64,000 nucleotides of DNA from an uncultured Selenomonas sp. (GTDB lineage Bacteria > Bacillota > Negativicutes > Selenomonadales > Selenomonadaceae): contig CAMVGU010000004.1 of NCBI GenBank assembly GCA_947167105.1, positions 62,001 through 126,000 on the forward strand. Reading direction: 5' to 3'. Within the stretch, counting starts at the first letter, position 1. Every line of letters begins with the position of its first letter. Shown in pieces: positions 1 through 64,000 of the stretch. A program made the translations under genes and the position numbers. The notes beneath the pieces are model-generated. The model did not search any database, was not told the DNA's origin, and saw nothing but the letters and a program-made list of their open reading frames with translations.

Positions 1-249
1 GCCGAGGGCTTTGCCCACCTCATGGGCCAGCAGGATACCGCCTGTCATGGGGCCAACGACCGTATCAATCTGGCTGTCCTTGAATTTTTCAGCCATGGCC
101 TCGCAGAGCTGCTGCGTATATGCAGGATGCTGCAGCACATTGAATTTCTCCACATAATGGGGGCTGTGCAAACCGGATGTCAGCAGGAAATGACCATCCA
201 TGATGGCATGGGTCTTTACCAGTATATCCTTCACTTCTTGTTCTGTCAT
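1..249 (-). CDS. pyrE: Orotate phosphoribosyltransferase, N-terminal part (cut by window edge)
   Basis: Transfers ribose-5-phosphate from PRPP to orotate, giving OMP, the fifth step of pyrimidine synthesis. The first 83 residues are visible. They include the family motif DGHFLLTSGLHSPHYVEKF and the segment TVVGPMTGGILLAHEVGKAL; the PRPP-binding loop lies beyond the edge. The start at 249 follows pyrF by 11 nt. As the last visible gene of the pyr operon it is presumably co-transcribed from the promoter before pyrB. Identity rests on motif and operon position. Confidence 0.9.
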   Translation of the reverse strand, partial: MTEQEVKDILVKTHAIMDGHFLLTSGLHSPHYVEKFNVLQHPAYTQQLCEAMAEKFKDSQIDTVVGPMTGGILLAHEVGKALG

Positions 250-260
250 AGCCTGATTCC

Positions 261-977
261 TCACTTCACTGCAGAAATTTCTTTTATAATGGCCTCAGCA
301 GCGGCAACAGGATCTGCAGCCTGGCGGATAGGACGACCTACTACTATGTGGGACGCTCCCTCACCCAAGGCCTGGGCCGGTGTAGCGATACGGCTCTGAT
401 CGTCTGCGCCGTCACCTGCCTGACGCACCCCAGGGGTCACGATCAGGAAATCAGGGCCGCAGGCACCGCGAATCAGGGCGGCCTCATTGGGCGAGGCCAC
501 TACCCCATCCAAGCCGGCTTTTTGCGCCAGTTTCGCCCAGCGCACCACAGCACTCTTGATCTGTACCGTCTGCCCCAAATCATCCCAGTCGGCCTGATTG
601 ATACTCGTCAGCACCGTGACCGCAATCAGCTTCGGGCAAGCCTGCCCGCGCCTGGCAGCTTCCTCGCGCAGTCTGTCAGCGGCTGTCTTCATCATGGTAT
701 AGCCGCCCGAGGCATGCACGTTCATAATATCCGCCCCTAAATTCATCAGGGAGCAAAGGCCGCTGGCCACGGTGTTCGGTATGTCATGCAGCTTCAAATC
801 CAAAAATACCTGCTTGCCTTCCTGCTTCAGCCAGCGCACGATTTCCGCGCCCACGCTGTAATACAGCTCCATGCCCACCTTGTAATAAGAAACGCTTGCG
901 CCCAGGGCCCTGACCAGGGACTGTGCGTTTTCCATAGTATGATAGTCCAAAGCCACTATCAAACGATCATCTGCCAT
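261..977 (-). CDS. pyrF: Orotidine-5'-phosphate decarboxylase
   Basis: Decarboxylates OMP to UMP, the last step of de novo pyrimidine synthesis. The 238-residue protein starts MADDRLIVALDYH and carries the catalytic signature FLDLKLHDIPNTV, with the Asp60/Lys62/Asp65 array typical of the single-domain bacterial enzyme. Near the C-terminus, VTPGVR and HIVVGRPI form the phosphate-binding loops. The frame extends upstream to 1016, but the ATG at 977 has a GGAGG ribosome site in the right place and gives the normal family length. It lies between pyrD and pyrE in the operon. Confidence 0.95.
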   Translation of the reverse strand: MADDRLIVALDYHTMENAQSLVRALGASVSYYKVGMELYYSVGAEIVRWLKQEGKQVFLDLKLHDIPNTVASGLCSLMNLGADIMNVHASGGYTMMKTAADRLREEAARRGQACPKLIAVTVLTSINQADWDDLGQTVQIKSAVVRWAKLAQKAGLDGVVASPNEAALIRGACGPDFLIVTPGVRQAGDGADDQSRIATPAQALGEGASHIVVGRPIRQAADPVAAAEAIIKEISAVK

Positions 978-996
978 CTGTCTGCCTCCCTTCTGC

Positions 997-1917
997 TCAC
1001 TGCTCCAGGGCACCAATAAGCTCCCTGATATTCTTCATGCCATTAGCCTGCAGATATGCCTCCAGGCCGTCGCAAATTTCCATGGTAACTGCCGGATTGA
1101 CGAAATTGGCCGTGCCCACGGCAACCGCATCCGCCCCGGCCAGGAAAAACTGCACCGCGTCCTGCCAGCAGGTAATGCCGCCCATGCCGATAAGGGGCAG
1201 GCTGACAGCCTGCCTGGCCTCATAAACCATGCGCAGGGCCACGGGCTTCACGCAGGGGCCTGACAGCCCGCCTGTCACATTGCCCAGCACTGGCTTCCTG
1301 GTGCGAATATCAATTTCCATGCCCAGCAGAGTATTGATAAGGGATATGGCATCTGCCCCCGCTTCCTCCACGGCACGGGCCATCACCTTGATATCCGTGA
1401 CGTTGGGGGAAAGCTTCACAATAACAGGCTTGCCCGTATGGCTTTTCGCCTCCGCCGTCACCTGGGCGGCGGCCCGTGGGTCTGTGCCGAAGACAATGCC
1501 CCCTTCCCGCACATTCGGACAGGAGATATTAAGCTCTATGGCTGCAACCCCCGGCACATCCAGCTTTTCTGCCAGCGTGCCGTAATCTTCCGGTGTGCTG
1601 CCTGAGATATTCACGATGATATTCATGCTATATTTCGTGAGACGGGGCAAAGTTTCCTGCAAGAAAATATCTGCACCGGGATTTTCCAGGCCGATACAAT
1701 TCAGCATGCCGGCGCCCCCGGCTGTTTCCGCAATGCGCACGCCCTCATTGCCCCGGCGGGGCGCCAGGGTGGTGCCCTTCACGCAGACTCCTCCCAACCG
1801 GGAGAGAGCCACAAAATCAGCAAACTCCTCGCCGAAGCCGAAGGTGCCGGAGGCGGTCAGCACAGGGGTGTTCATTCTGATGCCGCAGAAAGAAGTCGAA
1901 AGCAGATTATCCTGCAT
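997..1917 (-). CDS. pyrD: Dihydroorotate dehydrogenase type 1B, catalytic subunit
   Basis: Oxidises dihydroorotate to orotate on FMN. It is the catalytic half of the NAD-linked PyrD/PyrK heterotetramer in the cytosol. The 306-residue protein has [17 protein letters not shown] near the N-terminus, the motif ELNISCPN whose Cys133 is the class 1B catalytic base (class 2 enzymes use Ser), and the C-terminal FMN-phosphate loop IGMGGI. The ATG at 1917 shares one base with the pyrK stop (TGATG) and has GGAGG ten bases upstream. Two TTG codons just upstream are alternative starts. Overlap with pyrK implies translational coupling of the two subunits. Confidence 0.95.
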
Positions 1918-2702
1918 CAACAAAACACCTCCTCTGCCGGAAATACGGGGCCGTCCTTGCAGACTTTCCTGCGACCGTGGGCGGTATCAATGGCGCAGGA
2001 CAGGCAGGCCCCCAGGCCGCAGCCCATGCGCCTCTCCAGGGAGACTTCACAGGGCAGCCCCTGCTCCTGGGCGACTTTTGCCACGCCCCGCATCATGATT
2101 TCCGGGCCGCAGGCGGCCACGCTGTCATAGCCGCCCTCTGCCAGCAGCTCCGGCAGGAGTGCCGTCACAAAGCCCTGCCTGCCCAGGGAACCGTCGTCTG
2201 TGGTCAGATGGATGGCAGCAGCATAAGGAGCGAACAAGTCTTGCCAGAAAAGCTCCGCTGCCGTACGTCCCCCCATCAGCACTTCCGGCTGAGCGCCATG
2301 CCTCCATAGATGCTGGGCATAGCAGAGCAAAGGGGAGAGGCCCATGCCGCCGCCCACCAGCAGCGGATGCTGAACGTCCATGCGAAAGCCCTGCCCCAAG
2401 GGGCCCAGCAGATTGACCTGCTCCCCTGGGCGAAGGGCGGCAAGGGCGGCAGTGCCCTTGCCCACCTCACGGTAAATCAGCGCCACTGAGCCGCTCTCCG
2501 TATCTGCTTCTGCCAGCCCCAGGGGGCGGCGCAGGAAGACGCCGGGGGATTTGACCTGCACCTGCACGAACTGCCCTGGCAGGGCGTGGCGTGCGTGCTC
2601 CGGCGCAGACAGCTCCAGGCGATAGACACCCTCAGCCAGCCGCTTCTGCGTCCTGACCTGGGCCTCCTCCATGACTTTTGACTTCATCTCAGGCAAGGTC
2701 AT
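1917..2702 (-). CDS. pyrK: Dihydroorotate dehydrogenase electron-transfer subunit
   Basis: FAD/[2Fe-2S] subunit that passes electrons from PyrD to NAD+. The 261 residues show a ferredoxin-reductase-type FAD domain (motifs GQFVQVQV and [10 protein letters not shown]), a nucleotide-binding domain ([13 protein letters not shown]) and a C-terminal cluster site with Cys spacing C-x4-C-x2-C-x11-C in the CGLGACLSC region. The ATG at 2702 overlaps the carB end by 14 nt and has AGGAGG six bases upstream; a later ATG at 2687 lacks such a site. Adjacency to a type 1B pyrD confirms the role. Confidence 0.95.
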
Positions 2703-5700
2703 CGCCGCCTCCTACATAGTCCTGCAAAGCCAGGGAATAGACCAGGCGGCGCTCACGCATAAAGGAGAGCACCCGCAGGACTTCCCATGCCGTATCCAGG
2801 GAAGTCAGGCAGGCAATGCCATGCTCCACCGTAGCCCGGCGGATGCGGAAGCCGTCACGGGCGGCGTTGCGGGGGGAAACTGAGCCTTTCCCCTCCGGGG
2901 AATGCTTGCCCTGGGTCAGGGTATTGATAACCATATGGATCTGGCCGTTCTTAATCATCTGGATAATGTCCGAGCTGCGCTCATGCACCTTGCCCACCAC
3001 ATCCACATCTATGCCCATTTCCTGGATAGCCCTGGCTGTGCCCTCGGTGGCCACAAGGCGGAATTCCAGCTCGGAGAAGGCCTTAGCCAGTTGCTTCATT
3101 TCCGCCTTGTCCTTATCAGCCACCGTAAAAAGCACGCAACCCTTGGTAGGCACGTTCAGGCCGGAGCCCACCATGGCCTTGTAGAGAGCACGGGCATAAT
3201 GGTAGTCGATGCCCATGACCTCGCCGGTGGATTTCATCTCGGGGCCAAGGGAAATATCCACATCCGTCATCTTCGCAAAGGAGAAGACAGGAGCCTTGAC
3301 CGCCACATAGGGGCGTGGCGGCACCAATCCGGAATGACAGCCCAGCTCGGACAGGGTCGCCCCCATGGCGATGCGGGTGGCCAGGTTCACCATCTTGATA
3401 TTGGTGACTTTGGACAGGAAGGGCACTGTACGGGAAGAACGGGGGTTGACCTCGATGATGTAGACTTCACCATCGGAGACTACGAACTGGATGTTCAGCA
3501 ATCCCTTGACATGCAGGGCGCGGCCCAGGCGCTTGGTGTAGTCGATAATGGTATAAATGACGCGGCTGGGCAGGGTCTGGGGCGGATAGACGGCGATGCT
3601 GTCGCCGGAGTGGACACCGGCGCGCTCCACATGCTCCATGATGCCGGGTATCATTACATCCACCCCGTCGGAGATGCCGTCCACCTCCACTTCCGTACCC
3701 TGCATATAGCGATCCACCAGCACCGGATGATCCGGGGTGACTTTGACGGCACGGCTCATATAGTCCCGCAGCTCTGCCTCGTTGTAGACAATCTCCATGG
3801 CACGGCCCCCCAGCACATAGGAGGGACGCACCATCACCGGGTAGCCGATATCCGCTGCACCCTTGATGGCATCCTCCAGATTTGTGACGCTGGTGCCCCT
3901 GGGACGGGGAATCCCGGTCTGGGTCAGGACTTCGTCAAAGCGTTCCCTGTCCTCTGCCCTGTCGATATCGTCCACGGAGGTGCCGAAGACCTTCACCCCG
4001 GCTTTTTGCAGGGAGGCCGCAAGGTTGATGGCTGTCTGCCCGCCGAACTGGACGATGACCCCTTCCGGCTGTTCCTTTTCAATGATGTTCAGCACATCCT
4101 CGGTGGTCAGGGGCTCGAAATACAGGCGGTCGGAAATATCGAAATCGGTGGAGACGGTTTCCGGGTTATTGTTGATGATGATGGCCTCGATGCCCATCTC
4201 CCGCAGCGCCCAGACAGAATGTACGGAGCAGTAGTCAAATTCCACTCCCTGGCCGATGCGGATGGGGCCGGAGCCCAGCACAATGACCTTGCGGGCCTTG
4301 GAGACCTGCACTTCGTCCTGCTCTGCATGATAGGTGGAATAGTAATAAGGCGTAGCGGCCTCGAACTCGGCGGCGCAGGTATCGACCATCTTGTAGCAGG
4401 GTGTCAGATGCTGGGTAAGGCGCAGGGTACGCACCTCATCAGTGGACTTGCCGGTCAGCTCCGCTATGGAGCGGTCAGCCAGGCCGATGCGCTTCGCCCG
4501 GGCTAAAAGGCTCGGCGTCAGGGGGCTTCCGGCCAGCTCATTTTCAAGCCGGGCGATATGCTGCACCTTATGGAGGAACCATTTGTCCACCTTGGTAATC
4601 TCATAGATTTCATCAATGCTCGCGCAGCCCCGGCGCAGTGCCTCTGCAATCACGAAGATGCGCTCATCATTGACACGGGCCAGATTCTTTTTGACGCGGG
4701 CATCGTCCCAGCCATCCATTTTTTCCATGTGCAGACGGTGCACGCCGATTTCCAGGGAGCGGACGGCCTTCAGGAGTGCCCCCTCAAAGGAGCGGTCTAT
4801 GCTCATGACCTCGCCGGTGGCCTTCATCTGGGTACCCAGGGTCTTATCCGCGTACACGAACTTATCGAAGGGCCAGCGAGGGAACTTCACCACGCAGTAG
4901 TCCAGGGCCGGCTCGAAGCAGGCCTTGGTCTTCTGCGTGACCGCGTTGGTGATTTCATCCAGGCTGTAACCGATGGCAATCTTGGCTGAGACCTTGGCAA
5001 TGGGATAGCCTGTGGCCTTGGAGGCCAGGGCCGAGGAACGGCTGACCCTGGGATTGACCTCGATAACATAGTATTTATTGCTCTTAGGGTCCAGTGCATA
5101 CTGGGCATTGCAACCGCCCTCGATGCCCAGGGCGCGGATGATGCGCAGGCTGGCGGAACGGAGCATCTGGTACTCGTGGTCGGTCAGGGTCTGGGAGGGA
5201 GCCACCACAATGGAATCCCCTGTGTGTACACCCACCGGGTCGAAATTTTCCATGTTGCAGACGGTGATGCAGTTGTCATTGCCATCCCGCATGACTTCGT
5301 ATTCGATTTCCTTCCAGCCGGCCACGCTGCGCTCAATGAGCACCTGACCGATCATGGAATAGTTCAGGCCCTTAATGACGATTTCTATAAGCTCTTCTTC
5401 ATTCTCGGCAATGCCGCCTCCGGTGCCGCCCATGGTGTAGGCCGGGCGCACAATGACGGGATAGCCGATTTCACTGGCAAAGTCCACTGCGCTGGCTACA
5501 TCCTCGACAATGGTGCTCTCGGGAATGGGCTCACCCAGAGCCTCCATGGTCTCCTTGAACTTCTCCCTGTCCTCTGCCTGCTCAATGGCCTGCAGAGGCG
5601 TACCCAGAAGCTCCACCCCGTATTTATCCAGCACGCCCTTTTCCGCAAGCTGCACCGCCAGGTTCAGCCCCGCCTGGCCCCCCAGGGTTGCCAAGAGTCC

Positions 5701-5952
5701 ATCCGGGCGTTCCTTGGAGATGATTTCTTCCAGAAAATCCACCGTCAGAGGCTCGATATAGACCCGATCCGCTATATGGGTATCGGTCATAATGGTAGCC
5801 GGGTTTGAATTCACCAGCACCACCGTCAGTCCTTCTTCCTTCAGGGCGCGGCAAGCCTGGGAGCCTGCATAGTCAAATTCCGCCGCCTGGCCGATGATGA
5901 TGGGGCCGGAGCCGATGACCATGACTTTGTTCAGATTTTGTTTCTTGGGCAT
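2689..5952 (-). CDS. carB: Carbamoyl-phosphate synthase, large subunit
   Basis: Makes carbamoyl phosphate from bicarbonate, ammonia and two ATP, supplying both PyrB and ArgF. At 1087 residues it has the normal length. It shows two homologous ATP-grasp halves, each opening with a GSGPIIIGQ / [10 protein letters not shown]-type motif followed by EFDY, and a C-terminal MGS-like allosteric domain ending near [12 protein letters not shown]. Only one carAB pair is seen in the window, and it lies in the pyrimidine operon. This fits the arginine-type operator on that operon. It follows carA by 3 nt and overlaps pyrK. Confidence 0.97.
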
Positions 5953-5955
5953 CCT

Positions 5956-7107
5956 TTACTCTCCCCTCATGTTGGCAATGAATTCATCAAAAAGATACAG
6001 ATTATCGTCCGGGCCGGGGGAGGCTTCCGGGTGGTACTGCACGGAGTAGACAGGCAGCTCCGTGTGGTGCATGCCCTCCACCGTGCCATCATTTACATTT
6101 ACATGGGTGACTTCCAGGGGCAAGCCGGAGAGTGACGCTTCGTTCACAGCAAAACCGTGGTTCTGGGAAGAAATAGCCACCCTCCCCGTGCGCAAGTCCT
6201 TCACCGGCTGATTCGAGCCGCGATGGCCAAACTTCAGCTTATAGGTTTCCGCCCCCAGTGCCCGGGCCAGCAGTTGATGGCCGAGGCAGATGCCGAAAAT
6301 GGGCTTTTTGCCCAGCAGGGCCTTGATGGTCTCCACTGCCTGGGGCACATCGGCAGGGTCCCCCGGGCCATTGGACAGGAAAATGCCGTCCGGATTCACC
6401 GCCAGCACCTCCTCTGCCGTAGCTCCCGCCGGGAAAACCGTCAGGCGGCAGCCCTTGGCCTGCATGGAGCGCAGGATATTCAGCTTCACGCCGTAATCCA
6501 GGCAGGCGACATGGGGTGCCGCCCCATGCTCTGCGCCCCGTCCGGCTGCAGCCGCCTCGGCTATGCCAGCGGCACTCTTGCCATCTGCCGCCAGAGGCTC
6601 CAGGGTATAGACTTCCTTGGTCGTAACCTCCGCCACCACATCCTGCCTGATGGGTACTGCCAGCAATTTGTCAATCTCCGCCTGGGGCGCATCCTCCGGC
6701 ACAATAACTCCCTTCATGGTACCTGCCGCGCGGATATGGCGGGTGACGGCCCGTGTGTCCACATCATAGAGGCAGGGCACCTCCTGTGTCCTCAGAAACT
6801 CCGCCAGGGAGTGCTCGTCGTGCCAGTTGCTGCTCTCCCCCGTGGGGCAAAGCTCCCCTATGATAAAGCCTCCCACAAAGGATTTGCCAGACTGCATGAA
6901 CAGCTCTGCCGTGCCGTAGTTGCCCACCAGGGGATAGGTCAGGGTCAGCAGTTGGCGGCAGTAGCTGGGGTCTGTCAGGCTTTCCTGATAGCCGGTCATA
7001 CTCGTATTGAATACGACCTCCCCTGTGGCCCGCTTGTCCGACAGCAGATGCCCGCTAAAGACTGTGCCATCCTCCAATATCAATTTGCCTTTTTTCTCTA
7101 TAGTCAA
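5956..7107 (-). CDS. carA: Carbamoyl-phosphate synthase, glutaminase subunit
   Basis: Hydrolyses glutamine and channels ammonia to CarB. The protein has the N-terminal CPSase domain (GKLILEDGTVFSGHLL) and a class I glutaminase domain with nucleophile Cys in FGICLGHQLLARALG and the His/Glu pair in YHPEASPGP. I prefer a TTG start at 7107 (383 residues), which has a GAGGTGA ribosome site five bases upstream and matches where the family begins. An ATG at 7137 would add ten residues and overlap pyrC by 20 nt, but its ribosome site is weak. Confidence 0.93.
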   Translation of the reverse strand: MTIEKKGKLILEDGTVFSGHLLSDKRATGEVVFNTSMTGYQESLTDPSYCRQLLTLTYPLVGNYGTAELFMQSGKSFVGGFIIGELCPTGESSNWHDEHSLAEFLRTQEVPCLYDVDTRAVTRHIRAAGTMKGVIVPEDAPQAEIDKLLAVPIRQDVVAEVTTKEVYTLEPLAADGKSAAGIAEAAAAGRGAEHGAAPHVACLDYGVKLNILRSMQAKGCRLTVFPAGATAEEVLAVNPDGIFLSNGPGDPADVPQAVETIKALLGKKPIFGICLGHQLLARALGAETYKLKFGHRGSNQPVKDLRTGRVAISSQNHGFAVNEASLSGLPLEVTHVNVNDGTVEGMHHTELPVYSVQYHPEASPGPDDNLYLFDEFIANMRGE

Positions 7108-7117
7108 GGAAGTCACC

Positions 7118-8410
7118 TCAATCTCTGATCTTGCCATCCTGCATTACGATCCTGCCATCTACGACGGTCAGCACCGGCTTGCCCGTGAGCCTCCGCCCCA
7201 CAAAGGGAGAATGGCTGCCCCTGGTGTAGAACTCTTTTGCGTCAACCGTCCATTCCAGTTTTGGGTCTATGACGGTAATATCTGCCGGAGCACCCTCGCT
7301 CAGACGGCCGCAGGGCAGGTGCAACAGTTTGGCCGGCTCGTAGCTCATTTTGGCAATCAGGGTCGGTATATCCAGAAGGCCCTTGCCGCAAACATCCGTC
7401 AGCATCACGCTCACCGCCGTCTCCAGTCCGGGGAAGCCGCTGGGGGCGTACATGTACTCCCTGTCCTTCTCCTCCACGGCATGGGGTGAATGATCCGTAA
7501 CCACTGCGTCAATGGTGCCGTCCTTCAGTCCCGCCAGGCAGGCCTCGCAGTCTGCCTGGGAGCGGAGGGGCGGATTGATCTTCGTGGAGCTGTCCCACAG
7601 CTCTACGCACTCATCCGTCAGCGTCAGATGCTGGGGGGTCACTTCGGCAGTGACCTTCACGCCCCGCTGCTTGGCCCGGCGCACAATGTCCACTGACCTG
7701 CCGGAACTAATATGGGCGATATGCACATGTGCCCCCGCATACTCGGCCAGCAGCACATCCCTGGCCACTGCAATATCCTCGGCCACCGTGGGACGGCCTT
7801 TCAGCCCCAGCAGGGCACTGCGATGGCCCTCGTTCATCACCCCGTCCTTGCAGAGAGAAGTCTCCTCCTCATGGTTGATGATAAGGTAGTCACCGAAGGC
7901 ATGGAGGTAATCCATGGCGTTCAGCATGACCTTGGCTGACTGGTCGAAATGCCCGTCATCGGAAAAAGCCACTGCGCCTGCTGCCAGCATGTCCCCAAGC
8001 TCTGCCAGTTCCTCCCCCTGCTGGCCCTTCGTCAAGGCGCCGATAATGGCCACATGCACCTTTGCTGCCTCGGCCTCCCGCTGCTTCAGGCTGCGCACCA
8101 GAGCCGCAGTGTCCACCACGGGCTTTGTATTCGGCATGGTGGCTACCGTCGTATAGCCGCCTGCCGCAGCCGCACAAGTGCCACTGACGAAGTCTTCCTT
8201 GGCTTCCTGCCCCGGCTCCCGCAGATGCACGTGCATGTCCACCAGTCCCGGCGCCACAATTTTGCCGGAAGCGTCGTAGACCTCTGCACCCTCAGCCGAC
8301 AACCCATCGCCAACTGCAACGATTTTGCCATCTTCTGCCAGCACATCTGCAATCTTATCGAAGCTTGTCTCCGGATTTATCACCCGACCGCCCTTGATTA
8401 GTAATTTCAT
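7118..8410 (-). CDS. pyrC: Dihydroorotase (class I)
   Basis: Cyclises carbamoyl-aspartate to dihydroorotate. The 430-residue amidohydrolase shows the first zinc site in DMHVHLREPG and further metal ligands in AHISS and VTDHSPHAVEEK, the usual signature of the long, class I bacterial enzyme. It starts with MKLLIKGGRVINP. Its ATG overlaps the pyrB stop (ATGA), and it lies 10 nt upstream of the preferred carA start, so pyrB-pyrC-carA form a tightly coupled head of the operon. Confidence 0.96.
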   Translation of the reverse strand: MKLLIKGGRVINPETSFDKIADVLAEDGKIVAVGDGLSAEGAEVYDASGKIVAPGLVDMHVHLREPGQEAKEDFVSGTCAAAAGGYTTVATMPNTKPVVDTAALVRSLKQREAEAAKVHVAIIGALTKGQQGEELAELGDMLAAGAVAFSDDGHFDQSAKVMLNAMDYLHAFGDYLIINHEEETSLCKDGVMNEGHRSALLGLKGRPTVAEDIAVARDVLLAEYAGAHVHIAHISSGRSVDIVRRAKQRGVKVTAEVTPQHLTLTDECVELWDSSTKINPPLRSQADCEACLAGLKDGTIDAVVTDHSPHAVEEKDREYMYAPSGFPGLETAVSVMLTDVCGKGLLDIPTLIAKMSYEPAKLLHLPCGRLSEGAPADITVIDPKLEWTVDAKEFYTRGSHSPFVGRRLTGKPVLTVVDGRIVMQDGKIRD

Positions 8411-9363
8411 GCCTGCCTTCCTCCCGTCAGTACCAAGGTAAAGAGCGCCATACGGATAGCGACGCCGTTCTGCACTTCCTCCTGAATGGCTGAGTTATCC
8501 CCATAGGCCACATGGGGGGAGATTTCCCAGCCCTTGTTCATGGGGCCGGGGTGCAGAACCAGCACATCATCCTTGGCAAGCTTCAGCCGCTCACCGTTCA
8601 AGCCGAAGATGCGGGCATATTCGCGGGTGGTGGGGAACAGCCCCCCCTGCATGCGCTCCAGTTGGATGCGCAGCACTTCAATGACATCCGCCCCCCTGAT
8701 GGCCTCCTCTACACGCTCATGGATGAAGATGCCCGGCTCCTCACAGAGATAGCGCGGCAACAGGGTACGCGGCCCGGCTATATGCACCTCCATGCCCATC
8801 TTGCGCATACCCTGGATATCGGAACGAGCGACCCGGCTGTGCAGCACATCGCCGAGAATCGCGACTTTCAATCCCTCCAGGTGTCCCTTGTGCTGCTCGA
8901 TGGTGAAAAGGTTCAGCAGAGCCTGAGAGGGATGGGCATGGGCACCGTCTCCGGCGTTCAGTATGACAGGACTGACCACGCGGGAGGCGTACTCTGCGGC
9001 ACCGTCTGCCTTATGGCGCATGACAATGGCATCCACTCCCATGGCCTCCACCGTGTACAGCGTATCCCGCAGGCTCTCTCCCTTCACAATGCTGCTGGTT
9101 CCCGCCGTGATATTCACCACATCAGCCCCCAGATACTTGCCCGCCAGTTCAAAGGAGGTGCGGGTACGGGTGCTGGGCTCGTAAAAGAGTGTCACGATGG
9201 ATTTGCCTCTGAGGGCCGGCACCTTCTTGATATCGCGGTGGATGATATTTTTCATCTCCTTCGCTGTTTCCAGCACCGTCCTGATTTCTTCCGGGGAAAA
9301 ATCCGCCAGTCCAAGAACATTCTTGCCTCTCAGGGAGATACGGTTTTTGTCCACTTCGGTCAC
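8407..9363 (-). CDS. pyrB: Aspartate carbamoyltransferase, catalytic subunit
   Basis: Condenses carbamoyl phosphate with aspartate, the committed step of pyrimidine synthesis. The 318 residues include the carbamoyl-phosphate loop FYEPSTRTRTSFE and the aspartate-side motif in VLHPGPMNKGWEI. No pyrI regulatory gene is present, as expected for this type. It is the first gene of the operon, with its start only about 17 nt after the predicted transcript start. The frame opens with GTG at 9363. A second GTG at 9354 has AAGGAG eight bases upstream and is equally credible. Confidence 0.96.
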   Translation of the reverse strand: MTEVDKNRISLRGKNVLGLADFSPEEIRTVLETAKEMKNIIHRDIKKVPALRGKSIVTLFYEPSTRTRTSFELAGKYLGADVVNITAGTSSIVKGESLRDTLYTVEAMGVDAIVMRHKADGAAEYASRVVSPVILNAGDGAHAHPSQALLNLFTIEQHKGHLEGLKVAILGDVLHSRVARSDIQGMRKMGMEVHIAGPRTLLPRYLCEEPGIFIHERVEEAIRGADVIEVLRIQLERMQGGLFPTTREYARIFGLNGERLKLAKDDVLVLHPGPMNKGWEISPHVAYGDNSAIQEEVQNGVAIRMALFTLVLTGGRQA

Positions 9364-9380
9364 TCCTTCTCCAGAATTAC

Positions 9381-9415
9381 GGCATAATTATACAGTCTGC
9401 TGCATAATTATGCAA
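9381..9415 (-). promoter_or_regulatory. pyr operon promoter overlapped by tandem ARG boxes
   Basis: On the minus strand TTGCAT (9410-9415), a 17-bp spacer and a perfect TATAAT (9387-9392) form a strong sigma-A promoter. Two 14-bp boxes lie over it: GGCATAATTATACA (9381-9394) and the perfect palindrome TGCATAATTATGCA (9401-9414). Their centres are 20 bp apart. Both fit the ArgR/AhrC core TGNATWWWWATNCA, the first with one mismatch. Position over -10 and -35 predicts repression by arginine-bound ArgR. The regulator itself is not in the window. Confidence 0.85.
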
Positions 9416-9743
9416 GAATGGATATTGCCTGCCCTGTATGCAAAAAAGAGCCATCCTATGCGTAGCATAAGAAAGCTCTTTGGCTCCAGATAAACCAATT
9501 GCGTCTATGGCTTCCTTTATGCGCATCTCTGTACGCATCTTAAAAGGCAATATACTATTGTGAACCCCGGCAGCTCCCGTCTGCCTTACAGGTAATTATA
9601 TACTGTCCACTGTGCAAAAGCAAGCGGCCTGAAGCAAACGGGCAAAAAATACTTTTGAAGTGATTTTTTTCACCGAAACAAGGAATTTCATGTGCTTCTG
9701 TCGTATATTACAAGTAGCGTCAATATGAAAAGAGGTGACTCTA
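9416..9743. other. Intergenic region between divergent pyrB and the 68-residue gene
   Basis: There is no confident gene here. On the minus strand an unrecognised 53-codon frame runs 9538-9377, and its last third passes through the pyr promoter. Inverted repeats are present: ATATTGCC near 9423 pairs with GGCAATAT near 9550, ATGCGTA with TACGCAT, and AGCCAT with ATGGCT. A structured RNA, a decayed gene or a small repeat element could each explain them. The promoter for the rightward gene is not obvious. Confidence 0.4.
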
Positions 9744-9950
9744 ATGACTGAACAGGAAATTGCAAAGCTCGTACAGGACAAGCTGAACGAAGCTTACAAG
9801 GCCAACGAGCACCCGAAGAAATTCTTCATCACCGAGAACGGACGCGGTGTCGTGGACGGCGGCGACCTGTACAATGCTATCCTGGAAGATGTACTGCGCG
9901 TCGTGCAGCAGGCCACGACGGAGATCCTCAAAGAGGCTCTGAAGAAATAA
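9744..9950 (+). CDS. Small conserved-looking protein of unknown function (68 aa)
   Basis: I do not recognise this family. The product begins MTEQEIAKLVQDKLNEAYK, contains the segment FFITENGRGVVDGGDLYNAI, and ends in a Lys-rich helix (EILKEALKK). It is predicted mostly helical, acidic and soluble, with no signal peptide, membrane span or Cys. The ATG at 9744 has GAGGTG six bases upstream. The frame is followed at once by a strong hairpin terminator, so it is a single-gene transcript. Codon use matches its neighbours, supporting a real gene. Confidence 0.75.
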   Translation: MTEQEIAKLVQDKLNEAYKANEHPKKFFITENGRGVVDGGDLYNAILEDVLRVVQQATTEILKEALKK

Positions 9951-9963
9951 TCCATACGCGTGC

Positions 9964-10004
9964 AAAAAAACCGGCCAGGTACCTGCCTGCCGGTTTCTTT
10001 TGCA
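9964..10004 (+). terminator. Rho-independent terminator
   Basis: The stem ACCGGC...GCCGGT with inner AGG/CCT pairing is extended by flanking TGCAAAA/TTTTGCA and followed by a T-rich run. It can serve the 68-residue gene rightward and, in reverse, the SigH-like gene ending at 10022. Confidence 0.8.
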
Positions 10005-10021
10005 TCTTCCCACGTATCTAT

Positions 10022-10765
10022 TCAATATTCATCTTCCATCGTCACGCCGCGCAGGCGGCGGTTTATGGAAGACAGCCCCTTGTAAACGGTACTGATGTCC
10101 AGTTCCTCGCCCCGGTTCTCCATGTACTTCTCCAGCTTGCGCTTCACGCGTTGCAAGGCATTGTCGATGGACTTCACATGCCGGTTCAGATCCTCTGCAA
10201 TCTCCTGATAGGATTTGCCATCCAGGTAACTCATCAGCACACGCCACTCAAGATCGGACAGGATCTCCTCCATCTTTTTCTCAATATCCAGGAATTCCTC
10301 CCGGCTGATAACAAGTTCTTCCGGGTCAGAAACCTTCGCGCCGGAGAGGACATCCAGCAGGGTGCGATCAGAATCCTCATCATAGATCGGCTTGTTCAGA
10401 GAGATGTAGGAATTCAGCGGTATGTGCTTCTGGCGCGTAGCCGTCTTGATGGCCGTGATAATCTGGCGCGTCACGCAGAGTTCTGCAAAAGCGCGGAACG
10501 AAGACAGCTTATCATTACGGAAGTCGCGAATGGCCTTGTAGAAGCCAATCATGCCTTCCTGTATAATATCCTCACGATCAGCGCCGATCAGGAAATAAGA
10601 GCGAGCCTTGGCGCGCACGAAATTACGGTACTTGTTTATCAGGTAATCAAGTGCCGCCTTGTTGTTTTTATCCTTAATCTCCAGCAGAATCTCCTCATCC
10701 GTGAGATTGGCAATGCCGTCATAAGCTTCCTCGAGCGAATTGCTGATATTCGGCTCCGCTTCCAT
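10022..10765 (-). CDS. sigH: RNA polymerase sigma factor, SigH (Spo0H)-like
   Basis: Sigma-70 family factor that directs RNA polymerase to an alternative promoter class. The 247 residues carry region 2 (NKAALDYLINKYRNFV, then GADREDIIQEGMIGFYKAIRDF) and a region 4 helix-turn-helix (KSYQEIAEDLNRHVKSI). This order and spacing are those of SigH rather than an ECF factor. The ATG at 10765 has AAAGGGG upstream and is preferred over one at 10813. In Bacillus SigH controls entry to sporulation and competence. Its targets here are unknown, and no sporulation gene is visible nearby. Confidence 0.85.
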   Translation of the reverse strand: MEAEPNISNSLEEAYDGIANLTDEEILLEIKDKNNKAALDYLINKYRNFVRAKARSYFLIGADREDIIQEGMIGFYKAIRDFRNDKLSSFRAFAELCVTRQIITAIKTATRQKHIPLNSYISLNKPIYDEDSDRTLLDVLSGAKVSDPEELVISREEFLDIEKKMEEILSDLEWRVLMSYLDGKSYQEIAEDLNRHVKSIDNALQRVKRKLEKYMENRGEELDISTVYKGLSSINRRLRGVTMEDEY

Positions 10766-10877
10766 AGATTGTTCCCCTTTGCTGAAAGTAGTATCCACCG
10801 TCCATTGCTCCATATCCAGCTTAATCTATCTCCTTCACGCGCACACCCCAGTCAGGCATCCTGTCTTTTATATGGAA

Positions 10878-10906
10878 ATTATACCCTTTTCACGTCAAAC
10901 CGTCAA
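10878..10906 (-). promoter_or_regulatory. Promoter of the SigH-like gene
   Basis: On the minus strand TTGACG (10901-10906), a 17-bp spacer and a perfect TATAAT (10878-10883) lie about 110 bp upstream of the chosen start. This is a housekeeping-type promoter. Confidence 0.75.
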
Positions 10907-10954
10907 GGTATACACAGGGGCTGCATCAACCTTGGAGTTCATCACAAATAATGG

Positions 10955-10983
10955 TTGACGGCAGCCGCTCCAAATGCTATAAT
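10955..10983 (+). promoter_or_regulatory. tRNA-Leu promoter
   Basis: TTGACG (10955-10960), a 17-bp spacer and TATAAT (10978-10983), ending 24 bp before the tRNA. Near-consensus, as expected for a stable RNA gene. Confidence 0.85.
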
Positions 10984-11007
10984 ACGTTCGTTGACAAAAC
11001 AGCATAT

Positions 11008-11094
11008 GCCGGAGTGGCGGAATTGGCAGACGCAGCAGACTCAAAATCTGCCGTTGGCAACAACGTATCGGTTCAAGTCCGATCTTCGGCACCA
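11008..11094 (+). tRNA. tRNA-Leu (anticodon CAA)
   Basis: 87 nt including an encoded CCA end. The acceptor stem GCCGGAG pairs with CTTCGGC. The anticodon stem GCAGA/TCTGC encloses the loop CTCAAAA, giving anticodon CAA. A long variable arm (GTTGGCAACAAC region) marks a class II tRNA. It has its own promoter and terminator. Confidence 0.97.
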
Positions 11095-11106
11095 CTTTGA
11101 AAAATG

Positions 11107-11140
11107 AGGGTTCGCAGGTGTATCTGCGAGCCTTTTTCTT
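11107..11140 (+). terminator. Terminator of tRNA-Leu
   Basis: The stem GGTTCGCAG/CTGCGAGCC with a short loop is followed by TTTTTCTT. Confidence 0.85.
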
Positions 11141-11179
11141 CTATTAAGCGAATTACAACTGCTATCGAGGTAATTCCAT

Positions 11180-12469
11180 ATGCCCTATTTCATAACTGCA
11201 CAAGAACTTGCCGAGCAGGGTACTATTCCGGCTGACCTACGCACTAACACCCAGCTTATATACAATAGTCCTGCTGCTCTGGATTTCAACTCCCCAGGGG
11301 CACAGGGCTTTGGCGTGAAGCGCGCCGGGCTTGCGCTGCCGGGCAGCATCATGCTGCTCATCTCGCCTGCCTGCTGCGGGCGCAATACGGCTGCCCTTGC
11401 GGCTCCACCCGATGCACAGGGAGTCAGCTATGGCGAGCGCTTTGCCTACCTGCTGCTGGACGAAAGCGATATTGTCACCGGCAGGCACCTGCAAAAAATC
11501 CCCCAGGCTGTGCAGGCTTTCATCGCCAGCCGTCCGGAACCTCCCACCTGCGTGCTGCTCTGCCTGACCTGCGTTGACGCCCTGCTGGGCACCGATATGG
11601 AGCGCATCGCCAGAAAGGCCAGCGCTGCAGCCGGTCTCCCCGTGCGCCCCTGCTATATGTACGCGCTGACCAGGGAGAGCATCCGCCCACCCATGGTGGC
11701 CGTGCGTGAAATGCTGTACTCCCTGCTGGAGCCTGCTCCCAAAAATGCACGTTCCTGCAATCTGCTGGGTTTCTTCGCTCCCCTGGCAGACGCCAGCGAG
11801 CTCTCCCCCCTGCTCAAAGCAGCAGGGCTCAGGACAATCAACGAGCTCAGCCGTCTCCGTACCTGGCAGGAATACCAGCAAATGGCCGCAGCCAATTTCA
11901 ACCTCGTGCTGAATTCGGAGGCACGCCGTGCCGCGCAAGCAATGCAAGAAAAACTGCAAATCCCCTTTATTGAGCTAAAGCGAGTCTATGGGCTGGAGCA
12001 GATTACGCACCAGTATCAGGCCCTGGCAAAACTGCTGGGAACAAGCTGGGAACTTGCCCCTTACGCCGATGCCGCCCGCACTGCTCAGGAAAAGTTCTGT
12101 GCCCGTCACAAAGATGAGATTTTTGGCATTGGCAGCCGCTTGAACGGCAACGCCTTTGAACTGGCCCTGACCCTAGCACGCGCAGGACTGACTGTTGCGG
12201 AAATCTACGGGCTGCCGCAGGCTGACGATTTCTTTTATATCAAAAAACTTGCCAAATTGTCACCTGAGACACGCATCTATACGAACCTGTCTGTCAGCAT
12301 GGCCTCATATAGCGAGAGCAGCAGCAAAGTGACCTTTGCCCTTGGCGCGGACGCCGTCTATTATCACCCTCACGCCAGGAGCCTCGCCTGGAACGAGGAA
12401 CGCCAGCCCTTCGGCTATCAGGCCGTGCAGGAATTATTCACGCAGATGGAGGCTGCTTGTCATGACTGA
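11180..12469 (+). CDS. Nitrogenase component 1-like protein, first pair, subunit 1 (NifD-like)
   Basis: Member of the nitrogenase component 1 oxidoreductase family (NifD/K, BchN/B, CfbD relatives), 429 aa. The N-terminal half holds the cluster-binding layout: SPACCGRNT (Cys65, Cys66) matches the second P-cluster-type Cys, and CVLLCLTCVDALLGTDM (Cys124, 128, 131) matches the third, which precedes the conserved G(T/D)D. No Cys precedes residue 65, so the first canonical ligand is missing. The start has a GAGGT site. It overlaps its partner by 8 nt, implying a stoichiometric complex. The substrate is unknown. A reductase of NifH type would be required and is not in the window. Confidence 0.75.
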   Translation: MPYFITAQELAEQGTIPADLRTNTQLIYNSPAALDFNSPGAQGFGVKRAGLALPGSIMLLISPACCGRNTAALAAPPDAQGVSYGERFAYLLLDESDIVTGRHLQKIPQAVQAFIASRPEPPTCVLLCLTCVDALLGTDMERIARKASAAAGLPVRPCYMYALTRESIRPPMVAVREMLYSLLEPAPKNARSCNLLGFFAPLADASELSPLLKAAGLRTINELSRLRTWQEYQQMAAANFNLVLNSEARRAAQAMQEKLQIPFIELKRVYGLEQITHQYQALAKLLGTSWELAPYADAARTAQEKFCARHKDEIFGIGSRLNGNAFELALTLARAGLTVAEIYGLPQADDFFYIKKLAKLSPETRIYTNLSVSMASYSESSSKVTFALGADAVYYHPHARSLAWNEERQPFGYQAVQELFTQMEAACHD

Positions 12470-13535
12470 TATCAAAGGACTGCGGCTCTACCTGCCGCCC
12501 TTCGCCCCCGATACCTCCGGCGCTGCCTCTGTGCTCTACCCGCTGGGGGGACTGGTCGTTATCGTCGATGCCGGCGGCTGTGCCGGCAATATCTGCGGCT
12601 TCGATGAGCCGCGTACAGACCTGCCTGCCCCCAGCGTGATGGCCAGCGCCGGCCTGCGGGATATGGATGCCATCATGGGACGGGATGACAGATTGCTCGC
12701 CAAAGTGAAAAAAGCCCTGCAGCAGGACGCAGACACAGCTTCGCCAACCTTCCCTTTCCTGGCCCTGGTTGGCACCCCCGTGCCCGCCGTTATCGGCACA
12801 GACCTCACGGCACTAGCACATCTGGCCGAAAAGCAGACCGGCCTGCCCTGCATTGCCGTGGCAAGCAATGGCATCCACGCCTACGACCGAGGGGCCAGCG
12901 CCGCCTTGCTTGCCCTGGTGCAAAAATTCACCAGACCCTGCCAGACTGTGCCCGGCAAACTGGGTGTCTTGGGCGTAACCCCGCTGGATTTAACCCTGTC
13001 CGAGCAAAACACCCTGCGCGAATCCCTGCTCACTTGTGGCTGGGAGCAAGTCTCCCTGCTGGGTGCAGACGGACTGGCAAGCCTCCGCGAAGCCGCCAGT
13101 TGCGAGCGCCTGCTGGTCGTCTCCCCCTCCGGCCTGGCCGCTGCTGAATATCTGCAAGAGAAGCTGGGACTTGCCTATGACACAGGTTTCCCTCAGGAGC
13201 TCACCTTCCCCCTCTGGACTGCCATCAAACAGCAGCTCCCCCCAGGGAGCAAGCGCCTGCTGATTATCCAGCAGCAATTTGCTGCCAATGCGCTGCGCGA
13301 TTTCCTGCGCACCTGCCTGCCGGAGGCGGAAATCATCTGCGGCACCTGCTTTGAACTGGTGCCAAAACTGGCGGAAGCAGGAGATTTTACCTTCCGCGAA
13401 GAAACAGAATTCCAGATTGCGGCGCAATCCTTCGATACCATCATCGGCGACAGCCTGCTAAGGCGGGCACTGCCCGGATTCAACGGTACTTGGCTTGATT
13501 ACCCCCATTTCGCCATCTCCGGCAAAACATACTGA
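12462..13535 (+). CDS. Nitrogenase component 1-like protein, first pair, subunit 2 (NifK-like)
   Basis: 357-aa partner of the preceding gene, same superfamily. DAGGCAGNICGFDEPR places Cys40 and Cys45 at the first cluster-binding region. RDMDAIMGRDDRLL matches the conserved helix after it. VGTPVPAVIGTDL lies where the third ligand should be, but has no Cys. The Rossmann-like second domain contains LGVLGVTPLDL. It resembles the NifK-like member of the second pair (17534-18712), sharing the DEPR and LGVTPLD motifs, so the pairs probably arose by duplication. A nitrogenase activity should not be assumed. Confidence 0.75.
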   Translation: MTDIKGLRLYLPPFAPDTSGAASVLYPLGGLVVIVDAGGCAGNICGFDEPRTDLPAPSVMASAGLRDMDAIMGRDDRLLAKVKKALQQDADTASPTFPFLALVGTPVPAVIGTDLTALAHLAEKQTGLPCIAVASNGIHAYDRGASAALLALVQKFTRPCQTVPGKLGVLGVTPLDLTLSEQNTLRESLLTCGWEQVSLLGADGLASLREAASCERLLVVSPSGLAAAEYLQEKLGLAYDTGFPQELTFPLWTAIKQQLPPGSKRLLIIQQQFAANALRDFLRTCLPEAEIICGTCFELVPKLAEAGDFTFREETEFQIAAQSFDTIIGDSLLRRALPGFNGTWLDYPHFAISGKTY

Positions 13536-13572
13536 GGAACTGGTAAGAAATAGATTTTAGTGGACAGTTCCT
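13535..13572. repeat. Short inverted-repeat element between the NifK-like gene and hypF
   Basis: AGGAACTG (13535-13542) and its complement CAGTTCCT (13565-13572) enclose 22 bases. A related element lies at 23549-23609; read in reverse it begins AGGAACTGTAGCGAAATA against AGGAACTGGTAAGAAATA here. In RNA it would form a hairpin just before the hypF ribosome site. Confidence 0.5.
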
Positions 13573-13584
13573 AAGGAGGACTTT

Positions 13585-15948
13585 ATGCCACTCTATCACA
13601 GTAAGGTCTACGGTATCGTGCAGGGCGTCGGCTTCCGTCCTTTTGTCAGCCGACTGGCTGCGGAGCATAAAATTCTTGGCAGTGTCTGCAACAAAGGGCC
13701 CTATGTGGAAATCTTCGCCCAGGGTACGGCTGAGTGCCTGCAGGATTTCTTTCGCGACTTAAAGGCCAGGCCACCTGAGCGGGCTGCCATCCTGAAGATT
13801 GATATAAACGAACTCACAGATGCAAGGGAAAACTACAGGCAATTCGAGATTATAGAGAGTGCCAAGGAGCGGGGAGACATCTTCGTGTCCCCGGATATAG
13901 CCACCTGTGACAAATGCCGGACAGAGCTCTTTGACCCTGAGAACCGCCGCTACCTGCATCCCTTCATCAACTGCACGGCCTGCGGGCCGCGCCTGACCAT
14001 ACTGGATTCCATGCCCTACGACCGCGAGCGCACCAGCATGGGCGAATTCCCCATGTGCGGGGCCTGCCGGACGGAGTACGAAGACCCCGCCAGCCGCCGC
14101 TATGATGCCCAGCCTGTCTGCTGCAATGACTGCGGGCCGGAGCTGTACCTGATTGGAGCAGAGGCTATCCGGGGAGCAAAGGCCCTTACCCGGGCGCGCC
14201 ACTGCCTTGCTGCAGGCGGTATTGTTGCCATCAAGGGCATCGGCGGCTTTCATCTTGCCTGTGATGCCAAAAACGCTGCCGCCGTGTCAAGGCTGCGGCA
14301 ACTGAAGCACCGCCCGGTCAAGCCCTTTGCCCTGATGTTCAGGGATATGGCCGCCATTGAGGGCGAATGCCTGGTGGAGCCGGGACAGGCTGAAATCCTC
14401 ACAGGCCACCAGAAACCCATTCTGCTGCTCAAACGCCGCGCAGACGGCACTGTAGCCGAAGCAGTCGCCCCCGGCAATCCGAAAATCGGTGTCATGCTGC
14501 CTTACGCTCCCGTGCAAATGCTGCTGTTCGACTATCCCGACGATGTGAAAAACATGACGGATGCGCTGGTGATGACCAGCGGCAATCCCTCCGGCGCCCC
14601 CATCTGCCGCAGTGATGAAGATGCCCTGGGCTCCCTCTCCGGCTTCTGCGACCTGATGCTCTCCCATAACCGCAAGATCAGGCTGCGAGCCGACGACTCC
14701 GTGCTGGACTGGCTGGATAGCGGCCCCTATATGATACGCCGCAGCCGGGGCTACGCCCCCCTGCCTGTCATGCTCTCCCGTGACTTTCAGGGCGAAGTCC
14801 TGGGCATCGGCGGGGAGTTGAAAAACACCTTCTGCATAGGGCGCGGCAACCTTTTCTACCCCTCGCCCTATATCGGCGACATGAGCGACCTGCGCACCCT
14901 GCAGGCCCTGAAAGAATCCATCAAGCGCCTGAGCGAGCTGCTGGAAACAAGCCCTGCGGCAGTCGCCTGTGACCTGCACCCCCGCTATAATACCCATAAA
15001 GTCGCGGAAGAACTGGGGCTGCCGCTGCTGGAGGTTCAGCACCATTACGCCCATATCCTCTCCTGCCTGGCTGAAAATGATTACGACCGGCCCGTTATCG
15101 GCATCTCCTTTGACGGCACCGGCTACGGCACGGACAGCACTATCTGGGGCGGCGAAATCCTCCAGGCTGATTACAACGGCTTCCGGCGCCTTGGCTCCAT
15201 CCAGCCTTTTCAGCAGCCGGGCGGCGACAAAGCCTCCAGGGAAGGCTGGCGCATTGCCACGGCAATGCTTTGGGAAGGGGAGCCTGACAGGGAAAGGCTT
15301 GCCGGCCTGACCGATAGGCTGGGATTATGCTCCCAAGAGGAACTTCACACCCAGTTTCTCTTGCTGGATAAGAATTTGAACACCATCAAATCCACCAGCG
15401 CCGGCCGCCTTTTCGATGCTGTCAGCGCCCTGCTGGGCATTCGCCGCATTTCCACCTTTGAGGGCGAAGCCTCCATGTACCTGCAATTCGCTGCCGAAGC
15501 CTATGAAAGCCGCTTCTGCAGCGCCATCCGCAGCGATATTGTCAGCCTGCAGCTTGCCAATTTTGCTGCCGACAGCCAAGCTGTACCAGACAGTAAACAG
15601 GAAGCAACGGCCTTCCGGCTGCCTACAGACCGGCTTTTCCGCTCTTTGCTGGAAAAACGTCTGGAGCCTGGAGCCGACATCCAGCAACTGGCCTACCTCT
15701 TTCATGCGGGCCTGGCTGCCCAGATTATCGCCGCCTGCCGGGAGGCTCGCCGGATTACCGGCCTCGAAACTGCAGCCCTCTCCGGCGGGGTCTGCCAAAA
15801 TACCCTGCTGATGCGCCTGCTGCTGCGCGGCCTGCAAGAGGACGGCTTCAACGTCCTGCGCCACCGTTTGATTCCTCCCAACGATGGAGGCATCTGCCTG
15901 GGGCAGGCCGTATATGCAATGCAGCAGCTTAATAACGGTAAGATTTAG
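13585..15948 (+). CDS. hypF: HypF carbamoyltransferase
   Basis: In [NiFe]-hydrogenase maturation HypF activates carbamoyl phosphate as a carbamoyl-adenylate and loads it on HypE, the source of the cyanide ligands on iron. The protein is complete at 787 aa. It has an N-terminal acylphosphatase domain (GIVQGVGFRPFV), two zinc fingers with Cys108/111/130/133 and 158/161/180/183, a YrdC-like ATP domain (LMFRDMAAIE region) and a Kae1-like domain with QHHYAH and FDGTGYG. An AGGAGG site precedes the ATG. HypE, its normal acceptor, is not nearby; the flanking genes are nitrogenase-like, which is unusual. Confidence 0.93.
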   Translation: MPLYHSKVYGIVQGVGFRPFVSRLAAEHKILGSVCNKGPYVEIFAQGTAECLQDFFRDLKARPPERAAILKIDINELTDARENYRQFEIIESAKERGDIFVSPDIATCDKCRTELFDPENRRYLHPFINCTACGPRLTILDSMPYDRERTSMGEFPMCGACRTEYEDPASRRYDAQPVCCNDCGPELYLIGAEAIRGAKALTRARHCLAAGGIVAIKGIGGFHLACDAKNAAAVSRLRQLKHRPVKPFALMFRDMAAIEGECLVEPGQAEILTGHQKPILLLKRRADGTVAEAVAPGNPKIGVMLPYAPVQMLLFDYPDDVKNMTDALVMTSGNPSGAPICRSDEDALGSLSGFCDLMLSHNRKIRLRADDSVLDWLDSGPYMIRRSRGYAPLPVMLSRDFQGEVLGIGGELKNTFCIGRGNLFYPSPYIGDMSDLRTLQALKESIKRLSELLETSPAAVACDLHPRYNTHKVAEELGLPLLEVQHHYAHILSCLAENDYDRPVIGISFDGTGYGTDSTIWGGEILQADYNGFRRLGSIQPFQQPGGDKASREGWRIATAMLWEGEPDRERLAGLTDRLGLCSQEELHTQFLLLDKNLNTIKSTSAGRLFDAVSALLGIRRISTFEGEASMYLQFAAEAYESRFCSAIRSDIVSLQLANFAADSQAVPDSKQEATAFRLPTDRLFRSLLEKRLEPGADIQQLAYLFHAGLAAQIIAACREARRITGLETAALSGGVCQNTLLMRLLLRGLQEDGFNVLRHRLIPPNDGGICLGQAVYAMQQLNNGKI

Positions 15949-15969
15949 AACCAGAAAGGAAGCCTTTCT

Positions 15970-16185
15970 ATGTGTTTAGGAATACCTGCCAAAGTAGTAA
16001 GCCTCGATGGTGACATGGCCCTTATCGATGCCTCCGGGGTCAAGCGCGAAGTCTCCGCTGCACTTCTTGCGGATATAGATCCCGGTGACTACGTCCTTGT
16101 CCATGCCGGTTTTGCCCTGGCCAAAATCACAGATGCAGAGGGGCAGGAAACTGAAAAACTGCTTTCGGAACTAGCGGAGGACTGA
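15970..16185 (+). CDS. hypC: HypC/HupF-family hydrogenase maturation chaperone
   Basis: A small 71-aa chaperone that, with HypD, carries the Fe(CN)2CO unit to the hydrogenase large subunit. The essential N-terminus MCLGIPAKV, with Cys2 after Met removal, is intact. The OB-fold pattern ends with DYVLVHAGFALAKI, as in the family. It begins 21 nt after hypF and ends 2 nt before the next nitrogenase-like gene, so it is firmly inside this operon. HypD is absent from the window. The chaperone may serve a remote hydrogenase or a local cofactor. Confidence 0.93.
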   Translation: MCLGIPAKVVSLDGDMALIDASGVKREVSAALLADIDPGDYVLVHAGFALAKITDAEGQETEKLLSELAED

Positions 16186-16187
16186 CC

Positions 16188-17531
16188 ATGCCCCTGCTTT
16201 CCCATGCCCCTCACCCTGCCTGGCAGCGGCTGGCTGATGCCGACCCTGCTGCCTTTTTCCCCCACAATCTCGAATATTCCTGCCCCGCCCGGGGCAACTG
16301 GAACATCGTGCATACGGGTATGCTTGTGCCGGAAGCCCACCAGATTTATGTCTGTGCTTCCGGCTGTCTGCGGGGCGTCATTCTCACCGCCGCCGAGATG
16401 GGCGAAACCTACCGCCGCCGCTTTTCCACGGTGGAGCTTTTGGAGCGTGACCTGCTGCTGACCGATAATGAGCAACTGCTGATTGACGGCGTCACGGATA
16501 TTCTGGAAAAACTTAAAAAAAACCAGGGGCTGCCCCCCGCAGTGCTGCTCTTTACCGCCTGCTTCCATCATTTTATCGGCACCGACTTGAGCTATGTTTA
16601 CAGTAAGCTGCGCAAACGCTGGCCGGGAATCGACTTTGCCGAATGCTGCATGGACCCCATCCGCCAGTCCAAGAGCCTGAAGCCAGAGGAGCGCCTGCGC
16701 CTGGAAATTGCCCGGCTCTGGCCGGAGCAGTCTGCCACACCCAAACGCGCCGTCTGCTTCGGCAGCAACCTGCCCCTGTCAAAAGACTCAGAAATCTATG
16801 CCCTCTGCCGTGCCGCGGGCTGGGAACTGCTGGACTGGGCTGCCTGCCAAACCTATGCAGACTTTCAGCAGCCTGGCAGCGCCTCACTCTACATCTGGCA
16901 GCACCCCCACACATTCCCTGCAATCCGATGGCTTACAGAAAATCGTGAGCACAAGGCAATCTATCTGCCCCAGGTCTGGCGCAGCGAAGAACTGCTGCAG
17001 GAATTCACGGAACTGGCGGATGAATTGGGCCTTGCACTGCCGGATTTTGCCCCTGCCCAAGAAAGGGCACTCAAAGCCTGGCAGGAACTGGGCAAGGAAC
17101 TCGGCTCCCTGCCCATAACATTGGACTACACCTTTACCCTGGAACCCTTCAGCCTGGCCCGCCTGCTCATCGAGCAGGGCTTCCGGCTAGTGCGCATCTA
17201 TGCAGATGCAGTCTCCCCGGAGACCCGCGAGGATTTCCTCTGGCTGCAGGAGCACGCGCCTGATATCGAGCTATGGTCTGCCAAGCATCCTGATCTGCGA
17301 CTCTCTGAGAACCGTACCTTGCCCGGCAAAAGCCTGGCCCTGGGCCAGAAGGCGGCCTACTATACAGGCACTCCTTATTTCGTAGATATAATAGACGGTG
17401 CGGGCATCACCGGCTGGGCAGGACAGGAGCGCCTGGCCCGGATTATATCAGAGGCCGCCCGCAGCCCCAAAGACACCCAGTCCCTTATTGCACGTAAAGG
17501 CTGGGGCGGCCCCTGCGCCCTGGAGGATTGA
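16188..17531 (+). CDS. Nitrogenase component 1-like protein, second pair, subunit 1 (NifD-like)
   Basis: 447-aa protein of the same superfamily, with a fuller set of cluster Cys than the first pair: EYSCPARGNWN (Cys32), YVCASGCLRG (Cys56, Cys60) and FTACFHHFIGTDL (Cys125). This order matches the three P-cluster-region ligands of NifD-type subunits. AECCMDPIRQ (Cys153, Cys154) is a further Cys pair. The ATG follows hypC by 2 nt. Partner gene and operon position imply a hetero-oligomeric metalloenzyme or a scaffold. No His/Cys cofactor ligand could be assigned with confidence, so the active-site cofactor is unknown. Confidence 0.75.
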   Translation: MPLLSHAPHPAWQRLADADPAAFFPHNLEYSCPARGNWNIVHTGMLVPEAHQIYVCASGCLRGVILTAAEMGETYRRRFSTVELLERDLLLTDNEQLLIDGVTDILEKLKKNQGLPPAVLLFTACFHHFIGTDLSYVYSKLRKRWPGIDFAECCMDPIRQSKSLKPEERLRLEIARLWPEQSATPKRAVCFGSNLPLSKDSEIYALCRAAGWELLDWAACQTYADFQQPGSASLYIWQHPHTFPAIRWLTENREHKAIYLPQVWRSEELLQEFTELADELGLALPDFAPAQERALKAWQELGKELGSLPITLDYTFTLEPFSLARLLIEQGFRLVRIYADAVSPETREDFLWLQEHAPDIELWSAKHPDLRLSENRTLPGKSLALGQKAAYYTGTPYFVDIIDGAGITGWAGQERLARIISEAARSPKDTQSLIARKGWGGPCALED

Positions 17532-17533
17532 CC

Positions 17534-18712
17534 ATGAAACAGACAGCCCGCATCATCTCCACCTACTCCGCCGACAATTTCGGCGTCTGTTCCGCCCTGT
17601 ATGAAATGGGGGGGCTTATCGTGATGCACGACCCCTCCGGCTGCAACTCCACCTACACCACCCATGATGAGCCGCGCTGGTACAGCCGGGACAGCCTGAT
17701 TTACATCTCTGCCCTGACGGAGCAGGATGCCGTACTGGGCCGCGACCAGCGCCTGATAGAGGAAATCTGCGACGTAGCCCTGACACATAAGCCCCGCTTC
17801 ATCTGCGTAATTCCTTCCCAGATTGCCTTCCTGATAGGCACCGACCTCAAAGCCATCTGCCGCCTTATAGAAAAAAGAACCGGTATTACCTCCTTCACCC
17901 TGCCCACCAACAGCATGCACTACTATGAGCAGGGTATTTACTATGGGCTGGAGGAACTTGCCAGGCGGGTCATACAGCACACAGGGCAAGCAGTTTCTCA
18001 CAATCCCCCAAAACTACAGCTTCGCCTCAATCTCCTGGGCGTTACGCCTCTGGATTTCGGGCCTGACGGCTGGCTGCCCGCCTGGAAAACTTGGCTCAGG
18101 CAGAACAATTTTCATCTGCAAAGCTGCTGGGCCATGAATTCCAGCCTTGACGAGATCCTGCGTTCCGGCAGTGCTGACGTAAATCTGGTCGCCTCCTATG
18201 GCGGTCTTGGTGCCGCCCGCCTGCTCTGGCGGGAACTGGGGCAGCCCTATGTCTGCGGCCTGCCTTTGGGGCCTTTGGCTCCCACCCTTGCACAGGCAAT
18301 ACAAAAAGCAGGAGAGACCAAGCAGCCTCTCCTGCCTTATGCTGAACAAACAAGCTGCATCCCTGCCAATGCGCCAAAGCAATTTATCATCGGCGAAACC
18401 ATCCTGGCCGAATCGCTGGCTGCAGCCCTGGAACTCTCCGGCGCAGGCCATTTCCGGGCCATCATTCCCGTTGAGACAGACAATGAACTTTTGCGCTCCG
18501 ACTCGCTGCGCCTGACAGACGAATGTGAATTGGAGCCTGTGCTGAAAGACGCCAAAACCATCATCGCAGATCCCCTCTATCAGGCCATCTGCCCCGCCTC
18601 AGCACACTTTCTGCGCCTGCCCCATATGGGCTTTTCCGGCCGTCTTTACCAAAAAGAACTGAGCAACCTGCTCCAAGACTTTCCCGACTTGCTGCACAGG
18701 CTACCTACTTGA
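17534..18712 (+). CDS. Nitrogenase component 1-like protein, second pair, subunit 2 (NifK-like)
   Basis: 392-aa partner of the preceding gene. YSADNFGVCSALYEMGG (Cys19) and DPSGCNSTYTTHDEPR (Cys37) give two cluster-region Cys. VIPSQIAFLIGTDL has Ser where a third Cys would sit. LTEQDAVLGRDQRLIEEI matches the helix after the first motif, and LGVTPLDFG is shared with the first pair's subunit. The ATG lies 2 nt past the upstream stop, with GGAGGA before it. The end overlaps the convergent kinase gene by 8 nt, so there is no room for a separate terminator. Confidence 0.75.
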   Translation: MKQTARIISTYSADNFGVCSALYEMGGLIVMHDPSGCNSTYTTHDEPRWYSRDSLIYISALTEQDAVLGRDQRLIEEICDVALTHKPRFICVIPSQIAFLIGTDLKAICRLIEKRTGITSFTLPTNSMHYYEQGIYYGLEELARRVIQHTGQAVSHNPPKLQLRLNLLGVTPLDFGPDGWLPAWKTWLRQNNFHLQSCWAMNSSLDEILRSGSADVNLVASYGGLGAARLLWRELGQPYVCGLPLGPLAPTLAQAIQKAGETKQPLLPYAEQTSCIPANAPKQFIIGETILAESLAAALELSGAGHFRAIIPVETDNELLRSDSLRLTDECELEPVLKDAKTIIADPLYQAICPASAHFLRLPHMGFSGRLYQKELSNLLQDFPDLLHRLPT

Positions 18713-20177
18713 AAAAGACCGACCTGCCGATAAACTCCCTGAGCAGGGAATTATTGGGCACTTCATCTTCCGCCGTTATATCATCGAAATACTGGCAGAA
18801 CTGCAGCAGGCGCTGGGCTTCGCCGTATTCCGGCACCTCCGGGGATACAGCCTCCAGCATAGGGCTGACATAGCGTTTCAGGATACCCAGCTCGTAGATG
18901 AGCGCGGAATTGAACATCACATCCGCTTCCTCCTGGAAGGGGAAGATGTATTTCTCCTCACCTTCCCGCACGTCCGGCCACTGGCGCAATGTCTTCAGGG
19001 CATGGGCCCCGCGGAACTGGTAGTCCCGCACCAGGCGGCGGATCAGGCGGGCGCCGGTGGTGGGAATGCGATTGTGGGCGTCGATATTGAGCTGGGTAAG
19101 GGCGCTGACGTAGATTTTGTACTTGCGGTCACGGGCTACGCTGCTGCTCAGGGCTTCATTGAGGCCGTGGATGCCCTCAACAATCAGGGGCTGATCCGGA
19201 TGCACGGACAAGGGGGCTTCGTTGCGCCATTCCCGGCAGCCGGTAAGGAAGTTATAGCGCGGCAGCACGATTGCCTTGCCCTCCAGGAGTGCCGACATCT
19301 GGGCATTAAAGAGGGGCACGTCCAGCGCCTCCAAGCATTCATAGTCATATTCGCCCTTGGCGTTGCGGGGCGTGTCCTCCCTGTTCATGAAATAATCGTC
19401 CAGGGAAATGGAGACGGGCTCCAAGCCATTCACCAGTAGCTGTATCCTGAGCCGTTGGGCAAAGGAGGTCTTACCCGAGGAGGAGGGCCCTGCTATCAGG
19501 ATCAGGCGCAGGCGTTCCTTCTCAGAGGCTATATAGTCGGCAATCCCGGCAATGCGCTTCTCCTGCAGCCCCTCCGAAATGCGGATGACCTCGCCGATAC
19601 GCCCCTGACGGTTGGCCCGGTTCAAATCCGTCACATATTTGCAGTGCAGGATATGTGCCCACTCTTTGGCCTCGGACAAAATCTGGCTCAGCTTGGGCTG
19701 TGGCACGCGCTGGGGCACCCTGCCCTCCGAGTGCTCCGTAGGCATCCTGAGCAGGACACCGGGGGGCTCATAGTCCAGCTCAAAATTGCCCAGGCTGCCG
19801 GTGGAAGGCAGCATATGGCCATACAGATAGTCATCGTACTCGCCGCAGCGGTAGATGGTCACATAGGGACGCGCCAATGCTGCTATCAAATTGGCCTTCT
19901 CGATCTGCGCATCTGCCTTGAAGAGCTGCACCGCATCTTCCCGGACCAGGGACAGGCGCTCGATTTCCCTGTCCTCGCTGACAATCTGACGCATGCGCTG
20001 CTCTATGCGTCCCACAATGTCGGCAGACATTTCCTGGGGCAAATGCTTGATTTCGCAAAATAGGCCCTTATTGGCCGTGAACTGCACGATGACCTCTGCA
20101 CCACGGTAGAGCTCATGCACAGCCGTAATCAGCAGGAAAACCACTGAGCGCTGATAAATCCGCCATTCCTTTTCCAT
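18705..20177 (-). CDS. Uridine kinase-like nucleoside kinase with N-terminal extension
   Basis: Phosphoribulokinase/uridine kinase-family P-loop protein, 490 aa. The N-terminal ~200 residues resemble the TGS/editing-like part of threonyl-tRNA synthetase that precedes the kinase in this widespread Firmicute family. The kinase domain begins near LILIAGPSSSGKTSFAQRL (Walker A), followed by SLDDYFMNREDTP and VEGIHGLNE. The likely activity is phosphorylation of a nucleoside; the substrate is not settled. The frame opens at 20240, but the ATG at 20177 has GGAGG eight bases upstream. Confidence 0.85.
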   Translation of the reverse strand: MEKEWRIYQRSVVFLLITAVHELYRGAEVIVQFTANKGLFCEIKHLPQEMSADIVGRIEQRMRQIVSEDREIERLSLVREDAVQLFKADAQIEKANLIAALARPYVTIYRCGEYDDYLYGHMLPSTGSLGNFELDYEPPGVLLRMPTEHSEGRVPQRVPQPKLSQILSEAKEWAHILHCKYVTDLNRANRQGRIGEVIRISEGLQEKRIAGIADYIASEKERLRLILIAGPSSSGKTSFAQRLRIQLLVNGLEPVSISLDDYFMNREDTPRNAKGEYDYECLEALDVPLFNAQMSALLEGKAIVLPRYNFLTGCREWRNEAPLSVHPDQPLIVEGIHGLNEALSSSVARDRKYKIYVSALTQLNIDAHNRIPTTGARLIRRLVRDYQFRGAHALKTLRQWPDVREGEEKYIFPFQEEADVMFNSALIYELGILKRYVSPMLEAVSPEVPEYGEAQRLLQFCQYFDDITAEDEVPNNSLLREFIGRSVFFK

Positions 20178-20192
20178 GTCCTTGCCTCCATA

Positions 20193-20333
20193 TATACTCA
20201 TTAAAGAAGACATATTCCCCCTCATGCCAGAGAACCTCATCCACCGCTTACGCGGTCCCCCGCCAGGGAGTCCACCGGACTCCCGTTCGCAAGCTCACCC
20301 CCAGAGGGGAAGGCTTTTCCGTCAATGAGCATA
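20193..20333 (+). repeat. Dispersed hairpin repeat, copy 1 (long variant)
   Basis: 141-bp element. Ends TATACTCATT (20193-20202) and CAATGAGCATA (20323-20333) are near-inverted repeats. The core ACCTCATCC starts at 20234. It carries the hairpin ACCGC-TTAC-GCGGT, an extra perfect stem GGGAGTCC/GGACTCCC found only in this copy, and the end motif CCCCAGAGGGGAAGGCTTTTCCGTCAAT. Its right part can act as a terminator. Related copies are at 22173, 40293 and 41049. Confidence 0.75.
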
Positions 20334-20397
20334 AAAATAACCTGCACAAAATTGTCATTGTACAGGTTATTTCTATATCTCTATGCAAAATTCCTTT

Positions 20398-21399
20398 TCA
20401 CTTGAAGACATTCAGCACAACTTGATAGGCAAGCGCCCCCATTGCCGCCGTGCAGGGAATGGTCATGACCCAGGCCATCACCATTTGCTGAGCGACACCC
20501 CAGCGCACTGCATTCACGCGCTTCGCCGTGCCGACACCCATGATGGAGCCGGACACCACGTGAGTCGTGCTGACAGGCAGGTGCAGGAGGGTGGCTGTAA
20601 AGATGACAAAGGAGGAATTCAGGTCGGCGGCAAAGCCCGAAATCGGCTCCAGCTTGAAAATCTTGCCGCCGATGGTCTTGATGATGCGCCAGCCGCCGAA
20701 GGCTGTGCCGCAGGCCATCGCCGCCGCGCACAGCACCTTGACATAGGTCGGTACCTCGAAAGCAGAGATATAGCCGCCGGACAGCAGCGCCAGCGTAATG
20801 ATACCCATGGATTTCTGGGCATCGTTCGAGCCGTGGGAGAAGGCCATCATGGCTGCGGCCAGTATCTGCATGCGCTTGAACTTATGGTTGACCCTTGATG
20901 GACTGGCCTGGCCAAACAAGCGGAATAGCAGGGTCATGATGATGCAGCCGCTGACAATGCCGATAATCGGGGAACCGATCAGGGAAATGACAATCTTGCC
21001 GATGCCCTCGAAATTCAGTCCCTCCGGCCCCACCGAGACCAGCACAGCACCGATGATACCGCCCACCAGGGCATGGGACGAGGAGGAAGGCATTGACAGC
21101 CACCAAGTCAGGATATTCCAAATTATTGCCCCCGCCAGGGCGGCGATAATGATATGCTCATCAACGTGCTGGGCTGATTTCACAATATCCGCGCCGATGG
21201 TCTTCGCCACACCTGTGGAATACATGGCACCTACAAAGTTCAGGACAGCGGCCATGATAATGGCATGCTGGGGATGCAGGGCCCGGGTGGACACAGAGGT
21301 TGCTATGGCATTGGCCGTGTCGTGAAAGCCATTGATAAAGTCAAACAGCAGGGCCAGGACGATAACTGTAAAGATGAGGTACTGCAGAGATTCAGGCAT
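20398..21399 (-). CDS. pit: Inorganic phosphate transporter, PiT family
   Basis: Integral membrane, ion-coupled low-affinity phosphate permease of 333 aa. The N-terminal signature FDFINGFHDTANAIATSVSTRAL and the internal repeat FSHGSNDAQKSMGII are the two PiT family motifs; about ten hydrophobic segments are visible. The ATG at 21399 overlaps the upstream DUF47 gene by 8 nt, the usual partner arrangement. Substrate assignment to phosphate is by family. Confidence 0.92.
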   Translation of the reverse strand: MPESLQYLIFTVIVLALLFDFINGFHDTANAIATSVSTRALHPQHAIIMAAVLNFVGAMYSTGVAKTIGADIVKSAQHVDEHIIIAALAGAIIWNILTWWLSMPSSSSHALVGGIIGAVLVSVGPEGLNFEGIGKIVISLIGSPIIGIVSGCIIMTLLFRLFGQASPSRVNHKFKRMQILAAAMMAFSHGSNDAQKSMGIITLALLSGGYISAFEVPTYVKVLCAAAMACGTAFGGWRIIKTIGGKIFKLEPISGFAADLNSSFVIFTATLLHLPVSTTHVVSGSIMGVGTAKRVNAVRWGVAQQMVMAWVMTIPCTAAMGALAYQVVLNVFK

Positions 21400-22018
21400 A
21401 CTTCATCACCACGCCCCTGAGCATGTCGGACAGCTTCTCACAGTGATCGAGGGTATCCTCCAAATCCTGCAGGATATCCTTCCATTTGATAAGATTGATT
21501 GGGTCTGTTTCCTTGTCGAAAAGATAGGCCACCTCGTGACGGTACACCCGATCCCCCTCGCTCTCCAGGCGGGCAATCTTATGGGTGGCATCCAGAAGCT
21601 GGGTCTGGTTCTTGCGGATATCCTTCAGCAAGGTAAAGGCCTTAATGATTTCCTGGGTGCTCTCCAGAAGCAGTTTGGTTAGCGTTACCGCGCCGGTCAT
21701 GGCCTTGCCCGTGCGGTACATAACAATGCGCTGCAATGTGCCCTGCAGGAGATCCACTCCATCATCCAGGCCATTAGCCAGTGCATAGATATCCTCACGG
21801 TCAATAGGCGTAATGAAGGTCGTATTCAGCTTGTCCAAAATGCGGTCGTTCACAGCATCTGCCTCATGTTCAAGCTCGTCGATTTCACGCACCTTGTCGG
21901 TGGCCTTGCCGTAATCCAGCATGACTTCGTCCATAAGCAATGCGCATTTGTAGAAGTATTGGGCACTCTCCACAAACATATCGAAGAACTCAGTGTCCTT
22001 CTGCTTGAATTTAAACAT
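21392..22018 (-). CDS. DUF47 (PhoU-like) phosphate-transport accessory protein
   Basis: 208-aa all-helical cytosolic protein of the TIGR00153/DUF47 family, distantly related to PhoU. Such proteins sit next to PiT transporters and are thought to modulate them. Visible traits are the acidic helices DELEHEADAVNDRIL and KIARLESEGDRVYRHEV, both E/DxxxD metal-binding-type motifs. The ATG at 22018 has GGGAG eight bases upstream and is chosen over the frame opening at 22060. It is the first gene of a two-gene operon with pit. Confidence 0.88.
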   Translation of the reverse strand: MFKFKQKDTEFFDMFVESAQYFYKCALLMDEVMLDYGKATDKVREIDELEHEADAVNDRILDKLNTTFITPIDREDIYALANGLDDGVDLLQGTLQRIVMYRTGKAMTGAVTLTKLLLESTQEIIKAFTLLKDIRKNQTQLLDATHKIARLESEGDRVYRHEVAYLFDKETDPINLIKWKDILQDLEDTLDHCEKLSDMLRGVVMKYA

Positions 22019-22134
22019 CTGCGTCGCTCCCTCATATATACGATATATGCTTTTTCTCAAACCTTCTATTCAATCATAGCATTATTTATTCCTGACAGCA
22101 ACAGAATATTTTCAGATAAGCAGATGCTGCACAT

Positions 22135-22163
22135 GCAAAAGGCTCCCCTGCAGGGAGCCTCAC
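22135..22163 (-). terminator. Terminator of the aminotransferase gene
   Basis: On the minus strand the stem GGCTCCC/GGGAGCC is followed by TTTTGC. It lies about 120 bp past the aminotransferase stop, with repeat copy 2 in between. Confidence 0.65.
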
Positions 22164-22172
22164 CCATATGTT

Positions 22173-22273
22173 TATACTCGTTAAAGAAAAATATTCTTCT
22201 TGACATTGGACCTCATCCACCGCTTACGCGGTCCCCCTTCCCCAGAGGGGAAGGCTTTTCGTCAATAAGTATA
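22173..22273 (+). repeat. Dispersed hairpin repeat, copy 2
   Basis: 101-bp element bounded by TATACTCGTT (22173-22182) and CAATAAGTATA (22263-22273). The core from 22210 contains ACCTCATCC, the hairpin ACCGC-TTAC-GCGGT, then the perfect stem CCTTCCCC-AGA-GGGGAAGG followed by CTTTTC. It is almost identical in the core to copy 3. Confidence 0.8.
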
Positions 22274-22277
22274 CTTG

Positions 22278-23516
22278 TTATTCTCCTACTGCCCGCTGGG
22301 CCTTCAGGACTTTGGCTGCAATGCCCTTCATTTTATCGGTTGCTACCGAGCAAGCTGCGATGCGCACGCCCAGCTTCAGGGGTACTGCAAAGACCAGGTC
22401 TTCATGCAGTTTATCGCAGACAGCCTGGGGATCTGCAGAAGGCACTGCCAGGAAGAAGCCGCCGCGGTAGGGCAGGGCTTTCAGCCCGCAGTCCTTCGCC
22501 TCTTTGACAAAGATATCGGCACGGGCCTTGATAAGCTGATAGAAATCAGCACGTTCTTTTTCAAACTGGGCCAGGGCTGCCTTGTCCTCATTCAGCCGCA
22601 CAAGCAGGGTCATAGCCCCCCGGTTGATATTCGACCAGGTGGCACGGCTGGAATACTTCGTGACTTCCTTGAACTCCGTGATGACTTCCCGGCTGGAGGA
22701 AACCGCCACCAATGCCCCCGTGCGCTGACCGTAGGCCGTGTAGCCCTTGGACATGGAGAAGGTGAACAGCACCAGGATGTTCTCCGGCAAATGGCTGAAT
22801 TTCTTCATAAAGGTGCGCGTCTCATTTTTCTCGCCCGCGTAGTCAATATAGGCAATATCCACTATCAGCGTCAGCTTCTTGCCTTTGGCAGCTTCTGCTT
22901 TCAGCACCTCCAGCACCTTATCCCACTCCTCATCGGACAGGGAATAGCCTGTGGGGTTCTGGGCCGGCGTATTCAGGATGATGGCCAGGCTCTCCTGTGC
23001 TGCCAGGATTTCCGTAACCTTCGCGGTGAAGTCCTCCAGGTTGAATTCCAGCTTATCATTAAAAAGCTTGAAGTTCGTAAGCTGGCAGCCCAGTTCATGG
23101 CAAATGACATTATAGGTGCCCCAGAACCAGTCCGTGGTCAGCACCTTGCTGCCCTTCTCCGCATAGTTGGCCACGGCATGACGGATAGCGCCAGTGCCGC
23201 CCGGCGTCGCAACGGAGGCGAAATAGCCCTCCGGCTTCTGGTCTGCAAAGGTCAGGTCTATGACTGCATCCAGGTATTCAGGCAAGCCGGCAATAGGTGC
23301 ATAGCGCATGTAATCACCAATATCAAGCGAACGGAAAACCCGCTCCATAGTGGGCAGGGAGGCGAAATTCCCTTCATCATCCATCATCGTCCCGATGGTC
23401 GCGTTTGTCACCTTGTCAGCGCCGAATTCCGCCGCAGCCTTGCTACAGGCTGCGCTCGCTCCAAAAATAGCATCATGCAGCATGTAGTCCGCTGCATGGG
23501 AAGCTGCCATAGTCAT
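22278..23516 (-). CDS. Pyridoxal-phosphate aminotransferase, class I/II
   Basis: Fold type I aminotransferase, 412 aa, probably acting on an aromatic amino acid or aspartate. Cofactor-site segments are TPGGTGAIRHAV (phosphate loop), NTPAQNPTGYSL, VDIAYIDYAG and the Schiff-base Lys in FSMSKGYTAYGQRTGA. The start MTMAASHAADYMLHDAIFG is supported by AAAGGGGA nine bases upstream. It is a monocistronic gene. Exact substrate cannot be told from sequence. Confidence 0.85.
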   Translation of the reverse strand: MTMAASHAADYMLHDAIFGASAACSKAAAEFGADKVTNATIGTMMDDEGNFASLPTMERVFRSLDIGDYMRYAPIAGLPEYLDAVIDLTFADQKPEGYFASVATPGGTGAIRHAVANYAEKGSKVLTTDWFWGTYNVICHELGCQLTNFKLFNDKLEFNLEDFTAKVTEILAAQESLAIILNTPAQNPTGYSLSDEEWDKVLEVLKAEAAKGKKLTLIVDIAYIDYAGEKNETRTFMKKFSHLPENILVLFTFSMSKGYTAYGQRTGALVAVSSSREVITEFKEVTKYSSRATWSNINRGAMTLLVRLNEDKAALAQFEKERADFYQLIKARADIFVKEAKDCGLKALPYRGGFFLAVPSADPQAVCDKLHEDLVFAVPLKLGVRIAACSVATDKMKGIAAKVLKAQRAVGE

Positions 23517-23548
23517 AAATCAAGTTCCCCTTTCAGTTCGCTGTATTT

Positions 23549-23609
23549 AGGAACTGCAGACTTATAACCTGGACATCTTGCTGGTCTAGTTTATTTCGCT
23601 ACAGTTCCT
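23549..23609. repeat. Short inverted-repeat element upstream of the aminotransferase gene
   Basis: AGGAACTG (23549-23556) and CAGTTCCT (23602-23609) bound a 61-bp element. It resembles the one at 13535-13572 over one arm and adjoining bases. It lies in the 235-bp gap between the aminotransferase start and the tRNA cluster. Confidence 0.45.
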
Positions 23610-23694
23610 TATCTTTGCCATGTAATATAATAGCTGTTTACTCATGTCCTGTCTACCCATATTGATGTATGTATACAGAATTCATTGTAAACAG

Positions 23695-23741
23695 CAAAAA
23701 AGAACCGCTGCACAGCGCAAACGCATATGCAACGGCTCCTG
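23695..23741 (-). terminator. Terminator of the tRNA cluster
   Basis: On the minus strand GAGCCGTTGCA pairs with TGCAGCGGTTC (one G-U) and is followed by TTTTTT. Confidence 0.75.
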
Positions 23742-23751
23742 ATATTTCTTC

Positions 23752-23826
23752 TGGAGGCGACACCCAGAGTCGAACTGGGGAATAGAGGTTTTGCAGACCT
23801 CGGCCTTACCACTTGGCTATGTCGCC
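23752..23826 (-). tRNA. tRNA-Cys (GCA), copy 2 in transcript order
   Basis: 75 nt with encoded CCA. Acceptor GGCGACA pairs with TGTCGCC. The anticodon stem GAGGT/ACCTC encloses CTGCAAA, giving anticodon GCA. Identical to the copy at 23920-23994. Confidence 0.97.
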
Positions 23827-23834
23827 ATAAAAAA

Positions 23835-23909
23835 TGGAGCGGAAAACGAGGCTCGAACTCGCGACCCCCACCTTGGCAAGGTGGTGCTCTACCACTGAGC
23901 TATTTCCGC
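23835..23909 (-). tRNA. tRNA-Gly (GCC), copy 2 in transcript order
   Basis: 75 nt with CCA. The anticodon stem CCACC/GGTGG encloses TTGCCAA, giving GCC. Acceptor GCGGAAA pairs with TTTCCGC. Eight bases separate it from tRNA-Cys. Confidence 0.97.
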
Positions 23910-23919
23910 AATATGTAAT

Positions 23920-23994
23920 TGGAGGCGACACCCAGAGTCGAACTGGGGAATAGAGGTTTTGCAGACCTCGGCCTTACCACTTGGCTATGTCGCC
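23920..23994 (-). tRNA. tRNA-Cys (GCA), copy 1 in transcript order
   Basis: Same sequence as 23752-23826. It is part of a 158-bp perfect duplication of the Cys-Gly pair, separated by 10 bp. Confidence 0.97.
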
Positions 23995-24002
23995 ATAAAA
24001 AA

Positions 24003-24077
24003 TGGAGCGGAAAACGAGGCTCGAACTCGCGACCCCCACCTTGGCAAGGTGGTGCTCTACCACTGAGCTATTTCCGC
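24003..24077 (-). tRNA. tRNA-Gly (GCC), copy 1 in transcript order
   Basis: Same sequence as 23835-23909, including the 8-bp spacer to the neighbouring tRNA-Cys. Confidence 0.97.
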
Positions 24078-24082
24078 ATGAG

Positions 24083-24159
24083 TGGCGACCCGAAGGAGAC
24101 TTGAACTCCTGACCTCCGCCGTGACAGGGCGGCGTTCTAACCAACTAAACTACCGGGCC
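24083..24159 (-). tRNA. tRNA-Asp (GTC)
   Basis: 77 nt with CCA. Acceptor GGCCCGG pairs with TCGGGTC (two G-U). The anticodon stem CCGCC/GGCGG encloses CTGTCAC, giving GTC. First gene of the five-tRNA transcript. Confidence 0.97.
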
Positions 24160-24190
24160 GTGCTTGCCGCTTCAATCAGCGACAAGTGAT

Positions 24191-24219
24191 ATTATACAGA
24201 AAACCAGCCCCCGCGTCAA
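24191..24219 (-). promoter_or_regulatory. Promoter of the tRNA-Asp-Gly-Cys-Gly-Cys cluster
   Basis: On the minus strand TTGACG (24214-24219), a 17-bp spacer and a perfect TATAAT (24191-24196) lie 31 bp before tRNA-Asp. The -35 element falls in the loop of the hairpin that terminates the upstream HD-GYP gene. Confidence 0.85.
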
Positions 24220-24239
24220 GGGCTGGTTAATATTTTTTT
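24198..24239 (-). terminator. Terminator of the HD-GYP gene
   Basis: Perfect stem AACCAGCCC/GGGCTGGTT with T-runs on both sides, directly after the HD-GYP stop. It overlaps the tRNA promoter. Confidence 0.8.
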
Positions 24240-24243
24240 GCAC

Positions 24244-25326
24244 TCAGGATTCAGCCTCCTGGGCTGTCAAAAGGGCTTCAACGCGGATATCCTTGCGCTG
24301 TTCCAAATCAATGAATTCATCGTGTACGGTCTGCACCATGGGCAGGGCAGTCACGCGGCTCTCGGCGATATAAACGATGCGTCCCCTGTCGCCATTGGAA
24401 AGCAGCACCCAGTTGCCTATGAGGGATCTGCAGACCTGGCGCATGAAATACACTGTGTATTCCGGATCTAATCTGCCTGCTGTCATATCCTCAGTCAGCA
24501 CCTTGAAGATATCAAAGGGGGAACGCCGCCGCGCGTAAACGCGGTCGGCTGCCATGGCATCATAGATATCCAGAATGGCAATCAGGCGCCCGTAGGGCGA
24601 GATTTCCCCGCGCCTGAGTCCCTCGGGATAGCCGGAGCCGTCACAGCGCTCATGGTGCTGCATGATGCCCTTCTTGATACCTTCATGCACCTCCGCAGCA
24701 GACTGGCGCATCATTTCAAAGCCGTAGGCCGGATGCCGGCGCACGGTGGCAAATTCCTCCTCGGTCAGCTTGCCCTTCTTGCCTAAAAGCGCCGCATCGA
24801 TTCGCAGCTTGCCCACATCGTGGAAAAGCCCCGCTGCCACCAGCTCACGCCTGTCCTCCCGCGGCCAGCCCAGCCAGCGCCCCAGAAGGGCCGCCAGGAT
24901 GGCCACATGCAGGCTGTGGTGATAGATGTAGTCACCTGTGCGCTCCATATTGTGGATTTGGGAGACCGCCTTGGCCCCATCTGCCGCCAGGTCCCTCAGA
25001 ATATCACTGACCACGCCCTGCAGCATGGCTTCATCCCAATGCTTGTCACCCGCCAGGGATTCAATCAGTTTTTTCACACGCACATGGGCACCTTCATAGG
25101 CGGCCACATAGACCTCATCCAGCAGGTGCTCCCGCCCCGGGATGTCCACCAGCGGCTCTGCCTCATCTATGTAAACAGAAAATATGGGGCGCTCCAGCAA
25201 ACTGCCTATCATGTCCTGGGTCAGCACCGTGCCGGCAGACAGCAGGATGCCGCCATCTGCGTCCAGCACGTCACGCCCCACTTGCATGCCTTCAAGCAGG
25301 TTTTCTACTGCATAGGGTTTCAGCAT
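24244..25326 (-). CDS. HD-GYP domain protein, probable cyclic-di-GMP phosphodiesterase
   Basis: 360 aa, cytosolic. The catalytic domain shows HHSLHVAILAALLGRWLG, the HD metal pair in LFHDVGKLRID, the second His cluster QHHERCDGSGYP that contains the GYP signature, and DIYDAMAADRVYARR. The N-terminal ~120 residues resemble the DUF3391-like domain often found ahead of HD-GYP, with two GMQVGRDV/ILLSAGTVLT-like segments. It likely degrades c-di-GMP. It follows leuS by 26 nt, so co-transcription with leuS is likely. A diguanylate cyclase gene lies about 3 kb away. Confidence 0.88.
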   Translation of the reverse strand: MLKPYAVENLLEGMQVGRDVLDADGGILLSAGTVLTQDMIGSLLERPIFSVYIDEAEPLVDIPGREHLLDEVYVAAYEGAHVRVKKLIESLAGDKHWDEAMLQGVVSDILRDLAADGAKAVSQIHNMERTGDYIYHHSLHVAILAALLGRWLGWPREDRRELVAAGLFHDVGKLRIDAALLGKKGKLTEEEFATVRRHPAYGFEMMRQSAAEVHEGIKKGIMQHHERCDGSGYPEGLRRGEISPYGRLIAILDIYDAMAADRVYARRRSPFDIFKVLTEDMTAGRLDPEYTVYFMRQVCRSLIGNWVLLSNGDRGRIVYIAESRVTALPMVQTVHDEFIDLEQRKDIRVEALLTAQEAES

Positions 25327-25352
25327 AGTAAAGCCCCCCTGGTATACTTGCC

Positions 25353-27830
25353 CTAGCCTTTGACCACGATATTGACCAGCTTGCCCGGCACACAGATAAC
25401 CTTCAGTATCTCCTTGCCTGCCGTATGCTCCTGTGCCTTCGGCAGAGCCAGGGCAGCCTTCTCCATCTCCTCTTTGTCAAGCCCCGCCGGTACCGTTACG
25501 CGTCCCCGCAGCTTGCCATTGACCTGCAGCACGATCTCGACCTCATCCTGCACCAGGGCCGACTCATCGTATCCGGGCCACTGCTGAGCATGGACGGAGC
25601 CTTCCCCGCCGAGATTATGCCAGAGTTCCTCGGCAATATGCGGCGTAAAGGGTGCCAGCATGCGGATAAGAGCCGAGGCCAGCTCACGCACCAGGCCGGG
25701 ATTCACCTCCTTGCCGGCAAATGCGTAGAAGGCATTCACCAGCTCCATCAGAGAGGAAATCGCCGTGTTGAACATGAAGCGGTCACGCACATCCTCCGTG
25801 ACCTTCTTGATAGTGGAGTGCAGCACACGGCGCAGTTCCTTTTCATCCTTCGTCAGCGTCTCCGGGTCATAAGCAGAGGGAGCGCCCTTGACTACATCCT
25901 CGAACTTATCCAGAATGCGCCAGACACGCGCCAGGAAGCGGAAGGAGCCTTCCACTCCCTGCTCGCTCCAGTCCAAATCGCGGTCAACGGGAGCCGCAAA
26001 GAGGATGAACAGGCGGGCTGTATCCGCGCCGTATTTCTCTATGATTTCCTCCGGGGACACAACGTTGCCCAGGGACTTCGACATCTTGGCGCCATCCTTG
26101 ATGACCATGCCCTGGGTCAGGAGATTCTTGAAAGGCTCATCGAAGTCCACAAGGTGCGCGTCATGCAGCACCTTCACAAAGAAACGGGCATACAGCAGGT
26201 GCAAGATGGCATGCTCGATGCCGCCTATGTACTGATCGACGGGCGCCCAGTAATTCACCTTATCCTTGGCAAAGGGCAGCTTGTCATTATGAGGGTCGGC
26301 ATAGCGCAGGAAATACCAGGATGAGCAGATGAAGGTATCCATGGTATCCGTCTCGCGCCTTGCATCTGCGCCGCACTGGGGGCATTTGCAATTCACGAAT
26401 TCCTCGCACTGGGCCAGGGGCGAGACAGCCCCCGCGTCAAAGGAGACATTCTCTGGCAGCTTCACCGGCAACTCCTCCTCCGGCACCAGCACCTCGCCGC
26501 AGTGGGGGCAGTGGATGACCGGAATCGGCGCCCCCCAGTAGCGCTGGCGGGAAATCAGCCAATCCCGCAGGCGGTAGTTGACCTTGCGCTGGCCGAAGCC
26601 CTCCTTCTCTGCCTTGTCCATGATAGCAGACATGGCGGCATGCATCTCCATGCCGGTGAACTCGCCGGAATTGACCAGCTCACCGCTTTTGTCGTCATAG
26701 GCATGGTTCATGTCCTCCAGCTTCAAGGTCACGCCCTTGGGCTGGCAGGTCAGGATAATCGGCAGATTGTATTTCTTGGCAAACATCCAGTCACGCTGGT
26801 CGCCGGAAGGCACGCCCATCACTGCCCCCGTGCCGTAGTCGGCCAGCACATAGTTCGTGACCCACAGCTCCACCTTATTGCCGTTGAAGGGGTTCACGGC
26901 GTAAACGCCCGTGAAGATGCCCTCCTTCTCCGACTCGCTGGAAGTGCGCTCCATCTCGGACTGGTTGCGGGCTTTCTCACAGAAAGCCTTGATTTCCTCA
27001 GCCCTGGGGTTATCCTTGACAAGCTTTTCGATAATCGGATGCTCCGCCGCCAGCGCTACGAAGGTAATGCCGTAAGCCGTATCCGGGCGCGTCGTGTAGA
27101 CCGGCAGCTTTTCGCCCAGCTCCGGCACCTCGATATTGAATTCCAGGCCCTCACTGCGGCCAATCCAGTTGGCCTGCATGGTCTTGACCCGCTCCGGCCA
27201 GCCCGGCAGCTTATCCAGGTCATCCAGCAGCCTGTCAGCATAGTCCGTGATTTTCAGGAACCACTGGGACAAGTCCTTCTTGTGTACCTCAGAATCGCAG
27301 CGCCAGCATTTGCCGTCAATGACCTGCTCGTTTGCAAGCACCGTGCCGCAGGTATCGCACCAGTTCACGGAAGCTTCCTTCTTGTAGGCCAGGCCGCGCT
27401 TATAGAAAAGCTCAAAGAGCCACTGGGTCCACTTGTAGTAATCCGGCGCGCAGGTCAGCACCTTCCTGTCCCAATCGTAGGACAGCCCCATGTCCTTCTG
27501 CTGGCGGATCATGTTATCTATATTGGCATAAGTCCAGTCACCCGGTTTCACGCCGTGCTTGATAGCCGCATTCTCGGCCGGCATGCCGAAGGAATCGAAG
27601 CCCATGGGGTGCAGCACATTGAAGCCTGCCATAGTGCGGTAACGTGCCACCACATCACCGATGGAATAATTGCGCACATGACCCATATGCAGGTTGCCCG
27701 AGGGATACGGGAACATCTCAAGCGCATAGTACTTCGGGCGCTTCTCATCCATCTCCGTCCTATAGACCTGGCCCGCGTCCCATTTCTGCTGCCATTTTTT
27801 CTCTATCTGCTGCGGCGAATACCTCTCCAA
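25353..27830 (-). CDS. leuS: Leucyl-tRNA synthetase
   Basis: Class I synthetase charging tRNA-Leu, 825 aa, normal bacterial length. The HIGH motif is HMGH in [17 protein letters not shown], and the KMSKS motif is intact in [16 protein letters not shown]. The CP1 editing domain lies between, with the threonine-rich [12 protein letters not shown] signature. Two zinc-ribbon-like Cys sets are visible ([12 protein letters not shown] and [12 protein letters not shown]). No T-box leader is seen upstream. Confidence 0.97.
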
Positions 27831-27934
27831 TTCAATCCCTCCAAAAATATGGCCTGCATGGCCAAAATGCCTGTCTCATGTATGAGTTTTTTGCGCAGCT
27901 TCATAACGTCCGGCAAGAAACTACATACCCTTGT

Positions 27935-27963
27935 ATTATCTCATATTCAGCAGGCAACGTCAA
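27935..27963 (-). promoter_or_regulatory. leuS promoter
   Basis: On the minus strand TTGACG (27958-27963), a 17-bp spacer and GATAAT (27935-27940) lie about 105 bp before leuS. The ~100-nt leader has no T-box motif; it has only small hairpins. Confidence 0.75.
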
Positions 27964-28015
27964 ACAGTATGAAACTGCCGGCCGCCGTTTCACATCAGTA
28001 AAAATTTCCAAAACC

Positions 28016-28045
28016 TTGAATAAAGCATCCTTAATATGCTAATAT
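28016..28045 (+). promoter_or_regulatory. Promoter of the diguanylate cyclase gene
   Basis: TTGAAT (28016-28021), an 18-bp spacer and TAATAT (28040-28045), about 40 bp before the start. Confidence 0.55.
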
Positions 28046-28086
28046 AGAGTGGTAAGCATGCGGAACAGAGAAAAAGGAGCAAAAGC

Positions 28087-28977
28087 ATGGCTACTGCCAT
28101 TGATGAGCAACTGAATAAGTACATCACCGCTCATGATATCTGGCCTAAGCTCTTCGATGTCGTGCGCCTGGTGGAGCAGGACAGCAACTGTGTGTGCCAA
28201 TACAAGAACGGCAAGTGCGTGCCGACCCAGGAAACATGCTACAATATCTGGGGCAAGGACAGCCGCTGCGCTAACTGCGTGTCGCACCTCGCCTTTGTGG
28301 AGAACACCCAGCACGTAAAGTTTGAATACGCAAACGAGCACTACTACTTCGTCATTGCCCGCCCTGTAGAAATGGAGAGCGGGCGCTATGTCATAGAGTT
28401 CGTGCTGGATGCCACCACACAGTTTGCGCGCCATGGACTGTCCGGCAACAACTTTGTGATGGATCTCATCACCGAGCTGGAACGCGTATCCTCCAAGGAC
28501 GTATTCTCCGGCCTTTACAACAAGACCCGCTTCAACCAGCTCCTGATGGAGCGGCTGGCGAGAGCCAAGGAAAAAGACATGCCCCTGTATCTGGCTCTCT
28601 GGGATGTAGACCGCTTCAAGCAGGTGAACGACCTGCACGGCCATGATGCCGGGGATAATGTAATCCTCGCCATCTCCCATCAGCTGCGCCACTTCGTGAC
28701 AGATGACTGGGGAGTGGCCGCCCGCTTCGGCGGCGACGAGTTCGGCATTGTCTTCTTCGAGCAGGACCGCACGAAATGCCGCGTGCTGCTGGAGGGCATC
28801 GCCCAGGCCATTGCCCAGATTGATTTCCCCAGCCCCCAGGGCGGCATGTTCCATGTAACGGCCAGCTACGGCCTGGCCGATGTCCGTGCAGCCGCCACGC
28901 CGCTGGAAGCCGTGCATCTGGCCGATATCAGCCTCTATCGCTGCAAGGAACAGCATCACGCCGAACATCCTGAATAA
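28087..28977 (+). CDS. Diguanylate cyclase with Cys-rich N-terminal sensor
   Basis: Makes cyclic-di-GMP from two GTP. The C-terminal GGDEF domain (about residues 125-296) has intact AARFGGDEFGIVF and the upstream substrate motif DVDRFKQVNDLHGHDAGD. No RxxD inhibitory site is apparent before the GGDEF. The N-terminal 120 residues have no membrane span but carry five closely spaced Cys (CVC, KC, TC, C-x2-C between about residues 36 and 65). They resemble a PAS-like domain able to hold a metal, Fe-S cluster or redox disulfide. Strong AAAGGAG site; a terminator follows. Confidence 0.88.
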   Translation: MATAIDEQLNKYITAHDIWPKLFDVVRLVEQDSNCVCQYKNGKCVPTQETCYNIWGKDSRCANCVSHLAFVENTQHVKFEYANEHYYFVIARPVEMESGRYVIEFVLDATTQFARHGLSGNNFVMDLITELERVSSKDVFSGLYNKTRFNQLLMERLARAKEKDMPLYLALWDVDRFKQVNDLHGHDAGDNVILAISHQLRHFVTDDWGVAARFGGDEFGIVFFEQDRTKCRVLLEGIAQAIAQIDFPSPQGGMFHVTASYGLADVRAAATPLEAVHLADISLYRCKEQHHAEHPE

Positions 28978-28985
28978 AGCGCATG

Positions 28986-29022
28986 AAAAAGACCAAGGCA
29001 ACTCTCAGCCTTGGTCTTTTTC
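28986..29022. terminator. Bidirectional terminator
   Basis: The perfect stem GACCAAGGC/GCCTTGGTC, flanked by AAAAA and TTTTT, lies between the convergent diguanylate cyclase and permease genes. Confidence 0.9.
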
Positions 29023-29035
29023 ATACCAAATTTTA

Positions 29036-30319
29036 TCAGAGATAGCGCAGCCACACATAGACGCTGGCGATGGCCACCGTCATCACCATCACAGGGAAAG
29101 CGACCTTCATGAAGCCGACAAAGGAAATCTGCTTGCCCCGCTGGGCTGCCATGGAAGCCACAACCACATTGGCAGAGGCACCTATCAGCGTGCCGTTGCC
29201 GCCCAGGCAGGCACCCAGTGCCAGGCTCCACCACATGGGCTCCAGATTCGTAAGGCCCATCTGACCCATATCCTGAATCAAGGGGATCAGCGTCGCCACG
29301 AAGGGTATATTGTCGATGAAGGCAGAAGCTATGGCACTCATCCACATGATAAGCATGGCCGTAGCAGGCACATTGCCCTGGGTGATGGCGATGGCCTCCG
29401 CTGCCAGCATCTTAATGACCCCCGTCTCCACCAGGGCACCCACCAGCACAAACAGCCCTGCAAAGAAGAAGATGGCCAGCCACTCCACCTTGGACAGGGC
29501 CTTAGCAATCATGCCCTCGTTCTGGGGATAGGAAATCAGGAGCAGGAAGCCTGCGCCGGTCAGGGCCGCCGTGGCTGTCTGCAATCCCAGGGTGCTATGC
29601 AGCACGAACATGGAAATCGTGATAAAGATGGCCAGCAGGCACTTCTTCAGGAGCTTAGTGTCTGTAATCTGGCTTCTCTCATCCAGGCTCATGACCTTGG
29701 CCTGGAGCTCAGGCTGGGTCTTTAAATGCTTGCCATACAAGGCAACCAGCACAGCCTCCATGACGATGAAAATAATGATGGAAACCCCGGTCACATTCCA
29801 GATAAAGTCCATAAAGGACAGCCCCACCGCGCTGCCGATCATGATGTTCGGGGGGTCGCCGATAAGGGTCGCTGTACCGCCCACATTGGAGGAGAGAATC
29901 TGGGACATCAGATAGGGCTTCACATCTACCTTCAACTGGGAAGTAATGGAGAAGGTGATGGGCACGGTGAGCAGCACCGTGGTCACGTTATCCAGGAGGC
30001 CGGAGCAGACCGCTGTCAGGGCGGAAAGCGCCAGCAGCAGGGCAATGGGCTGCGCCTTGACCTTCTTCGCCGCCCAGATGGCGAGAAAATTGAAAAGGCC
30101 GGTCTCGCTGGTGACATTCACGATAATCATCATGCCCATCAGCAGGCCCAGGGTATTGAAGTCAATGTGGGTAATGGCTGTCTGCTGATCCAGGATACCG
30201 CAGAGAATCATCAGCATGGCACCGAAGATGCCCACAATGGTGCGGTGGACTTTCTCGGAAATAATCAGTGCATAAGCCGTCACAAAGATAACGACGGCTA
30301 CGATGGTACTCGTTTCCAT
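29036..30319 (-). CDS. ArsB/NhaD-type ion permease
   Basis: Polytopic membrane protein of the ion transporter superfamily, 427 aa with about eleven hydrophobic segments. Two internally related hairpin segments are seen: SSNVGGTATLIGDPPNIMIG and GACLGGNGTLIGASANVV, typical of citrate/arsenite/Na+-H+ permeases of the CitM-NhaD-ArsB group. The substrate (Na+/H+, arsenite or dicarboxylate) cannot be decided. The ATG at 30319 is preferred over a GTG at 30349. It ends the operon HD-glnS-109 aa-permease. Confidence 0.82.
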   Translation of the reverse strand: METSTIVAVVIFVTAYALIISEKVHRTIVGIFGAMLMILCGILDQQTAITHIDFNTLGLLMGMMIIVNVTSETGLFNFLAIWAAKKVKAQPIALLLALSALTAVCSGLLDNVTTVLLTVPITFSITSQLKVDVKPYLMSQILSSNVGGTATLIGDPPNIMIGSAVGLSFMDFIWNVTGVSIIIFIVMEAVLVALYGKHLKTQPELQAKVMSLDERSQITDTKLLKKCLLAIFITISMFVLHSTLGLQTATAALTGAGFLLLISYPQNEGMIAKALSKVEWLAIFFFAGLFVLVGALVETGVIKMLAAEAIAITQGNVPATAMLIMWMSAIASAFIDNIPFVATLIPLIQDMGQMGLTNLEPMWWSLALGACLGGNGTLIGASANVVVASMAAQRGKQISFVGFMKVAFPVMVMTVAIASVYVWLRYL

Positions 30320-30362
30320 GAGATTTATACTCGCTTCCCTTCCAAACACACAAAGACGTTTG

Positions 30363-30692
30363 TTATTTATATTTAGGCGTCAGCACTATGCTTTCGCCGT
30401 CCCTTTTGACCTTGAAGGTGTAGCCGGTGATCCCTTTCAGAGCCAGCTCCATCTTTAGCTGGGTCAGTGCCTTGCCCAGCTCATCGGTCAGTTCCCTGGT
30501 AAAGCCGCCCCTGGCCAGGTCAGCAGGCGGTGCCTTGGCCGCCTCTGCCTGGGCCTTCTGTTCCTGGGCCTTAGCCGCCCGCACGAATTTTTCTTCCAGC
30601 GTGTCCTCCTCGATAAAATCCTTCATCATATCCTTATCGCTCAGGCCACGGGGAATTTTCGCCTTCGGAACCTTCTTCGTCATCTTTGACAT
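30363..30692 (-). CDS. Hypothetical protein, 109 aa
   Basis: I do not recognise the family. The first half is basic and low in complexity (MTKKVPKAKIPRG), followed by an Ala/Lys/Gln-rich probable coiled coil (AAKAQEQKAQAEAAKAP). The C-terminal 50 residues look folded (TDELGKALTQLKMELALKG, then FKVKRDGESIVLTPK). There is no signal peptide, Cys or His cluster. It lies 9 nt after glnS and 43 nt before the permease, so it is operon-embedded and likely real. Confidence 0.75.
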   Translation of the reverse strand: MSKMTKKVPKAKIPRGLSDKDMMKDFIEEDTLEEKFVRAAKAQEQKAQAEAAKAPPADLARGGFTRELTDELGKALTQLKMELALKGITGYTFKVKRDGESIVLTPKYK

Positions 30693-30701
30693 CTGCTCAC
30701 C

Positions 30702-32375
30702 TTATTTCTTGCTGACTTTCGCCCAAGTATCCTTGAGCCCCACCACGCGATTGAAGACCAGCCTCTCCGGCGTCGTGTCCGGGTCTGTCACGAAATAGCC
30801 CTCCCGCAGGAACTGGTAATGGGTGCCTGCCGCCGTCAATTTCACGCTCGGCTCAATCAGCGCCTTATCCAGCACTTCCAGGGACTTGTCATTCAAGGAA
30901 GCAATGAAATCCGCCGGTACATTGCCATCCTCATCCGTCTCAATCAGGTAATCGTAGAGGCGCACCTCGCAGGGCAGAGCAGTCTTGGCAGCCACCCAAT
31001 GTATGGTGCCTTTGATCTTGCGGTTTGCTGTCGCCCCCCCCGTCTTGGAATCCGGGTCGCAGGTGCAGTGCAGTTCCAAAATCCGGCCCTGCTCGTCCTT
31101 GATGACCTCATCACATCTGATAATATAGGCATGCTTCAGGCGCACCTCCCCGCCCGGCTTCAGGCGGAAGAACTTCTTCGGCGCTTCCTCCAGGAAATCA
31201 TCCTGCTCGATATAAATTTCACGGGAGAAAGGTACGAAGCGCTGCCCGCCGCGCAGGGGATTATTGTCAGCCAGCAGCCATTCCTCCTTATCCTCCGGAT
31301 AGTTCGTGATAATGACCTTCAAGGGGCGCAGCACCGCCATCACCCGATCTGCGTTCTCGTTCAGGTCGTCCCGCACGCAATGCTCCAGCATGGCGGCATC
31401 CACCAGGGAATTGGCCTTGGCAACGCCGATCTCCTCGCAGAACTTGCGCAGGGAGGCCGGAGTATAGCCGCGGCGGCGCAGGCCGGAAATAGTAGGCATA
31501 CGGGGATCGTCCCAGCCGCGCACATGTCCCTCCTCCACCAACTGGCGCAGCTTGCGCTTGCTGGTGATGGTATTCGTAAGGTTCAGCCGGGCGAACTCAA
31601 TCTGGCGCGGGCGCTTGCCCTCCTCAAAGCCCAGATGCTCAAGGAGCCAGTCATAGAAAGGACGATGCTCCTCGAATTCCAGGGTGCAGACGGAGTGGGT
31701 AATGCCCTCGATGGCATCGGACAGGGGATGGGCAAAATCATACATGGGATAGATGCACCAGGCATCCCCGGTGCGGTGATGATGGGCGTGGGCAATGCGG
31801 TAGATAACCGTGTCCCGCAGCACCATATTCGGGGAAGCCATATCTATTTTGGCCCGCAGCACCTTGGCACCGTCTTGGAACTCACCCGCTTTCATACGAC
31901 GGAACAAATCCAGATTTTCCTCCACGGAGCGGTTTCTGCAGGGGCTCTCCTGCCCCGGCTCCGTCAAAGTGCCGCGAGTGGCCTTGATTTCCTCGGCGGA
32001 CTGGTCGTCCACATAGGCCAGCCCCTTCTCGATCAGCTGCTCTGCGTAAGCATACAGCTTGTCGAAGTAGTCGGAGGCATAGAACATGCGGTCAGCCCAG
32101 GAAAAGCCCAGCCATTTGATGTCCTCCTGAATGGAGTCCACATACTCCGTGTCCTCCTTGGTGGGATTCGTATCATCAAAGCGCAGATTGCACAGGCCCT
32201 GATTGCGCTCCGCCAGACCGAAATTCAGGCAAATTGACTTAGCGTGCCCGATATGGAGATAGCCGTTCGGCTCGGGAGGGAAGCGGGTATGGATACCATC
32301 TGCATACTTGCCCTGCTTCAGATCATCCTCGATGATATTCTGGATGAAATTCGAGGACTGCTGCATCTCTGCCAT
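30702..32375 (-). CDS. glnS: Glutaminyl-tRNA synthetase
   Basis: Class I synthetase charging tRNA-Gln directly, 557 aa. Signatures are [21 protein letters not shown] (HIGH) and the class Ic KMSKS-like position in the [20 protein letters not shown] segment. The C-terminal anticodon-binding beta-barrels have normal length. [11 protein letters not shown] distinguishes GlnRS from GluRS. The presence of glnS implies that the tRNA-dependent amidation route is not the only source of Gln-tRNA. An AGGAG site precedes the ATG; HD gene 16 nt upstream. Confidence 0.95.
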
Positions 32376-32391
32376 GATTCATTCTCCTATC

Positions 32392-33222
32392 TCAGTATAT
32401 ATCTGCCTTGTCAGGTATCTCTATTCGTTCGGATATGTATTTGCGCAGGCGTTCCACACCTTCTGCCAGCCCCTCCTGCTCCGGCAGGCAGGCAATGATT
32501 TTCTCGATATAGCCCTGCTCCATCAGGCGCTCCAAGGTCCAGCCGAAATTGATATCATACACCCACATCAGGCGCACAACAATGCGGTCGCCGTGGGTGC
32601 GCATCTCGTAGTAGTCCGCCTGCTCACCCTTGGCGAAATGCTCCACGAAATCCTGGCTCACATTGAGCTTGTCCACGCCCTTCACGAATTTGGGCGCCTC
32701 TGCTGCGTGCTTAGGGTCCAGGAAGGGCGCCAGCACACGGTAGATATCCTGCTTGTCCGCATCCCGCAAAAGCTTCGCAAACAGCAGCTTGCGCTTGTCA
32801 TCAGTGGAGCGGATAGCCTTCTTGTTATGCTCCTGAATGGCAAAGCGCACAAGCTCCAAATCCTCCGGGGCCAGCTCATGCAGCACATCCAGCTCTGCCA
32901 GCACCTTCAGCCCCAGGTCAGCATGATCCTCCGACCGGGCATCATTAAATGTCTGATACAAGCTGTACTGCCGGAAACGACCCACATCGTGGAAAAGCCC
33001 CATAATCTCCGCCAGTTGCACATCATGGGGCCTTAGCTGCAAATGCCGGGCCAGTTCCCGTGCGATGCGCGTCACATAGCCTGTATGCTCCTCCTTGATG
33101 CGGATGCCGAGCATGACTTCCTCATCCTCGGTATGGAATGATTTCATATAGGCACCCATCCAGTCATGCAGATGGTGCAACAATTCCGTCAAATCGTCTT
33201 CTGTAGTGTAGGGCAAAGCCAA
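32392..33222 (-). CDS. HD-domain phosphohydrolase
   Basis: 276-aa cytosolic protein with an HD metal-dependent phosphohydrolase domain: EEHTGYVTRIARELARHL, the HD pair in LFHDVGRFRQYS, SEDHADLGLKVL and the distal Asp in LLRDADKQDIYRVL. There is no GYP motif, so it is not a c-di-GMP enzyme of that type; a nucleotide substrate is likely but unknown. It is the first gene of the glnS operon. Confidence 0.82.
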   Translation of the reverse strand: MALPYTTEDDLTELLHHLHDWMGAYMKSFHTEDEEVMLGIRIKEEHTGYVTRIARELARHLQLRPHDVQLAEIMGLFHDVGRFRQYSLYQTFNDARSEDHADLGLKVLAELDVLHELAPEDLELVRFAIQEHNKKAIRSTDDKRKLLFAKLLRDADKQDIYRVLAPFLDPKHAAEAPKFVKGVDKLNVSQDFVEHFAKGEQADYYEMRTHGDRIVVRLMWVYDINFGWTLERLMEQGYIEKIIACLPEQEGLAEGVERLRKYISERIEIPDKADIY

Positions 33223-33273
33223 AGCCTCCTAAACATTTCAAAATACAAGTATAAATTATACTACGTCAACGAG

Positions 33274-33318
33274 AAAGAGTCCAATGATTTTCTCTAACGT
33301 CATTGGACTCTTTCTTTG
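33274..33318. terminator. Bidirectional hairpin terminator
   Basis: The perfect 14-bp stem AAAGAGTCCAATGA/TCATTGGACTCTTT with a 12-nt loop lies between the HD gene start and the antitoxin gene. T-tracts are modest. Confidence 0.65.
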
Positions 33319-33405
33319 CCAACTTTCCCTGTCCCTTCTTTCCCCCTTACACAGTCATCATTCGATCATACCCCTAATATCTGCGAGCATACGTGCGGTC
33401 ACCTG

Positions 33406-33448
33406 GAAAATAAAAAGCCGCCATGAAGCATAGTGCCCCAAAGCGGCT
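33406..33448 (-). terminator. Terminator of the toxin-antitoxin operon
   Basis: On the minus strand AGCCGC...GCGGCT is followed by TTTTATTTT, starting just after the antitoxin stop. Confidence 0.65.
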
Positions 33449-33454
33449 GCACCG

Positions 33455-33733
33455 TCATGCCGGTACAAGCTTGATTTCAAATCGCATATTCAGCCCCTGC
33501 GCAAGCCGTACAAGCGTGGCATACGTAGGATTGCTGTTGCCGTTCTCAAATCGGGATATATCTGCCTGCGGTATGCCAGTGCGCTCAGAAAGCTCCTTCT
33601 GCGTGATTCCCTGCTCCCTGCGTGCGTCAATCAGTGCCTGCTTGACTGCAAATTCAGGTGCCAAGGCGTCCCATTCAGCTTTTATCTCAGGGTCTCGAAG
33701 CTGCTCGGCAAGATAATCATCAAATTCGCTCAT
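33455..33733 (-). CDS. HigA-like helix-turn-helix antitoxin
   Basis: 92-aa XRE-family DNA-binding protein. The helix-turn-helix occupies about residues 33-87: RREQGITQKELSERTGIPQADISRFENGNSNPTYATLVRLA in two overlapping parts. The acidic N-terminus (MSEFDDYLAEQLRDPEIKAEW) is the likely toxin-binding part. The ATG at 33733 overlaps the toxin end by 14 nt and has AAAGGGAG upstream. With the toxin it probably represses its own promoter. The order toxin-then-antitoxin is that of higBA. Confidence 0.88.
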   Translation of the reverse strand: MSEFDDYLAEQLRDPEIKAEWDALAPEFAVKQALIDARREQGITQKELSERTGIPQADISRFENGNSNPTYATLVRLAQGLNMRFEIKLVPA

Positions 33734-34082
33734 GTTCTTTCTCCCTTTCCAGAAAATCTGCCCTGTACTTCTTTGCAATGGCTATTTCAGCGGGCGGCGT
33801 TTTGTTCGTCTTTTTCACAAAGCCGTTCGTCAGGATGATTCTCTGCCCAACGTAGAAAAAGTACAACACCCGCGTTATATTGCCACCAAAGGAAGTACGA
33901 AGCTCAAATATACCATCTTCCAGCGGCTTGGAATCCGGCTCCCTGGTTTCGTTGCCGTTGTCCTGTAGCAAATTGATTGAACGAAGCACCTTGGTACGAA
34001 GTTTCTTGTCAAGCCCGTCAATGAAGTCCTTTGCAGGCTTGTCTCCGTCTGCTGTTGTGTAAAAGCTTACATCGAATTGCAT
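33720..34082 (-). CDS. HigB/RelE-family toxin (Gp49-like)
   Basis: 120-aa member of the RelE/HigB superfamily of ribosome-dependent mRNA interferases, Gp49-like branch. Visible features are FYTTADGDKPAKDFIDGLDKKLRTKV, the core GIFELRTSFGGNITRVLYFF and ILTNGFVKKTNKTPPAEI, the standard pattern of this branch. The ATG at 34082 has GGGAGG upstream and is chosen over the longer frame to 34139, because the promoter -10 (34111-34116) lies inside that extension. Confidence 0.88.
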   Translation of the reverse strand: MQFDVSFYTTADGDKPAKDFIDGLDKKLRTKVLRSINLLQDNGNETREPDSKPLEDGIFELRTSFGGNITRVLYFFYVGQRIILTNGFVKKTNKTPPAEIAIAKKYRADFLEREKEHERI

Positions 34083-34110
34083 TCTGCGCCTCCCGCCCTT
34101 CGTTACCTTC

Positions 34111-34139
34111 ATTATATGTGATATAACACATATTGTCAA
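34111..34139 (-). promoter_or_regulatory. Toxin-antitoxin promoter with palindromic operator
   Basis: On the minus strand TTGACA (34134-34139), a 17-bp spacer and TATAAT (34111-34116) make a fully consensus promoter. The spacer is filled by the palindrome ATATGTG-N6-CACATAT (34114-34133), the probable HigA operator. Confidence 0.85.
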
Positions 34140-34206
34140 TGAATTGAGAGAAATTTGAAGAAAGTACAGCCGAGAGTGATTACTTATGCCTGCATGCTAC
34201 TATTCT

Positions 34207-34899
34207 TTAACCAATGCAATTCATAATGAAAAGCACCACGGGCACTACAGCCAACGCCGGCAAATAATTCAAGACCTTGATCTTAGTCAGGCCAATCATA
34301 TTGAGCCCGATGGCCAGAATCAGCAGGCAGCCTGTGCAGCTTACCTCTGCAATCACATCCCTTGATAGGAAAGGTGCCAGCCACTCCGCCCCCAGGACAA
34401 TGGCTCCCTGGAACAGCAAGGTGAAGACCGCCGACCCCATCACGCCGATGCCCATCGCCGCCCCCATGACGGCGCCGGACACCATATCAAGCAAGGACTT
34501 CGTGTAAAGCATGGTGAAATCAGCCGCCAGACCAGCATTCAGGGAACCCACAATGACCATGGCCCCCACGTTCATAATCAGGCAGGAAGTCACGAAAGCA
34601 TTGGCGATTTTCGCACCCTCGCCCGCCCCGCTCCAGCGACTGGTCAGCCGCTCCGCGAAACGGTTGATATGCCCGTCCCAGTCCATGGCTTCACCTAACC
34701 CGGCACCCATGACGCAGGCAATAATCATCACCAGGATATTCTGCTCCGCGATGGCTCCCTGCACGCCAATGATAACGGTGCACAGGCCCAGGGCCTGCAT
34801 GACAATATCCGAAATCTCCTTCGGTATGCCACGGCGAAACAGCAATCCCACTGTAGTACCGATGATAATGACGACTGTATTGACAATGACAGCAAACAT
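34207..34899 (-). CDS. DUF554 family membrane protein
   Basis: 230 aa with about seven hydrophobic segments. The start MFAVIVNTVVIIIGTTVGLLF, then IPKEISDIVMQALGLCTVIIG and the ILAIGLNMIGLTKIKVLNYLPA end, are typical of the YdfK/DUF554 family. Its function is unknown; transport has been proposed. It is a single gene with AAGGAG before the ATG, followed on the same strand by the toxin-antitoxin operon, which has its own promoter. Confidence 0.85.
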   Translation of the reverse strand: MFAVIVNTVVIIIGTTVGLLFRRGIPKEISDIVMQALGLCTVIIGVQGAIAEQNILVMIIACVMGAGLGEAMDWDGHINRFAERLTSRWSGAGEGAKIANAFVTSCLIMNVGAMVIVGSLNAGLAADFTMLYTKSLLDMVSGAVMGAAMGIGVMGSAVFTLLFQGAIVLGAEWLAPFLSRDVIAEVSCTGCLLILAIGLNMIGLTKIKVLNYLPALAVVPVVLFIMNCIG

Positions 34900-34963
34900 A
34901 AAAAGCTCCTTATTTTCAGGGGAAATTCATCAACGCTCTTATTGTAACAAATTTACAGATAAT

Positions 34964-35010
34964 AGAAAAGCACCCCACCGACCTGCGCCGATGGGATGCC
35001 CCTATTTTTC
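34964..35010. terminator. Terminator of the pyruvate oxidoreductase gene
   Basis: On the minus strand GCATCCCATCG pairs with CGGTGGGGTGC over 11 bp (including G-U) and is followed by TTTTC. The reverse strand also has a T-run. Confidence 0.8.
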
Positions 35011-35027
35011 AGTTGCCTGATTTACCC

Positions 35028-38000
35028 TTATTTACCTGCCAGCTTCTTGTAGCCTTCATAGCGAGCCTGGGCATCGCGCTGGGTCTTCTCGAAGAGTGCT
35101 TCTGCGGCCTCCGGGAAGGAACGCTTCAGGTTTATATAGCGGTTCTCGCCCATCAGGAATTCCTGGAACTTGCCGAAATCCGGCTCCTTGGAATCAAGGC
35201 TGAAGGGGTTCTTGTCCGTCCCCACCAGATCCGGATTATAGCGGAAGTTTGCCCAGTAGCCGCATTCGACAGCCAGCTTGCCTTCCAGCTGGCTGCAGCC
35301 CATGCCCTTGCGGATGCCGTGGTTGATGCAGGGCGCATAAGCGATGATAAGGGACGGGCCATGATAGGCTTCGGCCTCGGAGATGGCTTTCAGCACCTGG
35401 TTCTGGTCGGCGCCCATATCCACCTGTGCCACGTAGACATAGCCATAAGTCATGGCCATCATGCCAAGATCTTTCTTCTTGGTTTTCTTGCCGGAGGCAG
35501 CGAACTGGGCAATGGCTGCGGCGGGCGTAGCCTTGGAAGCCTGGCCGCCGGTGTTGGAATAGACCTCGGTATCGAACACGAAGACATTGACATCCTCGCC
35601 GGAGGCGAGCACATGGTCAACGCCGCCGTAGCCGATATCGTAGGACCAGCCGTCGCCGCCCAGAATCCACTGGGAACGCTTCACGAAATACTGCTTCTGG
35701 CCGTAAATCTTCTCCAGCAGTTCATCAGAGCCTTTCTCAGCCGCCAGCAGGGACTCCAGCTTCTCCGCACGCTCACGGGTGCCTTCGCCGTCCATCATAT
35801 GCTCGACCCAGTCCTTCATGGCAGCCTGCAAATCAGCGCTGCCCTTGCCGGCCTCGAGGGCTGCCTGCATATCAGCCGCCAGGGACTCCCGCACGGCCTT
35901 CGTGCCAAGGAACATGCCCAGACCGAACTCGGCATTGTCCTCGAACAGGGAATTTGCCCAGGCTGGGCCATGGCCCTTCGCGTTCTTCGTGTAGGGCATG
36001 GCGGGAGCGCTGCCGCCCCAGATGGAGGAGCAGCCCGTAGCGTTTGCCACCATCATGCGGTCACCGAAAAGCTGGGTGATAAGCTTCGCATAGGGAGTCT
36101 CGCCGCAGCCTGCGCAGGCGCCGGAGAACTCAAGCAGCGGCTGCTGGAACTGGGAGCCGGGCACCGTTGTCTTTTTCAGTGTGACCTGCTTGGGAGCAAC
36201 CTGCTTCGGGTTCACGCCGTAATCGAAATAGACCTGCTTGGCCTTGAGAGCATCATCCAGCGGCTTCATTTCGAGGGCCTTCTCGCCCTTCTTTCCAGGG
36301 CAGACCTGGGCGCAGTTGCCGCAGCCCAGGCAGTCCAGCGTGGACACAGCCATGGTGAAGTTGTATTCTTTCAGCGCCGGATTCAGGGGCTTCATGGAGG
36401 ACATGCCCTCGGGAGCTGCCTTAAGCTCTGCCTCCGTCGTCAGGACGGGACGGATGGCAGCATGGGGGCAGACAAAGGAGCACTGATTGCAGCCGATGCA
36501 GTTCTCAGACTTCCAGACCGGCACCTTGATAGCCGTGCCCCGCTTCTCATAGGCAGAGCCGCCCACCGGGAAGGTGCCGTCTGCCATCTCACCGGCGAAC
36601 TTGGAGACAGCCAGCTTGTCGCCCTCCTGACGGTTCATCACGCGCTGAATCTCGGTGATGAACTTCGGCTCGTCGCGCTGAGGCTCGGCCTCGTCGGGAG
36701 CAGTTGCCCAGTCAGCAGGGATCTCGACACGGTGCAGGGCGTTCACGCCCTGATCCACAGCGCCATTGTTCATATCGACAATGTTCTGGCCCTTCTTGCC
36801 GTAGGACTTGACAATGGAATCCTTCAGGTATTCCACTGCCTTCTCAATGGGAATGATATTGGCCAGCTTGAAGAAGCCAGCCTGCATAACCATGTTGAAG
36901 CGGCCGCCCAGACCCAGCTCCTGGGCAATCTTCACGGCATTCACCGTGTAGAATTCAATTTCGTTCTGGGCGATATAGCGCTTCATGTAAGCGGGCAGAT
37001 GCTTCGAGAGTTCCTCATCGCTCCAGACCGTATTGAGCAGGAACTTGCCGCCCTTCTTCAAGCCCGCCAGCAGGTCATAGCTGAAGACATAGGACTGCTG
37101 TGAGCAGGAAATGAAGTCTGCACGGTTGATGAGGTAAGGGCTGGTGATAGGCAGCTTGCCGAAGCGCAGATGGCTCATGGTGATGCCGCCGGACTTCTTG
37201 GAGTCATAGGCAAAGTAAGCCTGTGCGTACATATCGGTCTTGTCGCCGATAATCTTGATGGCCTGCTTATTCGCGCCCACTGTGCCGTCAGAGCCGAGAC
37301 CCCAGAACTTGCAGGCGGTGGTGCCTTCCGGCGTCAGGTTCACCTCAGAATTCACCGGTGCCAGGCTGAGCCCGGTCACGTCATCCTCGATGCCAATGGT
37401 GAAGTTGTCCAGCGGTGCATCTTTCTTCAGGTTCTCGAAGACTGCGAAAATCTGATCCGGCGTCGTATCCTTGCCGCCCAGGCCGTAACGGCCGCCCACG
37501 ATGACAGGATTAAGGTCGGAACTATAGAAGGCCGTCTTGACATCGAGATAGAGGGGCTCACCCAGGGCACCCGGCTCCTTCGTGCGGTCAAGCACAGCGA
37601 CCTTCTGCACGGTCTTCGGCAGGAACTTGAAGAAGTGCTCCAGAGAGAAGGGGCGGTAGAGATGGACAGACAGGAGGCCCACCTTCTCGCCGTTCTTGTT
37701 CAAATAATCCACGACTTCCTGGGTGGCATCGCAGACCGAACCCATGGCAATGATGATGCGCTCCGCATCCTTGGCACCGTAATAATCGAACAGATGATGC
37801 TCACGGCCCGTAATCTTCGCCAGCTCTGCGAAGGCTTCCTCCACCAGCTCAGGAATTGCCTCATAATACTTATTGACGGCCTCGCGCTCCTGGAAATAAA
37901 CATCCGGGTTCTGGGCAGTACCGCGAATTACGGGAGCATCAGGATTCAGGGCGCGCTCACGGAAGTCTTTCACCGCATCCTTGTCCAGGAGTTTCTCCAG

Positions 38001-38570
38001 ATCGGCAAAGTCAATGACTTCCACTTTCTGGATTTCATGGGAGGTGCGGAATCCGTCAAAGAAATTGATAAACGGCACACGGCCCTTGATGGCAACCAGA
38101 TGAGCCGCTGCAGCCAGATCCATGACCTCCTGCACGCTGCCCTCGCAGAGCATAGCGCAGCCGGTCTGGCGGGCAGCCATCACGTCCTGATGGTCGCCGA
38201 AGATATTCAGGGATGAAGCAGCCAGGGCGCGGGCACTCACGTGGAATACCCCCGGCAGGAGTTCGCCTGCGACCTTGTACAGATTCGGAATCATCAGCAG
38301 GAAGCCCTGGGAGGCCGTATAGGTCGTCGTGAGAGCGCCGGCCTGCAGGGAGCCATGCACAGCACCGGCCGCGCCTGCCTCGGACTGCATCTCCACCAGC
38401 TTAACCTTCTGGCCAAAGATGTTCTTCATGCCCTTGGCAGCCCAGTCATCCACATGCTCTGCCATCGGAGATGAAGGCGTAATCGGATAGATTGCGGCCA
38501 CATCCGTGAAGGCATAGGACACATAGGCGGCAGCCTCGTTGCCATCCATGGTTTTCATTTTTTTGCTCAT
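35028..38570 (-). CDS. nifJ: Pyruvate:ferredoxin (flavodoxin) oxidoreductase
   Basis: One-piece PFOR of 1180 aa. It decarboxylates pyruvate to acetyl-CoA and CO2, passing electrons to ferredoxin, the central anaerobic energy step. Domain order from the N-terminus: pyrimidine-binding domain (AYVSYAFTDVAAIYPITPSS), transketolase-like domain II, a gamma domain, a two-[4Fe-4S] ferredoxin domain (CIGCNQCSFVCPHA and CLGCGNCAQVCPG), then the TPP domain with GDGWSYDIGYGG and SNTGGQ, plus the proximal-cluster Cys in CAGCGETPY. The start has GAGGGGAG upstream. It is a single-gene transcript. Confidence 0.96.
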   Translation of the reverse strand: MSKKMKTMDGNEAAAYVSYAFTDVAAIYPITPSSPMAEHVDDWAAKGMKNIFGQKVKLVEMQSEAGAAGAVHGSLQAGALTTTYTASQGFLLMIPNLYKVAGELLPGVFHVSARALAASSLNIFGDHQDVMAARQTGCAMLCEGSVQEVMDLAAAAHLVAIKGRVPFINFFDGFRTSHEIQKVEVIDFADLEKLLDKDAVKDFRERALNPDAPVIRGTAQNPDVYFQEREAVNKYYEAIPELVEEAFAELAKITGREHHLFDYYGAKDAERIIIAMGSVCDATQEVVDYLNKNGEKVGLLSVHLYRPFSLEHFFKFLPKTVQKVAVLDRTKEPGALGEPLYLDVKTAFYSSDLNPVIVGGRYGLGGKDTTPDQIFAVFENLKKDAPLDNFTIGIEDDVTGLSLAPVNSEVNLTPEGTTACKFWGLGSDGTVGANKQAIKIIGDKTDMYAQAYFAYDSKKSGGITMSHLRFGKLPITSPYLINRADFISCSQQSYVFSYDLLAGLKKGGKFLLNTVWSDEELSKHLPAYMKRYIAQNEIEFYTVNAVKIAQELGLGGRFNMVMQAGFFKLANIIPIEKAVEYLKDSIVKSYGKKGQNIVDMNNGAVDQGVNALHRVEIPADWATAPDEAEPQRDEPKFITEIQRVMNRQEGDKLAVSKFAGEMADGTFPVGGSAYEKRGTAIKVPVWKSENCIGCNQCSFVCPHAAIRPVLTTEAELKAAPEGMSSMKPLNPALKEYNFTMAVSTLDCLGCGNCAQVCPGKKGEKALEMKPLDDALKAKQVYFDYGVNPKQVAPKQVTLKKTTVPGSQFQQPLLEFSGACAGCGETPYAKLITQLFGDRMMVANATGCSSIWGGSAPAMPYTKNAKGHGPAWANSLFEDNAEFGLGMFLGTKAVRESLAADMQAALEAGKGSADLQAAMKDWVEHMMDGEGTRERAEKLESLLAAEKGSDELLEKIYGQKQYFVKRSQWILGGDGWSYDIGYGGVDHVLASGEDVNVFVFDTEVYSNTGGQASKATPAAAIAQFAASGKKTKKKDLGMMAMTYGYVYVAQVDMGADQNQVLKAISEAEAYHGPSLIIAYAPCINHGIRKGMGCSQLEGKLAVECGYWANFRYNPDLVGTDKNPFSLDSKEPDFGKFQEFLMGENRYINLKRSFPEAAEALFEKTQRDAQARYEGYKKLAGK

Positions 38571-38653
38571 GTTTCGCTTGCTCCCCTCTTGAACTACACA
38601 GATACATTAACCGTGCACAATACTGCTCAAACAGCTTCAATGACACATCATAT

Positions 38654-38682
38654 ATTATACAACTAAAAAAAACACTTGTAAA
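38654..38682 (-). promoter_or_regulatory. Promoter of the pyruvate oxidoreductase gene
   Basis: On the minus strand TTTACA (38677-38682), a 17-bp spacer with an eight-T run and TATAAT (38654-38659). The leader is about 75 nt. Confidence 0.8.
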
Positions 38683-38705
38683 CAATAGCAAGACCTGGAT
38701 TTGCC

Positions 38706-38740
38706 CGGAAAAAAGGCCGGCACCGCCCGGTACCAGCCTT
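38706..38740 (-). terminator. Terminator of the amino acid permease gene
   Basis: On the minus strand AAGGCTGGTACC pairs with GGTGCCGGCCTT (12 bp, two G-U) over a GGGC loop, followed by TTTTTTCC. Confidence 0.9.
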
Positions 38741-38767
38741 CGATGCTATATGTTTTTCCCGAAATAG

Positions 38768-40186
38768 TCAAATATTCGCCGCACTTGTGTCATTTTCCTT
38801 TGCCAGCTCTGCCTGACCCTCGTGGCTATGCACCCGGCCATAGAGGAAATACACCATCATGCCCAACGCGCTCCAGACCCAGAAACGCTCCCAGGTCATC
38901 GGGGATAAATTATACATGATATAGCCGCAGGAGAGAATCGCCAGGGCACCTGTCACATAAATAGCAGGGCAGCGGAAGGGACGCGGCGCCTCGGGATAGC
39001 GGCGGCGCATCACCATCGCCCCGACAGCCGAAACTATAAAGGCGAACAGGGTGCCGACGGAGCACATCTCTGCCACCACATTGATGGGCGTGAAACCTGA
39101 CACCAGCGCCACGGCCAGACCGACAATGATGGTAATGCGGTGGGGGGTTGCAAAGCGCGGGTGGATTTTGCAGACAGCCTGCGGGATCAGCCCGTCACGG
39201 CTCATGGCAAAAAACGCACGGGTCTGGGCGTACATCATCACCAGGAGCACGGTGGTAAGTCCGGCAATCGCTCCCGTGCCCACCAGCGCCGAGCCGAAGC
39301 GGTAGCCCAGCTCACGCAGCACAAAGGCCACAGGCTCCGCGTTGTCAAGCTGCGTATAGGACATATTGCCCGTCATCACCGCTGTCACGCCCACATACAG
39401 CACAGTGCAGATAAGCAGGGAGCCGATGATGCCCAGGGGCATATCCCTGGCAGGACTTTTCGTCTCCTCCGCCGCTGCCGCTATGGAGTCCACCCCCAGG
39501 TAGGCGAAGAAAATGACCGCCGCCCCCGCCGAGACGCCTGCCCAGCCAAAGGGCAGGAAAGGCTCCCAATTCGCGGTATCCACGGAGGGGCCCGCCAAAA
39601 ACAGGAAAATGAAGATGGCAAGGAGCTTTACCGCCACCAGCGCCTTATTCACCGTTACGCTTTCATGCACCCCGCGTATCAGGAGCAGGGACAGGAACAG
39701 GGTAATCAGCACGGCCGGCAGATTCACAAGGCCGCCATCCGCCGGTACTGCTGTCAAAGCTTGGGGCAAGTTCACTCCCGCCGAGCGCAGCAGGCCCACC
39801 ACGTAGGCCGACCAGCCCCCTGCCACCGCACTGGCACCCACCGAATACTCAAGCACCAGGTTCCAGCCCACAAGCCAGGCCCAGAACTCCCCCAGGGCCG
39901 TGTAAGCGTAAGCATAGGCGCTGCCCGCCACTGGCACCATCGCAGCCAGCTCCGAATACACCAGGCTCACAAAGGCGCAGGTAATGCTCGCCAGCAGAAA
40001 GGACAGCATCAGTGCAGGGCCTGCGTACTTGGCAGCGGCCACCCCCGTCAAAACAAAGATGCCGGTACCGACAATAACGCCAATTCCCAGCAAGGTCACA
40101 TCCAGGGCACCCATCGCTTTTTTCAGCGGCGTGCGCTTCGCATCCGCCTGATAAGTCACAATGCTCTTCCTGCGAAATATCCCCAC
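38768..40186 (-). CDS. APC-family amino acid permease
   Basis: Secondary amino acid transporter, 472 aa with 12 or more hydrophobic segments. The APC signature near TM1 is LGIGVIVGTGIFVLTGVAA, with SFLLASITCAFVSLVYSELAA in TM2 and FFAYLGVDSIAAAAEETKSPARD at TM6. The short hydrophilic N-terminus and LKKAMGALD start resemble YfnA/CAT-type cationic or broad amino acid carriers. Substrate not determined. Single gene with its own terminator. Confidence 0.85.
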   Translation of the reverse strand: MGIFRRKSIVTYQADAKRTPLKKAMGALDVTLLGIGVIVGTGIFVLTGVAAAKYAGPALMLSFLLASITCAFVSLVYSELAAMVPVAGSAYAYAYTALGEFWAWLVGWNLVLEYSVGASAVAGGWSAYVVGLLRSAGVNLPQALTAVPADGGLVNLPAVLITLFLSLLLIRGVHESVTVNKALVAVKLLAIFIFLFLAGPSVDTANWEPFLPFGWAGVSAGAAVIFFAYLGVDSIAAAAEETKSPARDMPLGIIGSLLICTVLYVGVTAVMTGNMSYTQLDNAEPVAFVLRELGYRFGSALVGTGAIAGLTTVLLVMMYAQTRAFFAMSRDGLIPQAVCKIHPRFATPHRITIIVGLAVALVSGFTPINVVAEMCSVGTLFAFIVSAVGAMVMRRRYPEAPRPFRCPAIYVTGALAILSCGYIMYNLSPMTWERFWVWSALGMMVYFLYGRVHSHEGQAELAKENDTSAANI

Positions 40187-40292
40187 TCATATCACTCCTG
40201 TTTATGCTTGCTTTTGCTTGAACAACACCAAGCAGTATAACACATTTACGGGAGAATAAAAAGACGGGAAATGCTGAATGTGCTGCCAGCGA

Positions 40293-40353
40293 ACCTCATC
40301 CACCGCTACGCGGTCCCCCTTCCCCAGAGGGGAAGGCTTTTTCGCCAATGAGT
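40293..40353 (+). repeat. Dispersed hairpin repeat, copy 3
   Basis: Core ACCTCATCC, hairpin ACCGC-TAC-GCGGT, then CCTTCCCC-AGA-GGGGAAGG followed by CTTTTTCG and ending CCAATGAGT. The left TATACTC end is not recognisable. It lies upstream of the ThiT-like gene, between divergently oriented genes. Confidence 0.75.
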
Positions 40354-40426
40354 AAAAAGCCTGTGGATTTTCTTCTTGATTATTGCTAAAATGAATCTCA
40401 TATCAAACGAAAGGAAACATCGAAAT

Positions 40427-41032
40427 ATGGAAGCACTTTTTAGCCACCCGGCCAGCGGCTTTGCCCTCCTGGGACTGCTCCTGCTGATTGGCGCGGGCCT
40501 GTATCTTAGGCGCGTCAAACTGACGACCCATATCCTCATCCATATTGCACTGATGCTTGCCCTGAGCATCATCCTGCAGCAGCTCCGTCTTTTCCACCTG
40601 CCCCAGGGCGGCGCCGTTACCCTCGGCGCCATGGTGCCGCTGCTCCTGCTCTCCTGGCGCTACGGGCCGGGCATCGGCGCCCTGTCCGGTTTCCTGTACG
40701 GCATGATCAATCTGCTGCTGGACCCCTTTATCCTGCACCCCGTACAGGTACTGTTTGACTATCCGTTGCCCCTTATGGCCATGGGACTGGCTGGCCTGTT
40801 CCCCAAACGGATATACCTTGCAGCTGCGCTGGCTTTTACGGGACGCTTTCTCTGCCATTTCATTTCCGGCCTTGTCTTTTTCGGCTCCTATGCCCCCGAG
40901 GGCATGTCCCCCGCAATCTATTCCCTGACACTGAACGGCAGCTTCATGCTGACCGAATTCCTGATTTGCTGCGTAGTCCTGAAGTTCCTGCCCGTACAGC
41001 GCCTCCTTGCCGCCATGCAGGGAGAGCATTGA
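40427..41032 (+). CDS. thiT: ThiT-like thiamine transporter S component (ECF type)
   Basis: 201-aa membrane protein with six hydrophobic segments. It matches ThiT, the thiamine-binding S component that docks on the shared EcfA-A'-T module. Diagnostic segments are WRYGPGIGALSGFLYGMINLLLDP, HPVQVLFDYPLPLMAMGLAG and HFISGLVFFGSYAPEGMSP. The ATG at 40427 (MEALFSHP) with AAAGGA upstream is chosen over the frame opening at 40376. No TPP riboswitch is seen upstream. The ECF module must be encoded elsewhere. Confidence 0.85.
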   Translation: MEALFSHPASGFALLGLLLLIGAGLYLRRVKLTTHILIHIALMLALSIILQQLRLFHLPQGGAVTLGAMVPLLLLSWRYGPGIGALSGFLYGMINLLLDPFILHPVQVLFDYPLPLMAMGLAGLFPKRIYLAAALAFTGRFLCHFISGLVFFGSYAPEGMSPAIYSLTLNGSFMLTEFLICCVVLKFLPVQRLLAAMQGEH

Positions 41033-41048
41033 TGGGCAAGAGCTTCAG

Positions 41049-41109
41049 ACCTCATCCGTCAGCCTTCGGCTGCCACCTTCCCCAGAGGGGAAGGCTTTTT
41101 CGTCAATAG
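41049..41109 (+). repeat. Dispersed hairpin repeat, copy 4
   Basis: ACCTCATCC, then CAGCC-TTC-GGCTG in place of the first hairpin of the other copies (both strands of the stem changed, pairing kept), then CCTTCCCC-AGA-GGGGAAGG, CTTTTTCGTCAAT. It directly follows the ThiT-like gene and probably terminates it. Confidence 0.8.
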
Positions 41110-41154
41110 CAAGGCCCTCCCCTGCCGTCAGGCATGAGAGGGCCTTGCTTCTTT
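41109..41154. terminator. Hairpin between thiT-like gene and argH
   Basis: The perfect 11-bp stem GCAAGGCCCTC/GAGGGCCTTGC is followed rightward by TTCTTT. On the minus strand, after argH, the U-tract is poor. Confidence 0.6.
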
Positions 41155-41157
41155 AAT

Positions 41158-42582
41158 TTACACCTTGATTTGCTTTTCTGCCAGCTCCTGCTGCAATTTC
41201 TGCTCGCTGTCCAGCAGCTTCCGGGCTGCGGAGAGCTGCCGCTGCACCTGCTCGTAGGAGGTGCCGCCCAGGGAGTTGCGGTTTTTCACGCAGGTTTCCG
41301 GGCTGATGGCATCGTATATATCCCGGTCAAAGAGGGGCGAGAGCCTCTGATATTCCTCCAGTGTCATATCCTGGAGATAGATGCCCCTGGCCAGGCAGTC
41401 ATGCACGGCCTGGCCTGAAACGGCGTGGGCCTGACGGAAGGGCAGGCCCTTCTTCACCAGATAGTCAGCCAGGTCGGTGGCGTTGGAGAAATCCTCCGTC
41501 ACGGCCCGCTTCATTACATCCTGCTTAACTTTCATGCCCCGCACCAGCCGGGCGTAGACCTCCAGGCTGAATTTCACCGTGTCGATGGCATCAAAGATGC
41601 CCTCTTTATCCTCCTGCAAGTCCTTGTTATAGGCCAGGGGCAGGCCCTTCACCGTCGTGAGCATGGCCATCAGATGGCCAATAACACGGCCTGTCTTGCC
41701 CCGCACCAGCTCGGAGACATCCGGGTTCTTCTTCTGGGGCATCATGGAGGAGCCGGTGCAATGGGCATCGTCAAGCTCCACAAAGGAGAATTCCCTGGAG
41801 CACCAGAGGATAGTTTCTTCCGACAGGCGGGAGAGATGCACCATCAGGATGCTGGCCGCCGCCAGAAATTCCATGATATAGTCACGGTCGCTGACCGCAT
41901 CCAGGGAATTGCCGTAAATCTGCTCAAAATCGAGATGGGCGGCCACGAACTCCCTGTCTATGGGGAAGGTGGTGCCTGCCAGCGCCCCCGCTCCCAGGGG
42001 CATGATATCCGCCCGGCGGTAGACCCCCCTGAAACGCTCAAAATCCCTGGCCAGCATGCCGAAGTACGCCAGCAGATGGTGGGCGAACAAGATGGGCTGG
42101 GCCCGCTGCAGATGGGTGTAGCCCGGCATGACTACCTCCCGGTTCTTTGCCGCCGTTTCTGCCAGCGCCTGCTGCAGATTGCAGATGGCCTCCATGACCT
42201 CCACCGTCCGGCGGCGCACATACATATGGGTATCCAGCGCCACCTGGTCATTGCGGCTGCGGGCGGTGTGCAGACGCCCTCCCGCCTCGCCTATGCTCTC
42301 GGTCAGGCGCTTCTCGATGTTCATATGTATGTCTTCCAGATCCACCGAGAAGTCGAATTCCCCTTCCTCGATCTGCAGCAGAATGTCATGGAGCCCCTGG
42401 ATAATGGCCTCCTTGTCCTCCTCAGAGATAATGCCGCATTTGGCCAGCATCTTCGCATGGGCAATGCTGCCCGCGACGTCCTCACGGTACATGCGCTTGT
42501 CAAAGCCGATGGAGGCCTGGAATTCATTGATCATCTCGTCGGTGCTTTTCTCAAAGCGCCCGCCCCACATCTGCTCCGCCAT
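41158..42582 (-). CDS. argH: Argininosuccinate lyase
   Basis: Splits argininosuccinate to arginine and fumarate, the last step of arginine synthesis. 474 aa, fumarase/aspartase superfamily. Start [12 protein letters not shown] is typical; GGRLHTARSRNDQVALD and the catalytic-loop signature GSSMMPQKKNPD are intact. The ATG shares one base with the argG stop (TAATG). It is the last gene of the seven-gene operon. Confidence 0.97.
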   Translation of the reverse strand: MAEQMWGGRFEKSTDEMINEFQASIGFDKRMYREDVAGSIAHAKMLAKCGIISEEDKEAIIQGLHDILLQIEEGEFDFSVDLEDIHMNIEKRLTESIGEAGGRLHTARSRNDQVALDTHMYVRRRTVEVMEAICNLQQALAETAAKNREVVMPGYTHLQRAQPILFAHHLLAYFGMLARDFERFRGVYRRADIMPLGAGALAGTTFPIDREFVAAHLDFEQIYGNSLDAVSDRDYIMEFLAAASILMVHLSRLSEETILWCSREFSFVELDDAHCTGSSMMPQKKNPDVSELVRGKTGRVIGHLMAMLTTVKGLPLAYNKDLQEDKEGIFDAIDTVKFSLEVYARLVRGMKVKQDVMKRAVTEDFSNATDLADYLVKKGLPFRQAHAVSGQAVHDCLARGIYLQDMTLEEYQRLSPLFDRDIYDAISPETCVKNRNSLGGTSYEQVQRQLSAARKLLDSEQKLQQELAEKQIKV

Positions 42583-43808
42583 TATTTGCTCTCCTTGGCG
42601 GTTCTCTGCTGCATCAGGGCCCGTACCTTGAGGGGCAGGCCGAACAGATTGATAAAGCCGGTGGCATCCGCCTGGTTGTACACATCATCATGCTCAAAGG
42701 TCACGAATTCCTGGCTGTACAGGGAATAGGGGGAGGTGGAGCCTGCGGAAATGATATTGCCCTTGTAGAGCTTCAGCTTCACGGAGCCGGTCACAGTGCG
42801 CTGGGTGCTGTCAACGAAGGCAGCCAGGGCCTCCCGCAGCTGGCAGAACCACATGCCGTCATAGACCAGCTCGCCATAGCGGATGGCCAGCCCCTCCTTG
42901 TAGTGCAGGGTGGCACGGTCAAGGCAGAGATATTCCAGCTCACGGTGGGCATAGTACAGGATGGAGCCGCCCGGATTCTCATAGACACCGCGGGATTTCA
43001 TGCCCACCAGGCGGTTCTCGCAGATATCCACAATGCCCACGCCATTGCGGGCGCCAATCTCGTTCAGCTTCGTCAAGAGCTCCACTGCCCCCAGCTTCTC
43101 GCCGTTCACCGCCACGGGCCTGCCCTGCTCGAAGTCCACCGTCACATACTCAGGCTTATCCGGCGCCTCCTCCGGTGCCTTGGAAATCAGGAACATGGAA
43201 TTTTTCGGCTCATTGGCAGGGTCCTCAAGGTCAGAGCCTTCATGGGACAGATGCCAGATATTGCGATCCATGCTGTAGGTCTTGTTCTCAGTGGCAACGG
43301 GAATGCCATGCTTCTTGGCGTACTCAATCTCGGAGCTGCGGGAGTCAAGATCCCATTCACGCCAGGGTGCAATAATGGTGAGGTCAGGAGCCAGGGCCTT
43401 CACGGTCAGCTCGAAGCGCACCTGGTCATTGCCCTTGCCGGTGGCGCCGTGGGCAATGGCATCTGCGCCCTCCTGGCGGGCAATCTCCACCAGGCGCTTG
43501 GCAATCAACGGACGGGCGAAGGAAGTTCCCAGCAGGTACTTGCCCTCATAGACGGCATCCGCCTGCAGGGTAGGCCAGACATAATCCACCAGGAATTCCT
43601 CGGTCAGATTGTCGATATAGACCTTGGCAGCCCCGGATTTCAGGGCTTTCTCCCGCACCGGCTCCAGCTCGTCCCCCTGGCCTATATCTATGCAGGCTGC
43701 AATGACCTCGCAGCCGTCATAATTCTCCTTCAGCCAGGGAATGATAACGGAGGTATCAAGCCCGCCGGAATAAGCCAGCACGACTTTCTTAACATTAACC
43801 TTTGCCAT
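42582..43808 (-). CDS. argG: Argininosuccinate synthase
   Basis: Joins citrulline and aspartate using ATP. 408 aa with the PP-loop [17 protein letters not shown] near the N-terminus and [15 protein letters not shown]. The ATG at 43808 has AAGGAG nine bases upstream; an ATG at 43817 directly abuts that site and is rejected. It follows argF by 24 nt. Confidence 0.97.
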
Positions 43809-43832
43809 AATAAGCATCTCCTTTTGTATACA

Positions 43833-44762
43833 TCAGCCCATAAGCAGGGCCATAATTGCCTTCTGGGTGTGCAGGCGGTTCTCCGCCTCATCGAAAATAA
43901 CCGGCGCGAACCGCTCGAAAACTTCCTCGGTGATTTCCTCGCCGCGATAAGCCGGCAGGCAGTGCATCACGATGGCCCGCTTGTCCGCGTGGGCAAGCAG
44001 CTTATCATTGACCTGATAAGGCGCAAAAATGCGCTTGCGCTCCTCGTGCTCCGCTTCCTGGCCCATGCTGGCCCAGGTGTCAGTGACTACGATATCCGCA
44101 CCCTTGACAGCCTCCAGGGGGTCAGTCACCAGCGTAATGCTTGCCCCCGTTGCCCTGGCATCTTCCTGGGCCTGCCGGGTCACTTCGGCATCAGGACGGT
44201 AGCCCTCCGGCGTTGCCGCCACGAATTCCATGCCCGCCTTGGCGCAGCCGTACATGAAGGAATTCGTCATGTTATTGCCATCGCCCACATAGGCCATTTT
44301 GAGGCCCTGCAAATTCTTGCCCTTATGCTCCCGGATGGTCAGCAAATCGGTCAGCACCTGACAGGGGTGCAAGAGGTCAGTGAGAGCGTTGATGACGGGA
44401 ATATCAGCATAACGGGCCAATTCCTCCGCGCGGTCATGGCCGTAGGTGCGGATCATAATGCCGTCAAGGTAGCGCGAGAGCACCCTTGCCGTATCCTTGA
44501 TGGGCTCGCCGCGCCCCAGTTGCAAATCCCGGTTCGACAGGAACAGGGCCTGCCCCCCCAGTTGGTACATGCCCGTTTCAAAGGACACCCTGGTACGGGT
44601 GGATGATTTCTCGAAAATCATGCCCAGGGTCTTGCCCTTCAGCAGATGGTGCTCGATACCGGCCTTCTGCTTGGCCTTCAGCTCTGCGGCCAGTGCCAGG
44701 ATTTCCTGCACCTCATCCGCCGACAATTCGTGAATGGATAATAAATCCTTGCCTTTCAGCAT
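43833..44762 (-). CDS. argF: Ornithine carbamoyltransferase
   Basis: Carbamoylates ornithine to citrulline with carbamoyl phosphate from CarAB. 309 aa. The carbamoyl-phosphate loop is FEKSSTRTRVSFE, followed by GRGEPIKDTARVLSRYLDG and the ornithine-side HCLPAYRGEEI, which separates it from PyrB. The ATG at 44762 with GGGGGG upstream is chosen over the frame opening at 44831, inside argD. It is the anabolic type given operon context. Confidence 0.96.
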   Translation of the reverse strand: MLKGKDLLSIHELSADEVQEILALAAELKAKQKAGIEHHLLKGKTLGMIFEKSSTRTRVSFETGMYQLGGQALFLSNRDLQLGRGEPIKDTARVLSRYLDGIMIRTYGHDRAEELARYADIPVINALTDLLHPCQVLTDLLTIREHKGKNLQGLKMAYVGDGNNMTNSFMYGCAKAGMEFVAATPEGYRPDAEVTRQAQEDARATGASITLVTDPLEAVKGADIVVTDTWASMGQEAEHEERKRIFAPYQVNDKLLAHADKRAIVMHCLPAYRGEEITEEVFERFAPVIFDEAENRLHTQKAIMALLMG

Positions 44763-44781
44763 GTTTTGCCCCCCTTTCTGC

Positions 44782-45993
44782 TTACGCATATTTCGACAAA
44801 ACCTGGGACAATACTTCCAGCATTTCATCAACCTGATCTTCCACTATGATAAGCGGCGGAACAAAGCGCAGAACCTTGCCCACTGTGCAGTTGATAATGA
44901 CGCCCCTCTCCAGGCACTCATTCACTATCTCGCCGCCGATAGCATCTTTGGACAGCTCAGCTCCCAGAATCAGGCCCGTGCCCCGCACTTCCGCAATCAA
45001 GTCAGGATATTTCTGCTGCAAGGCCACAAGCTGCTCGCGGAAATAGTCCCCCACGATTGTCACCTGCTCCAGGAAGCTTGGCTGCGGCACCAGATCCAGC
45101 ACCACATTGGCCGCCGCACAGGCCAGGGGATTGCCGCCGAAGGTCGTGCCATGATCGCCGGGCTGCATGGCCTTTGCCACCTCGCCGCGGGCGATAAAGG
45201 CACCGATAGGCACGCCCCCCGCCAGCCCCTTGGCCAGGGTCACGATATCCGGCTTGATGCCGTATTTGTCATAGGCGAAGAAGCAACCGCTGCGGCCAAT
45301 GCCTGCCTGTATCTCATCGAGAATCAGCAGGGCGCCGTATTTATCGCACAGGGCACGCACCTGCTTTAAATAATCGCCCTGGGGCGTGTAGACACCGCCT
45401 TCGCCCTGAATGGTTTCCAGCAGTACCGCGCAGGTCTTCTCGCTCATCATGCTTTCCAGCTCTTGGATATCATTGTAATGCACATAATCAAAGCCGGCGG
45501 GCAGCGGGCCTACGCCTTCCTGATAGTGGGGCTGGCCCGTGGCGGTTAAAGTAGCCAGAGTCCTGCCGTGGAAGCTCATCCATGCCGTGATAATCTGGGA
45601 TTTGTCCGGGCTCTGCTGGTGGGCATACTTCCGCGCCAGCTTGATAGCCCCCTCGTTGGCCTCCGCGCCGGAGTTGCCGAAGAACACCCTGGCGTCCTCC
45701 AGGCCCGAAAGACGAGCCAGCTTCTCCGCAGCCTCCGCCTGCTGGCGGGTGTGGTAGAGATTGGAGCAATGGATGAGCTTATGGGCCTGCTCCGCCACCG
45801 CCTCCGCCAAAGGCGGGTAATTATGGCCCAGCACATTCACGGCGATGCCGCCGAGAAAATCCAGGTATTTCTTGCCTTCCACGTCCCAGACATAGGCGCC
45901 CTCACCGTGATCCAGCACTATCTGGTAGCGGTTGAAGACCGGCAGATAAGCAGCCTTGTCCTTCACGATGATTTCCTTGGTAATCTCCTGCAT
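44782..45993 (-). CDS. argD: Acetylornithine aminotransferase
   Basis: PLP enzyme converting N-acetylglutamate semialdehyde to N-acetylornithine. 403 aa, class III fold. Visible features are FFGNSGAEANEGAIKLARK (phosphate cup), MSFHGRTLATL, LILDEIQAGIGRSG and the Schiff-base Lys in TLAKGLAGGVPIGA. It follows argB by 12 nt. Ornithine or succinyl-diaminopimelate side activity is possible but not needed to explain its place. Confidence 0.96.
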   Translation of the reverse strand: MQEITKEIIVKDKAAYLPVFNRYQIVLDHGEGAYVWDVEGKKYLDFLGGIAVNVLGHNYPPLAEAVAEQAHKLIHCSNLYHTRQQAEAAEKLARLSGLEDARVFFGNSGAEANEGAIKLARKYAHQQSPDKSQIITAWMSFHGRTLATLTATGQPHYQEGVGPLPAGFDYVHYNDIQELESMMSEKTCAVLLETIQGEGGVYTPQGDYLKQVRALCDKYGALLILDEIQAGIGRSGCFFAYDKYGIKPDIVTLAKGLAGGVPIGAFIARGEVAKAMQPGDHGTTFGGNPLACAAANVVLDLVPQPSFLEQVTIVGDYFREQLVALQQKYPDLIAEVRGTGLILGAELSKDAIGGEIVNECLERGVIINCTVGKVLRFVPPLIIVEDQVDEMLEVLSQVLSKYA

Positions 45994-46005
45994 GTGACTT
46001 TCCTC

Positions 46006-46896
46006 CTAGCGCACAACCTGGGTGCCGATACCTTTGGCTGTAAAGAGTTCGAGGATGATGGAATGCCCCAGCCTGCCATCAATGATATGGGTCTTGCCCG
46101 TGCCCTGGGCCAAGGAGCGCAGGCAGGCCTCCACCTTCGGTATCATGCCACCTGTAAGCACGCCCTCCCTGATCCAGTCCTCCGCCTCCTGCTGGTGCAA
46201 GGTGGAAACAAAGGAGGACTTATCCTCGAAGTTCTTGTAGATGCCCTCCACATCTGTCAGCAGCAGCAGTTTCTCTGCCTGCAGGGTACCCGCAATCTCC
46301 GCCGCCACATAGTCGGCGTTGATATTGTAGCTCTCGCCGTCCCCGCCCACGCCAATGGGCGCGATAATGGGCACATAGCCACCGTCCAGCAAATCCCGGA
46401 TAATGCTGGTGTCAATGGACTCCACCTGGCCCACATAACCGATATCGACCTTTTTCTTATCCTCGCCCTCATAGACGGTTGCCAGCTTTTTCTTCGCCTT
46501 GATAAGCCCCGCATCCTTGCCGGACAGGCCCACAGCCCTGACTCCCCGGCGGTTCAGCAGGTTCACGATTTCGGAATTGACCTTGCCGTCCAGCACCATT
46601 TCCGCGATTTCGACGGTTTCCTCGTCCGTTACCCGCAAGCCCGCCACAAAGGAACTCTCCTTGCCCACTTTCTTCAGGAAGCCCGTGATTTCCGGGCCGC
46701 CGCCATGCACAATGACGGGACGGATGCCCACATATTTCATCAGGGCGATATCCTGCATGACCTTTTCCTTCAGGTCATCACTCACCATGGCATTGCCGCC
46801 GTATTTGATGACAACGGTCTTGCCGGAAAATTCCTGGATATAAGGCAGGGCTTCCACCAGAATGCCCGCCTTCGCCTCTGCGGATATATCTAACAT
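46006..46896 (-). CDS. argB: Acetylglutamate kinase
   Basis: Phosphorylates N-acetylglutamate, the usual point of arginine feedback. 296 aa, amino acid kinase family: VVIKYGGNAMV (ATP), VIVHGGGPEITGFLKK (substrate), and TGGMIPKVEACLRSLAQG near the C-terminus. The N-terminal helix with YIQEFSGK resembles arginine-sensitive hexameric forms, so feedback control is plausible. Eleven bases separate it from argJ. Confidence 0.96.
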   Translation of the reverse strand: MLDISAEAKAGILVEALPYIQEFSGKTVVIKYGGNAMVSDDLKEKVMQDIALMKYVGIRPVIVHGGGPEITGFLKKVGKESSFVAGLRVTDEETVEIAEMVLDGKVNSEIVNLLNRRGVRAVGLSGKDAGLIKAKKKLATVYEGEDKKKVDIGYVGQVESIDTSIIRDLLDGGYVPIIAPIGVGGDGESYNINADYVAAEIAGTLQAEKLLLLTDVEGIYKNFEDKSSFVSTLHQQEAEDWIREGVLTGGMIPKVEACLRSLAQGTGKTHIIDGRLGHSIILELFTAKGIGTQVVR

Positions 46897-46907
46897 ACGC
46901 TCGCCTC

Positions 46908-48119
46908 TCAGGTGTGATACTCGCCGTTAATCTTCACGTATTCATAGGAGAAATCGCAAGTCCAGACAGTGGCCTCGGCACTTCCCGTCCCCATGTCGAT
47001 ATCAATGACGATATCATGCTGGCCCATGACCTCCCGCAGGGCCGCCTCATCATAATCAGCGCCGACTCCATACTTATAGACGGGAATATCCCCGAATTTC
47101 ACCACCGTCTTCTCAGGCTCCATGGGCACCCCTGCATAGCCCACCGCGCAAATCACGCGGCCCCAGTTGGGATCTTCGCCGAAAAAGGCTGTCTTCACCA
47201 GGGGGCTCTTGGCAACGCTCATGCCGATCTGCTTGGCATCCGCAAAGGAATTTGCCCCCCTGACCTGCACCGTCAGGAATTTCGTCGCGCCCTCGCCGTC
47301 TGCGGCAATGCGGCGGGCCAGGCCCTGGCACAGCTCCCGCAGGGTAGCCTTAAAGACCTCGAAATCCGCGTCATCCTCCGTGATTTCCTTGTTGCCCGCT
47401 GCGCCGTTGGCCAGTACAACGGCCATGTCGTTGGTGCTCATATCGCCGTCAATGGAAATCATATTGAAGGAGACTTCCGTGACTTCGGACAGAGCCTGCT
47501 GCAAGCGGGGCTGGCTGATGGCCGCATCCGTAGTAATAAAGCAAAGCATGGTCGCCATGTTGGGCTGAATCATGCCAGAGCCCTTGGCAATGGCACCGAA
47601 GCGCACCTCCTTGCCCCCAATTGTCACCTCAGTGGCACAGGACTTGGAGTATGTATCCGTGGTGACAATGGCCTGGCCCGCTGTCTCGCTGCCTGTCTCG
47701 GAGAGTTCCTCCACGGCCTGCTTAATGCCGGCCTCCATTTTGTCCATGGGCAGGTTCACGCCGATAACCCCTGTGGAGGCAACAATAACATCCAGAGGCT
47801 CGCAACCCAGCGCCTCGGCTGTTACTGCCTGCATACGCGCCGCGTCCTGAGTTCCCTGCTCACCAGTGCAGGCATTGGCGCAGCCCGCATTGGCTGTTAC
47901 CGCATGTGCCGTACCGGAAGCTACAACTTTTTTTGAAGCGAAAACCGGAGCCGCCGCCACCGCATTCTGGGTGAAGACCCCCGCCACATTCGCCTGCCTT
48001 TCCGTATAAATCACTGCCACATCGAGATTGCCGCTTTTCTTGATACCGGCCTTGACACCGGCGGCCTTGAAGCCCTGGGGGTAAGTTACCCCCGCCTTGC
48101 GATGCTGCTCACTGAACAT
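46908..48119 (-). CDS. argJ: Bifunctional ornithine acetyltransferase / N-acetylglutamate synthase
   Basis: Recycles the acetyl group from acetylornithine to glutamate and may also use acetyl-CoA. 403 aa. The self-cleavage site is intact: KGSGMIQPNMATMLCF, where the precursor is cut before the Thr of ATML to give alpha and beta chains. Its presence means a cyclic pathway; no argA or argE is seen here. It follows argC by 12 nt. Confidence 0.96.
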   Translation of the reverse strand: MFSEQHRKAGVTYPQGFKAAGVKAGIKKSGNLDVAVIYTERQANVAGVFTQNAVAAAPVFASKKVVASGTAHAVTANAGCANACTGEQGTQDAARMQAVTAEALGCEPLDVIVASTGVIGVNLPMDKMEAGIKQAVEELSETGSETAGQAIVTTDTYSKSCATEVTIGGKEVRFGAIAKGSGMIQPNMATMLCFITTDAAISQPRLQQALSEVTEVSFNMISIDGDMSTNDMAVVLANGAAGNKEITEDDADFEVFKATLRELCQGLARRIAADGEGATKFLTVQVRGANSFADAKQIGMSVAKSPLVKTAFFGEDPNWGRVICAVGYAGVPMEPEKTVVKFGDIPVYKYGVGADYDEAALREVMGQHDIVIDIDMGTGSAEATVWTCDFSYEYVKINGEYHT

Positions 48120-48131
48120 ATTATTTCCTCC

Positions 48132-49172
48132 TCATGGATAAATCGGCGTAAAGTCCAGACCCATTTTTTCATCAAAACCGCAGGCGATGTTGAAATTCTG
48201 CACAGCCTGCCCGGCTGCCCCCTTGACCAGATTGTCGATAGCAGACAGCACTATCACCCGCTGGGTGCGCTCATCTATATGCCAGGCCAGGTCGCAGAAA
48301 TTGGAGCCCCGCACATCCTTGGTTGAAGGATAGGCGCCGCGCCCCCGCAGGCGGATGAAATACTCCTTGCCGTAGAGCTTCTCAAAGGCTGCATCCACCA
48401 GCTCCGGCGCTATGCCTGGCTTAAGCTTGGCGTAGCAGGTGGAAAGGATGCCCCTGGACATGGGCACCAGATGGGGCGTGAAATTTATAAGCGTCTCCTC
48501 CCCGGAGAGATCCGTCAGGGCTTGCTCGATTTCCGGCGTGTGACGGTGGGTGCAGGCACCGTAAGCGCGGAAATTATCATACAGCTCCGGGAAATGATTC
48601 GCCGTCTTGGCGCCGCGCCCTGCCCCGGAAACACCGGACTTGGCATCGACGATAATGGTATTCACATCAATCAAATGCTGCTTGGCCAGGGGTGCCAGCG
48701 CCAGGATGCTGGCTGTCGTAAAGCAGCCCGCATTGCCGATAATCCTCGCGCTCCTGATATCCTCCCGGTAGATTTCCGCCAGGCCGTACACCCGCTCTGC
48801 TTCCGGATGGGTATGGGGCACATGGTACCAGGCTTCATATACGGAGGTATCGGCAAAGCGGTAATCTGCCCCCAGGTCTATAATGCGTGTCTCCATGCCC
48901 GCCAGCGCCTGGCCCACCCCCATGGCGTGGCCGTGAGGCAGGCAGACAAAGACGAAATCACTGTCCTCGCCGATAGAATCAATCTTCTTCATGCTTTCCA
49001 GCTGCAAATCATACATGCCGGTCAGATGGGGATAAAGGGCATCTATCCTTTCACCCGTGTGGCTTTCCGAAGTAATATGCCTGACTTCGGCCTCGGGGTG
49101 GCCGTACAGCAGGCGCAGCAGCTCTGCCCCCGCATAGCCCGTAGCCCCCAGGACACTGACTTTCATCGTCAT
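48132..49172 (-). CDS. argC: N-acetyl-gamma-glutamyl-phosphate reductase
   Basis: NADPH-dependent reduction of acetylglutamyl phosphate. 346 aa, with the dinucleotide fold VSVLGATGYAGAELLRLL and the catalytic Cys in IIGNAGCFTTASILAL. First gene of the arginine operon, starting about 20 nt downstream of the predicted transcript start. The ATG at 49172 has GAGGAGG seven bases upstream; a second ATG two codons in is the alternative. Confidence 0.97.
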   Translation of the reverse strand: MTMKVSVLGATGYAGAELLRLLYGHPEAEVRHITSESHTGERIDALYPHLTGMYDLQLESMKKIDSIGEDSDFVFVCLPHGHAMGVGQALAGMETRIIDLGADYRFADTSVYEAWYHVPHTHPEAERVYGLAEIYREDIRSARIIGNAGCFTTASILALAPLAKQHLIDVNTIIVDAKSGVSGAGRGAKTANHFPELYDNFRAYGACTHRHTPEIEQALTDLSGEETLINFTPHLVPMSRGILSTCYAKLKPGIAPELVDAAFEKLYGKEYFIRLRGRGAYPSTKDVRGSNFCDLAWHIDERTQRVIVLSAIDNLVKGAAGQAVQNFNIACGFDEKMGLDFTPIYP

Positions 49173-49194
49173 AGATTTTCCTCCTCAAAAGACG

Positions 49195-49230
49195 TTAATA
49201 ATTATACATCTGCGTTGCATAATTATGCAA
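49195..49230 (-). promoter_or_regulatory. arg operon promoter overlapped by tandem ARG boxes
   Basis: On the minus strand TTGCAT (49225-49230), an 18-bp spacer and TATAAT (49201-49206). ARG boxes: TTAATAATTATACA (49195-49208, one core mismatch) over the -10, and the perfect palindrome TGCATAATTATGCA (49216-49229) over the -35, 21 bp centre to centre. The same palindrome occurs before pyrB. Confidence 0.88.
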
Positions 49231-49305
49231 GTGCTTTTAGAAAAATATTCATCGTGCTATACTTAGATATGACAAGAGATTTCCCAGAAGGAGTTATGGC
49301 ACATT

Positions 49306-50172
49306 ATGAAGAAACAATCCCCCCGCCAGGCACGCTCAAAAAAAGCAAAGCCCCGGACCAAAAGGCGCCTGCGTCCTGCCCTGCGCTTTCCCCTGCTGCT
49401 GATTGCCCTGTTTTCCCTGGCCTTTCTGCTCTCCGGCGGGCTGATGATCCTCTCACCCCGCACCTGGCAGGGCATCGGCGATTTCCTGCCCCGTCCGCTG
49501 TCAGAGCCGCCTGCCATCGAGCAGACAGATGCCAGGAAGCTTACTCCCGGAGACAGGCTCAGCCGCCTGATTTTCATACGCCGCGCGGTCAGGGCGCGCA
49601 CCGACCGGGAAAACTACGTCAGGCTCAGTGACATCCCCAGGGACATGCAGCAGGCCATAATCGCAGTGGAAGACAACCGCTTCTACGAGCATCCGGGCTT
49701 CGATCTCCAGGGCATATTGCGCGCAACCCTCGTGAACCTGCAATACGGGCAGATTGAAGAAGGTGCCAGCACCATCACCCAGCAACTGGTGAAAAACCTG
49801 TTTCTCGGAAGTGAGCAGACCTTCGGGCGCAAGGCCGAGGAACTGCTGCTGGCCCTGGATATGGAAATGAATTATTCCAAGGAAGAAATCCTGGAACTCT
49901 ACCTGAACACCATATACTACGGCTCGAACTACTACGGCATTGGTGCAGCCAGCGAAGGCTATTTCGGCAAAAAGCCCCGTGAGCTGCAGCTGCCGGAATG
50001 TGCAATGCTGGCCGGCGTGCCCAATGCCCCCTCCCTCTATTCACCCTACGCAGACTTCCTGCTGGCCAAGAAGCGGCAAATCATCGTGCTGGATGCCATG
50101 GTCAGGGCCGATGTCCTGGACAAGCGCATGGCCGAAGATGCAAAAATCGTGCCTCTCCATCTGGCGCACTAA
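49306..50172 (+). CDS. Monofunctional peptidoglycan glycosyltransferase (GT51)
   Basis: Polymerises lipid II into glycan strands at the outer face of the membrane. 288 aa: basic cytosolic start (KKQSPRQARSKKAKPRTK), one transmembrane anchor near residues 27-49, then a GT51 domain with the catalytic Glu in IIAVEDNRFYEHPGFD, GASTITQQLVKNLFL, KAEELLLALDME and LYLNTIYYGSNYYGIG. No transpeptidase domain follows, so it is the MtgA/SgtB-like form or the GT half of a class A PBP. The ATG lies 12 bases after AAGGAG. Confidence 0.9.
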   Translation: MKKQSPRQARSKKAKPRTKRRLRPALRFPLLLIALFSLAFLLSGGLMILSPRTWQGIGDFLPRPLSEPPAIEQTDARKLTPGDRLSRLIFIRRAVRARTDRENYVRLSDIPRDMQQAIIAVEDNRFYEHPGFDLQGILRATLVNLQYGQIEEGASTITQQLVKNLFLGSEQTFGRKAEELLLALDMEMNYSKEEILELYLNTIYYGSNYYGIGAASEGYFGKKPRELQLPECAMLAGVPNAPSLYSPYADFLLAKKRQIIVLDAMVRADVLDKRMAEDAKIVPLHLAH

Positions 50173-50184
50173 CACCATAATGCA

Positions 50185-50226
50185 AAGGGAGACAGATACC
50201 CCCTAAAAGGGCGCTGTCTCCCTTGT
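50185..50226. terminator. Bidirectional terminator
   Basis: AAGGGAGACAG/CTGTCTCCCTT stem between convergent genes. Confidence 0.8.
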
Positions 50227-50236
50227 TCCCTTGCAC

Positions 50237-50800
50237 TTATTTCTTCTTTTTCTGTTTCATCTGCTTATCAACTTCGCGTTCAAAGCTGCTGTAAAATTGC
50301 TCTGACATGCTCTTGAAGGTATCTGCCGAATCCTCCTCATGGCGATTTGCAGCCACACTGTAGGAATACAGCAAATCATTGGTACCTGCCTTGTACACAT
50401 CAAAGAAGAACTCCGTAAAGCTGTTGTTTGCCACTGTCAGGATAACATAGGCATCTGCGTAATCAACCACGTTCTCCTTGAACACCTTAGCACCTTCACG
50501 GCGGGGCAGGGCCTTCATATCAATGCTTTTGACGTTCCTGACACCATCAGCCACCGTATCATAGGACACGACCACCGTACGTGCCGAACGGCTGGCATCA
50601 TAGACGATCTGCGTGAGCTGTGCTTTATTCGGAGCCTTCTCATTGACCTGCATATAAAGGGGCGAGCCCACGGCCAAACGATGGATGCCCGTGAGATCGG
50701 CACCTTCAATGACGGTGGACTTATCCACATTGGCAAAGGCTACCTGCGTCCCCAGCACGACCATGCAAGCGATAACCAGCATCTGAAGAATTTTTTTCAT
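50237..50800 (-). CDS. Secreted hypothetical protein, 187 aa
   Basis: I do not recognise a named family. A signal peptide is clear (MKKILQMLVIACMVVLGTQVAFA, cut after AFA near residue 23). The mature part begins VDKSTVIEGADLTGIHRLAVG and contains IVYDASRSARTVVVSYD and FFFDVYKAGTNDLLYSY, suggesting a compact alpha/beta domain, and ends in a Lys tail (KQMKQKKKK). No lipobox Cys. It is probably exported to the envelope. The 5' leader has two strong small hairpins. Confidence 0.8.
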   Translation of the reverse strand: MKKILQMLVIACMVVLGTQVAFANVDKSTVIEGADLTGIHRLAVGSPLYMQVNEKAPNKAQLTQIVYDASRSARTVVVSYDTVADGVRNVKSIDMKALPRREGAKVFKENVVDYADAYVILTVANNSFTEFFFDVYKAGTNDLLYSYSVAANRHEEDSADTFKSMSEQFYSSFEREVDKQMKQKKKK

Positions 50801-50823
50801 AGATTTACATCCTCCTGATATGC

Positions 50824-50870
50824 GCTCTTCGGGGCTATTCCCCGCGGCAGCCCGAAGCTGCCCGTACCAC
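50824..50870 (-). other. Hairpins in the leader of the secreted-protein gene
   Basis: On the minus strand GCAGC-TTCGG-GCTGC and CGGGG-AATAG-CCCCG lie in tandem about 25-70 nt before the start codon. No known riboswitch class is recognised. Confidence 0.35.
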
Positions 50871-50944
50871 CACCAATTATAGCAAATTTACTGTGCCTTT
50901 TCCACCTGAAAATATACATAACGGGAGGAAGATTTGCTTGCAGC

Positions 50945-50980
50945 AGAAAAGCACTGGTCGATGCAATCAACCAGTGCCCG
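50945..50980 (-). terminator. dapA terminator
   Basis: On the minus strand GCACTGGT/ACCAGTGC is followed by TTTTC. Confidence 0.8.
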
Positions 50981-50988
50981 GATTTTTC

Positions 50989-51876
50989 TTACTGAATCAG
51001 TCCATGGGCCCTTAATGCCTGTTCCAATTTTGCCTCATTGGCAGGCTCCATCTCACTCAGCGGCATGCGCAAAGGCCCGGCAGCCCAGCCCAGCTTGCGC
51101 ATTGCTACCTTGACGGGAATGGGGTTCACCTCGCAGAAAAGCGCATCAATAAGATCTGCATACTCAATCTGGAGCTTGGCGGACTCTTGCACCTTGCCGT
51201 CAAAATAGAGCTGGCAGATATCGTGAGTAGCCTGGGGCGCCACATTCGACAGCACGGAAATGACGCCCTGGCCCCCCAGGGACAGGATGGGCACAATCTG
51301 GTCATCATTGCCGGAATACAAAACAAGCTCATCGCCGCAAGCCGCACGGAGCCTGAGGATAGCCGAAATATCCCCATTGGCTTCCTTCACCGCTGCGATA
51401 CGGGGATGCCTGGCAAGCTTAGCATAGGTCTCCGCCTTGATGGACACCCCCGTGCGTGACGGCACATCATACAGCACCAGGGGGATATCGGCACTGTCCG
51501 CAATCCTGGTGTAATGGGCCACCAGCCCATTCTGGGTGCATTTATTGTAATACGGCGTGACCACCAGCGCCGCGTCTGCGCCTACCTTGCCCGCGAACTG
51601 CGTGAATTCCACGGCAATACGGGTTTCATTGGAGCCTGTACCAGCAATGACCGGCACCCGGCCCTTGACCTGCTCCACCGTGAACCTGATAGCTTCTTTA
51701 TGCTCCTCCACCGTCATGGTAGCCGACTCGCCGGTGGTGCCTGCAATGATGATTGCATCTGTGTGGTTCTTGAGCTGGTCTTCAATGATACGGCCAAGCT
51801 CCGGGAAGTTAATGCCGCTTTCCGTATAGGGGGTGATAATCGCTACGCCTGCGCCCCTGAAAATCGGTTTTTTCAT
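50989..51876 (-). CDS. dapA: 4-hydroxy-tetrahydrodipicolinate synthase
   Basis: Condenses pyruvate with aspartate semialdehyde, first step to diaminopimelate and lysine. 295-aa class I aldolase fold: GTTGESATMTVEEH, VVTPYYNKCTQNGL with the catalytic Tyr, YDVPSRTGVSI, and the Schiff-base Lys in IAAVKEANGD. The ATG at 51876 has GAGGAGG upstream; the frame opens at 51906 but without a site. It is monocistronic with its own promoter. Confidence 0.95.
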   Translation of the reverse strand: MKKPIFRGAGVAIITPYTESGINFPELGRIIEDQLKNHTDAIIIAGTTGESATMTVEEHKEAIRFTVEQVKGRVPVIAGTGSNETRIAVEFTQFAGKVGADAALVVTPYYNKCTQNGLVAHYTRIADSADIPLVLYDVPSRTGVSIKAETYAKLARHPRIAAVKEANGDISAILRLRAACGDELVLYSGNDDQIVPILSLGGQGVISVLSNVAPQATHDICQLYFDGKVQESAKLQIEYADLIDALFCEVNPIPVKVAMRKLGWAAGPLRMPLSEMEPANEAKLEQALRAHGLIQ

Positions 51877-51923
51877 GAAAAGGCCTCCTCGCCAGTCAAT
51901 ACGCATATATACATCTATACTGA

Positions 51924-51952
51924 ATTATCCCACGATAAGCAAACAAAGTCAA
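51924..51952 (-). promoter_or_regulatory. dapA promoter
   Basis: On the minus strand TTGACT (51947-51952), a 17-bp spacer, GATAAT (51924-51929), about 48 bp before the ATG. The hairpin GCTGCCTG/CAGGCAGC (51957-51988) just upstream may end the protease transcript. Confidence 0.75.
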
Positions 51953-52001
51953 CGCCGCTGCCTGTAACATCGTAAAGCTGCAGGCAGCGGGCACTTATCC
52001 A

Positions 52002-54917
52002 TTACAGTGCAGAAATGACCTTGCCAAAGAGAGCCTTGTTTTCCCTGACCTTCTCCTCACCGCCGAACACGCAGAGCACATTCTGCTTCATGCAGTCCTC
52101 TATGGTACGGGCAAGCTCCCGTATATCCGCCTGCCTGGTATTCAGGATTTCCATGCGAGACTGCTGGCGATCCAGGTAGCTTACGCCCCGCAGCCAGCAG
52201 GTCGCCGCCAGATCACCTTTCATCTGCGGTGTCAGGGGCGTATCCACTCCGCTCATGGTGCCGATAATGGCCTTGGTCATCTCGCGATCCGAGGCAGAAA
52301 AATTTCTCAGGTACTCAGCCGTATCGCGGAAAACTTCCAGAGTTGCCTTTAGATGGGGGTCACGGTAGGAGCCGAAACTCATCATGCCGTTGCGGTTAAA
52401 GCTGGTGAAGGCGCCATAGGCACCGCCCTGCACACGGATTTTCGTCCAGAAGTAATCATAGCGCAGGAGGGTTTCCAGCACACGCATAGAGCCTGTGAAC
52501 TTATGGCCCAGCTTGAGGAAATTCGCCCCCTGGGCCACATACTGCACCTGGCTGGCCGCCGTCAGTCCTTCATTCTTGACAGCCAGCTTCCAGCGATAGC
52601 GCTGTGCCGGGAAATTCAGGGAGGACAGGGACTGCCTAAGGGGTGCGAAGGCTGCCTCGAAGCTGCGGTAGTCCTCCTGGGGCAAAGTGATGCTCATGAC
52701 CAGGCCCTGGCGGTTGAATACCTGGCGCAGAATCTCACCGAATATGACAGGCAGCTCTGCAAACTTATTATCGAAATCCCCCAGAAACTCCTTCAGGAAA
52801 CGGTAGAAAGGCAGGCCCCCCTGGTCAGCATAGGCTCCTGCCGGTGTCAGGTAAGCCGCTATGCGTCCGGCGACAAGCTGATGGGCGGAACGCTGCAGGG
52901 AAAGTTCAATGCCTGCAGCCTCCTGCTCAATCAGCTCACGGATGCGGCTCGCATCCGTAAACAGACTCTGGGTCAGGATTTCCTGCAGCAACTGGCAGAG
53001 ATGGGGCAGCTTCTTGGTCAGGGCCTTGGCCTTCACCCTGAGCCTCGGCTCGCAGGAGTCAGGCTCATTCTTGCGCGTATAGGCGATCACATCGAAATTG
53101 ATGCCGCCTGTATGCAGATTTTCAAGATTGGCCAGGTCAGAATAGGAGCGCTGGCTGGTCTCCACCTCCCCCAGCAGGATGGAGAGCAGATATAAGTAAG
53201 GCAGATGCTGCTGGGGCACGCGGCTGGCATCGAAATACAAATTCATATAGCCGATGCCGTGGGTGTCAAGGGCGCTGTGCAGCACCTTGGTGCCCATGAT
53301 TTCCTTTTCCACCAGGGGCAGCTCATAGGCAGCCTGCCTTATATCGGACAGCTTCAGCAGAGGGATGGAAGCCAGGGCCTCCTCCGTCTCCGGGGCCTGC
53401 TGACGCTCCTTCAAAGCCTTATTGGCCGCAATCAGCTCCCTGATTTCCTCCTGGCTGAGGGCAGCTTTCTTCTCTGCCAGCTTCTGCTGCTGCTCCTCCT
53501 CCCTCCGGGCAGCAAGCGTCCTGCTGGGCACCAGAGTCACCAGGGTCTCATGGGGGTTATCCAGGAAACATTTCCTGATTAAGCCCTCGAAATAGCCGTT
53601 ATCCAGGCCCTCCTTCAAGCGTTTCAGGGGCTTCTCATAGGCCAGCATGCGCTCCGGCTCGCCGCCGTACAGCCAGGTCTTCATGGCCGCTATGCCGTAA
53701 ATAAGGCCCTTGGGAGAAGAGCCGAAATCCGCTTCGCGCAGGCGGAATTCCATCAGGTTCAGGGAGGCTTCCAGGAGAGTCCTGTCCAGGCCCTGGTCTG
53801 CCAGCTTCCGCAAGGTTTCATGGGTAAGCTGGCGGAACTGCTCTGCCCGCTCCGGCTCCGAGCCGGCCACAGAAATGGAGAAATAGGGCTGCAGCACAGC
53901 ATCCTCATAGGCAGAGTCTATATCGCGGCCCAGATGCGCCGCCACCAGGGCCTGGCGCAAGGGTGCCGCCGGAGTCTTTAAGAGGGCATGGTTGAGCACA
54001 TCCAGGGCCAGCCGCTCCTGCATATCCTTGGTGTCACCCGTCAGCCAGTTCAAGGCCAGGAAGGTTTTCTCCGCTGTTTCCTCATCCTGGCCCACGGCGT
54101 ACTCGTCCCTGCTCTCCCTGAGCCCCTCGAATAATGACTGCTTCTCGATCTTCGAGGGCACGGGAATGCGCTCAAATTTGGAAAGATAAGCTTCGTCCAA
54201 ATAAGCCAGCTTTTCCTCGATATCAAGATCTCCGTACAGGTAGATGTAGCTATTGGAGGGATGATAATAGCGGCTGTGAAAGGCTATAAACTGCTCCTGG
54301 GTCAAATCCGTAATGCTGGCCGGGTCGCCGCCTGACTCAAAGCCATAGGTCGTATCAGGGTACAGGGAGGACATAATACGGTTTTCCAGCAAATCATCCG
54401 GGGAGGACAGGGCACCCTTCATTTCATTGTAGACTACGCCGCTGTACTTCAAGGGCTCCGCCGCATCACTTATTTCGTAATGCCAGCCCTCCTGCATCAG
54501 TATTTGGGGATTCTCACGCATATTCGGATAGAATACCGCATCCAGATACACATCCATCAGATTCTGGAAGTCCTTCCCATTGCGGCTGGCTACCGGATAC
54601 ATGGTCTTGTCCGGGTAAGTCATCGCATTCAGGAATGTATTCAGGGAACCCTTGACCAGCTCCACAAAGGGCTCTTTCAGGGGATACTTGCGGGAGCCGC
54701 AGAGCACCGAATGCTCCACGATATGGGCCACCCCCGTATTATCCACCGGCGGCGTGCGGAACGTGATGGAAAACACCTTGTTATCGTCATCATTTTGCAG
54801 GAAAAACAGGCGCGCACCGCTTTTCTCATGCTCAAACACGAACGCTTCGGAACTGATTTCCTCCACATGTGTCTTGCGCACCAGCCTGAAGCCATGCACT
54901 GTCTCATTGATATTCAA
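52002..54917 (-). CDS. M16C-family zinc metalloprotease (PreP-like)
   Basis: 971-aa peptidase of the insulinase superfamily, subfamily M16C, related to organellar presequence protease. The inverted zinc motif HxxEH is present as AHIVEH (His65, Glu68, His69), followed by SVLCGSRKYPLKEPFVELVKG and FLNAMTYPDKTMYPVAS. The distal Glu lies about 75 residues on. Two homologous halves with a coiled linker near residues 470-510 (EEEQQQKLAEKKAALSQEE) form a chamber for short peptides. No signal peptide, so cytosolic peptide turnover is likely. Confidence 0.92.
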   Translation of the reverse strand: MNINETVHGFRLVRKTHVEEISSEAFVFEHEKSGARLFFLQNDDDNKVFSITFRTPPVDNTGVAHIVEHSVLCGSRKYPLKEPFVELVKGSLNTFLNAMTYPDKTMYPVASRNGKDFQNLMDVYLDAVFYPNMRENPQILMQEGWHYEISDAAEPLKYSGVVYNEMKGALSSPDDLLENRIMSSLYPDTTYGFESGGDPASITDLTQEQFIAFHSRYYHPSNSYIYLYGDLDIEEKLAYLDEAYLSKFERIPVPSKIEKQSLFEGLRESRDEYAVGQDEETAEKTFLALNWLTGDTKDMQERLALDVLNHALLKTPAAPLRQALVAAHLGRDIDSAYEDAVLQPYFSISVAGSEPERAEQFRQLTHETLRKLADQGLDRTLLEASLNLMEFRLREADFGSSPKGLIYGIAAMKTWLYGGEPERMLAYEKPLKRLKEGLDNGYFEGLIRKCFLDNPHETLVTLVPSRTLAARREEEQQQKLAEKKAALSQEEIRELIAANKALKERQQAPETEEALASIPLLKLSDIRQAAYELPLVEKEIMGTKVLHSALDTHGIGYMNLYFDASRVPQQHLPYLYLLSILLGEVETSQRSYSDLANLENLHTGGINFDVIAYTRKNEPDSCEPRLRVKAKALTKKLPHLCQLLQEILTQSLFTDASRIRELIEQEAAGIELSLQRSAHQLVAGRIAAYLTPAGAYADQGGLPFYRFLKEFLGDFDNKFAELPVIFGEILRQVFNRQGLVMSITLPQEDYRSFEAAFAPLRQSLSSLNFPAQRYRWKLAVKNEGLTAASQVQYVAQGANFLKLGHKFTGSMRVLETLLRYDYFWTKIRVQGGAYGAFTSFNRNGMMSFGSYRDPHLKATLEVFRDTAEYLRNFSASDREMTKAIIGTMSGVDTPLTPQMKGDLAATCWLRGVSYLDRQQSRMEILNTRQADIRELARTIEDCMKQNVLCVFGGEEKVRENKALFGKVISAL

Positions 54918-55046
54918 ACCAATTCCCTCCTTGGCTTATTTTTAGGTTACATGTAATTATTATAATGCTTTTCTTCAAATTTTCGCAAGAAAATATTAAG
55001 ACTCAATCCAACTCCCTCCCGACTGCTTGTATACATTCCCATGGTC

Positions 55047-55075
55047 TTGCATTTTCCCCAGCTGACTGCTATACT
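55047..55075 (+). promoter_or_regulatory. Promoter of the 120-aa gene
   Basis: TTGCAT (55047-55052), a 17-bp spacer and TATACT (55070-55075), about 50 bp before the start codon. Confidence 0.7.
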
Positions 55076-55126
55076 GAAATTAAGATACCCTTCCTGTACC
55101 TGCAAATCACCAAAGGAGGGATCTTT

Positions 55127-55489
55127 ATGAGCAGCATCGGTGCAGCCTATGGGCTATCCAGTGCCTGGGGGCGGGCTGATTACGGTATATCCGCTGTCAG
55201 GCCGTCAAGCGCGGAGCATAATTCTCCCGGAAACAGCCATTATACAGGTTATTCCGAGCAACAGGATACGACGATACACGCAGAGGTAACGAAGCGCATG
55301 GCTGATGGGGACATGATTGTCGTCAATATAAGCGGTGACAATGTAGTCTCCACCCGTAAGTTCTCACCCACCAATATCAATCTTGCCACCCATATTGACT
55401 ATACGCAGGATCAAATGCGTATGGTCAATAGGTATCACAACAACTTAGACAGCATTTTATCCGGTTCCTTCATCAACGTCACTGCTTAA
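55127..55489 (+). CDS. Hypothetical protein, 120 aa
   Basis: Family not recognised. Start MSSIGAAYGLSSAWGRADYG, a Ser/His/Gly-rich N-terminal half without signal peptide, then EVTKRMADGDMIVVNISGDNVVST and HIDYTQDQMRMVNRYHNNLDSILSG. The start at 55127 has AAAGGAGGG six bases upstream and a good promoter, so the gene is probably real although the frame extends to 54965. Single gene followed by a hairpin. Confidence 0.7.
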   Translation: MSSIGAAYGLSSAWGRADYGISAVRPSSAEHNSPGNSHYTGYSEQQDTTIHAEVTKRMADGDMIVVNISGDNVVSTRKFSPTNINLATHIDYTQDQMRMVNRYHNNLDSILSGSFINVTA

Positions 55490-55571
55490 ATTACTGTGGA
55501 TTGTATTTAACAGTTGCAACGCTGACAGAGGTTCAAAAAAGATAGGGATTGTGAAGCGCAGGCACAGGAGC

Positions 55572-55604
55572 AAAGGCCGCCGGATTTCGCCCGGTGGCCT
55601 TTGT
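55572..55604 (+). terminator. Hairpin after the 120-aa gene
   Basis: AAAGGCC...GGCCTTT with inner CCGG/CCGG pairing; only three T follow. It sits just before the ribosome site of the next gene, so it could be a leaky terminator. Confidence 0.5.
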
Positions 55605-55629
55605 CATTGCCTGAAGGAAGGAGAACGAT

Positions 55630-56433
55630 ATGAAAATCAGGCTGCCCCAATTATACTTTAGCAAGTTGATGCGTGCCGTTGTGGAATTCGAGATGATTGA
55701 GGACGGGGACAGTATCCTGCTGGGCATATCAGGGGGCAAGGACAGCATATTCCTCGCCTACGCCATGGCCATCCTGCGCATCAGGCTGAAAAAAGATTTC
55801 CGCCTGCACGCCCTGACCATCAACCCCATGTTCAAGGATGGCTTTCCAGAGGAAATGCAGCGGGTCAGCAAATTTATGGAGGAACTGGAAATACCCTATG
55901 ATACTGTGGATGTGGATATTGCCGGTGCCATAGAGGAGCAGAAGGGCAAATCCTCAGGCGGGTACAGTCCCTGCTTTACCTGTGCCTACTTTCGCCGGGG
56001 CGCCATGAACCGCTTTGCCCTGGCTCACGGCTGCAACAAGATTGCCTACGCCCACCACCATGACGATGCAGTTGAGACTTTTCTTATGAGCCTTTTCTAC
56101 TCCGGCCAGTTGGAGACCTTTACCCCCGTCACCTACCTCGACCGCACGAATCTCCATGTTATCCGCCCCCTCTGCTACTTCCGGGAGCAGGAAATCATAG
56201 ACGCCATAGAGTACCACGGTTTCCGGCCTGTCCCCTCCCCCTGCCCCTATGACGGGCACACCGTCCGACAGGAAGCCAAGGAGCTGATTGCCCGCCTGGA
56301 GCAGGAGATACCGGATTTCTACGCCCATCTCGGCTCTGCCATGCGAAGGGGAGCACTGGGAGAGCTATGGCCCGCCGCCAAGAACCGCGACGAAATGAGG
56401 GACACATATTTCCGCTATATGGGCAGGCAGTGA
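55630..56433 (+). CDS. TtcA-like tRNA thiolation ATPase
   Basis: PP-loop ATPase of the TtcA/TtuA group, 267 aa, which installs sulfur on tRNA (2-thiocytidine at C32 in TtcA). The PP-loop is LLGISGGKDSIFLAYA; the cluster-binding pair is PCFTCAYFRRG, and a third Cys is in PSPCPYDGHTVRQEAK, the usual three-Cys [4Fe-4S] set. HHHDDAVETFLMSLFYSG matches the family. The exact target base is not certain. AAGGAG precedes the ATG. Confidence 0.87.
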   Translation: MKIRLPQLYFSKLMRAVVEFEMIEDGDSILLGISGGKDSIFLAYAMAILRIRLKKDFRLHALTINPMFKDGFPEEMQRVSKFMEELEIPYDTVDVDIAGAIEEQKGKSSGGYSPCFTCAYFRRGAMNRFALAHGCNKIAYAHHHDDAVETFLMSLFYSGQLETFTPVTYLDRTNLHVIRPLCYFREQEIIDAIEYHGFRPVPSPCPYDGHTVRQEAKELIARLEQEIPDFYAHLGSAMRRGALGELWPAAKNRDEMRDTYFRYMGRQ

Positions 56434-56453
56434 TAAATGTTTCTGCCCATAAC

Positions 56454-56492
56454 AAAATCCCCCACCTAAAGCAGATGGGGGACTTTTTTGCA
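56454..56492. terminator. Bidirectional terminator after rplQ
   Basis: TCCCCCA/TGGGGGA stem with TTTTGTT on the minus strand and CTTTTTTG on the plus strand, between convergent genes. Confidence 0.9.
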
Positions 56493-56500
56493 GGTTTATC

Positions 56501-56842
56501 TCAGACCAGCTCGATAATGACCATCGGGGCAGCATCGCCGCGACGGGGGCCGAGCTTCAGGATGCGGGTGTAGCCGCCCTGGCGCTCCTGATACTTGCCA
56601 GCGATTTCCTCGCTGAAAAGCTTCCTGACCACATCTTCATCAGACAGGCTGGCAATCGCCTGACGACGGGCGCTGAGATCACCGCGCTTCGCCAGCGTGA
56701 TGAGCTTCTCGGCAAGGCTGCGGAGTTCCTTGGCCTTGCTTTCCGTCGTCTCAATACGGCCATATCTGAAGAAGGAAGTGAGGATGCTGCGGAGCAGCGC
56801 CTTGCGGGCGGCCCCGTTGCGTCCAAGTTTGCTATGGCTCAT
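56501..56842 (-). CDS. rplQ: 50S ribosomal protein L17
   Basis: Large-subunit protein near the peptide exit tunnel, 113 aa. Start [19 protein letters not shown] and the end [22 protein letters not shown] are diagnostic. It is the last gene of the alpha operon, 29 nt after rpoA, followed by a terminator. Confidence 0.98.
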
Positions 56843-56871
56843 TTCTTTCCCTCTTTCCTACAGTTATTTCC

Positions 56872-57831
56872 TTAATCGTTGTTTTGCCTGAGCGAGAGGC
56901 CGAGTTCCTCGAGCTTCTTCTTGACTTCCTCAAGAGACTTGCGGCCGAGATTGCGGACCTTCATCATATCTTCCTCTGTCTTCTCGGAGAGGTCTGCCAC
57001 CGTATTGATGTCAGCCCGCTTCAAGCAGTTGAAGGAACGCACGGACAGATCCAGGTCCTCGATGGTCATTTCCAGCACCTTCGAGGTGGTATCCTCCGGC
57101 TCCTCCGGGAAGGTTGCCTCCTCCTCAATCTCTTCCTCCGGTATGCCGTCCATCGTCTGGAACAGCTTCAGGTGCATCACAAGGATGCCCGCTGCCTTGG
57201 AGAGAGCCTCCTCGGGACGCAGGGAGCCGTCAGTCCAGATCTCCAGGATGAGCTTGTCGTAGTCGGTGACATTGCCGACACGAGTATCCTGCACCGTGTA
57301 ATTCACGCGCTGAACCGGCGAGAAAATAGAGTCGATGGGAATGATACCGATGACATCATCCGGCTTCTTGTTCTTATCGGCCGGAGCATAGCCGCGGCCC
57401 CGCTCCACTATCATTTCGATATGGAGCTTGCCGGACTCATTGACCGTAGCAATATGCAGATCCGGATTCAGGATCTCGATATCCTCGCCGGTCTCTATGT
57501 CCGCTGCCGTGACCTCCCTCTCGCCCTCGACATCGAGGCGAATGGTGTGCGGCTCGCTGCCAGCCATCTTGAGGCAAAGCTGCTTGATATTCAGGACGAT
57601 ATTCGTCACATCATCACGCACACCGGGAATCGTAGAGAACTCATGGAGCACGCCATCAATCCTGATGGAGGTTACTGCCGCCCCCTCCAGGGAAGATAGC
57701 AGCATGCGGCGCAGGCTGTTACCGAAGGTAGTGCCATAGCCGCGCTCCAAAGGCTCGCAGATGAACTTGCCGTAGCGGTTATCATCACTGATTTCCGCAA
57801 TTTCGATTTTCGGTTTCTCGATGTCTATCAT
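56872..57831 (-). CDS. rpoA: RNA polymerase alpha subunit
   Basis: Assembly scaffold and promoter UP-element reader. 319 aa: N-terminal dimerisation domain ([35 protein letters not shown]) and C-terminal DNA-binding domain ([20 protein letters not shown], then [17 protein letters not shown]). The ATG at 57831 has GAGGAGG nine bases upstream; an upstream in-frame ATG at 57855 is not needed. Confidence 0.98.
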
Positions 57832-57886
57832 CTGGATTAGCCTCCTCAATAACAATCAGGACTATGCACAAAGGCATAAAAACTCA

Positions 57887-58480
57887 TTATTTGGAGTACA
57901 ATTCGACGATAGCCTGCTCATTCACAGGAACATCAATTTCATCACGGGTGGGGAAACGAGTCACCGTACCCGTGAGGTTAGCCTGGCTGGCTTCGAGCCA
58001 TGCCGGAGCGGACAGGGCATTGCTGGACTCTTTCAGCTCCTTGAAGAAAGTGCCCTGTGCGCTCTTCTCGCACACAGCCACCACATCCCCCTGGGAAACC
58101 AGAGCAGAGGGAATATTGACGCGCTTGCCGTTCACGGTGAAATGACCGTGGGAAACCAGCTGGCGTGCCTGACGGCGGGTGTTGGCAAGACCAAGGCGAT
58201 AAACCACATTATCAAGGCGGCGCTCCAGGAGACCGAGCAGGTTCTCACCGGTAACACCCTGCATCTTCTTCGCCTTATCATAATAACCACGGAACTGCTT
58301 CTCCAGCACACCGTAGATGAACTTTGCCTTCTGCTTTTCCTTCAGCTGCAGGCCGTACTCGGAGACCTTGCGGGTCTGGCGGGTCAGCTTGCGCTTGGAT
58401 TCCTTGCTGCGGCCGATAACCGCCGGCTCGAGGCCGAGGGCGCGGCAACGCTTAATGGCCGGTACTCTGTCGATTGCCAT
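57887..58480 (-). CDS. rpsD: 30S ribosomal protein S4
   Basis: Primary 16S rRNA binder and assembly initiator, 197 aa. The S4 RNA-binding domain is in [29 protein letters not shown]. The N-terminus ([19 protein letters not shown]) lacks the four-Cys zinc knuckle found in many S4 proteins, so this is the zinc-independent form. S4 is the classical autoregulator of this operon in E. coli. Position: between rpsK and rpoA. Confidence 0.97.
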
Positions 58481-58501
58481 TAGTAAAATGCACCTCCTGA
58501 A

Positions 58502-58894
58502 TCAAACTCTTCTACGCTTCGGCGGACGGCAGCCGTTATGCGGGATCGGGGTAACGTCCTTAATCATGGAAACCTCCAGGCCCGTAGCCTGCAAGGAGCG
58601 AATCGCTGCCTCACGGCCGGCACCGGGGCCCTTAACGTAAACCTCAACCTGCTTCAGGCCATGCTCCATCGCAGCCTTGGCTGCCGTCTCGGCTGCCATC
58701 TGCGCCGCAAAAGGCGTGCTCTTGCGGGAGCCACGGAAGCCGAGGCCGCCTGCGCTTGCCCAGGAAAGTGCGTTGCCGCTTCTGTCAGTAAGCGTGACAA
58801 TGGTATTGTTGAACGTGGAGCTGATATGCGCCACGCCGTATTCTATGTTCTTGCGAACTTTTTTCTTTGTGCGGACTGCTTTCTTAACTGCCAC
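58502..58894 (-). CDS. rpsK: 30S ribosomal protein S11
   Basis: Platform protein at the mRNA exit, 130 aa. Segments [35 protein letters not shown] and the C-terminal [18 protein letters not shown] are diagnostic. It follows rpsM by 14 nt. Confidence 0.98.
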
Positions 58895-58908
58895 CAGTTA
58901 ACCCTCCT

Positions 58909-59280
58909 TTAGTCCTTCTTCTTGCCTGCAACGATCTTTTTGGGACCCTTGCGAGTACGGGCATTGTTCTTGGTGTTCTGTCCACGGACAGGAAGGCCGA
59001 GACGGTGGCGGCGGCCACGGTAGCAGCCGATATCAACGAGTCTCTTGATGTCCATCTGGCGCTCACGACGCAGGTCACCTTCGACCACGACGTTCTTATC
59101 GATAGCATCGCGAAGTTTCACAACTTCGTCCTCCGTGAGGTCGCGCGCACGGGTATCAGCATTGATACCGGTCATGGCCAGAAGCTTCTGGCTGGTGGTC
59201 AGGCCAATACCATAGATATACGTCAACGCAATTTCAATTCTCTTGTCACGGGGCAAATCTACACCGGCAATACGTGCCAT
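58909..59280 (-). CDS. rpsM: 30S ribosomal protein S13
   Basis: Small-subunit head protein contacting the P-site tRNA and L5, 123 aa. [21 protein letters not shown] at the start and [19 protein letters not shown] near the C-terminus are family-typical. It follows rpmJ by 26 nt. Confidence 0.98.
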
Positions 59281-59306
59281 ACTAAAGCACCTCCTTTACA
59301 AAAAAA

Positions 59307-59420
59307 TCAACCTTGTCTCTGCTTATGCTTAGGATTCTCGCAAATGACCATAACCCGGCCCTTGCGCTTGATGATCTTGCATTTCTCGCAGATACGCTTC
59401 ACTGACGGCTTTACCTTCAT
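59307..59420 (-). CDS. rpmJ: 50S ribosomal protein L36
   Basis: 37-residue protein reading [19 protein letters not shown] then [18 protein letters not shown]. The zinc ligands C-x2-C...C...H are present (Cys11, Cys14, Cys27, His32), so this is the zinc-binding form. The start has AAAGGAGG nine bases upstream. Here it is the first gene of the ribosomal operon; the usual upstream infA-map-adk genes are absent. Confidence 0.96.
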
Positions 59421-59449
59421 GCCCTCTAGCCTCCTTTACGCTCAATTTA

Positions 59450-59481
59450 GCCGCCTGCGGCTTTTGCAGCCAGCAGGCGGC
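59450..59481 (-). promoter_or_regulatory. Long hairpin in the rpmJ operon leader
   Basis: Perfect outer stem GCCGCCTGC/GCAGGCGGC plus an inner GGCT/AGCC stem, 30 nt before rpmJ and within an ~80-nt leader. It is a candidate autoregulatory site for an r-protein such as S4; no U-tract follows, so it is not a terminator. Confidence 0.6.
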
Positions 59482-59505
59482 GTGATGTCAGTCTGTCATT
59501 TAGAC

Positions 59506-59535
59506 AGTATACCTCATGCAAAAGGTATTTGTCCA
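59506..59535 (-). promoter_or_regulatory. Promoter of the rpmJ-rplQ operon
   Basis: On the minus strand TGGACA (59530-59535), an 18-bp spacer and TATACT (59506-59511), about 85 bp before rpmJ. Confidence 0.7.
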
Positions 59536-59568
59536 GCTTTTTAAAAATATTTTTTTCCTTTCCTATAA

Positions 59569-60357
59569 TTAAAGCTCCAGCACGCCATAATGTATCTTGC
59601 TGTACCTGCCCCCTGCGAGCTTCGGGAAACCCAGCCGCTCAAACTCCAGGCTGCGGGCATTTTCCTTCAGGACGACGCGCCTCCTGGCCACGCGGCAGGC
59701 CTCCCGGACTGTCTCCGGCGTAAGGGGGGCGGGATTTGCCAGCGCCCGCAGGGGATCTATCCCCTTGCTCGCCTTCAGGGGATGGCGGAACATGGGGTCA
59801 AAATACACCACATCCACAGAGTCCTCCGGCTGCTCCCGGAGATAGGGCAGCGCCTCGGCGCAGGCGGTGCGGATGCCCCGCATGGCCTCCTGCATGGGCC
59901 AGTTCTCCGCCAGCACATGGGAAAGGCCGTAGGAAATAACAGCCTCAATCAAAGGCTCCGACTCCAGGGCCACGACACTCCCCTCCGGGCCGACCGCAAA
60001 GCTCTCCACAATGGCATCAGCCCCCAGCCCCAGGGTGCAATCCAGGACTGACATGCCTCGCTGCAGCCCCAAAGCCTCCACCATGCGATCCCCCTGCCCG
60101 AAGCGCAGATTCTTCACCCGCAGATGGGCCATATTGGGATGGAAGAAAAGCTCGCCCCCCTCCATCGAGATTTTTAACTGCCCCTGCTTTGCCACCAGCA
60201 CATAGTCCACAGCATACTCCGCCCTCAGCTCAGGCAAATTCTGCCGTCCCCGCTCAATATATGGTATACCCAGCCGCGCAGCCGCTTCTCTTGCCAGCCG
60301 CTCCGCCGCTGATGACCATTTGCGCCCCGTGGTGGCAATGGCTTTTTGCATCTTCAT
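59569..60357 (-). CDS. RsmJ-like class I SAM-dependent methyltransferase
   Basis: 262-aa methyltransferase resembling RsmJ (YhiQ), which methylates a 16S rRNA guanine in E. coli. Motif I is MSVLDCTLGLGADAIV. The catalytic motif DPMF is in VVYFDPMFRHPLKASKG, characteristic of that family. An RNA substrate is likely but the site is not provable here. The start MKMQKAIATTGRKW at 60357 comes just after the GT8 stop, with GGAGG seven bases before it; the frame extends further but into the GT8 gene. Confidence 0.8.
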   Translation of the reverse strand: MKMQKAIATTGRKWSSAAERLAREAAARLGIPYIERGRQNLPELRAEYAVDYVLVAKQGQLKISMEGGELFFHPNMAHLRVKNLRFGQGDRMVEALGLQRGMSVLDCTLGLGADAIVESFAVGPEGSVVALESEPLIEAVISYGLSHVLAENWPMQEAMRGIRTACAEALPYLREQPEDSVDVVYFDPMFRHPLKASKGIDPLRALANPAPLTPETVREACRVARRRVVLKENARSLEFERLGFPKLAGGRYSKIHYGVLEL

Positions 60358-60359
60358 GC

Positions 60360-61547
60360 CTAAGCCTCCAACAGAATCTTCGCGTCCTGAGCCGGATTGC
60401 GATAAAGCAGCAGATATCCATTCAGGAAATGCACCCATTCCCGGCAGCCATTGGCTTCCAAACGCTTTTTGAGGGGGGGAAAATCCTCCGGTTTCAGGAA
60501 GAAGACCAGGATATCCTCTGCCTCCAGCCTGAGACCCTTGTCGTCAAAGTCCCCCTTGGTGATGTATTCCTCATTATCGCGCAACATCAGCATCTTACTG
60601 AAGCGCTCCCTCTCCTCCTCCGGGCCTACCACAATGCGGCGCATGCCGGCGAAGAGATTGGCAAAGGGCAACAGTTCTGTGCGGGTGACCTGGTGGAGCT
60701 TACGAGCCAGGTTGCTGATGAAGTCTGCATTGCACCAAGGGGTCTTGGTGAAATGATCCAGAAATAGGCGGTAGAAATTATTTACGCTGTCCAAGGCATA
60801 GGCCTTGCCTGCATAGTGATAAAGACATTCCCCTACCATCTCATGACGCAACACCATTTCCTGCTTCACCATGGTATTGTACCGCTCCGGCAGTATCCGG
60901 TAGCCTTCCCCGTAGAAATAATTCAGCACATCCTGATCCGGGTAATCAATAATCTGGCACTCTTCCAGGAAGGCGGGCCCCTTTTCCAACAGCCCCTCCA
61001 TGCGATCCAGGCCCTGCCTGTCCAGAAGCAGTACGCCGGAATTAAAATAGCGTTCCTCCACCAGCTTGCCTGCCTCTGCCAGCCTGCTGTAGTGGTTTTC
61101 CTGTATAACGATATCCGGCACAGCCCCCAGGCCGTTCTCTCCCGTCTCCTCTTCCCACAGTTCCCTGATATCCAGATTCACAATGGTATCGGAGTCAAGA
61201 TAGATTAGTCGCTCCACCTCAGGCAACAGTTCGCCCATGAGGAGCCTGTACCAGATGACATGGCTCGGCCAGGCCCATACCTTGCCCTCCATCCACTTAA
61301 GATTTGCCTCCAACTGCCGCAGGCGCTCACCGTAGATTTTTTCCAGATCATGGAAAAGGAGCTGCTGGCCATAGCTGCGCGTAAGCTGCATGAGATAGCG
61401 GCGGTTGTCCTCAGAGAGGGTATGGTCATGGAGGAAATGCACCGTCACATGGCTCTCCGTGTGCTCAAAGATAGAACACATGGAAGTGCCGGCAAATTTG
61501 GTATAGGTACCTTTTTTATCACTCACCACATAGCATACATGTATCAT
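60360..61547 (-). CDS. Glycosyltransferase family 8 protein
   Basis: Retaining glycosyltransferase, 395 aa from the ATG at 61547. GT-A fold with the N-terminal IHVCYVVSDKKGTYTKFAGTSMCS strand, the metal-binding DxD in RLIYLDSDTIVNLDIREL, FNSGVLLLD and DQDVLNYFYG. Cytosolic, no membrane anchor. Sugar donor and acceptor unknown; surface polysaccharide, LPS or flagellin are candidates. A GTG at 61565 is an alternative start. It is paralogous to the upstream neighbour, 21 nt away. Confidence 0.87.
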   Translation of the reverse strand: MIHVCYVVSDKKGTYTKFAGTSMCSIFEHTESHVTVHFLHDHTLSEDNRRYLMQLTRSYGQQLLFHDLEKIYGERLRQLEANLKWMEGKVWAWPSHVIWYRLLMGELLPEVERLIYLDSDTIVNLDIRELWEEETGENGLGAVPDIVIQENHYSRLAEAGKLVEERYFNSGVLLLDRQGLDRMEGLLEKGPAFLEECQIIDYPDQDVLNYFYGEGYRILPERYNTMVKQEMVLRHEMVGECLYHYAGKAYALDSVNNFYRLFLDHFTKTPWCNADFISNLARKLHQVTRTELLPFANLFAGMRRIVVGPEEERERFSKMLMLRDNEEYITKGDFDDKGLRLEAEDILVFFLKPEDFPPLKKRLEANGCREWVHFLNGYLLLYRNPAQDAKILLEA

Positions 61548-61568
61548 CTCTGCCAAAATCCCCACCCC

Positions 61569-62852
61569 CTACATCACCAAAAAAATGCGGTACTCGTCCA
61601 GGAGTTTGGTGGAATGGGGCAGGATAAGAGCCTTGCCGTCCAGATAGTCCTTCCCTTCCTCCCAGCCTGCTTCTTCCAGCTTCTGCCTGAGCTTCTGAAA
61701 ATCATTCAGGAAAAAGACATAGATGTGGGTGCCCAGCTCATAGGGAAGCTCCAGCCCCTGCCGCCAAGCCTCGTCCAGCCTGATATATGGCTCCTCGGGA
61801 GTAAGGGCGAACATTTCCCTGAGCTGCTCCTCATCCTCCTGCGGCCCTACGAAAACCCGGCGGCGCTGTGCCCAGGCTGCCGCCGCCTGCTGCTGGCGGA
61901 AAAGGTATTGCTTCAATTCCTTGAGTACGATATCCCTCGTCACCGCATAGCTTTTGCAGATGAACTGGGCATCGCACCAGGGTGTCCCCGCAAAAGCCTC
62001 ATAAAAAATGCGATCCCGTGGCTCCTCATAGTTTAGCCGCAGGCTCCTGCCCATGTAATGATAAATGCCTTCGACCACTTCCGGTTTGCCCCACTGCCTG
62101 TCCCAATGCTGCAGGATATTGCAGTACCAGGGCAAATGCAGATAATCCCGGGCAAAGAAATAATTCAGGATATCCTGATCAAAGAAACGGCACTCCTCCT
62201 CATGCTGGGCAATAAAACGCAGTCCCGGCAACAGGATATCTCCCATGGCCCGGATCTTCTCCAGATCCATCAGCAGCACCCCGGAATTGAAGCAGGTCTC
62301 CGAATCAGTCCAACTGTTCTTGAAAAGAAAGAGCTTCTCGTCGATGGATTTATCCACCTGCTTTTGGTAGTGGTTCATCAGTGTGCGCTCCGCCACCGCC
62401 CCCAAAGGATGGTTGTCCAGATAGGTTTCCCAGAGCTTCCGTACATCCATGTTGACGATGGTATCCGCATCCAGGTAAATGAGCCGCTGCACCTCACCAG
62501 ACAAAAGCCTGGGGGCCAGCAGGCGGTAGAGGGCCGCCGCCGTGTAATACTCCGTGTCCACTGCCCTGGCAAAGATCTCCCTGGCCTCTGCCAAAAGTTC
62601 CTTGCAGGAGCGGGATACATCGTAGAAAAAAATCTGCTGGCCCTTCTCCCGCACCAGGCGCACAAAACGCTCCCTATTCTCTTCTGTCAGGGTCTCGTCA
62701 TGCAGCAGATGCACCGTGACCCAAGTCTCGGTATGGTCAAAAAGGGAACACATGGAGGCGCCGATATATTTGCTGTAGGTGCCTTGCTTGTCTGTCATGG
62801 CATAGCACACATGCACCACACGTGCATCCTCGCCGATTTGCTTTCTCTGCAT
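61569..62852 (-). CDS. Glycosyltransferase family 8 protein, paralogue
   Basis: 427-aa GT8 enzyme sharing the layout of the next gene: VHVCYAMTDKQGTYSKYIGASMCS, LIYLDADTIVNMDVRKLWE (DxD), CFNSGVLLMDLEKI and FFDQDILNYFFA. The C-terminal ~90 residues (VFVGPQEDEEQLREMF onward) have a similar counterpart in the downstream gene, so the two arose by tandem duplication. The ATG at 62852 has GGAGG eight bases upstream; a TTG at 62867 is rejected. The operon continues to the RsmJ-like gene. Confidence 0.87.
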   Translation of the reverse strand: MQRKQIGEDARVVHVCYAMTDKQGTYSKYIGASMCSLFDHTETWVTVHLLHDETLTEENRERFVRLVREKGQQIFFYDVSRSCKELLAEAREIFARAVDTEYYTAAALYRLLAPRLLSGEVQRLIYLDADTIVNMDVRKLWETYLDNHPLGAVAERTLMNHYQKQVDKSIDEKLFLFKNSWTDSETCFNSGVLLMDLEKIRAMGDILLPGLRFIAQHEEECRFFDQDILNYFFARDYLHLPWYCNILQHWDRQWGKPEVVEGIYHYMGRSLRLNYEEPRDRIFYEAFAGTPWCDAQFICKSYAVTRDIVLKELKQYLFRQQQAAAAWAQRRRVFVGPQEDEEQLREMFALTPEEPYIRLDEAWRQGLELPYELGTHIYVFFLNDFQKLRQKLEEAGWEEGKDYLDGKALILPHSTKLLDEYRIFLVM

Positions 62853-62935
62853 CAGAAATACCTCCAATCATCTCCTATGTAAAATTTATACATAAAAACA
62901 GAAAATCCTTCTCAGCGGGATATGAAGCAACGCAA

Positions 62936-63196
62936 AAAGAGCCGCCCCCGTAGGAACGACTCTTTTCTGTCCATGCTGCGGATTCCCGTGCGTTGCAGGC
63001 GACCAACCTGCAACGCTGTACTCATGAACACATTCACTTTGTTACGCGACTTGCCGGTTTCCATACTAGCGGGAATCATCGCTAACACCATATTCCACGT
63101 GCCGGCAGACTAGCACAGCAACCCGCACGAACCTCGGGCAAAGACCAGCCGCAGAGGGAGAGGAGCCACTTTCCGGTGGCTCCTCATTTTTTCATA
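62936..63196 (-). ncRNA. Candidate structured RNA between flagellin and the GT8 genes
   Basis: No convincing gene fills 62853-63208. On the minus strand several perfect pairings occur: CTGCGG with CCGCAG, GATTCCCG with CGGGAATC, GCCGG with CCGGC (crossing the previous pair, so pseudoknotted), and the hairpin GCGTTGCAGG/CCTGCAACGC. Unpaired parts are purine-rich (GGAAAC, GTAACAAAGTGAA). It ends in a terminator, AAAGAGTCG...CGGCTCTTTTT (62936-62970). The class is not assigned; a raiA-motif-like RNA is one possibility. Strand is inferred from the terminator and the purine-rich loops. Confidence 0.45.
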
Positions 63197-63197
63197 C
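63163..63197 (+). terminator. Hairpin with T-run after the flagellin gene
   Basis: The perfect 10-bp stem GAGGAGCCAC/GTGGCTCCTC is followed rightward by ATTTTTTC. For the leftward flagellin transcript the stem lacks a U-tract. Confidence 0.6.
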
Positions 63198-63208
63198 AAA
63201 TTCCCCCA

Positions 63209-64000
63209 TCACTGCAACAGACTCAGCACCGCAGAACTATTCTGGTTGGCCTGGGCTAGCATGGATTGGGCGGCTTGCAGGAGGACATTGTTCTTGGTGT
63301 ATTCGGTCATTTCCTTGGCCATGTCTGCATCACGGATAACGGACTCGGAAGCTTGGACATTATCTCTGGCGATATGCAGATTGCTGGAGGTCTGCTCCAT
63401 GCGGCTGGAGACGGCGCCGATGTCTGTCTGCTGGTTCAGGGCCTTCTGGAGGGCATTGTCCAATACATTGACAGCGGCATTGGCAGCGGCCTGGTTGCCC
63501 ACGCTGAGGGTATTGCCCGTGGAGCCCTTCAGGCCCAGGGCCTCGGAGCGCATATCCGTAAGGCCCACGCGGATAGCGACATTGGCCTTGTCCCCCACCT
63601 GGAGGGTGATGGCATTGTCACTGGACTTGTTCTGGGCGCGGATGGTCTCACTGAAGGCATCCAGAGCCGCGTTGACGGACTTCTTCACCTGGCCCTTGGA
63701 GTCAGAAACGCTGAAGGTCAGGCCGGAAATCTGATAGGTAAGGCCCGCCGAAGCGGACTTGATGGTGATGGCGTTCTTGCGGTCGGCGGTGTAGACCGTG
63801 TCTCCTGCCGAATCCCTGCCGATTACATTTGTATCGTCCACCGATATATCGAAGGGAATCAACTGGCCGATGGCATCCCCCAGGGTAGAGCCTGCAACAC
63901 TGAGTGCCGTATCGCGTACCGTAGCGGCAGAAGCCACAGAAGATTCCTGAATCAGTCGCGCCGACGTCATTGCACTATTATAGCCCGCCAGAGCTGTATC
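63209..64000 (-). CDS. Flagellin, C-terminal part (cut by window edge)
   Basis: 263 residues of the filament protein are visible. The conserved C-terminal coiled domain is clear: AAVNVLDNALQKALNQQTDIGAV, RMEQTSSNLHIARDNVQASESVIRDADMAKEMTEYTK and the end QAAQSMLAQANQNSSAVLSLLQ. The variable, Ser/Thr/Asn-rich surface domain lies before it, and the frame stays open to the edge. The N-terminal D0/D1 part is outside. Secretion is through the flagellar apparatus, without signal peptide. Surface Ser/Thr could be glycosylated by the neighbouring GT8 enzymes, but that is inference. Confidence 0.93.
   Translation of the reverse strand, partial: DTALAGYNSAMTSARLIQESSVASAATVRDTALSVAGSTLGDAIGQLIPFDISVDDTNVIGRDSAGDTVYTADRKNAITIKSASAGLTYQISGLTFSVSDSKGQVKKSVNAALDAFSETIRAQNKSSDNAITLQVGDKANVAIRVGLTDMRSEALGLKGSTGNTLSVGNQAAANAAVNVLDNALQKALNQQTDIGAVSSRMEQTSSNLHIARDNVQASESVIRDADMAKEMTEYTKNNVLLQAAQSMLAQANQNSSAVLSLLQ

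Follow-up and report, generated by a model that had tools for sequence, protein, structure and literature searches.

Genes and proteins of the operon

The window, a 64-kb stretch of DNA from an uncultured Selenomonas sp., contains an operon of six ORFs at positions 11180–18712, all intact and all on the + strand (Table 1). An ORF check confirmed the coordinates, order and close spacing given in an earlier sequence-only reading of this DNA, with an 8-nt overlap between D1 and K1 followed by gaps of 49 nt (K1–hypF), 21 nt (hypF–hypC), 2 nt (hypC–D2) and 2 nt (D2–K2). K2 begins either at the ATG that defines this last gap or at an alternative TTG at 17528 that overlaps D2. The promoter match lies upstream of a tRNA-Leu gene, and whether the operon also uses it is uncertain. 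The GC content of the cluster is 0.587 compared with 0.559 for the rest, and the third-position GC of its genes resembles that of their neighbors, except for hypC; on these grounds a recent foreign island was rejected.

Table 1. Features of the operon and its upstream region, in window coordinates
Feature	Assignment	Coordinates	Strand	Product	Match
Promoter	sigma-70-like promoter match	10955..10983	+		strong, 11/12, extended −10; consensus scan only
D1	nitrogenase component-1-like (NifD/NifE-like)	11180..12469	+	429 aa	PF00148, 102 bits
K1	component-1-like partner of D1	12462..13535	+	357 aa, ATG start	PF00148, 51 bits
hypF	carbamoyltransferase HypF, cluster type	13585..15948	+	787 aa	TIGR00143, 736 bits
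hypC	HypC chaperone	15970..16185	+	71 aa	TIGR00074, 75 bits
D2	second component-1-like subunit	16188..17531	+	447 aa	PF00148, 24.9 bits
K2	partner of D2	17534..18712	+	392 aa from ATG	PF00148, 91 bits

The proposal that the four D and K proteins belong to the nitrogenase component-1 superfamily held up by Pfam match and by fold. D1, K1 and K2 score above the 28.6-bit cut-off of PF00148 (Oxidored_nitro); D2 falls just below, but its synteny and profile make its membership secure despite this score. The nearest solved folds to the AlphaFold model of D1 (pLDDT 86) are nitrogenase and NifEN subunits, and those to the D2 model (pLDDT 82) are Fe-nitrogenase, NifEN and DPOR, with a fold-match probability of 1.00 in each case. 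Among 79 homologs of D1, Cys66, Cys128 and Cys131 are invariant and Cys65 and Cys158 are present in all but one. Cys60 and Cys125 of D2 are likewise invariant, Cys56 occurs in 68 of 71 homologs, and Cys40 of K1 and Cys37 of K2 are invariant in their alignments. D1 and K1 are fused into one protein in some relatives.

None of the characterized superfamily members compared here fits these proteins. The best nifD, nifK and N2ase-alpha scores are 20–36 bits against cut-offs of at least 427 for the NifDK, VnfDK and AnfDK nitrogenases. Among solved proteins, NifE is closest in sequence to D1, K1 and D2, but D1 reaches only 64.5 of the 505 bits of the nifE equivalog cut-off, the cluster proteins fall far below the curated NifE, NifN and NifH cut-offs, and neither NifB nor NifX was seen in it. 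No cysteine was found in D1 or D2 opposite the VCSKAM cofactor motif of NifE (NifD Cys275), a region where the alignment is weak. DPOR/COR (BchNB/BchYZ), CfbCD and methylthio-alkane reductase also belong to the NifH-dependent component-1 superfamily, and the D2 fold resembles BchN/B; however, the cluster scores below the cut-offs for these systems and lacks tetrapyrrole or sulfur-metabolism neighbors. Having failed the curated cut-offs, classical nitrogenase, NifEN, DPOR and F430 identities were rejected.

The Hyp proteins, in contrast, resemble those of [NiFe]-hydrogenase maturation, with HypF, HypD and HypE matching at equivalog level and HypC retaining its catalytic residues. HypF exceeds the NCBIfam cut-off of 466 bits, and its zinc-finger and other motifs are conserved in 84 homologs. 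HypC also exceeds its NCBIfam cut-off, and its essential Cys2 (MCLGIP) is present in the window copy and in 78/78 homologs. In the related clusters described below, HypD and HypE exceed their curated cut-offs, the HypD cysteines are conserved and the PRIC C-terminus of HypE is found in 73/76 copies. The clusters thus encode HypF, HypC, HypD and HypE with the catalytic motifs for Fe(CN)2CO assembly, whereas the window operon encodes the first two.

The conserved cluster and its neighbors

The full form of the cluster has the order nifH1–D1–K1–hypF–hypC–hypD–hypE–(nifH2)–D2–K2, in which the D and K proteins are distant relatives of nitrogenase component 1. There are 483 hits in named genomes of several phyla, with carriers in the Selenomonadaceae, Megasphaera, Clostridium, the Lachnospiraceae, Coriobacteriia, Lentisphaeria and Spirochaetes. 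The hosts are gut, rumen and gas-fermenting bacteria with iron-only hydrogenases; C. ljungdahlii carries the cluster at locus L126. NifH1 and NifH2 contain the P-loop and both cluster cysteines, which in NifH1 are conserved in 89/89 copies. Judged from these sequences, the gene arrangement is not a product of chance because dozens of genomes share this order, and the linkage to hypC and hypF is conserved across phyla rather than confined to one strain.

By the same comparison, the window operon is a reduced copy of this cluster. Unlike full clusters it lacks nifH1, hypD and hypE, and the rest of the window contains no nifH, hypD, hypE or hyd gene. The sequence-only reading was therefore right that no NifH, HypD or HypE gene is close by, but full clusters carry all three, and the genome has copies on other contigs. 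The single nifH found in the window and ~1.3 Mb of further genome sequence lies on contig C38 in a methylthio-alkane reductase cluster. Contig C8 carries hypABCDE with a [NiFe]-hydrogenase operon, separate from the window operon; its hypD is the only one in the genome, its hypE accompanies it, and no hypF was seen within the examined stretch of C8.

No conserved metabolic gene accompanies the cluster, and its recurrent neighbors are genes for maturation of the H-cluster. Full clusters often adjoin the [FeFe]-hydrogenase genes hydF and hydE, the TM1266 regulator and aspA, and in one case hydA. Within 4 kb of 88 cluster loci, not all of them independent and some incomplete, TM1266 occurs at 41/88, hydF at 16/88, hydE at 13/88, hydA at 1/88 and hydG at 0/88. 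At locus L198 the order is hydA–nifH1–D1–K1–hypF–hypC–hypD–hypE–TM1266–D2–K2–hydF–hydE, and at L134 it is TM1266–hydF–aspA–hydE–nifH2–D2–K2–nifH1–D1–K1–hypF–hypC–hypD–hypE.

Distribution of HydG

HydG is the enzyme thought to make the CO and CN− ligands of the H-cluster, from tyrosine, and is supposedly essential. Among Negativicutes with HydF, 89 have HydG only, 23 have the cluster only, none has both and 10 have neither (Fisher 2e-17); the corresponding numbers for sampled Clostridia with HydF are 207, 10, 0 and 14 (Fisher 2e-11). HydG was found in 0/24 cluster-bearing Negativicutes, 0/10 sampled cluster-bearing Clostridia and 2/45 named cluster genomes (absent from 43/45); both occur together in two Clostridium genomes. 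The other [FeFe]-maturation enzymes are retained. HydA is present in 24/24 cluster-bearing Negativicutes and HydE together with HydF in 23/24, including the window genome, where HydG was not found; HydF is present in 10/10 of the sampled cluster-bearing Clostridia. Because HydE is present in 23/24 of these genomes, we dropped the hypothesis of a cluster that substitutes for HydE as well as HydG.

Four relatives within the genus of the window have HydG and lack the cluster, and both states occur within each of the genera g1 and g27. One genome (G015) has the cluster and HydA, but HydE and HydF were not found. Few of the 24 HydF-bearing genomes without HydG and without a full D1 are explained: in G268 and G495 a contig end truncates HydG, G421 has a half-cluster (D2/K2/nifH2/hydE), and a contig end lies near the expected HydG site in G004. 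A published analysis of C. ljungdahlii and its relatives reported [FeFe]-hydrogenases, HydE, HydF and HypCDEF without HypAB, with HydG undetected (PMC9431212, 2022), and the authors had no explanation for the missing HydG in acetogenic clostridia. The cluster would fill this gap if it is an alternative route.

A proposed maturation route and its alternatives

Since the cluster occurs in makers of [FeFe]-hydrogenase that lack HydG, it is very probably a second, undescribed way to build the active site of this enzyme, and the window operon is in all likelihood a reduced copy of such a HydG-independent pathway. The linkage to hydE, hydF, TM1266, aspA and hydA, together with the mutual exclusion with hydG, points to the H-cluster as the end product and to the nitrogenase-like proteins as maturases. 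A role in H-cluster maturation is strongly supported; the chemistry and the order of steps we infer. The presumed end product would be that of the HydE/HydF/HydG system, and HydE, HydF, TM1266 and aspA are kept, often in the same run, whereas HypCDEF and the NifH/D/K-like proteins stand in the place of HydG.

HypF and HypE would convert carbamoyl phosphate to cyanide ligands, and HypC–HypD would hold iron with its CN− and CO ligands, as in [NiFe]-hydrogenase maturation. ATP-dependent NifH would pass electrons to the two NifD/K-like pairs, which would produce or remodel the HypCD unit to give the CO/CN-ligated iron synthon produced in other organisms by HydG, and HydE and HydF would then build and insert the [2Fe] subcluster. 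For the window copy, NifH and HypD/HypE would be supplied in trans. The product of HypCD is Fe(CN)2CO and that of HydG is Fe(CO)2CN, so that the route would require a putative conversion step. We tentatively suggest, as a possibility somewhat short of even, that the nitrogenase-like complexes remodel HypCD-bound Fe(CN)2CO into the Fe(CO)2CN synthon for HydE; NifH might, for instance, drive the reduction of CO2 to CO, with a cyanide being removed or transferred. Counting against the HydG-independent route as a whole are the 24 genomes with neither system, the two Clostridium genomes with both, G015 and the window copy without nifH, hypD and hypE.

The cluster might instead only supply free CO (e.g. 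from CO2) or cyanide to HydE and HydF, or protect against CO and cyanide, with the D and K proteins not acting on an iron synthon. Fe proteins alone can convert CO2 to CO (PMC9571451), and HydE with HydF in the absence of HydG is reported to give ~1% activation, and more with added CO or CN− (PMC9431212). The retention of the entire HypCDEF set, including HypC and HypD, which are iron binders rather than ligand releasers, makes this unlikely. We give similarly low weight to the window copy being a decaying remnant without function, which would leave the role of full clusters unaffected; the missing nifH1, hypD and hypE would fit, but most of the six intact ORFs are 40–60% identical to homologs, the conserved cysteines are kept and the genome has HydA, HydE and HydF without HydG.

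The sequence-only reading suggested that a modification or Fe carrier from hypF and hypC may serve a nitrogenase-like complex. The association of the two genes with the nitrogenase-like genes as a functional unit stands and is widespread; the proposed direction is probably wrong. A new nitrogenase-like enzyme with its own CN/CO–iron cofactor from HypCDEF, next to hydE and hydF through shared anaerobic regulation only, would account for the presence of two full NifH/D/K-type sets whose cysteines are conserved. It would, however, leave the exclusion of HydG unexplained, and the lack of a conserved metabolic gene and of a cysteine opposite the NifE motif in the weak alignments also speaks against it, making it very unlikely. 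Displacement of ordinary [NiFe]-maturation genes into an unrelated nitrogenase-like operon, for which the C8 genes might argue and which the earlier reading tied to finding hypDEAB and a hydrogenase elsewhere (literally the case here), is scarcely credible and was rejected because the HypD of full clusters groups by itself with full support on a long branch, away from [NiFe]-linked HypD (allowing for seven tree rows tagged 'other' that are cluster loci), dozens of clusters have their own hypC/D/E/F, no hypA, hypB or NiFe subunit gene was found in the inspected loci L039 and L068 or the window operon, and C. ljungdahlii has HypCDEF without detected HypA or HypB (PMC9431212).

In agreement with the first impression that no such layout had been described, no prior publication on the cluster was found in a search that excluded subscription papers and preprints. 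The cluster predicts a second, unrelated route to the active site in gut bacteria that are major hydrogen producers (Blautia, Roseburia, Coprococcus, Anaerobutyricum and Megasphaera) and in the gas fermenters C. ljungdahlii and C. carboxidivorans, and a new gene set for making hydrogenases would follow. Such a role would join three metallocofactor systems that have been held separate: nitrogenase, [NiFe]-hydrogenase and [FeFe]-hydrogenase. If the remodeling step is true, [NiFe]- and [FeFe]-hydrogenases would obtain their diatomic ligands from a common biosynthetic source across a large group of gut and acetogenic bacteria. Organometallic maturation would then be a new role for relatives of nitrogenase.

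The window operon and the full cluster

The six ORFs predicted by the sequence-only reading are all present where it placed them, intact and closely spaced. HypF and HypC are confidently named by NCBIfam, and the description of the other four proteins as nitrogenase-component-1-like is borne out by PF00148, whose cut-off is passed by three of the four, with D2 marginally below. None of the four passes the NCBIfam equivalog models for nitrogenase, NifEN or DPOR. A tRNA-Leu(CAA) gene, accompanied by a strong promoter-like match, lies immediately 5′ of the operon and is separated from D1 by a terminator-like hairpin.

Coordinates of the window operon, its upstream elements and selected loci in other contigs
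Feature	Location	Coordinates	Remarks
Promoter-like match	window	10955-10983	
tRNA-Leu(CAA)	window	11008-11094	
Terminator-like hairpin	window	11106-11135	
D1	window	11180-12469	intact ORF
K1	window	12462-13535	intact ORF; ATG start; 8-nt overlap with D1
hypF	window	13585-15948	intact ORF
hypC	window	15970-16185	intact ORF
D2	window	16188-17531	intact ORF
K2	window	17534-18712	intact ORF
Methylthio-alkane reductase cluster	L181 (contig C38)	2631-9985	
hydE-nifH2-D2-K2, then hydF-TM1266	L190 (genome G421)	2429-11444	
HypC-HypD fusion	L057	8752-10026	
HypC-HypD fusion	L058	8894-10168	
HypC-HypD fusion	L059	8953-10212	
HypC-HypD fusion	L060	7820-9070	

The gene order is not confined to this strain. 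Among loci obtained from HypC matches in 150 related genomes, it recurs with extra genes in >20 genomes, where the full order is nifH1-D1-K1-hypF-hypC-hypD-hypE-D2-K2. Megasphaera-type genomes carry a second nifH 5′ of D2 or 3′ of K2, and several relatives encode D1 and K1 as one fused protein. By this comparison the window copy is a reduced one, in which nifH, hypD and hypE were lost or never present.

The reported lack of nifH, hypD and hypE around the operon extends to the whole window, which likewise holds no hyd genes. Elsewhere in the genome, the single hypD lies on contig C8 in a run with hypC, hypE, hypA, hypB and [NiFe]-hydrogenase (the last three identified by reading translations). 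A NifH also occurs outside the window: the sole one in the part read (the window and ∼1.3 Mb of a genome of 3.15 Mb) is on C38, next to a pair of component-1 genes for methylthio-alkane reductase. The order at this locus is Cys/Met-metabolism PLP enzyme, cysteine synthase, NifX-like, NifB-like radical SAM, NifH, D and K, with D scoring 824 bits to PDB 9fmg. HydA, HydE and HydF are each encoded on separate contigs of the window genome, and HydG is absent at the curated profile cut-off.

Hydrogenase gene linkage and distribution

Annotation with profiles and reference proteins identified TM1266 (TIGR03959, ‘iron-only hydrogenase system putative regulator’), hydF and hydE as recurrent neighbours. 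Of 88 cluster loci, some of which are truncated or not independent of each other, 41 have TM1266 at a distance of up to 4 kb, 16 have hydF, 13 hydE, one hydA and none hydG. One locus (L198) includes a group A6 hydA in the run hydA-nifH1-D1-K1-hypF-hypC-hypD-hypE-TM1266-D2-K2-hydF-hydE, and several Lentisphaeria loci read TM1266-hydE-nifH2-D2-K2-nifH1-D1-K1-hypF-hypC-hypD-hypE. In two others (L134, L147), hydF and hydE flank a gene for a protein of the aspartate ammonia-lyase type; ammonia-lyase genes also lie close to the canonical hyd cluster (PMC11736057). The TM1266/hydF/aspA/hydE grouping resembles the canonical maturation genes minus hydG. No D1, K1 or hyp genes lie near L190, which may represent a divided or shortened form of the system.

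A D1 profile search of named genomes returned 483 loci, 80 of which were kept, many from MAGs. Hosts include Selenomonas, Mitsuokella, Schwartzia and Megasphaera; Clostridium ljungdahlii, C. ragsdalei, C. carboxidivorans and C. drakei; Blautia, Roseburia faecis, Coprococcus comes, Anaerobutyricum hallii and Eubacterium ramulus; and Coriobacteriaceae, Atopobiaceae, Lentisphaeria, one Spirochaetaceae and one Synergistaceae member.

Our literature search found no published description of the cluster. Of the eight acetogenic clostridia surveyed by Di Leonardo et al. (2022), five had HydE and HydF but lacked HydG; the authors gave no firm explanation, considering unidentified ligand-incorporation mechanisms. 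For C. ljungdahlii and its relatives they listed HypF-C-D-E, with adjacent locus tags, as NiFe maturases, and no HypA or HypB (PMC9431212). The present cluster occurs in C. ljungdahlii (L126). The text of a C. autoethanogenum transposon study on CO does not mention nitrogenase-like genes (PMC9004356).

Mutual exclusion with HydG

Across the 150 related genomes, D1 is present in 24 (truncated at the edge of a contig in one) and HydG exceeds its curated profile cut-off, below which it is scored absent, in 91; no genome has both. All 24 D1-bearing genomes encode HydA, and 23 encode HydE and HydF (G015 is the exception). HydF-positive genomes divide into 89 with HydG only, 23 with the cluster only, none with both and 10 with neither; the corresponding counts for 341 evenly sampled Clostridia are 207, 10, 0 and 14. 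The Fisher values (p = 2e-17 and 2e-11, respectively) ignore shared ancestry, but both states occur within the window's genus g1 (window genome versus G001, G002, G003, G005) and genus g27 (G031, G053 versus G067), and the pattern crosses phyla. HydG is missing from 43 of 45 named cluster genomes, a set that includes MAGs; C. drakei and C. thailandense have both.

Some HydF-bearing genomes with neither show part of HydG where a contig breaks off (G268, G495), the L190 half-cluster (G421), or a contig stopping ∼0.5 kb beyond hydF, with a PIN-type gene between, at the site of HydG in relatives (G004). HydF, often with HydE, also occurs without either in G013, G029/G075/G082, G104, G109, G111 and ∼11 Clostridia (e.g. 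G336, G354, G473, G476, G526). These remaining genomes possibly reflect incomplete assemblies or assembly gaps, or a further CO/CN source.

Conserved residues and a possible route to the H-cluster

Over 41-89 homologues per family, HypC Cys2 (78/78), the HypD cysteines (79/79), the HypF zinc-finger cysteines (84/84), the NifH1 cluster cysteines (89/89) and the PRIC at the C-terminus of HypE, where cyanide is formed (73/76), are conserved. So are D1 Cys66, Cys128 and Cys131 (Cys65 and Cys158 in 78/79), K1 Cys40, D2 Cys60 and Cys125, and K2 Cys37, and because of these cysteines each D/K pair may hold an interface Fe-S cluster. In weak alignments, neither D1 nor D2 has a Cys counterpart of the NifE VCSKAM motif. 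In AlphaFold models (pLDDT 86 for D1 and 82 for D2), both proteins match subunits of nitrogenase, NifEN and DPOR.

Every cluster HypD falls in one clade (support 100/100, branch of 1.35 changes per site) separate from NiFe-type HypDs, which argues that the cluster normally has its own specialised HypD. The C8 HypD groups outside it with HypDs of its own genus and, judging from this tree, must be borrowed by the window strain. Four genomes (G108, G028, G027, G143) encode HypC-HypD fusions of ∼420 aa, which form long branches in the HypD tree.

In NiFe maturation, HypF and HypE convert carbamoyl phosphate to cyanide and HypCD assemble Fe(CN)2CO; nitrogenase-type enzymes reduce cyanide. The cluster HypF/HypE and HypCD would act likewise, and turning Fe(CN)2CO into an Fe(CO)2CN-type unit would require CO and reduction. 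NifH Fe proteins convert CO2 to CO (PMC9571451). Taken with cyanide reduction, this activity leads us to infer that the NifH/D/K sets make CO, remodel the iron unit or do both, each set carrying out one step; alternatively, they could be NifEN-like scaffolds.

In the canonical route HydG, which splits tyrosine into CO and CN−, provides HydE with an Fe(Cys)(CO)2(CN) synthon, and the product of HydE is handed to HydF (PMC11736057). With HydE and HydF kept and HydG absent, the cluster genes should provide a synthon usable by HydE. The comparative genomic evidence supports a pathway-level role in which the cluster supplies what HydG otherwise supplies to HydE.
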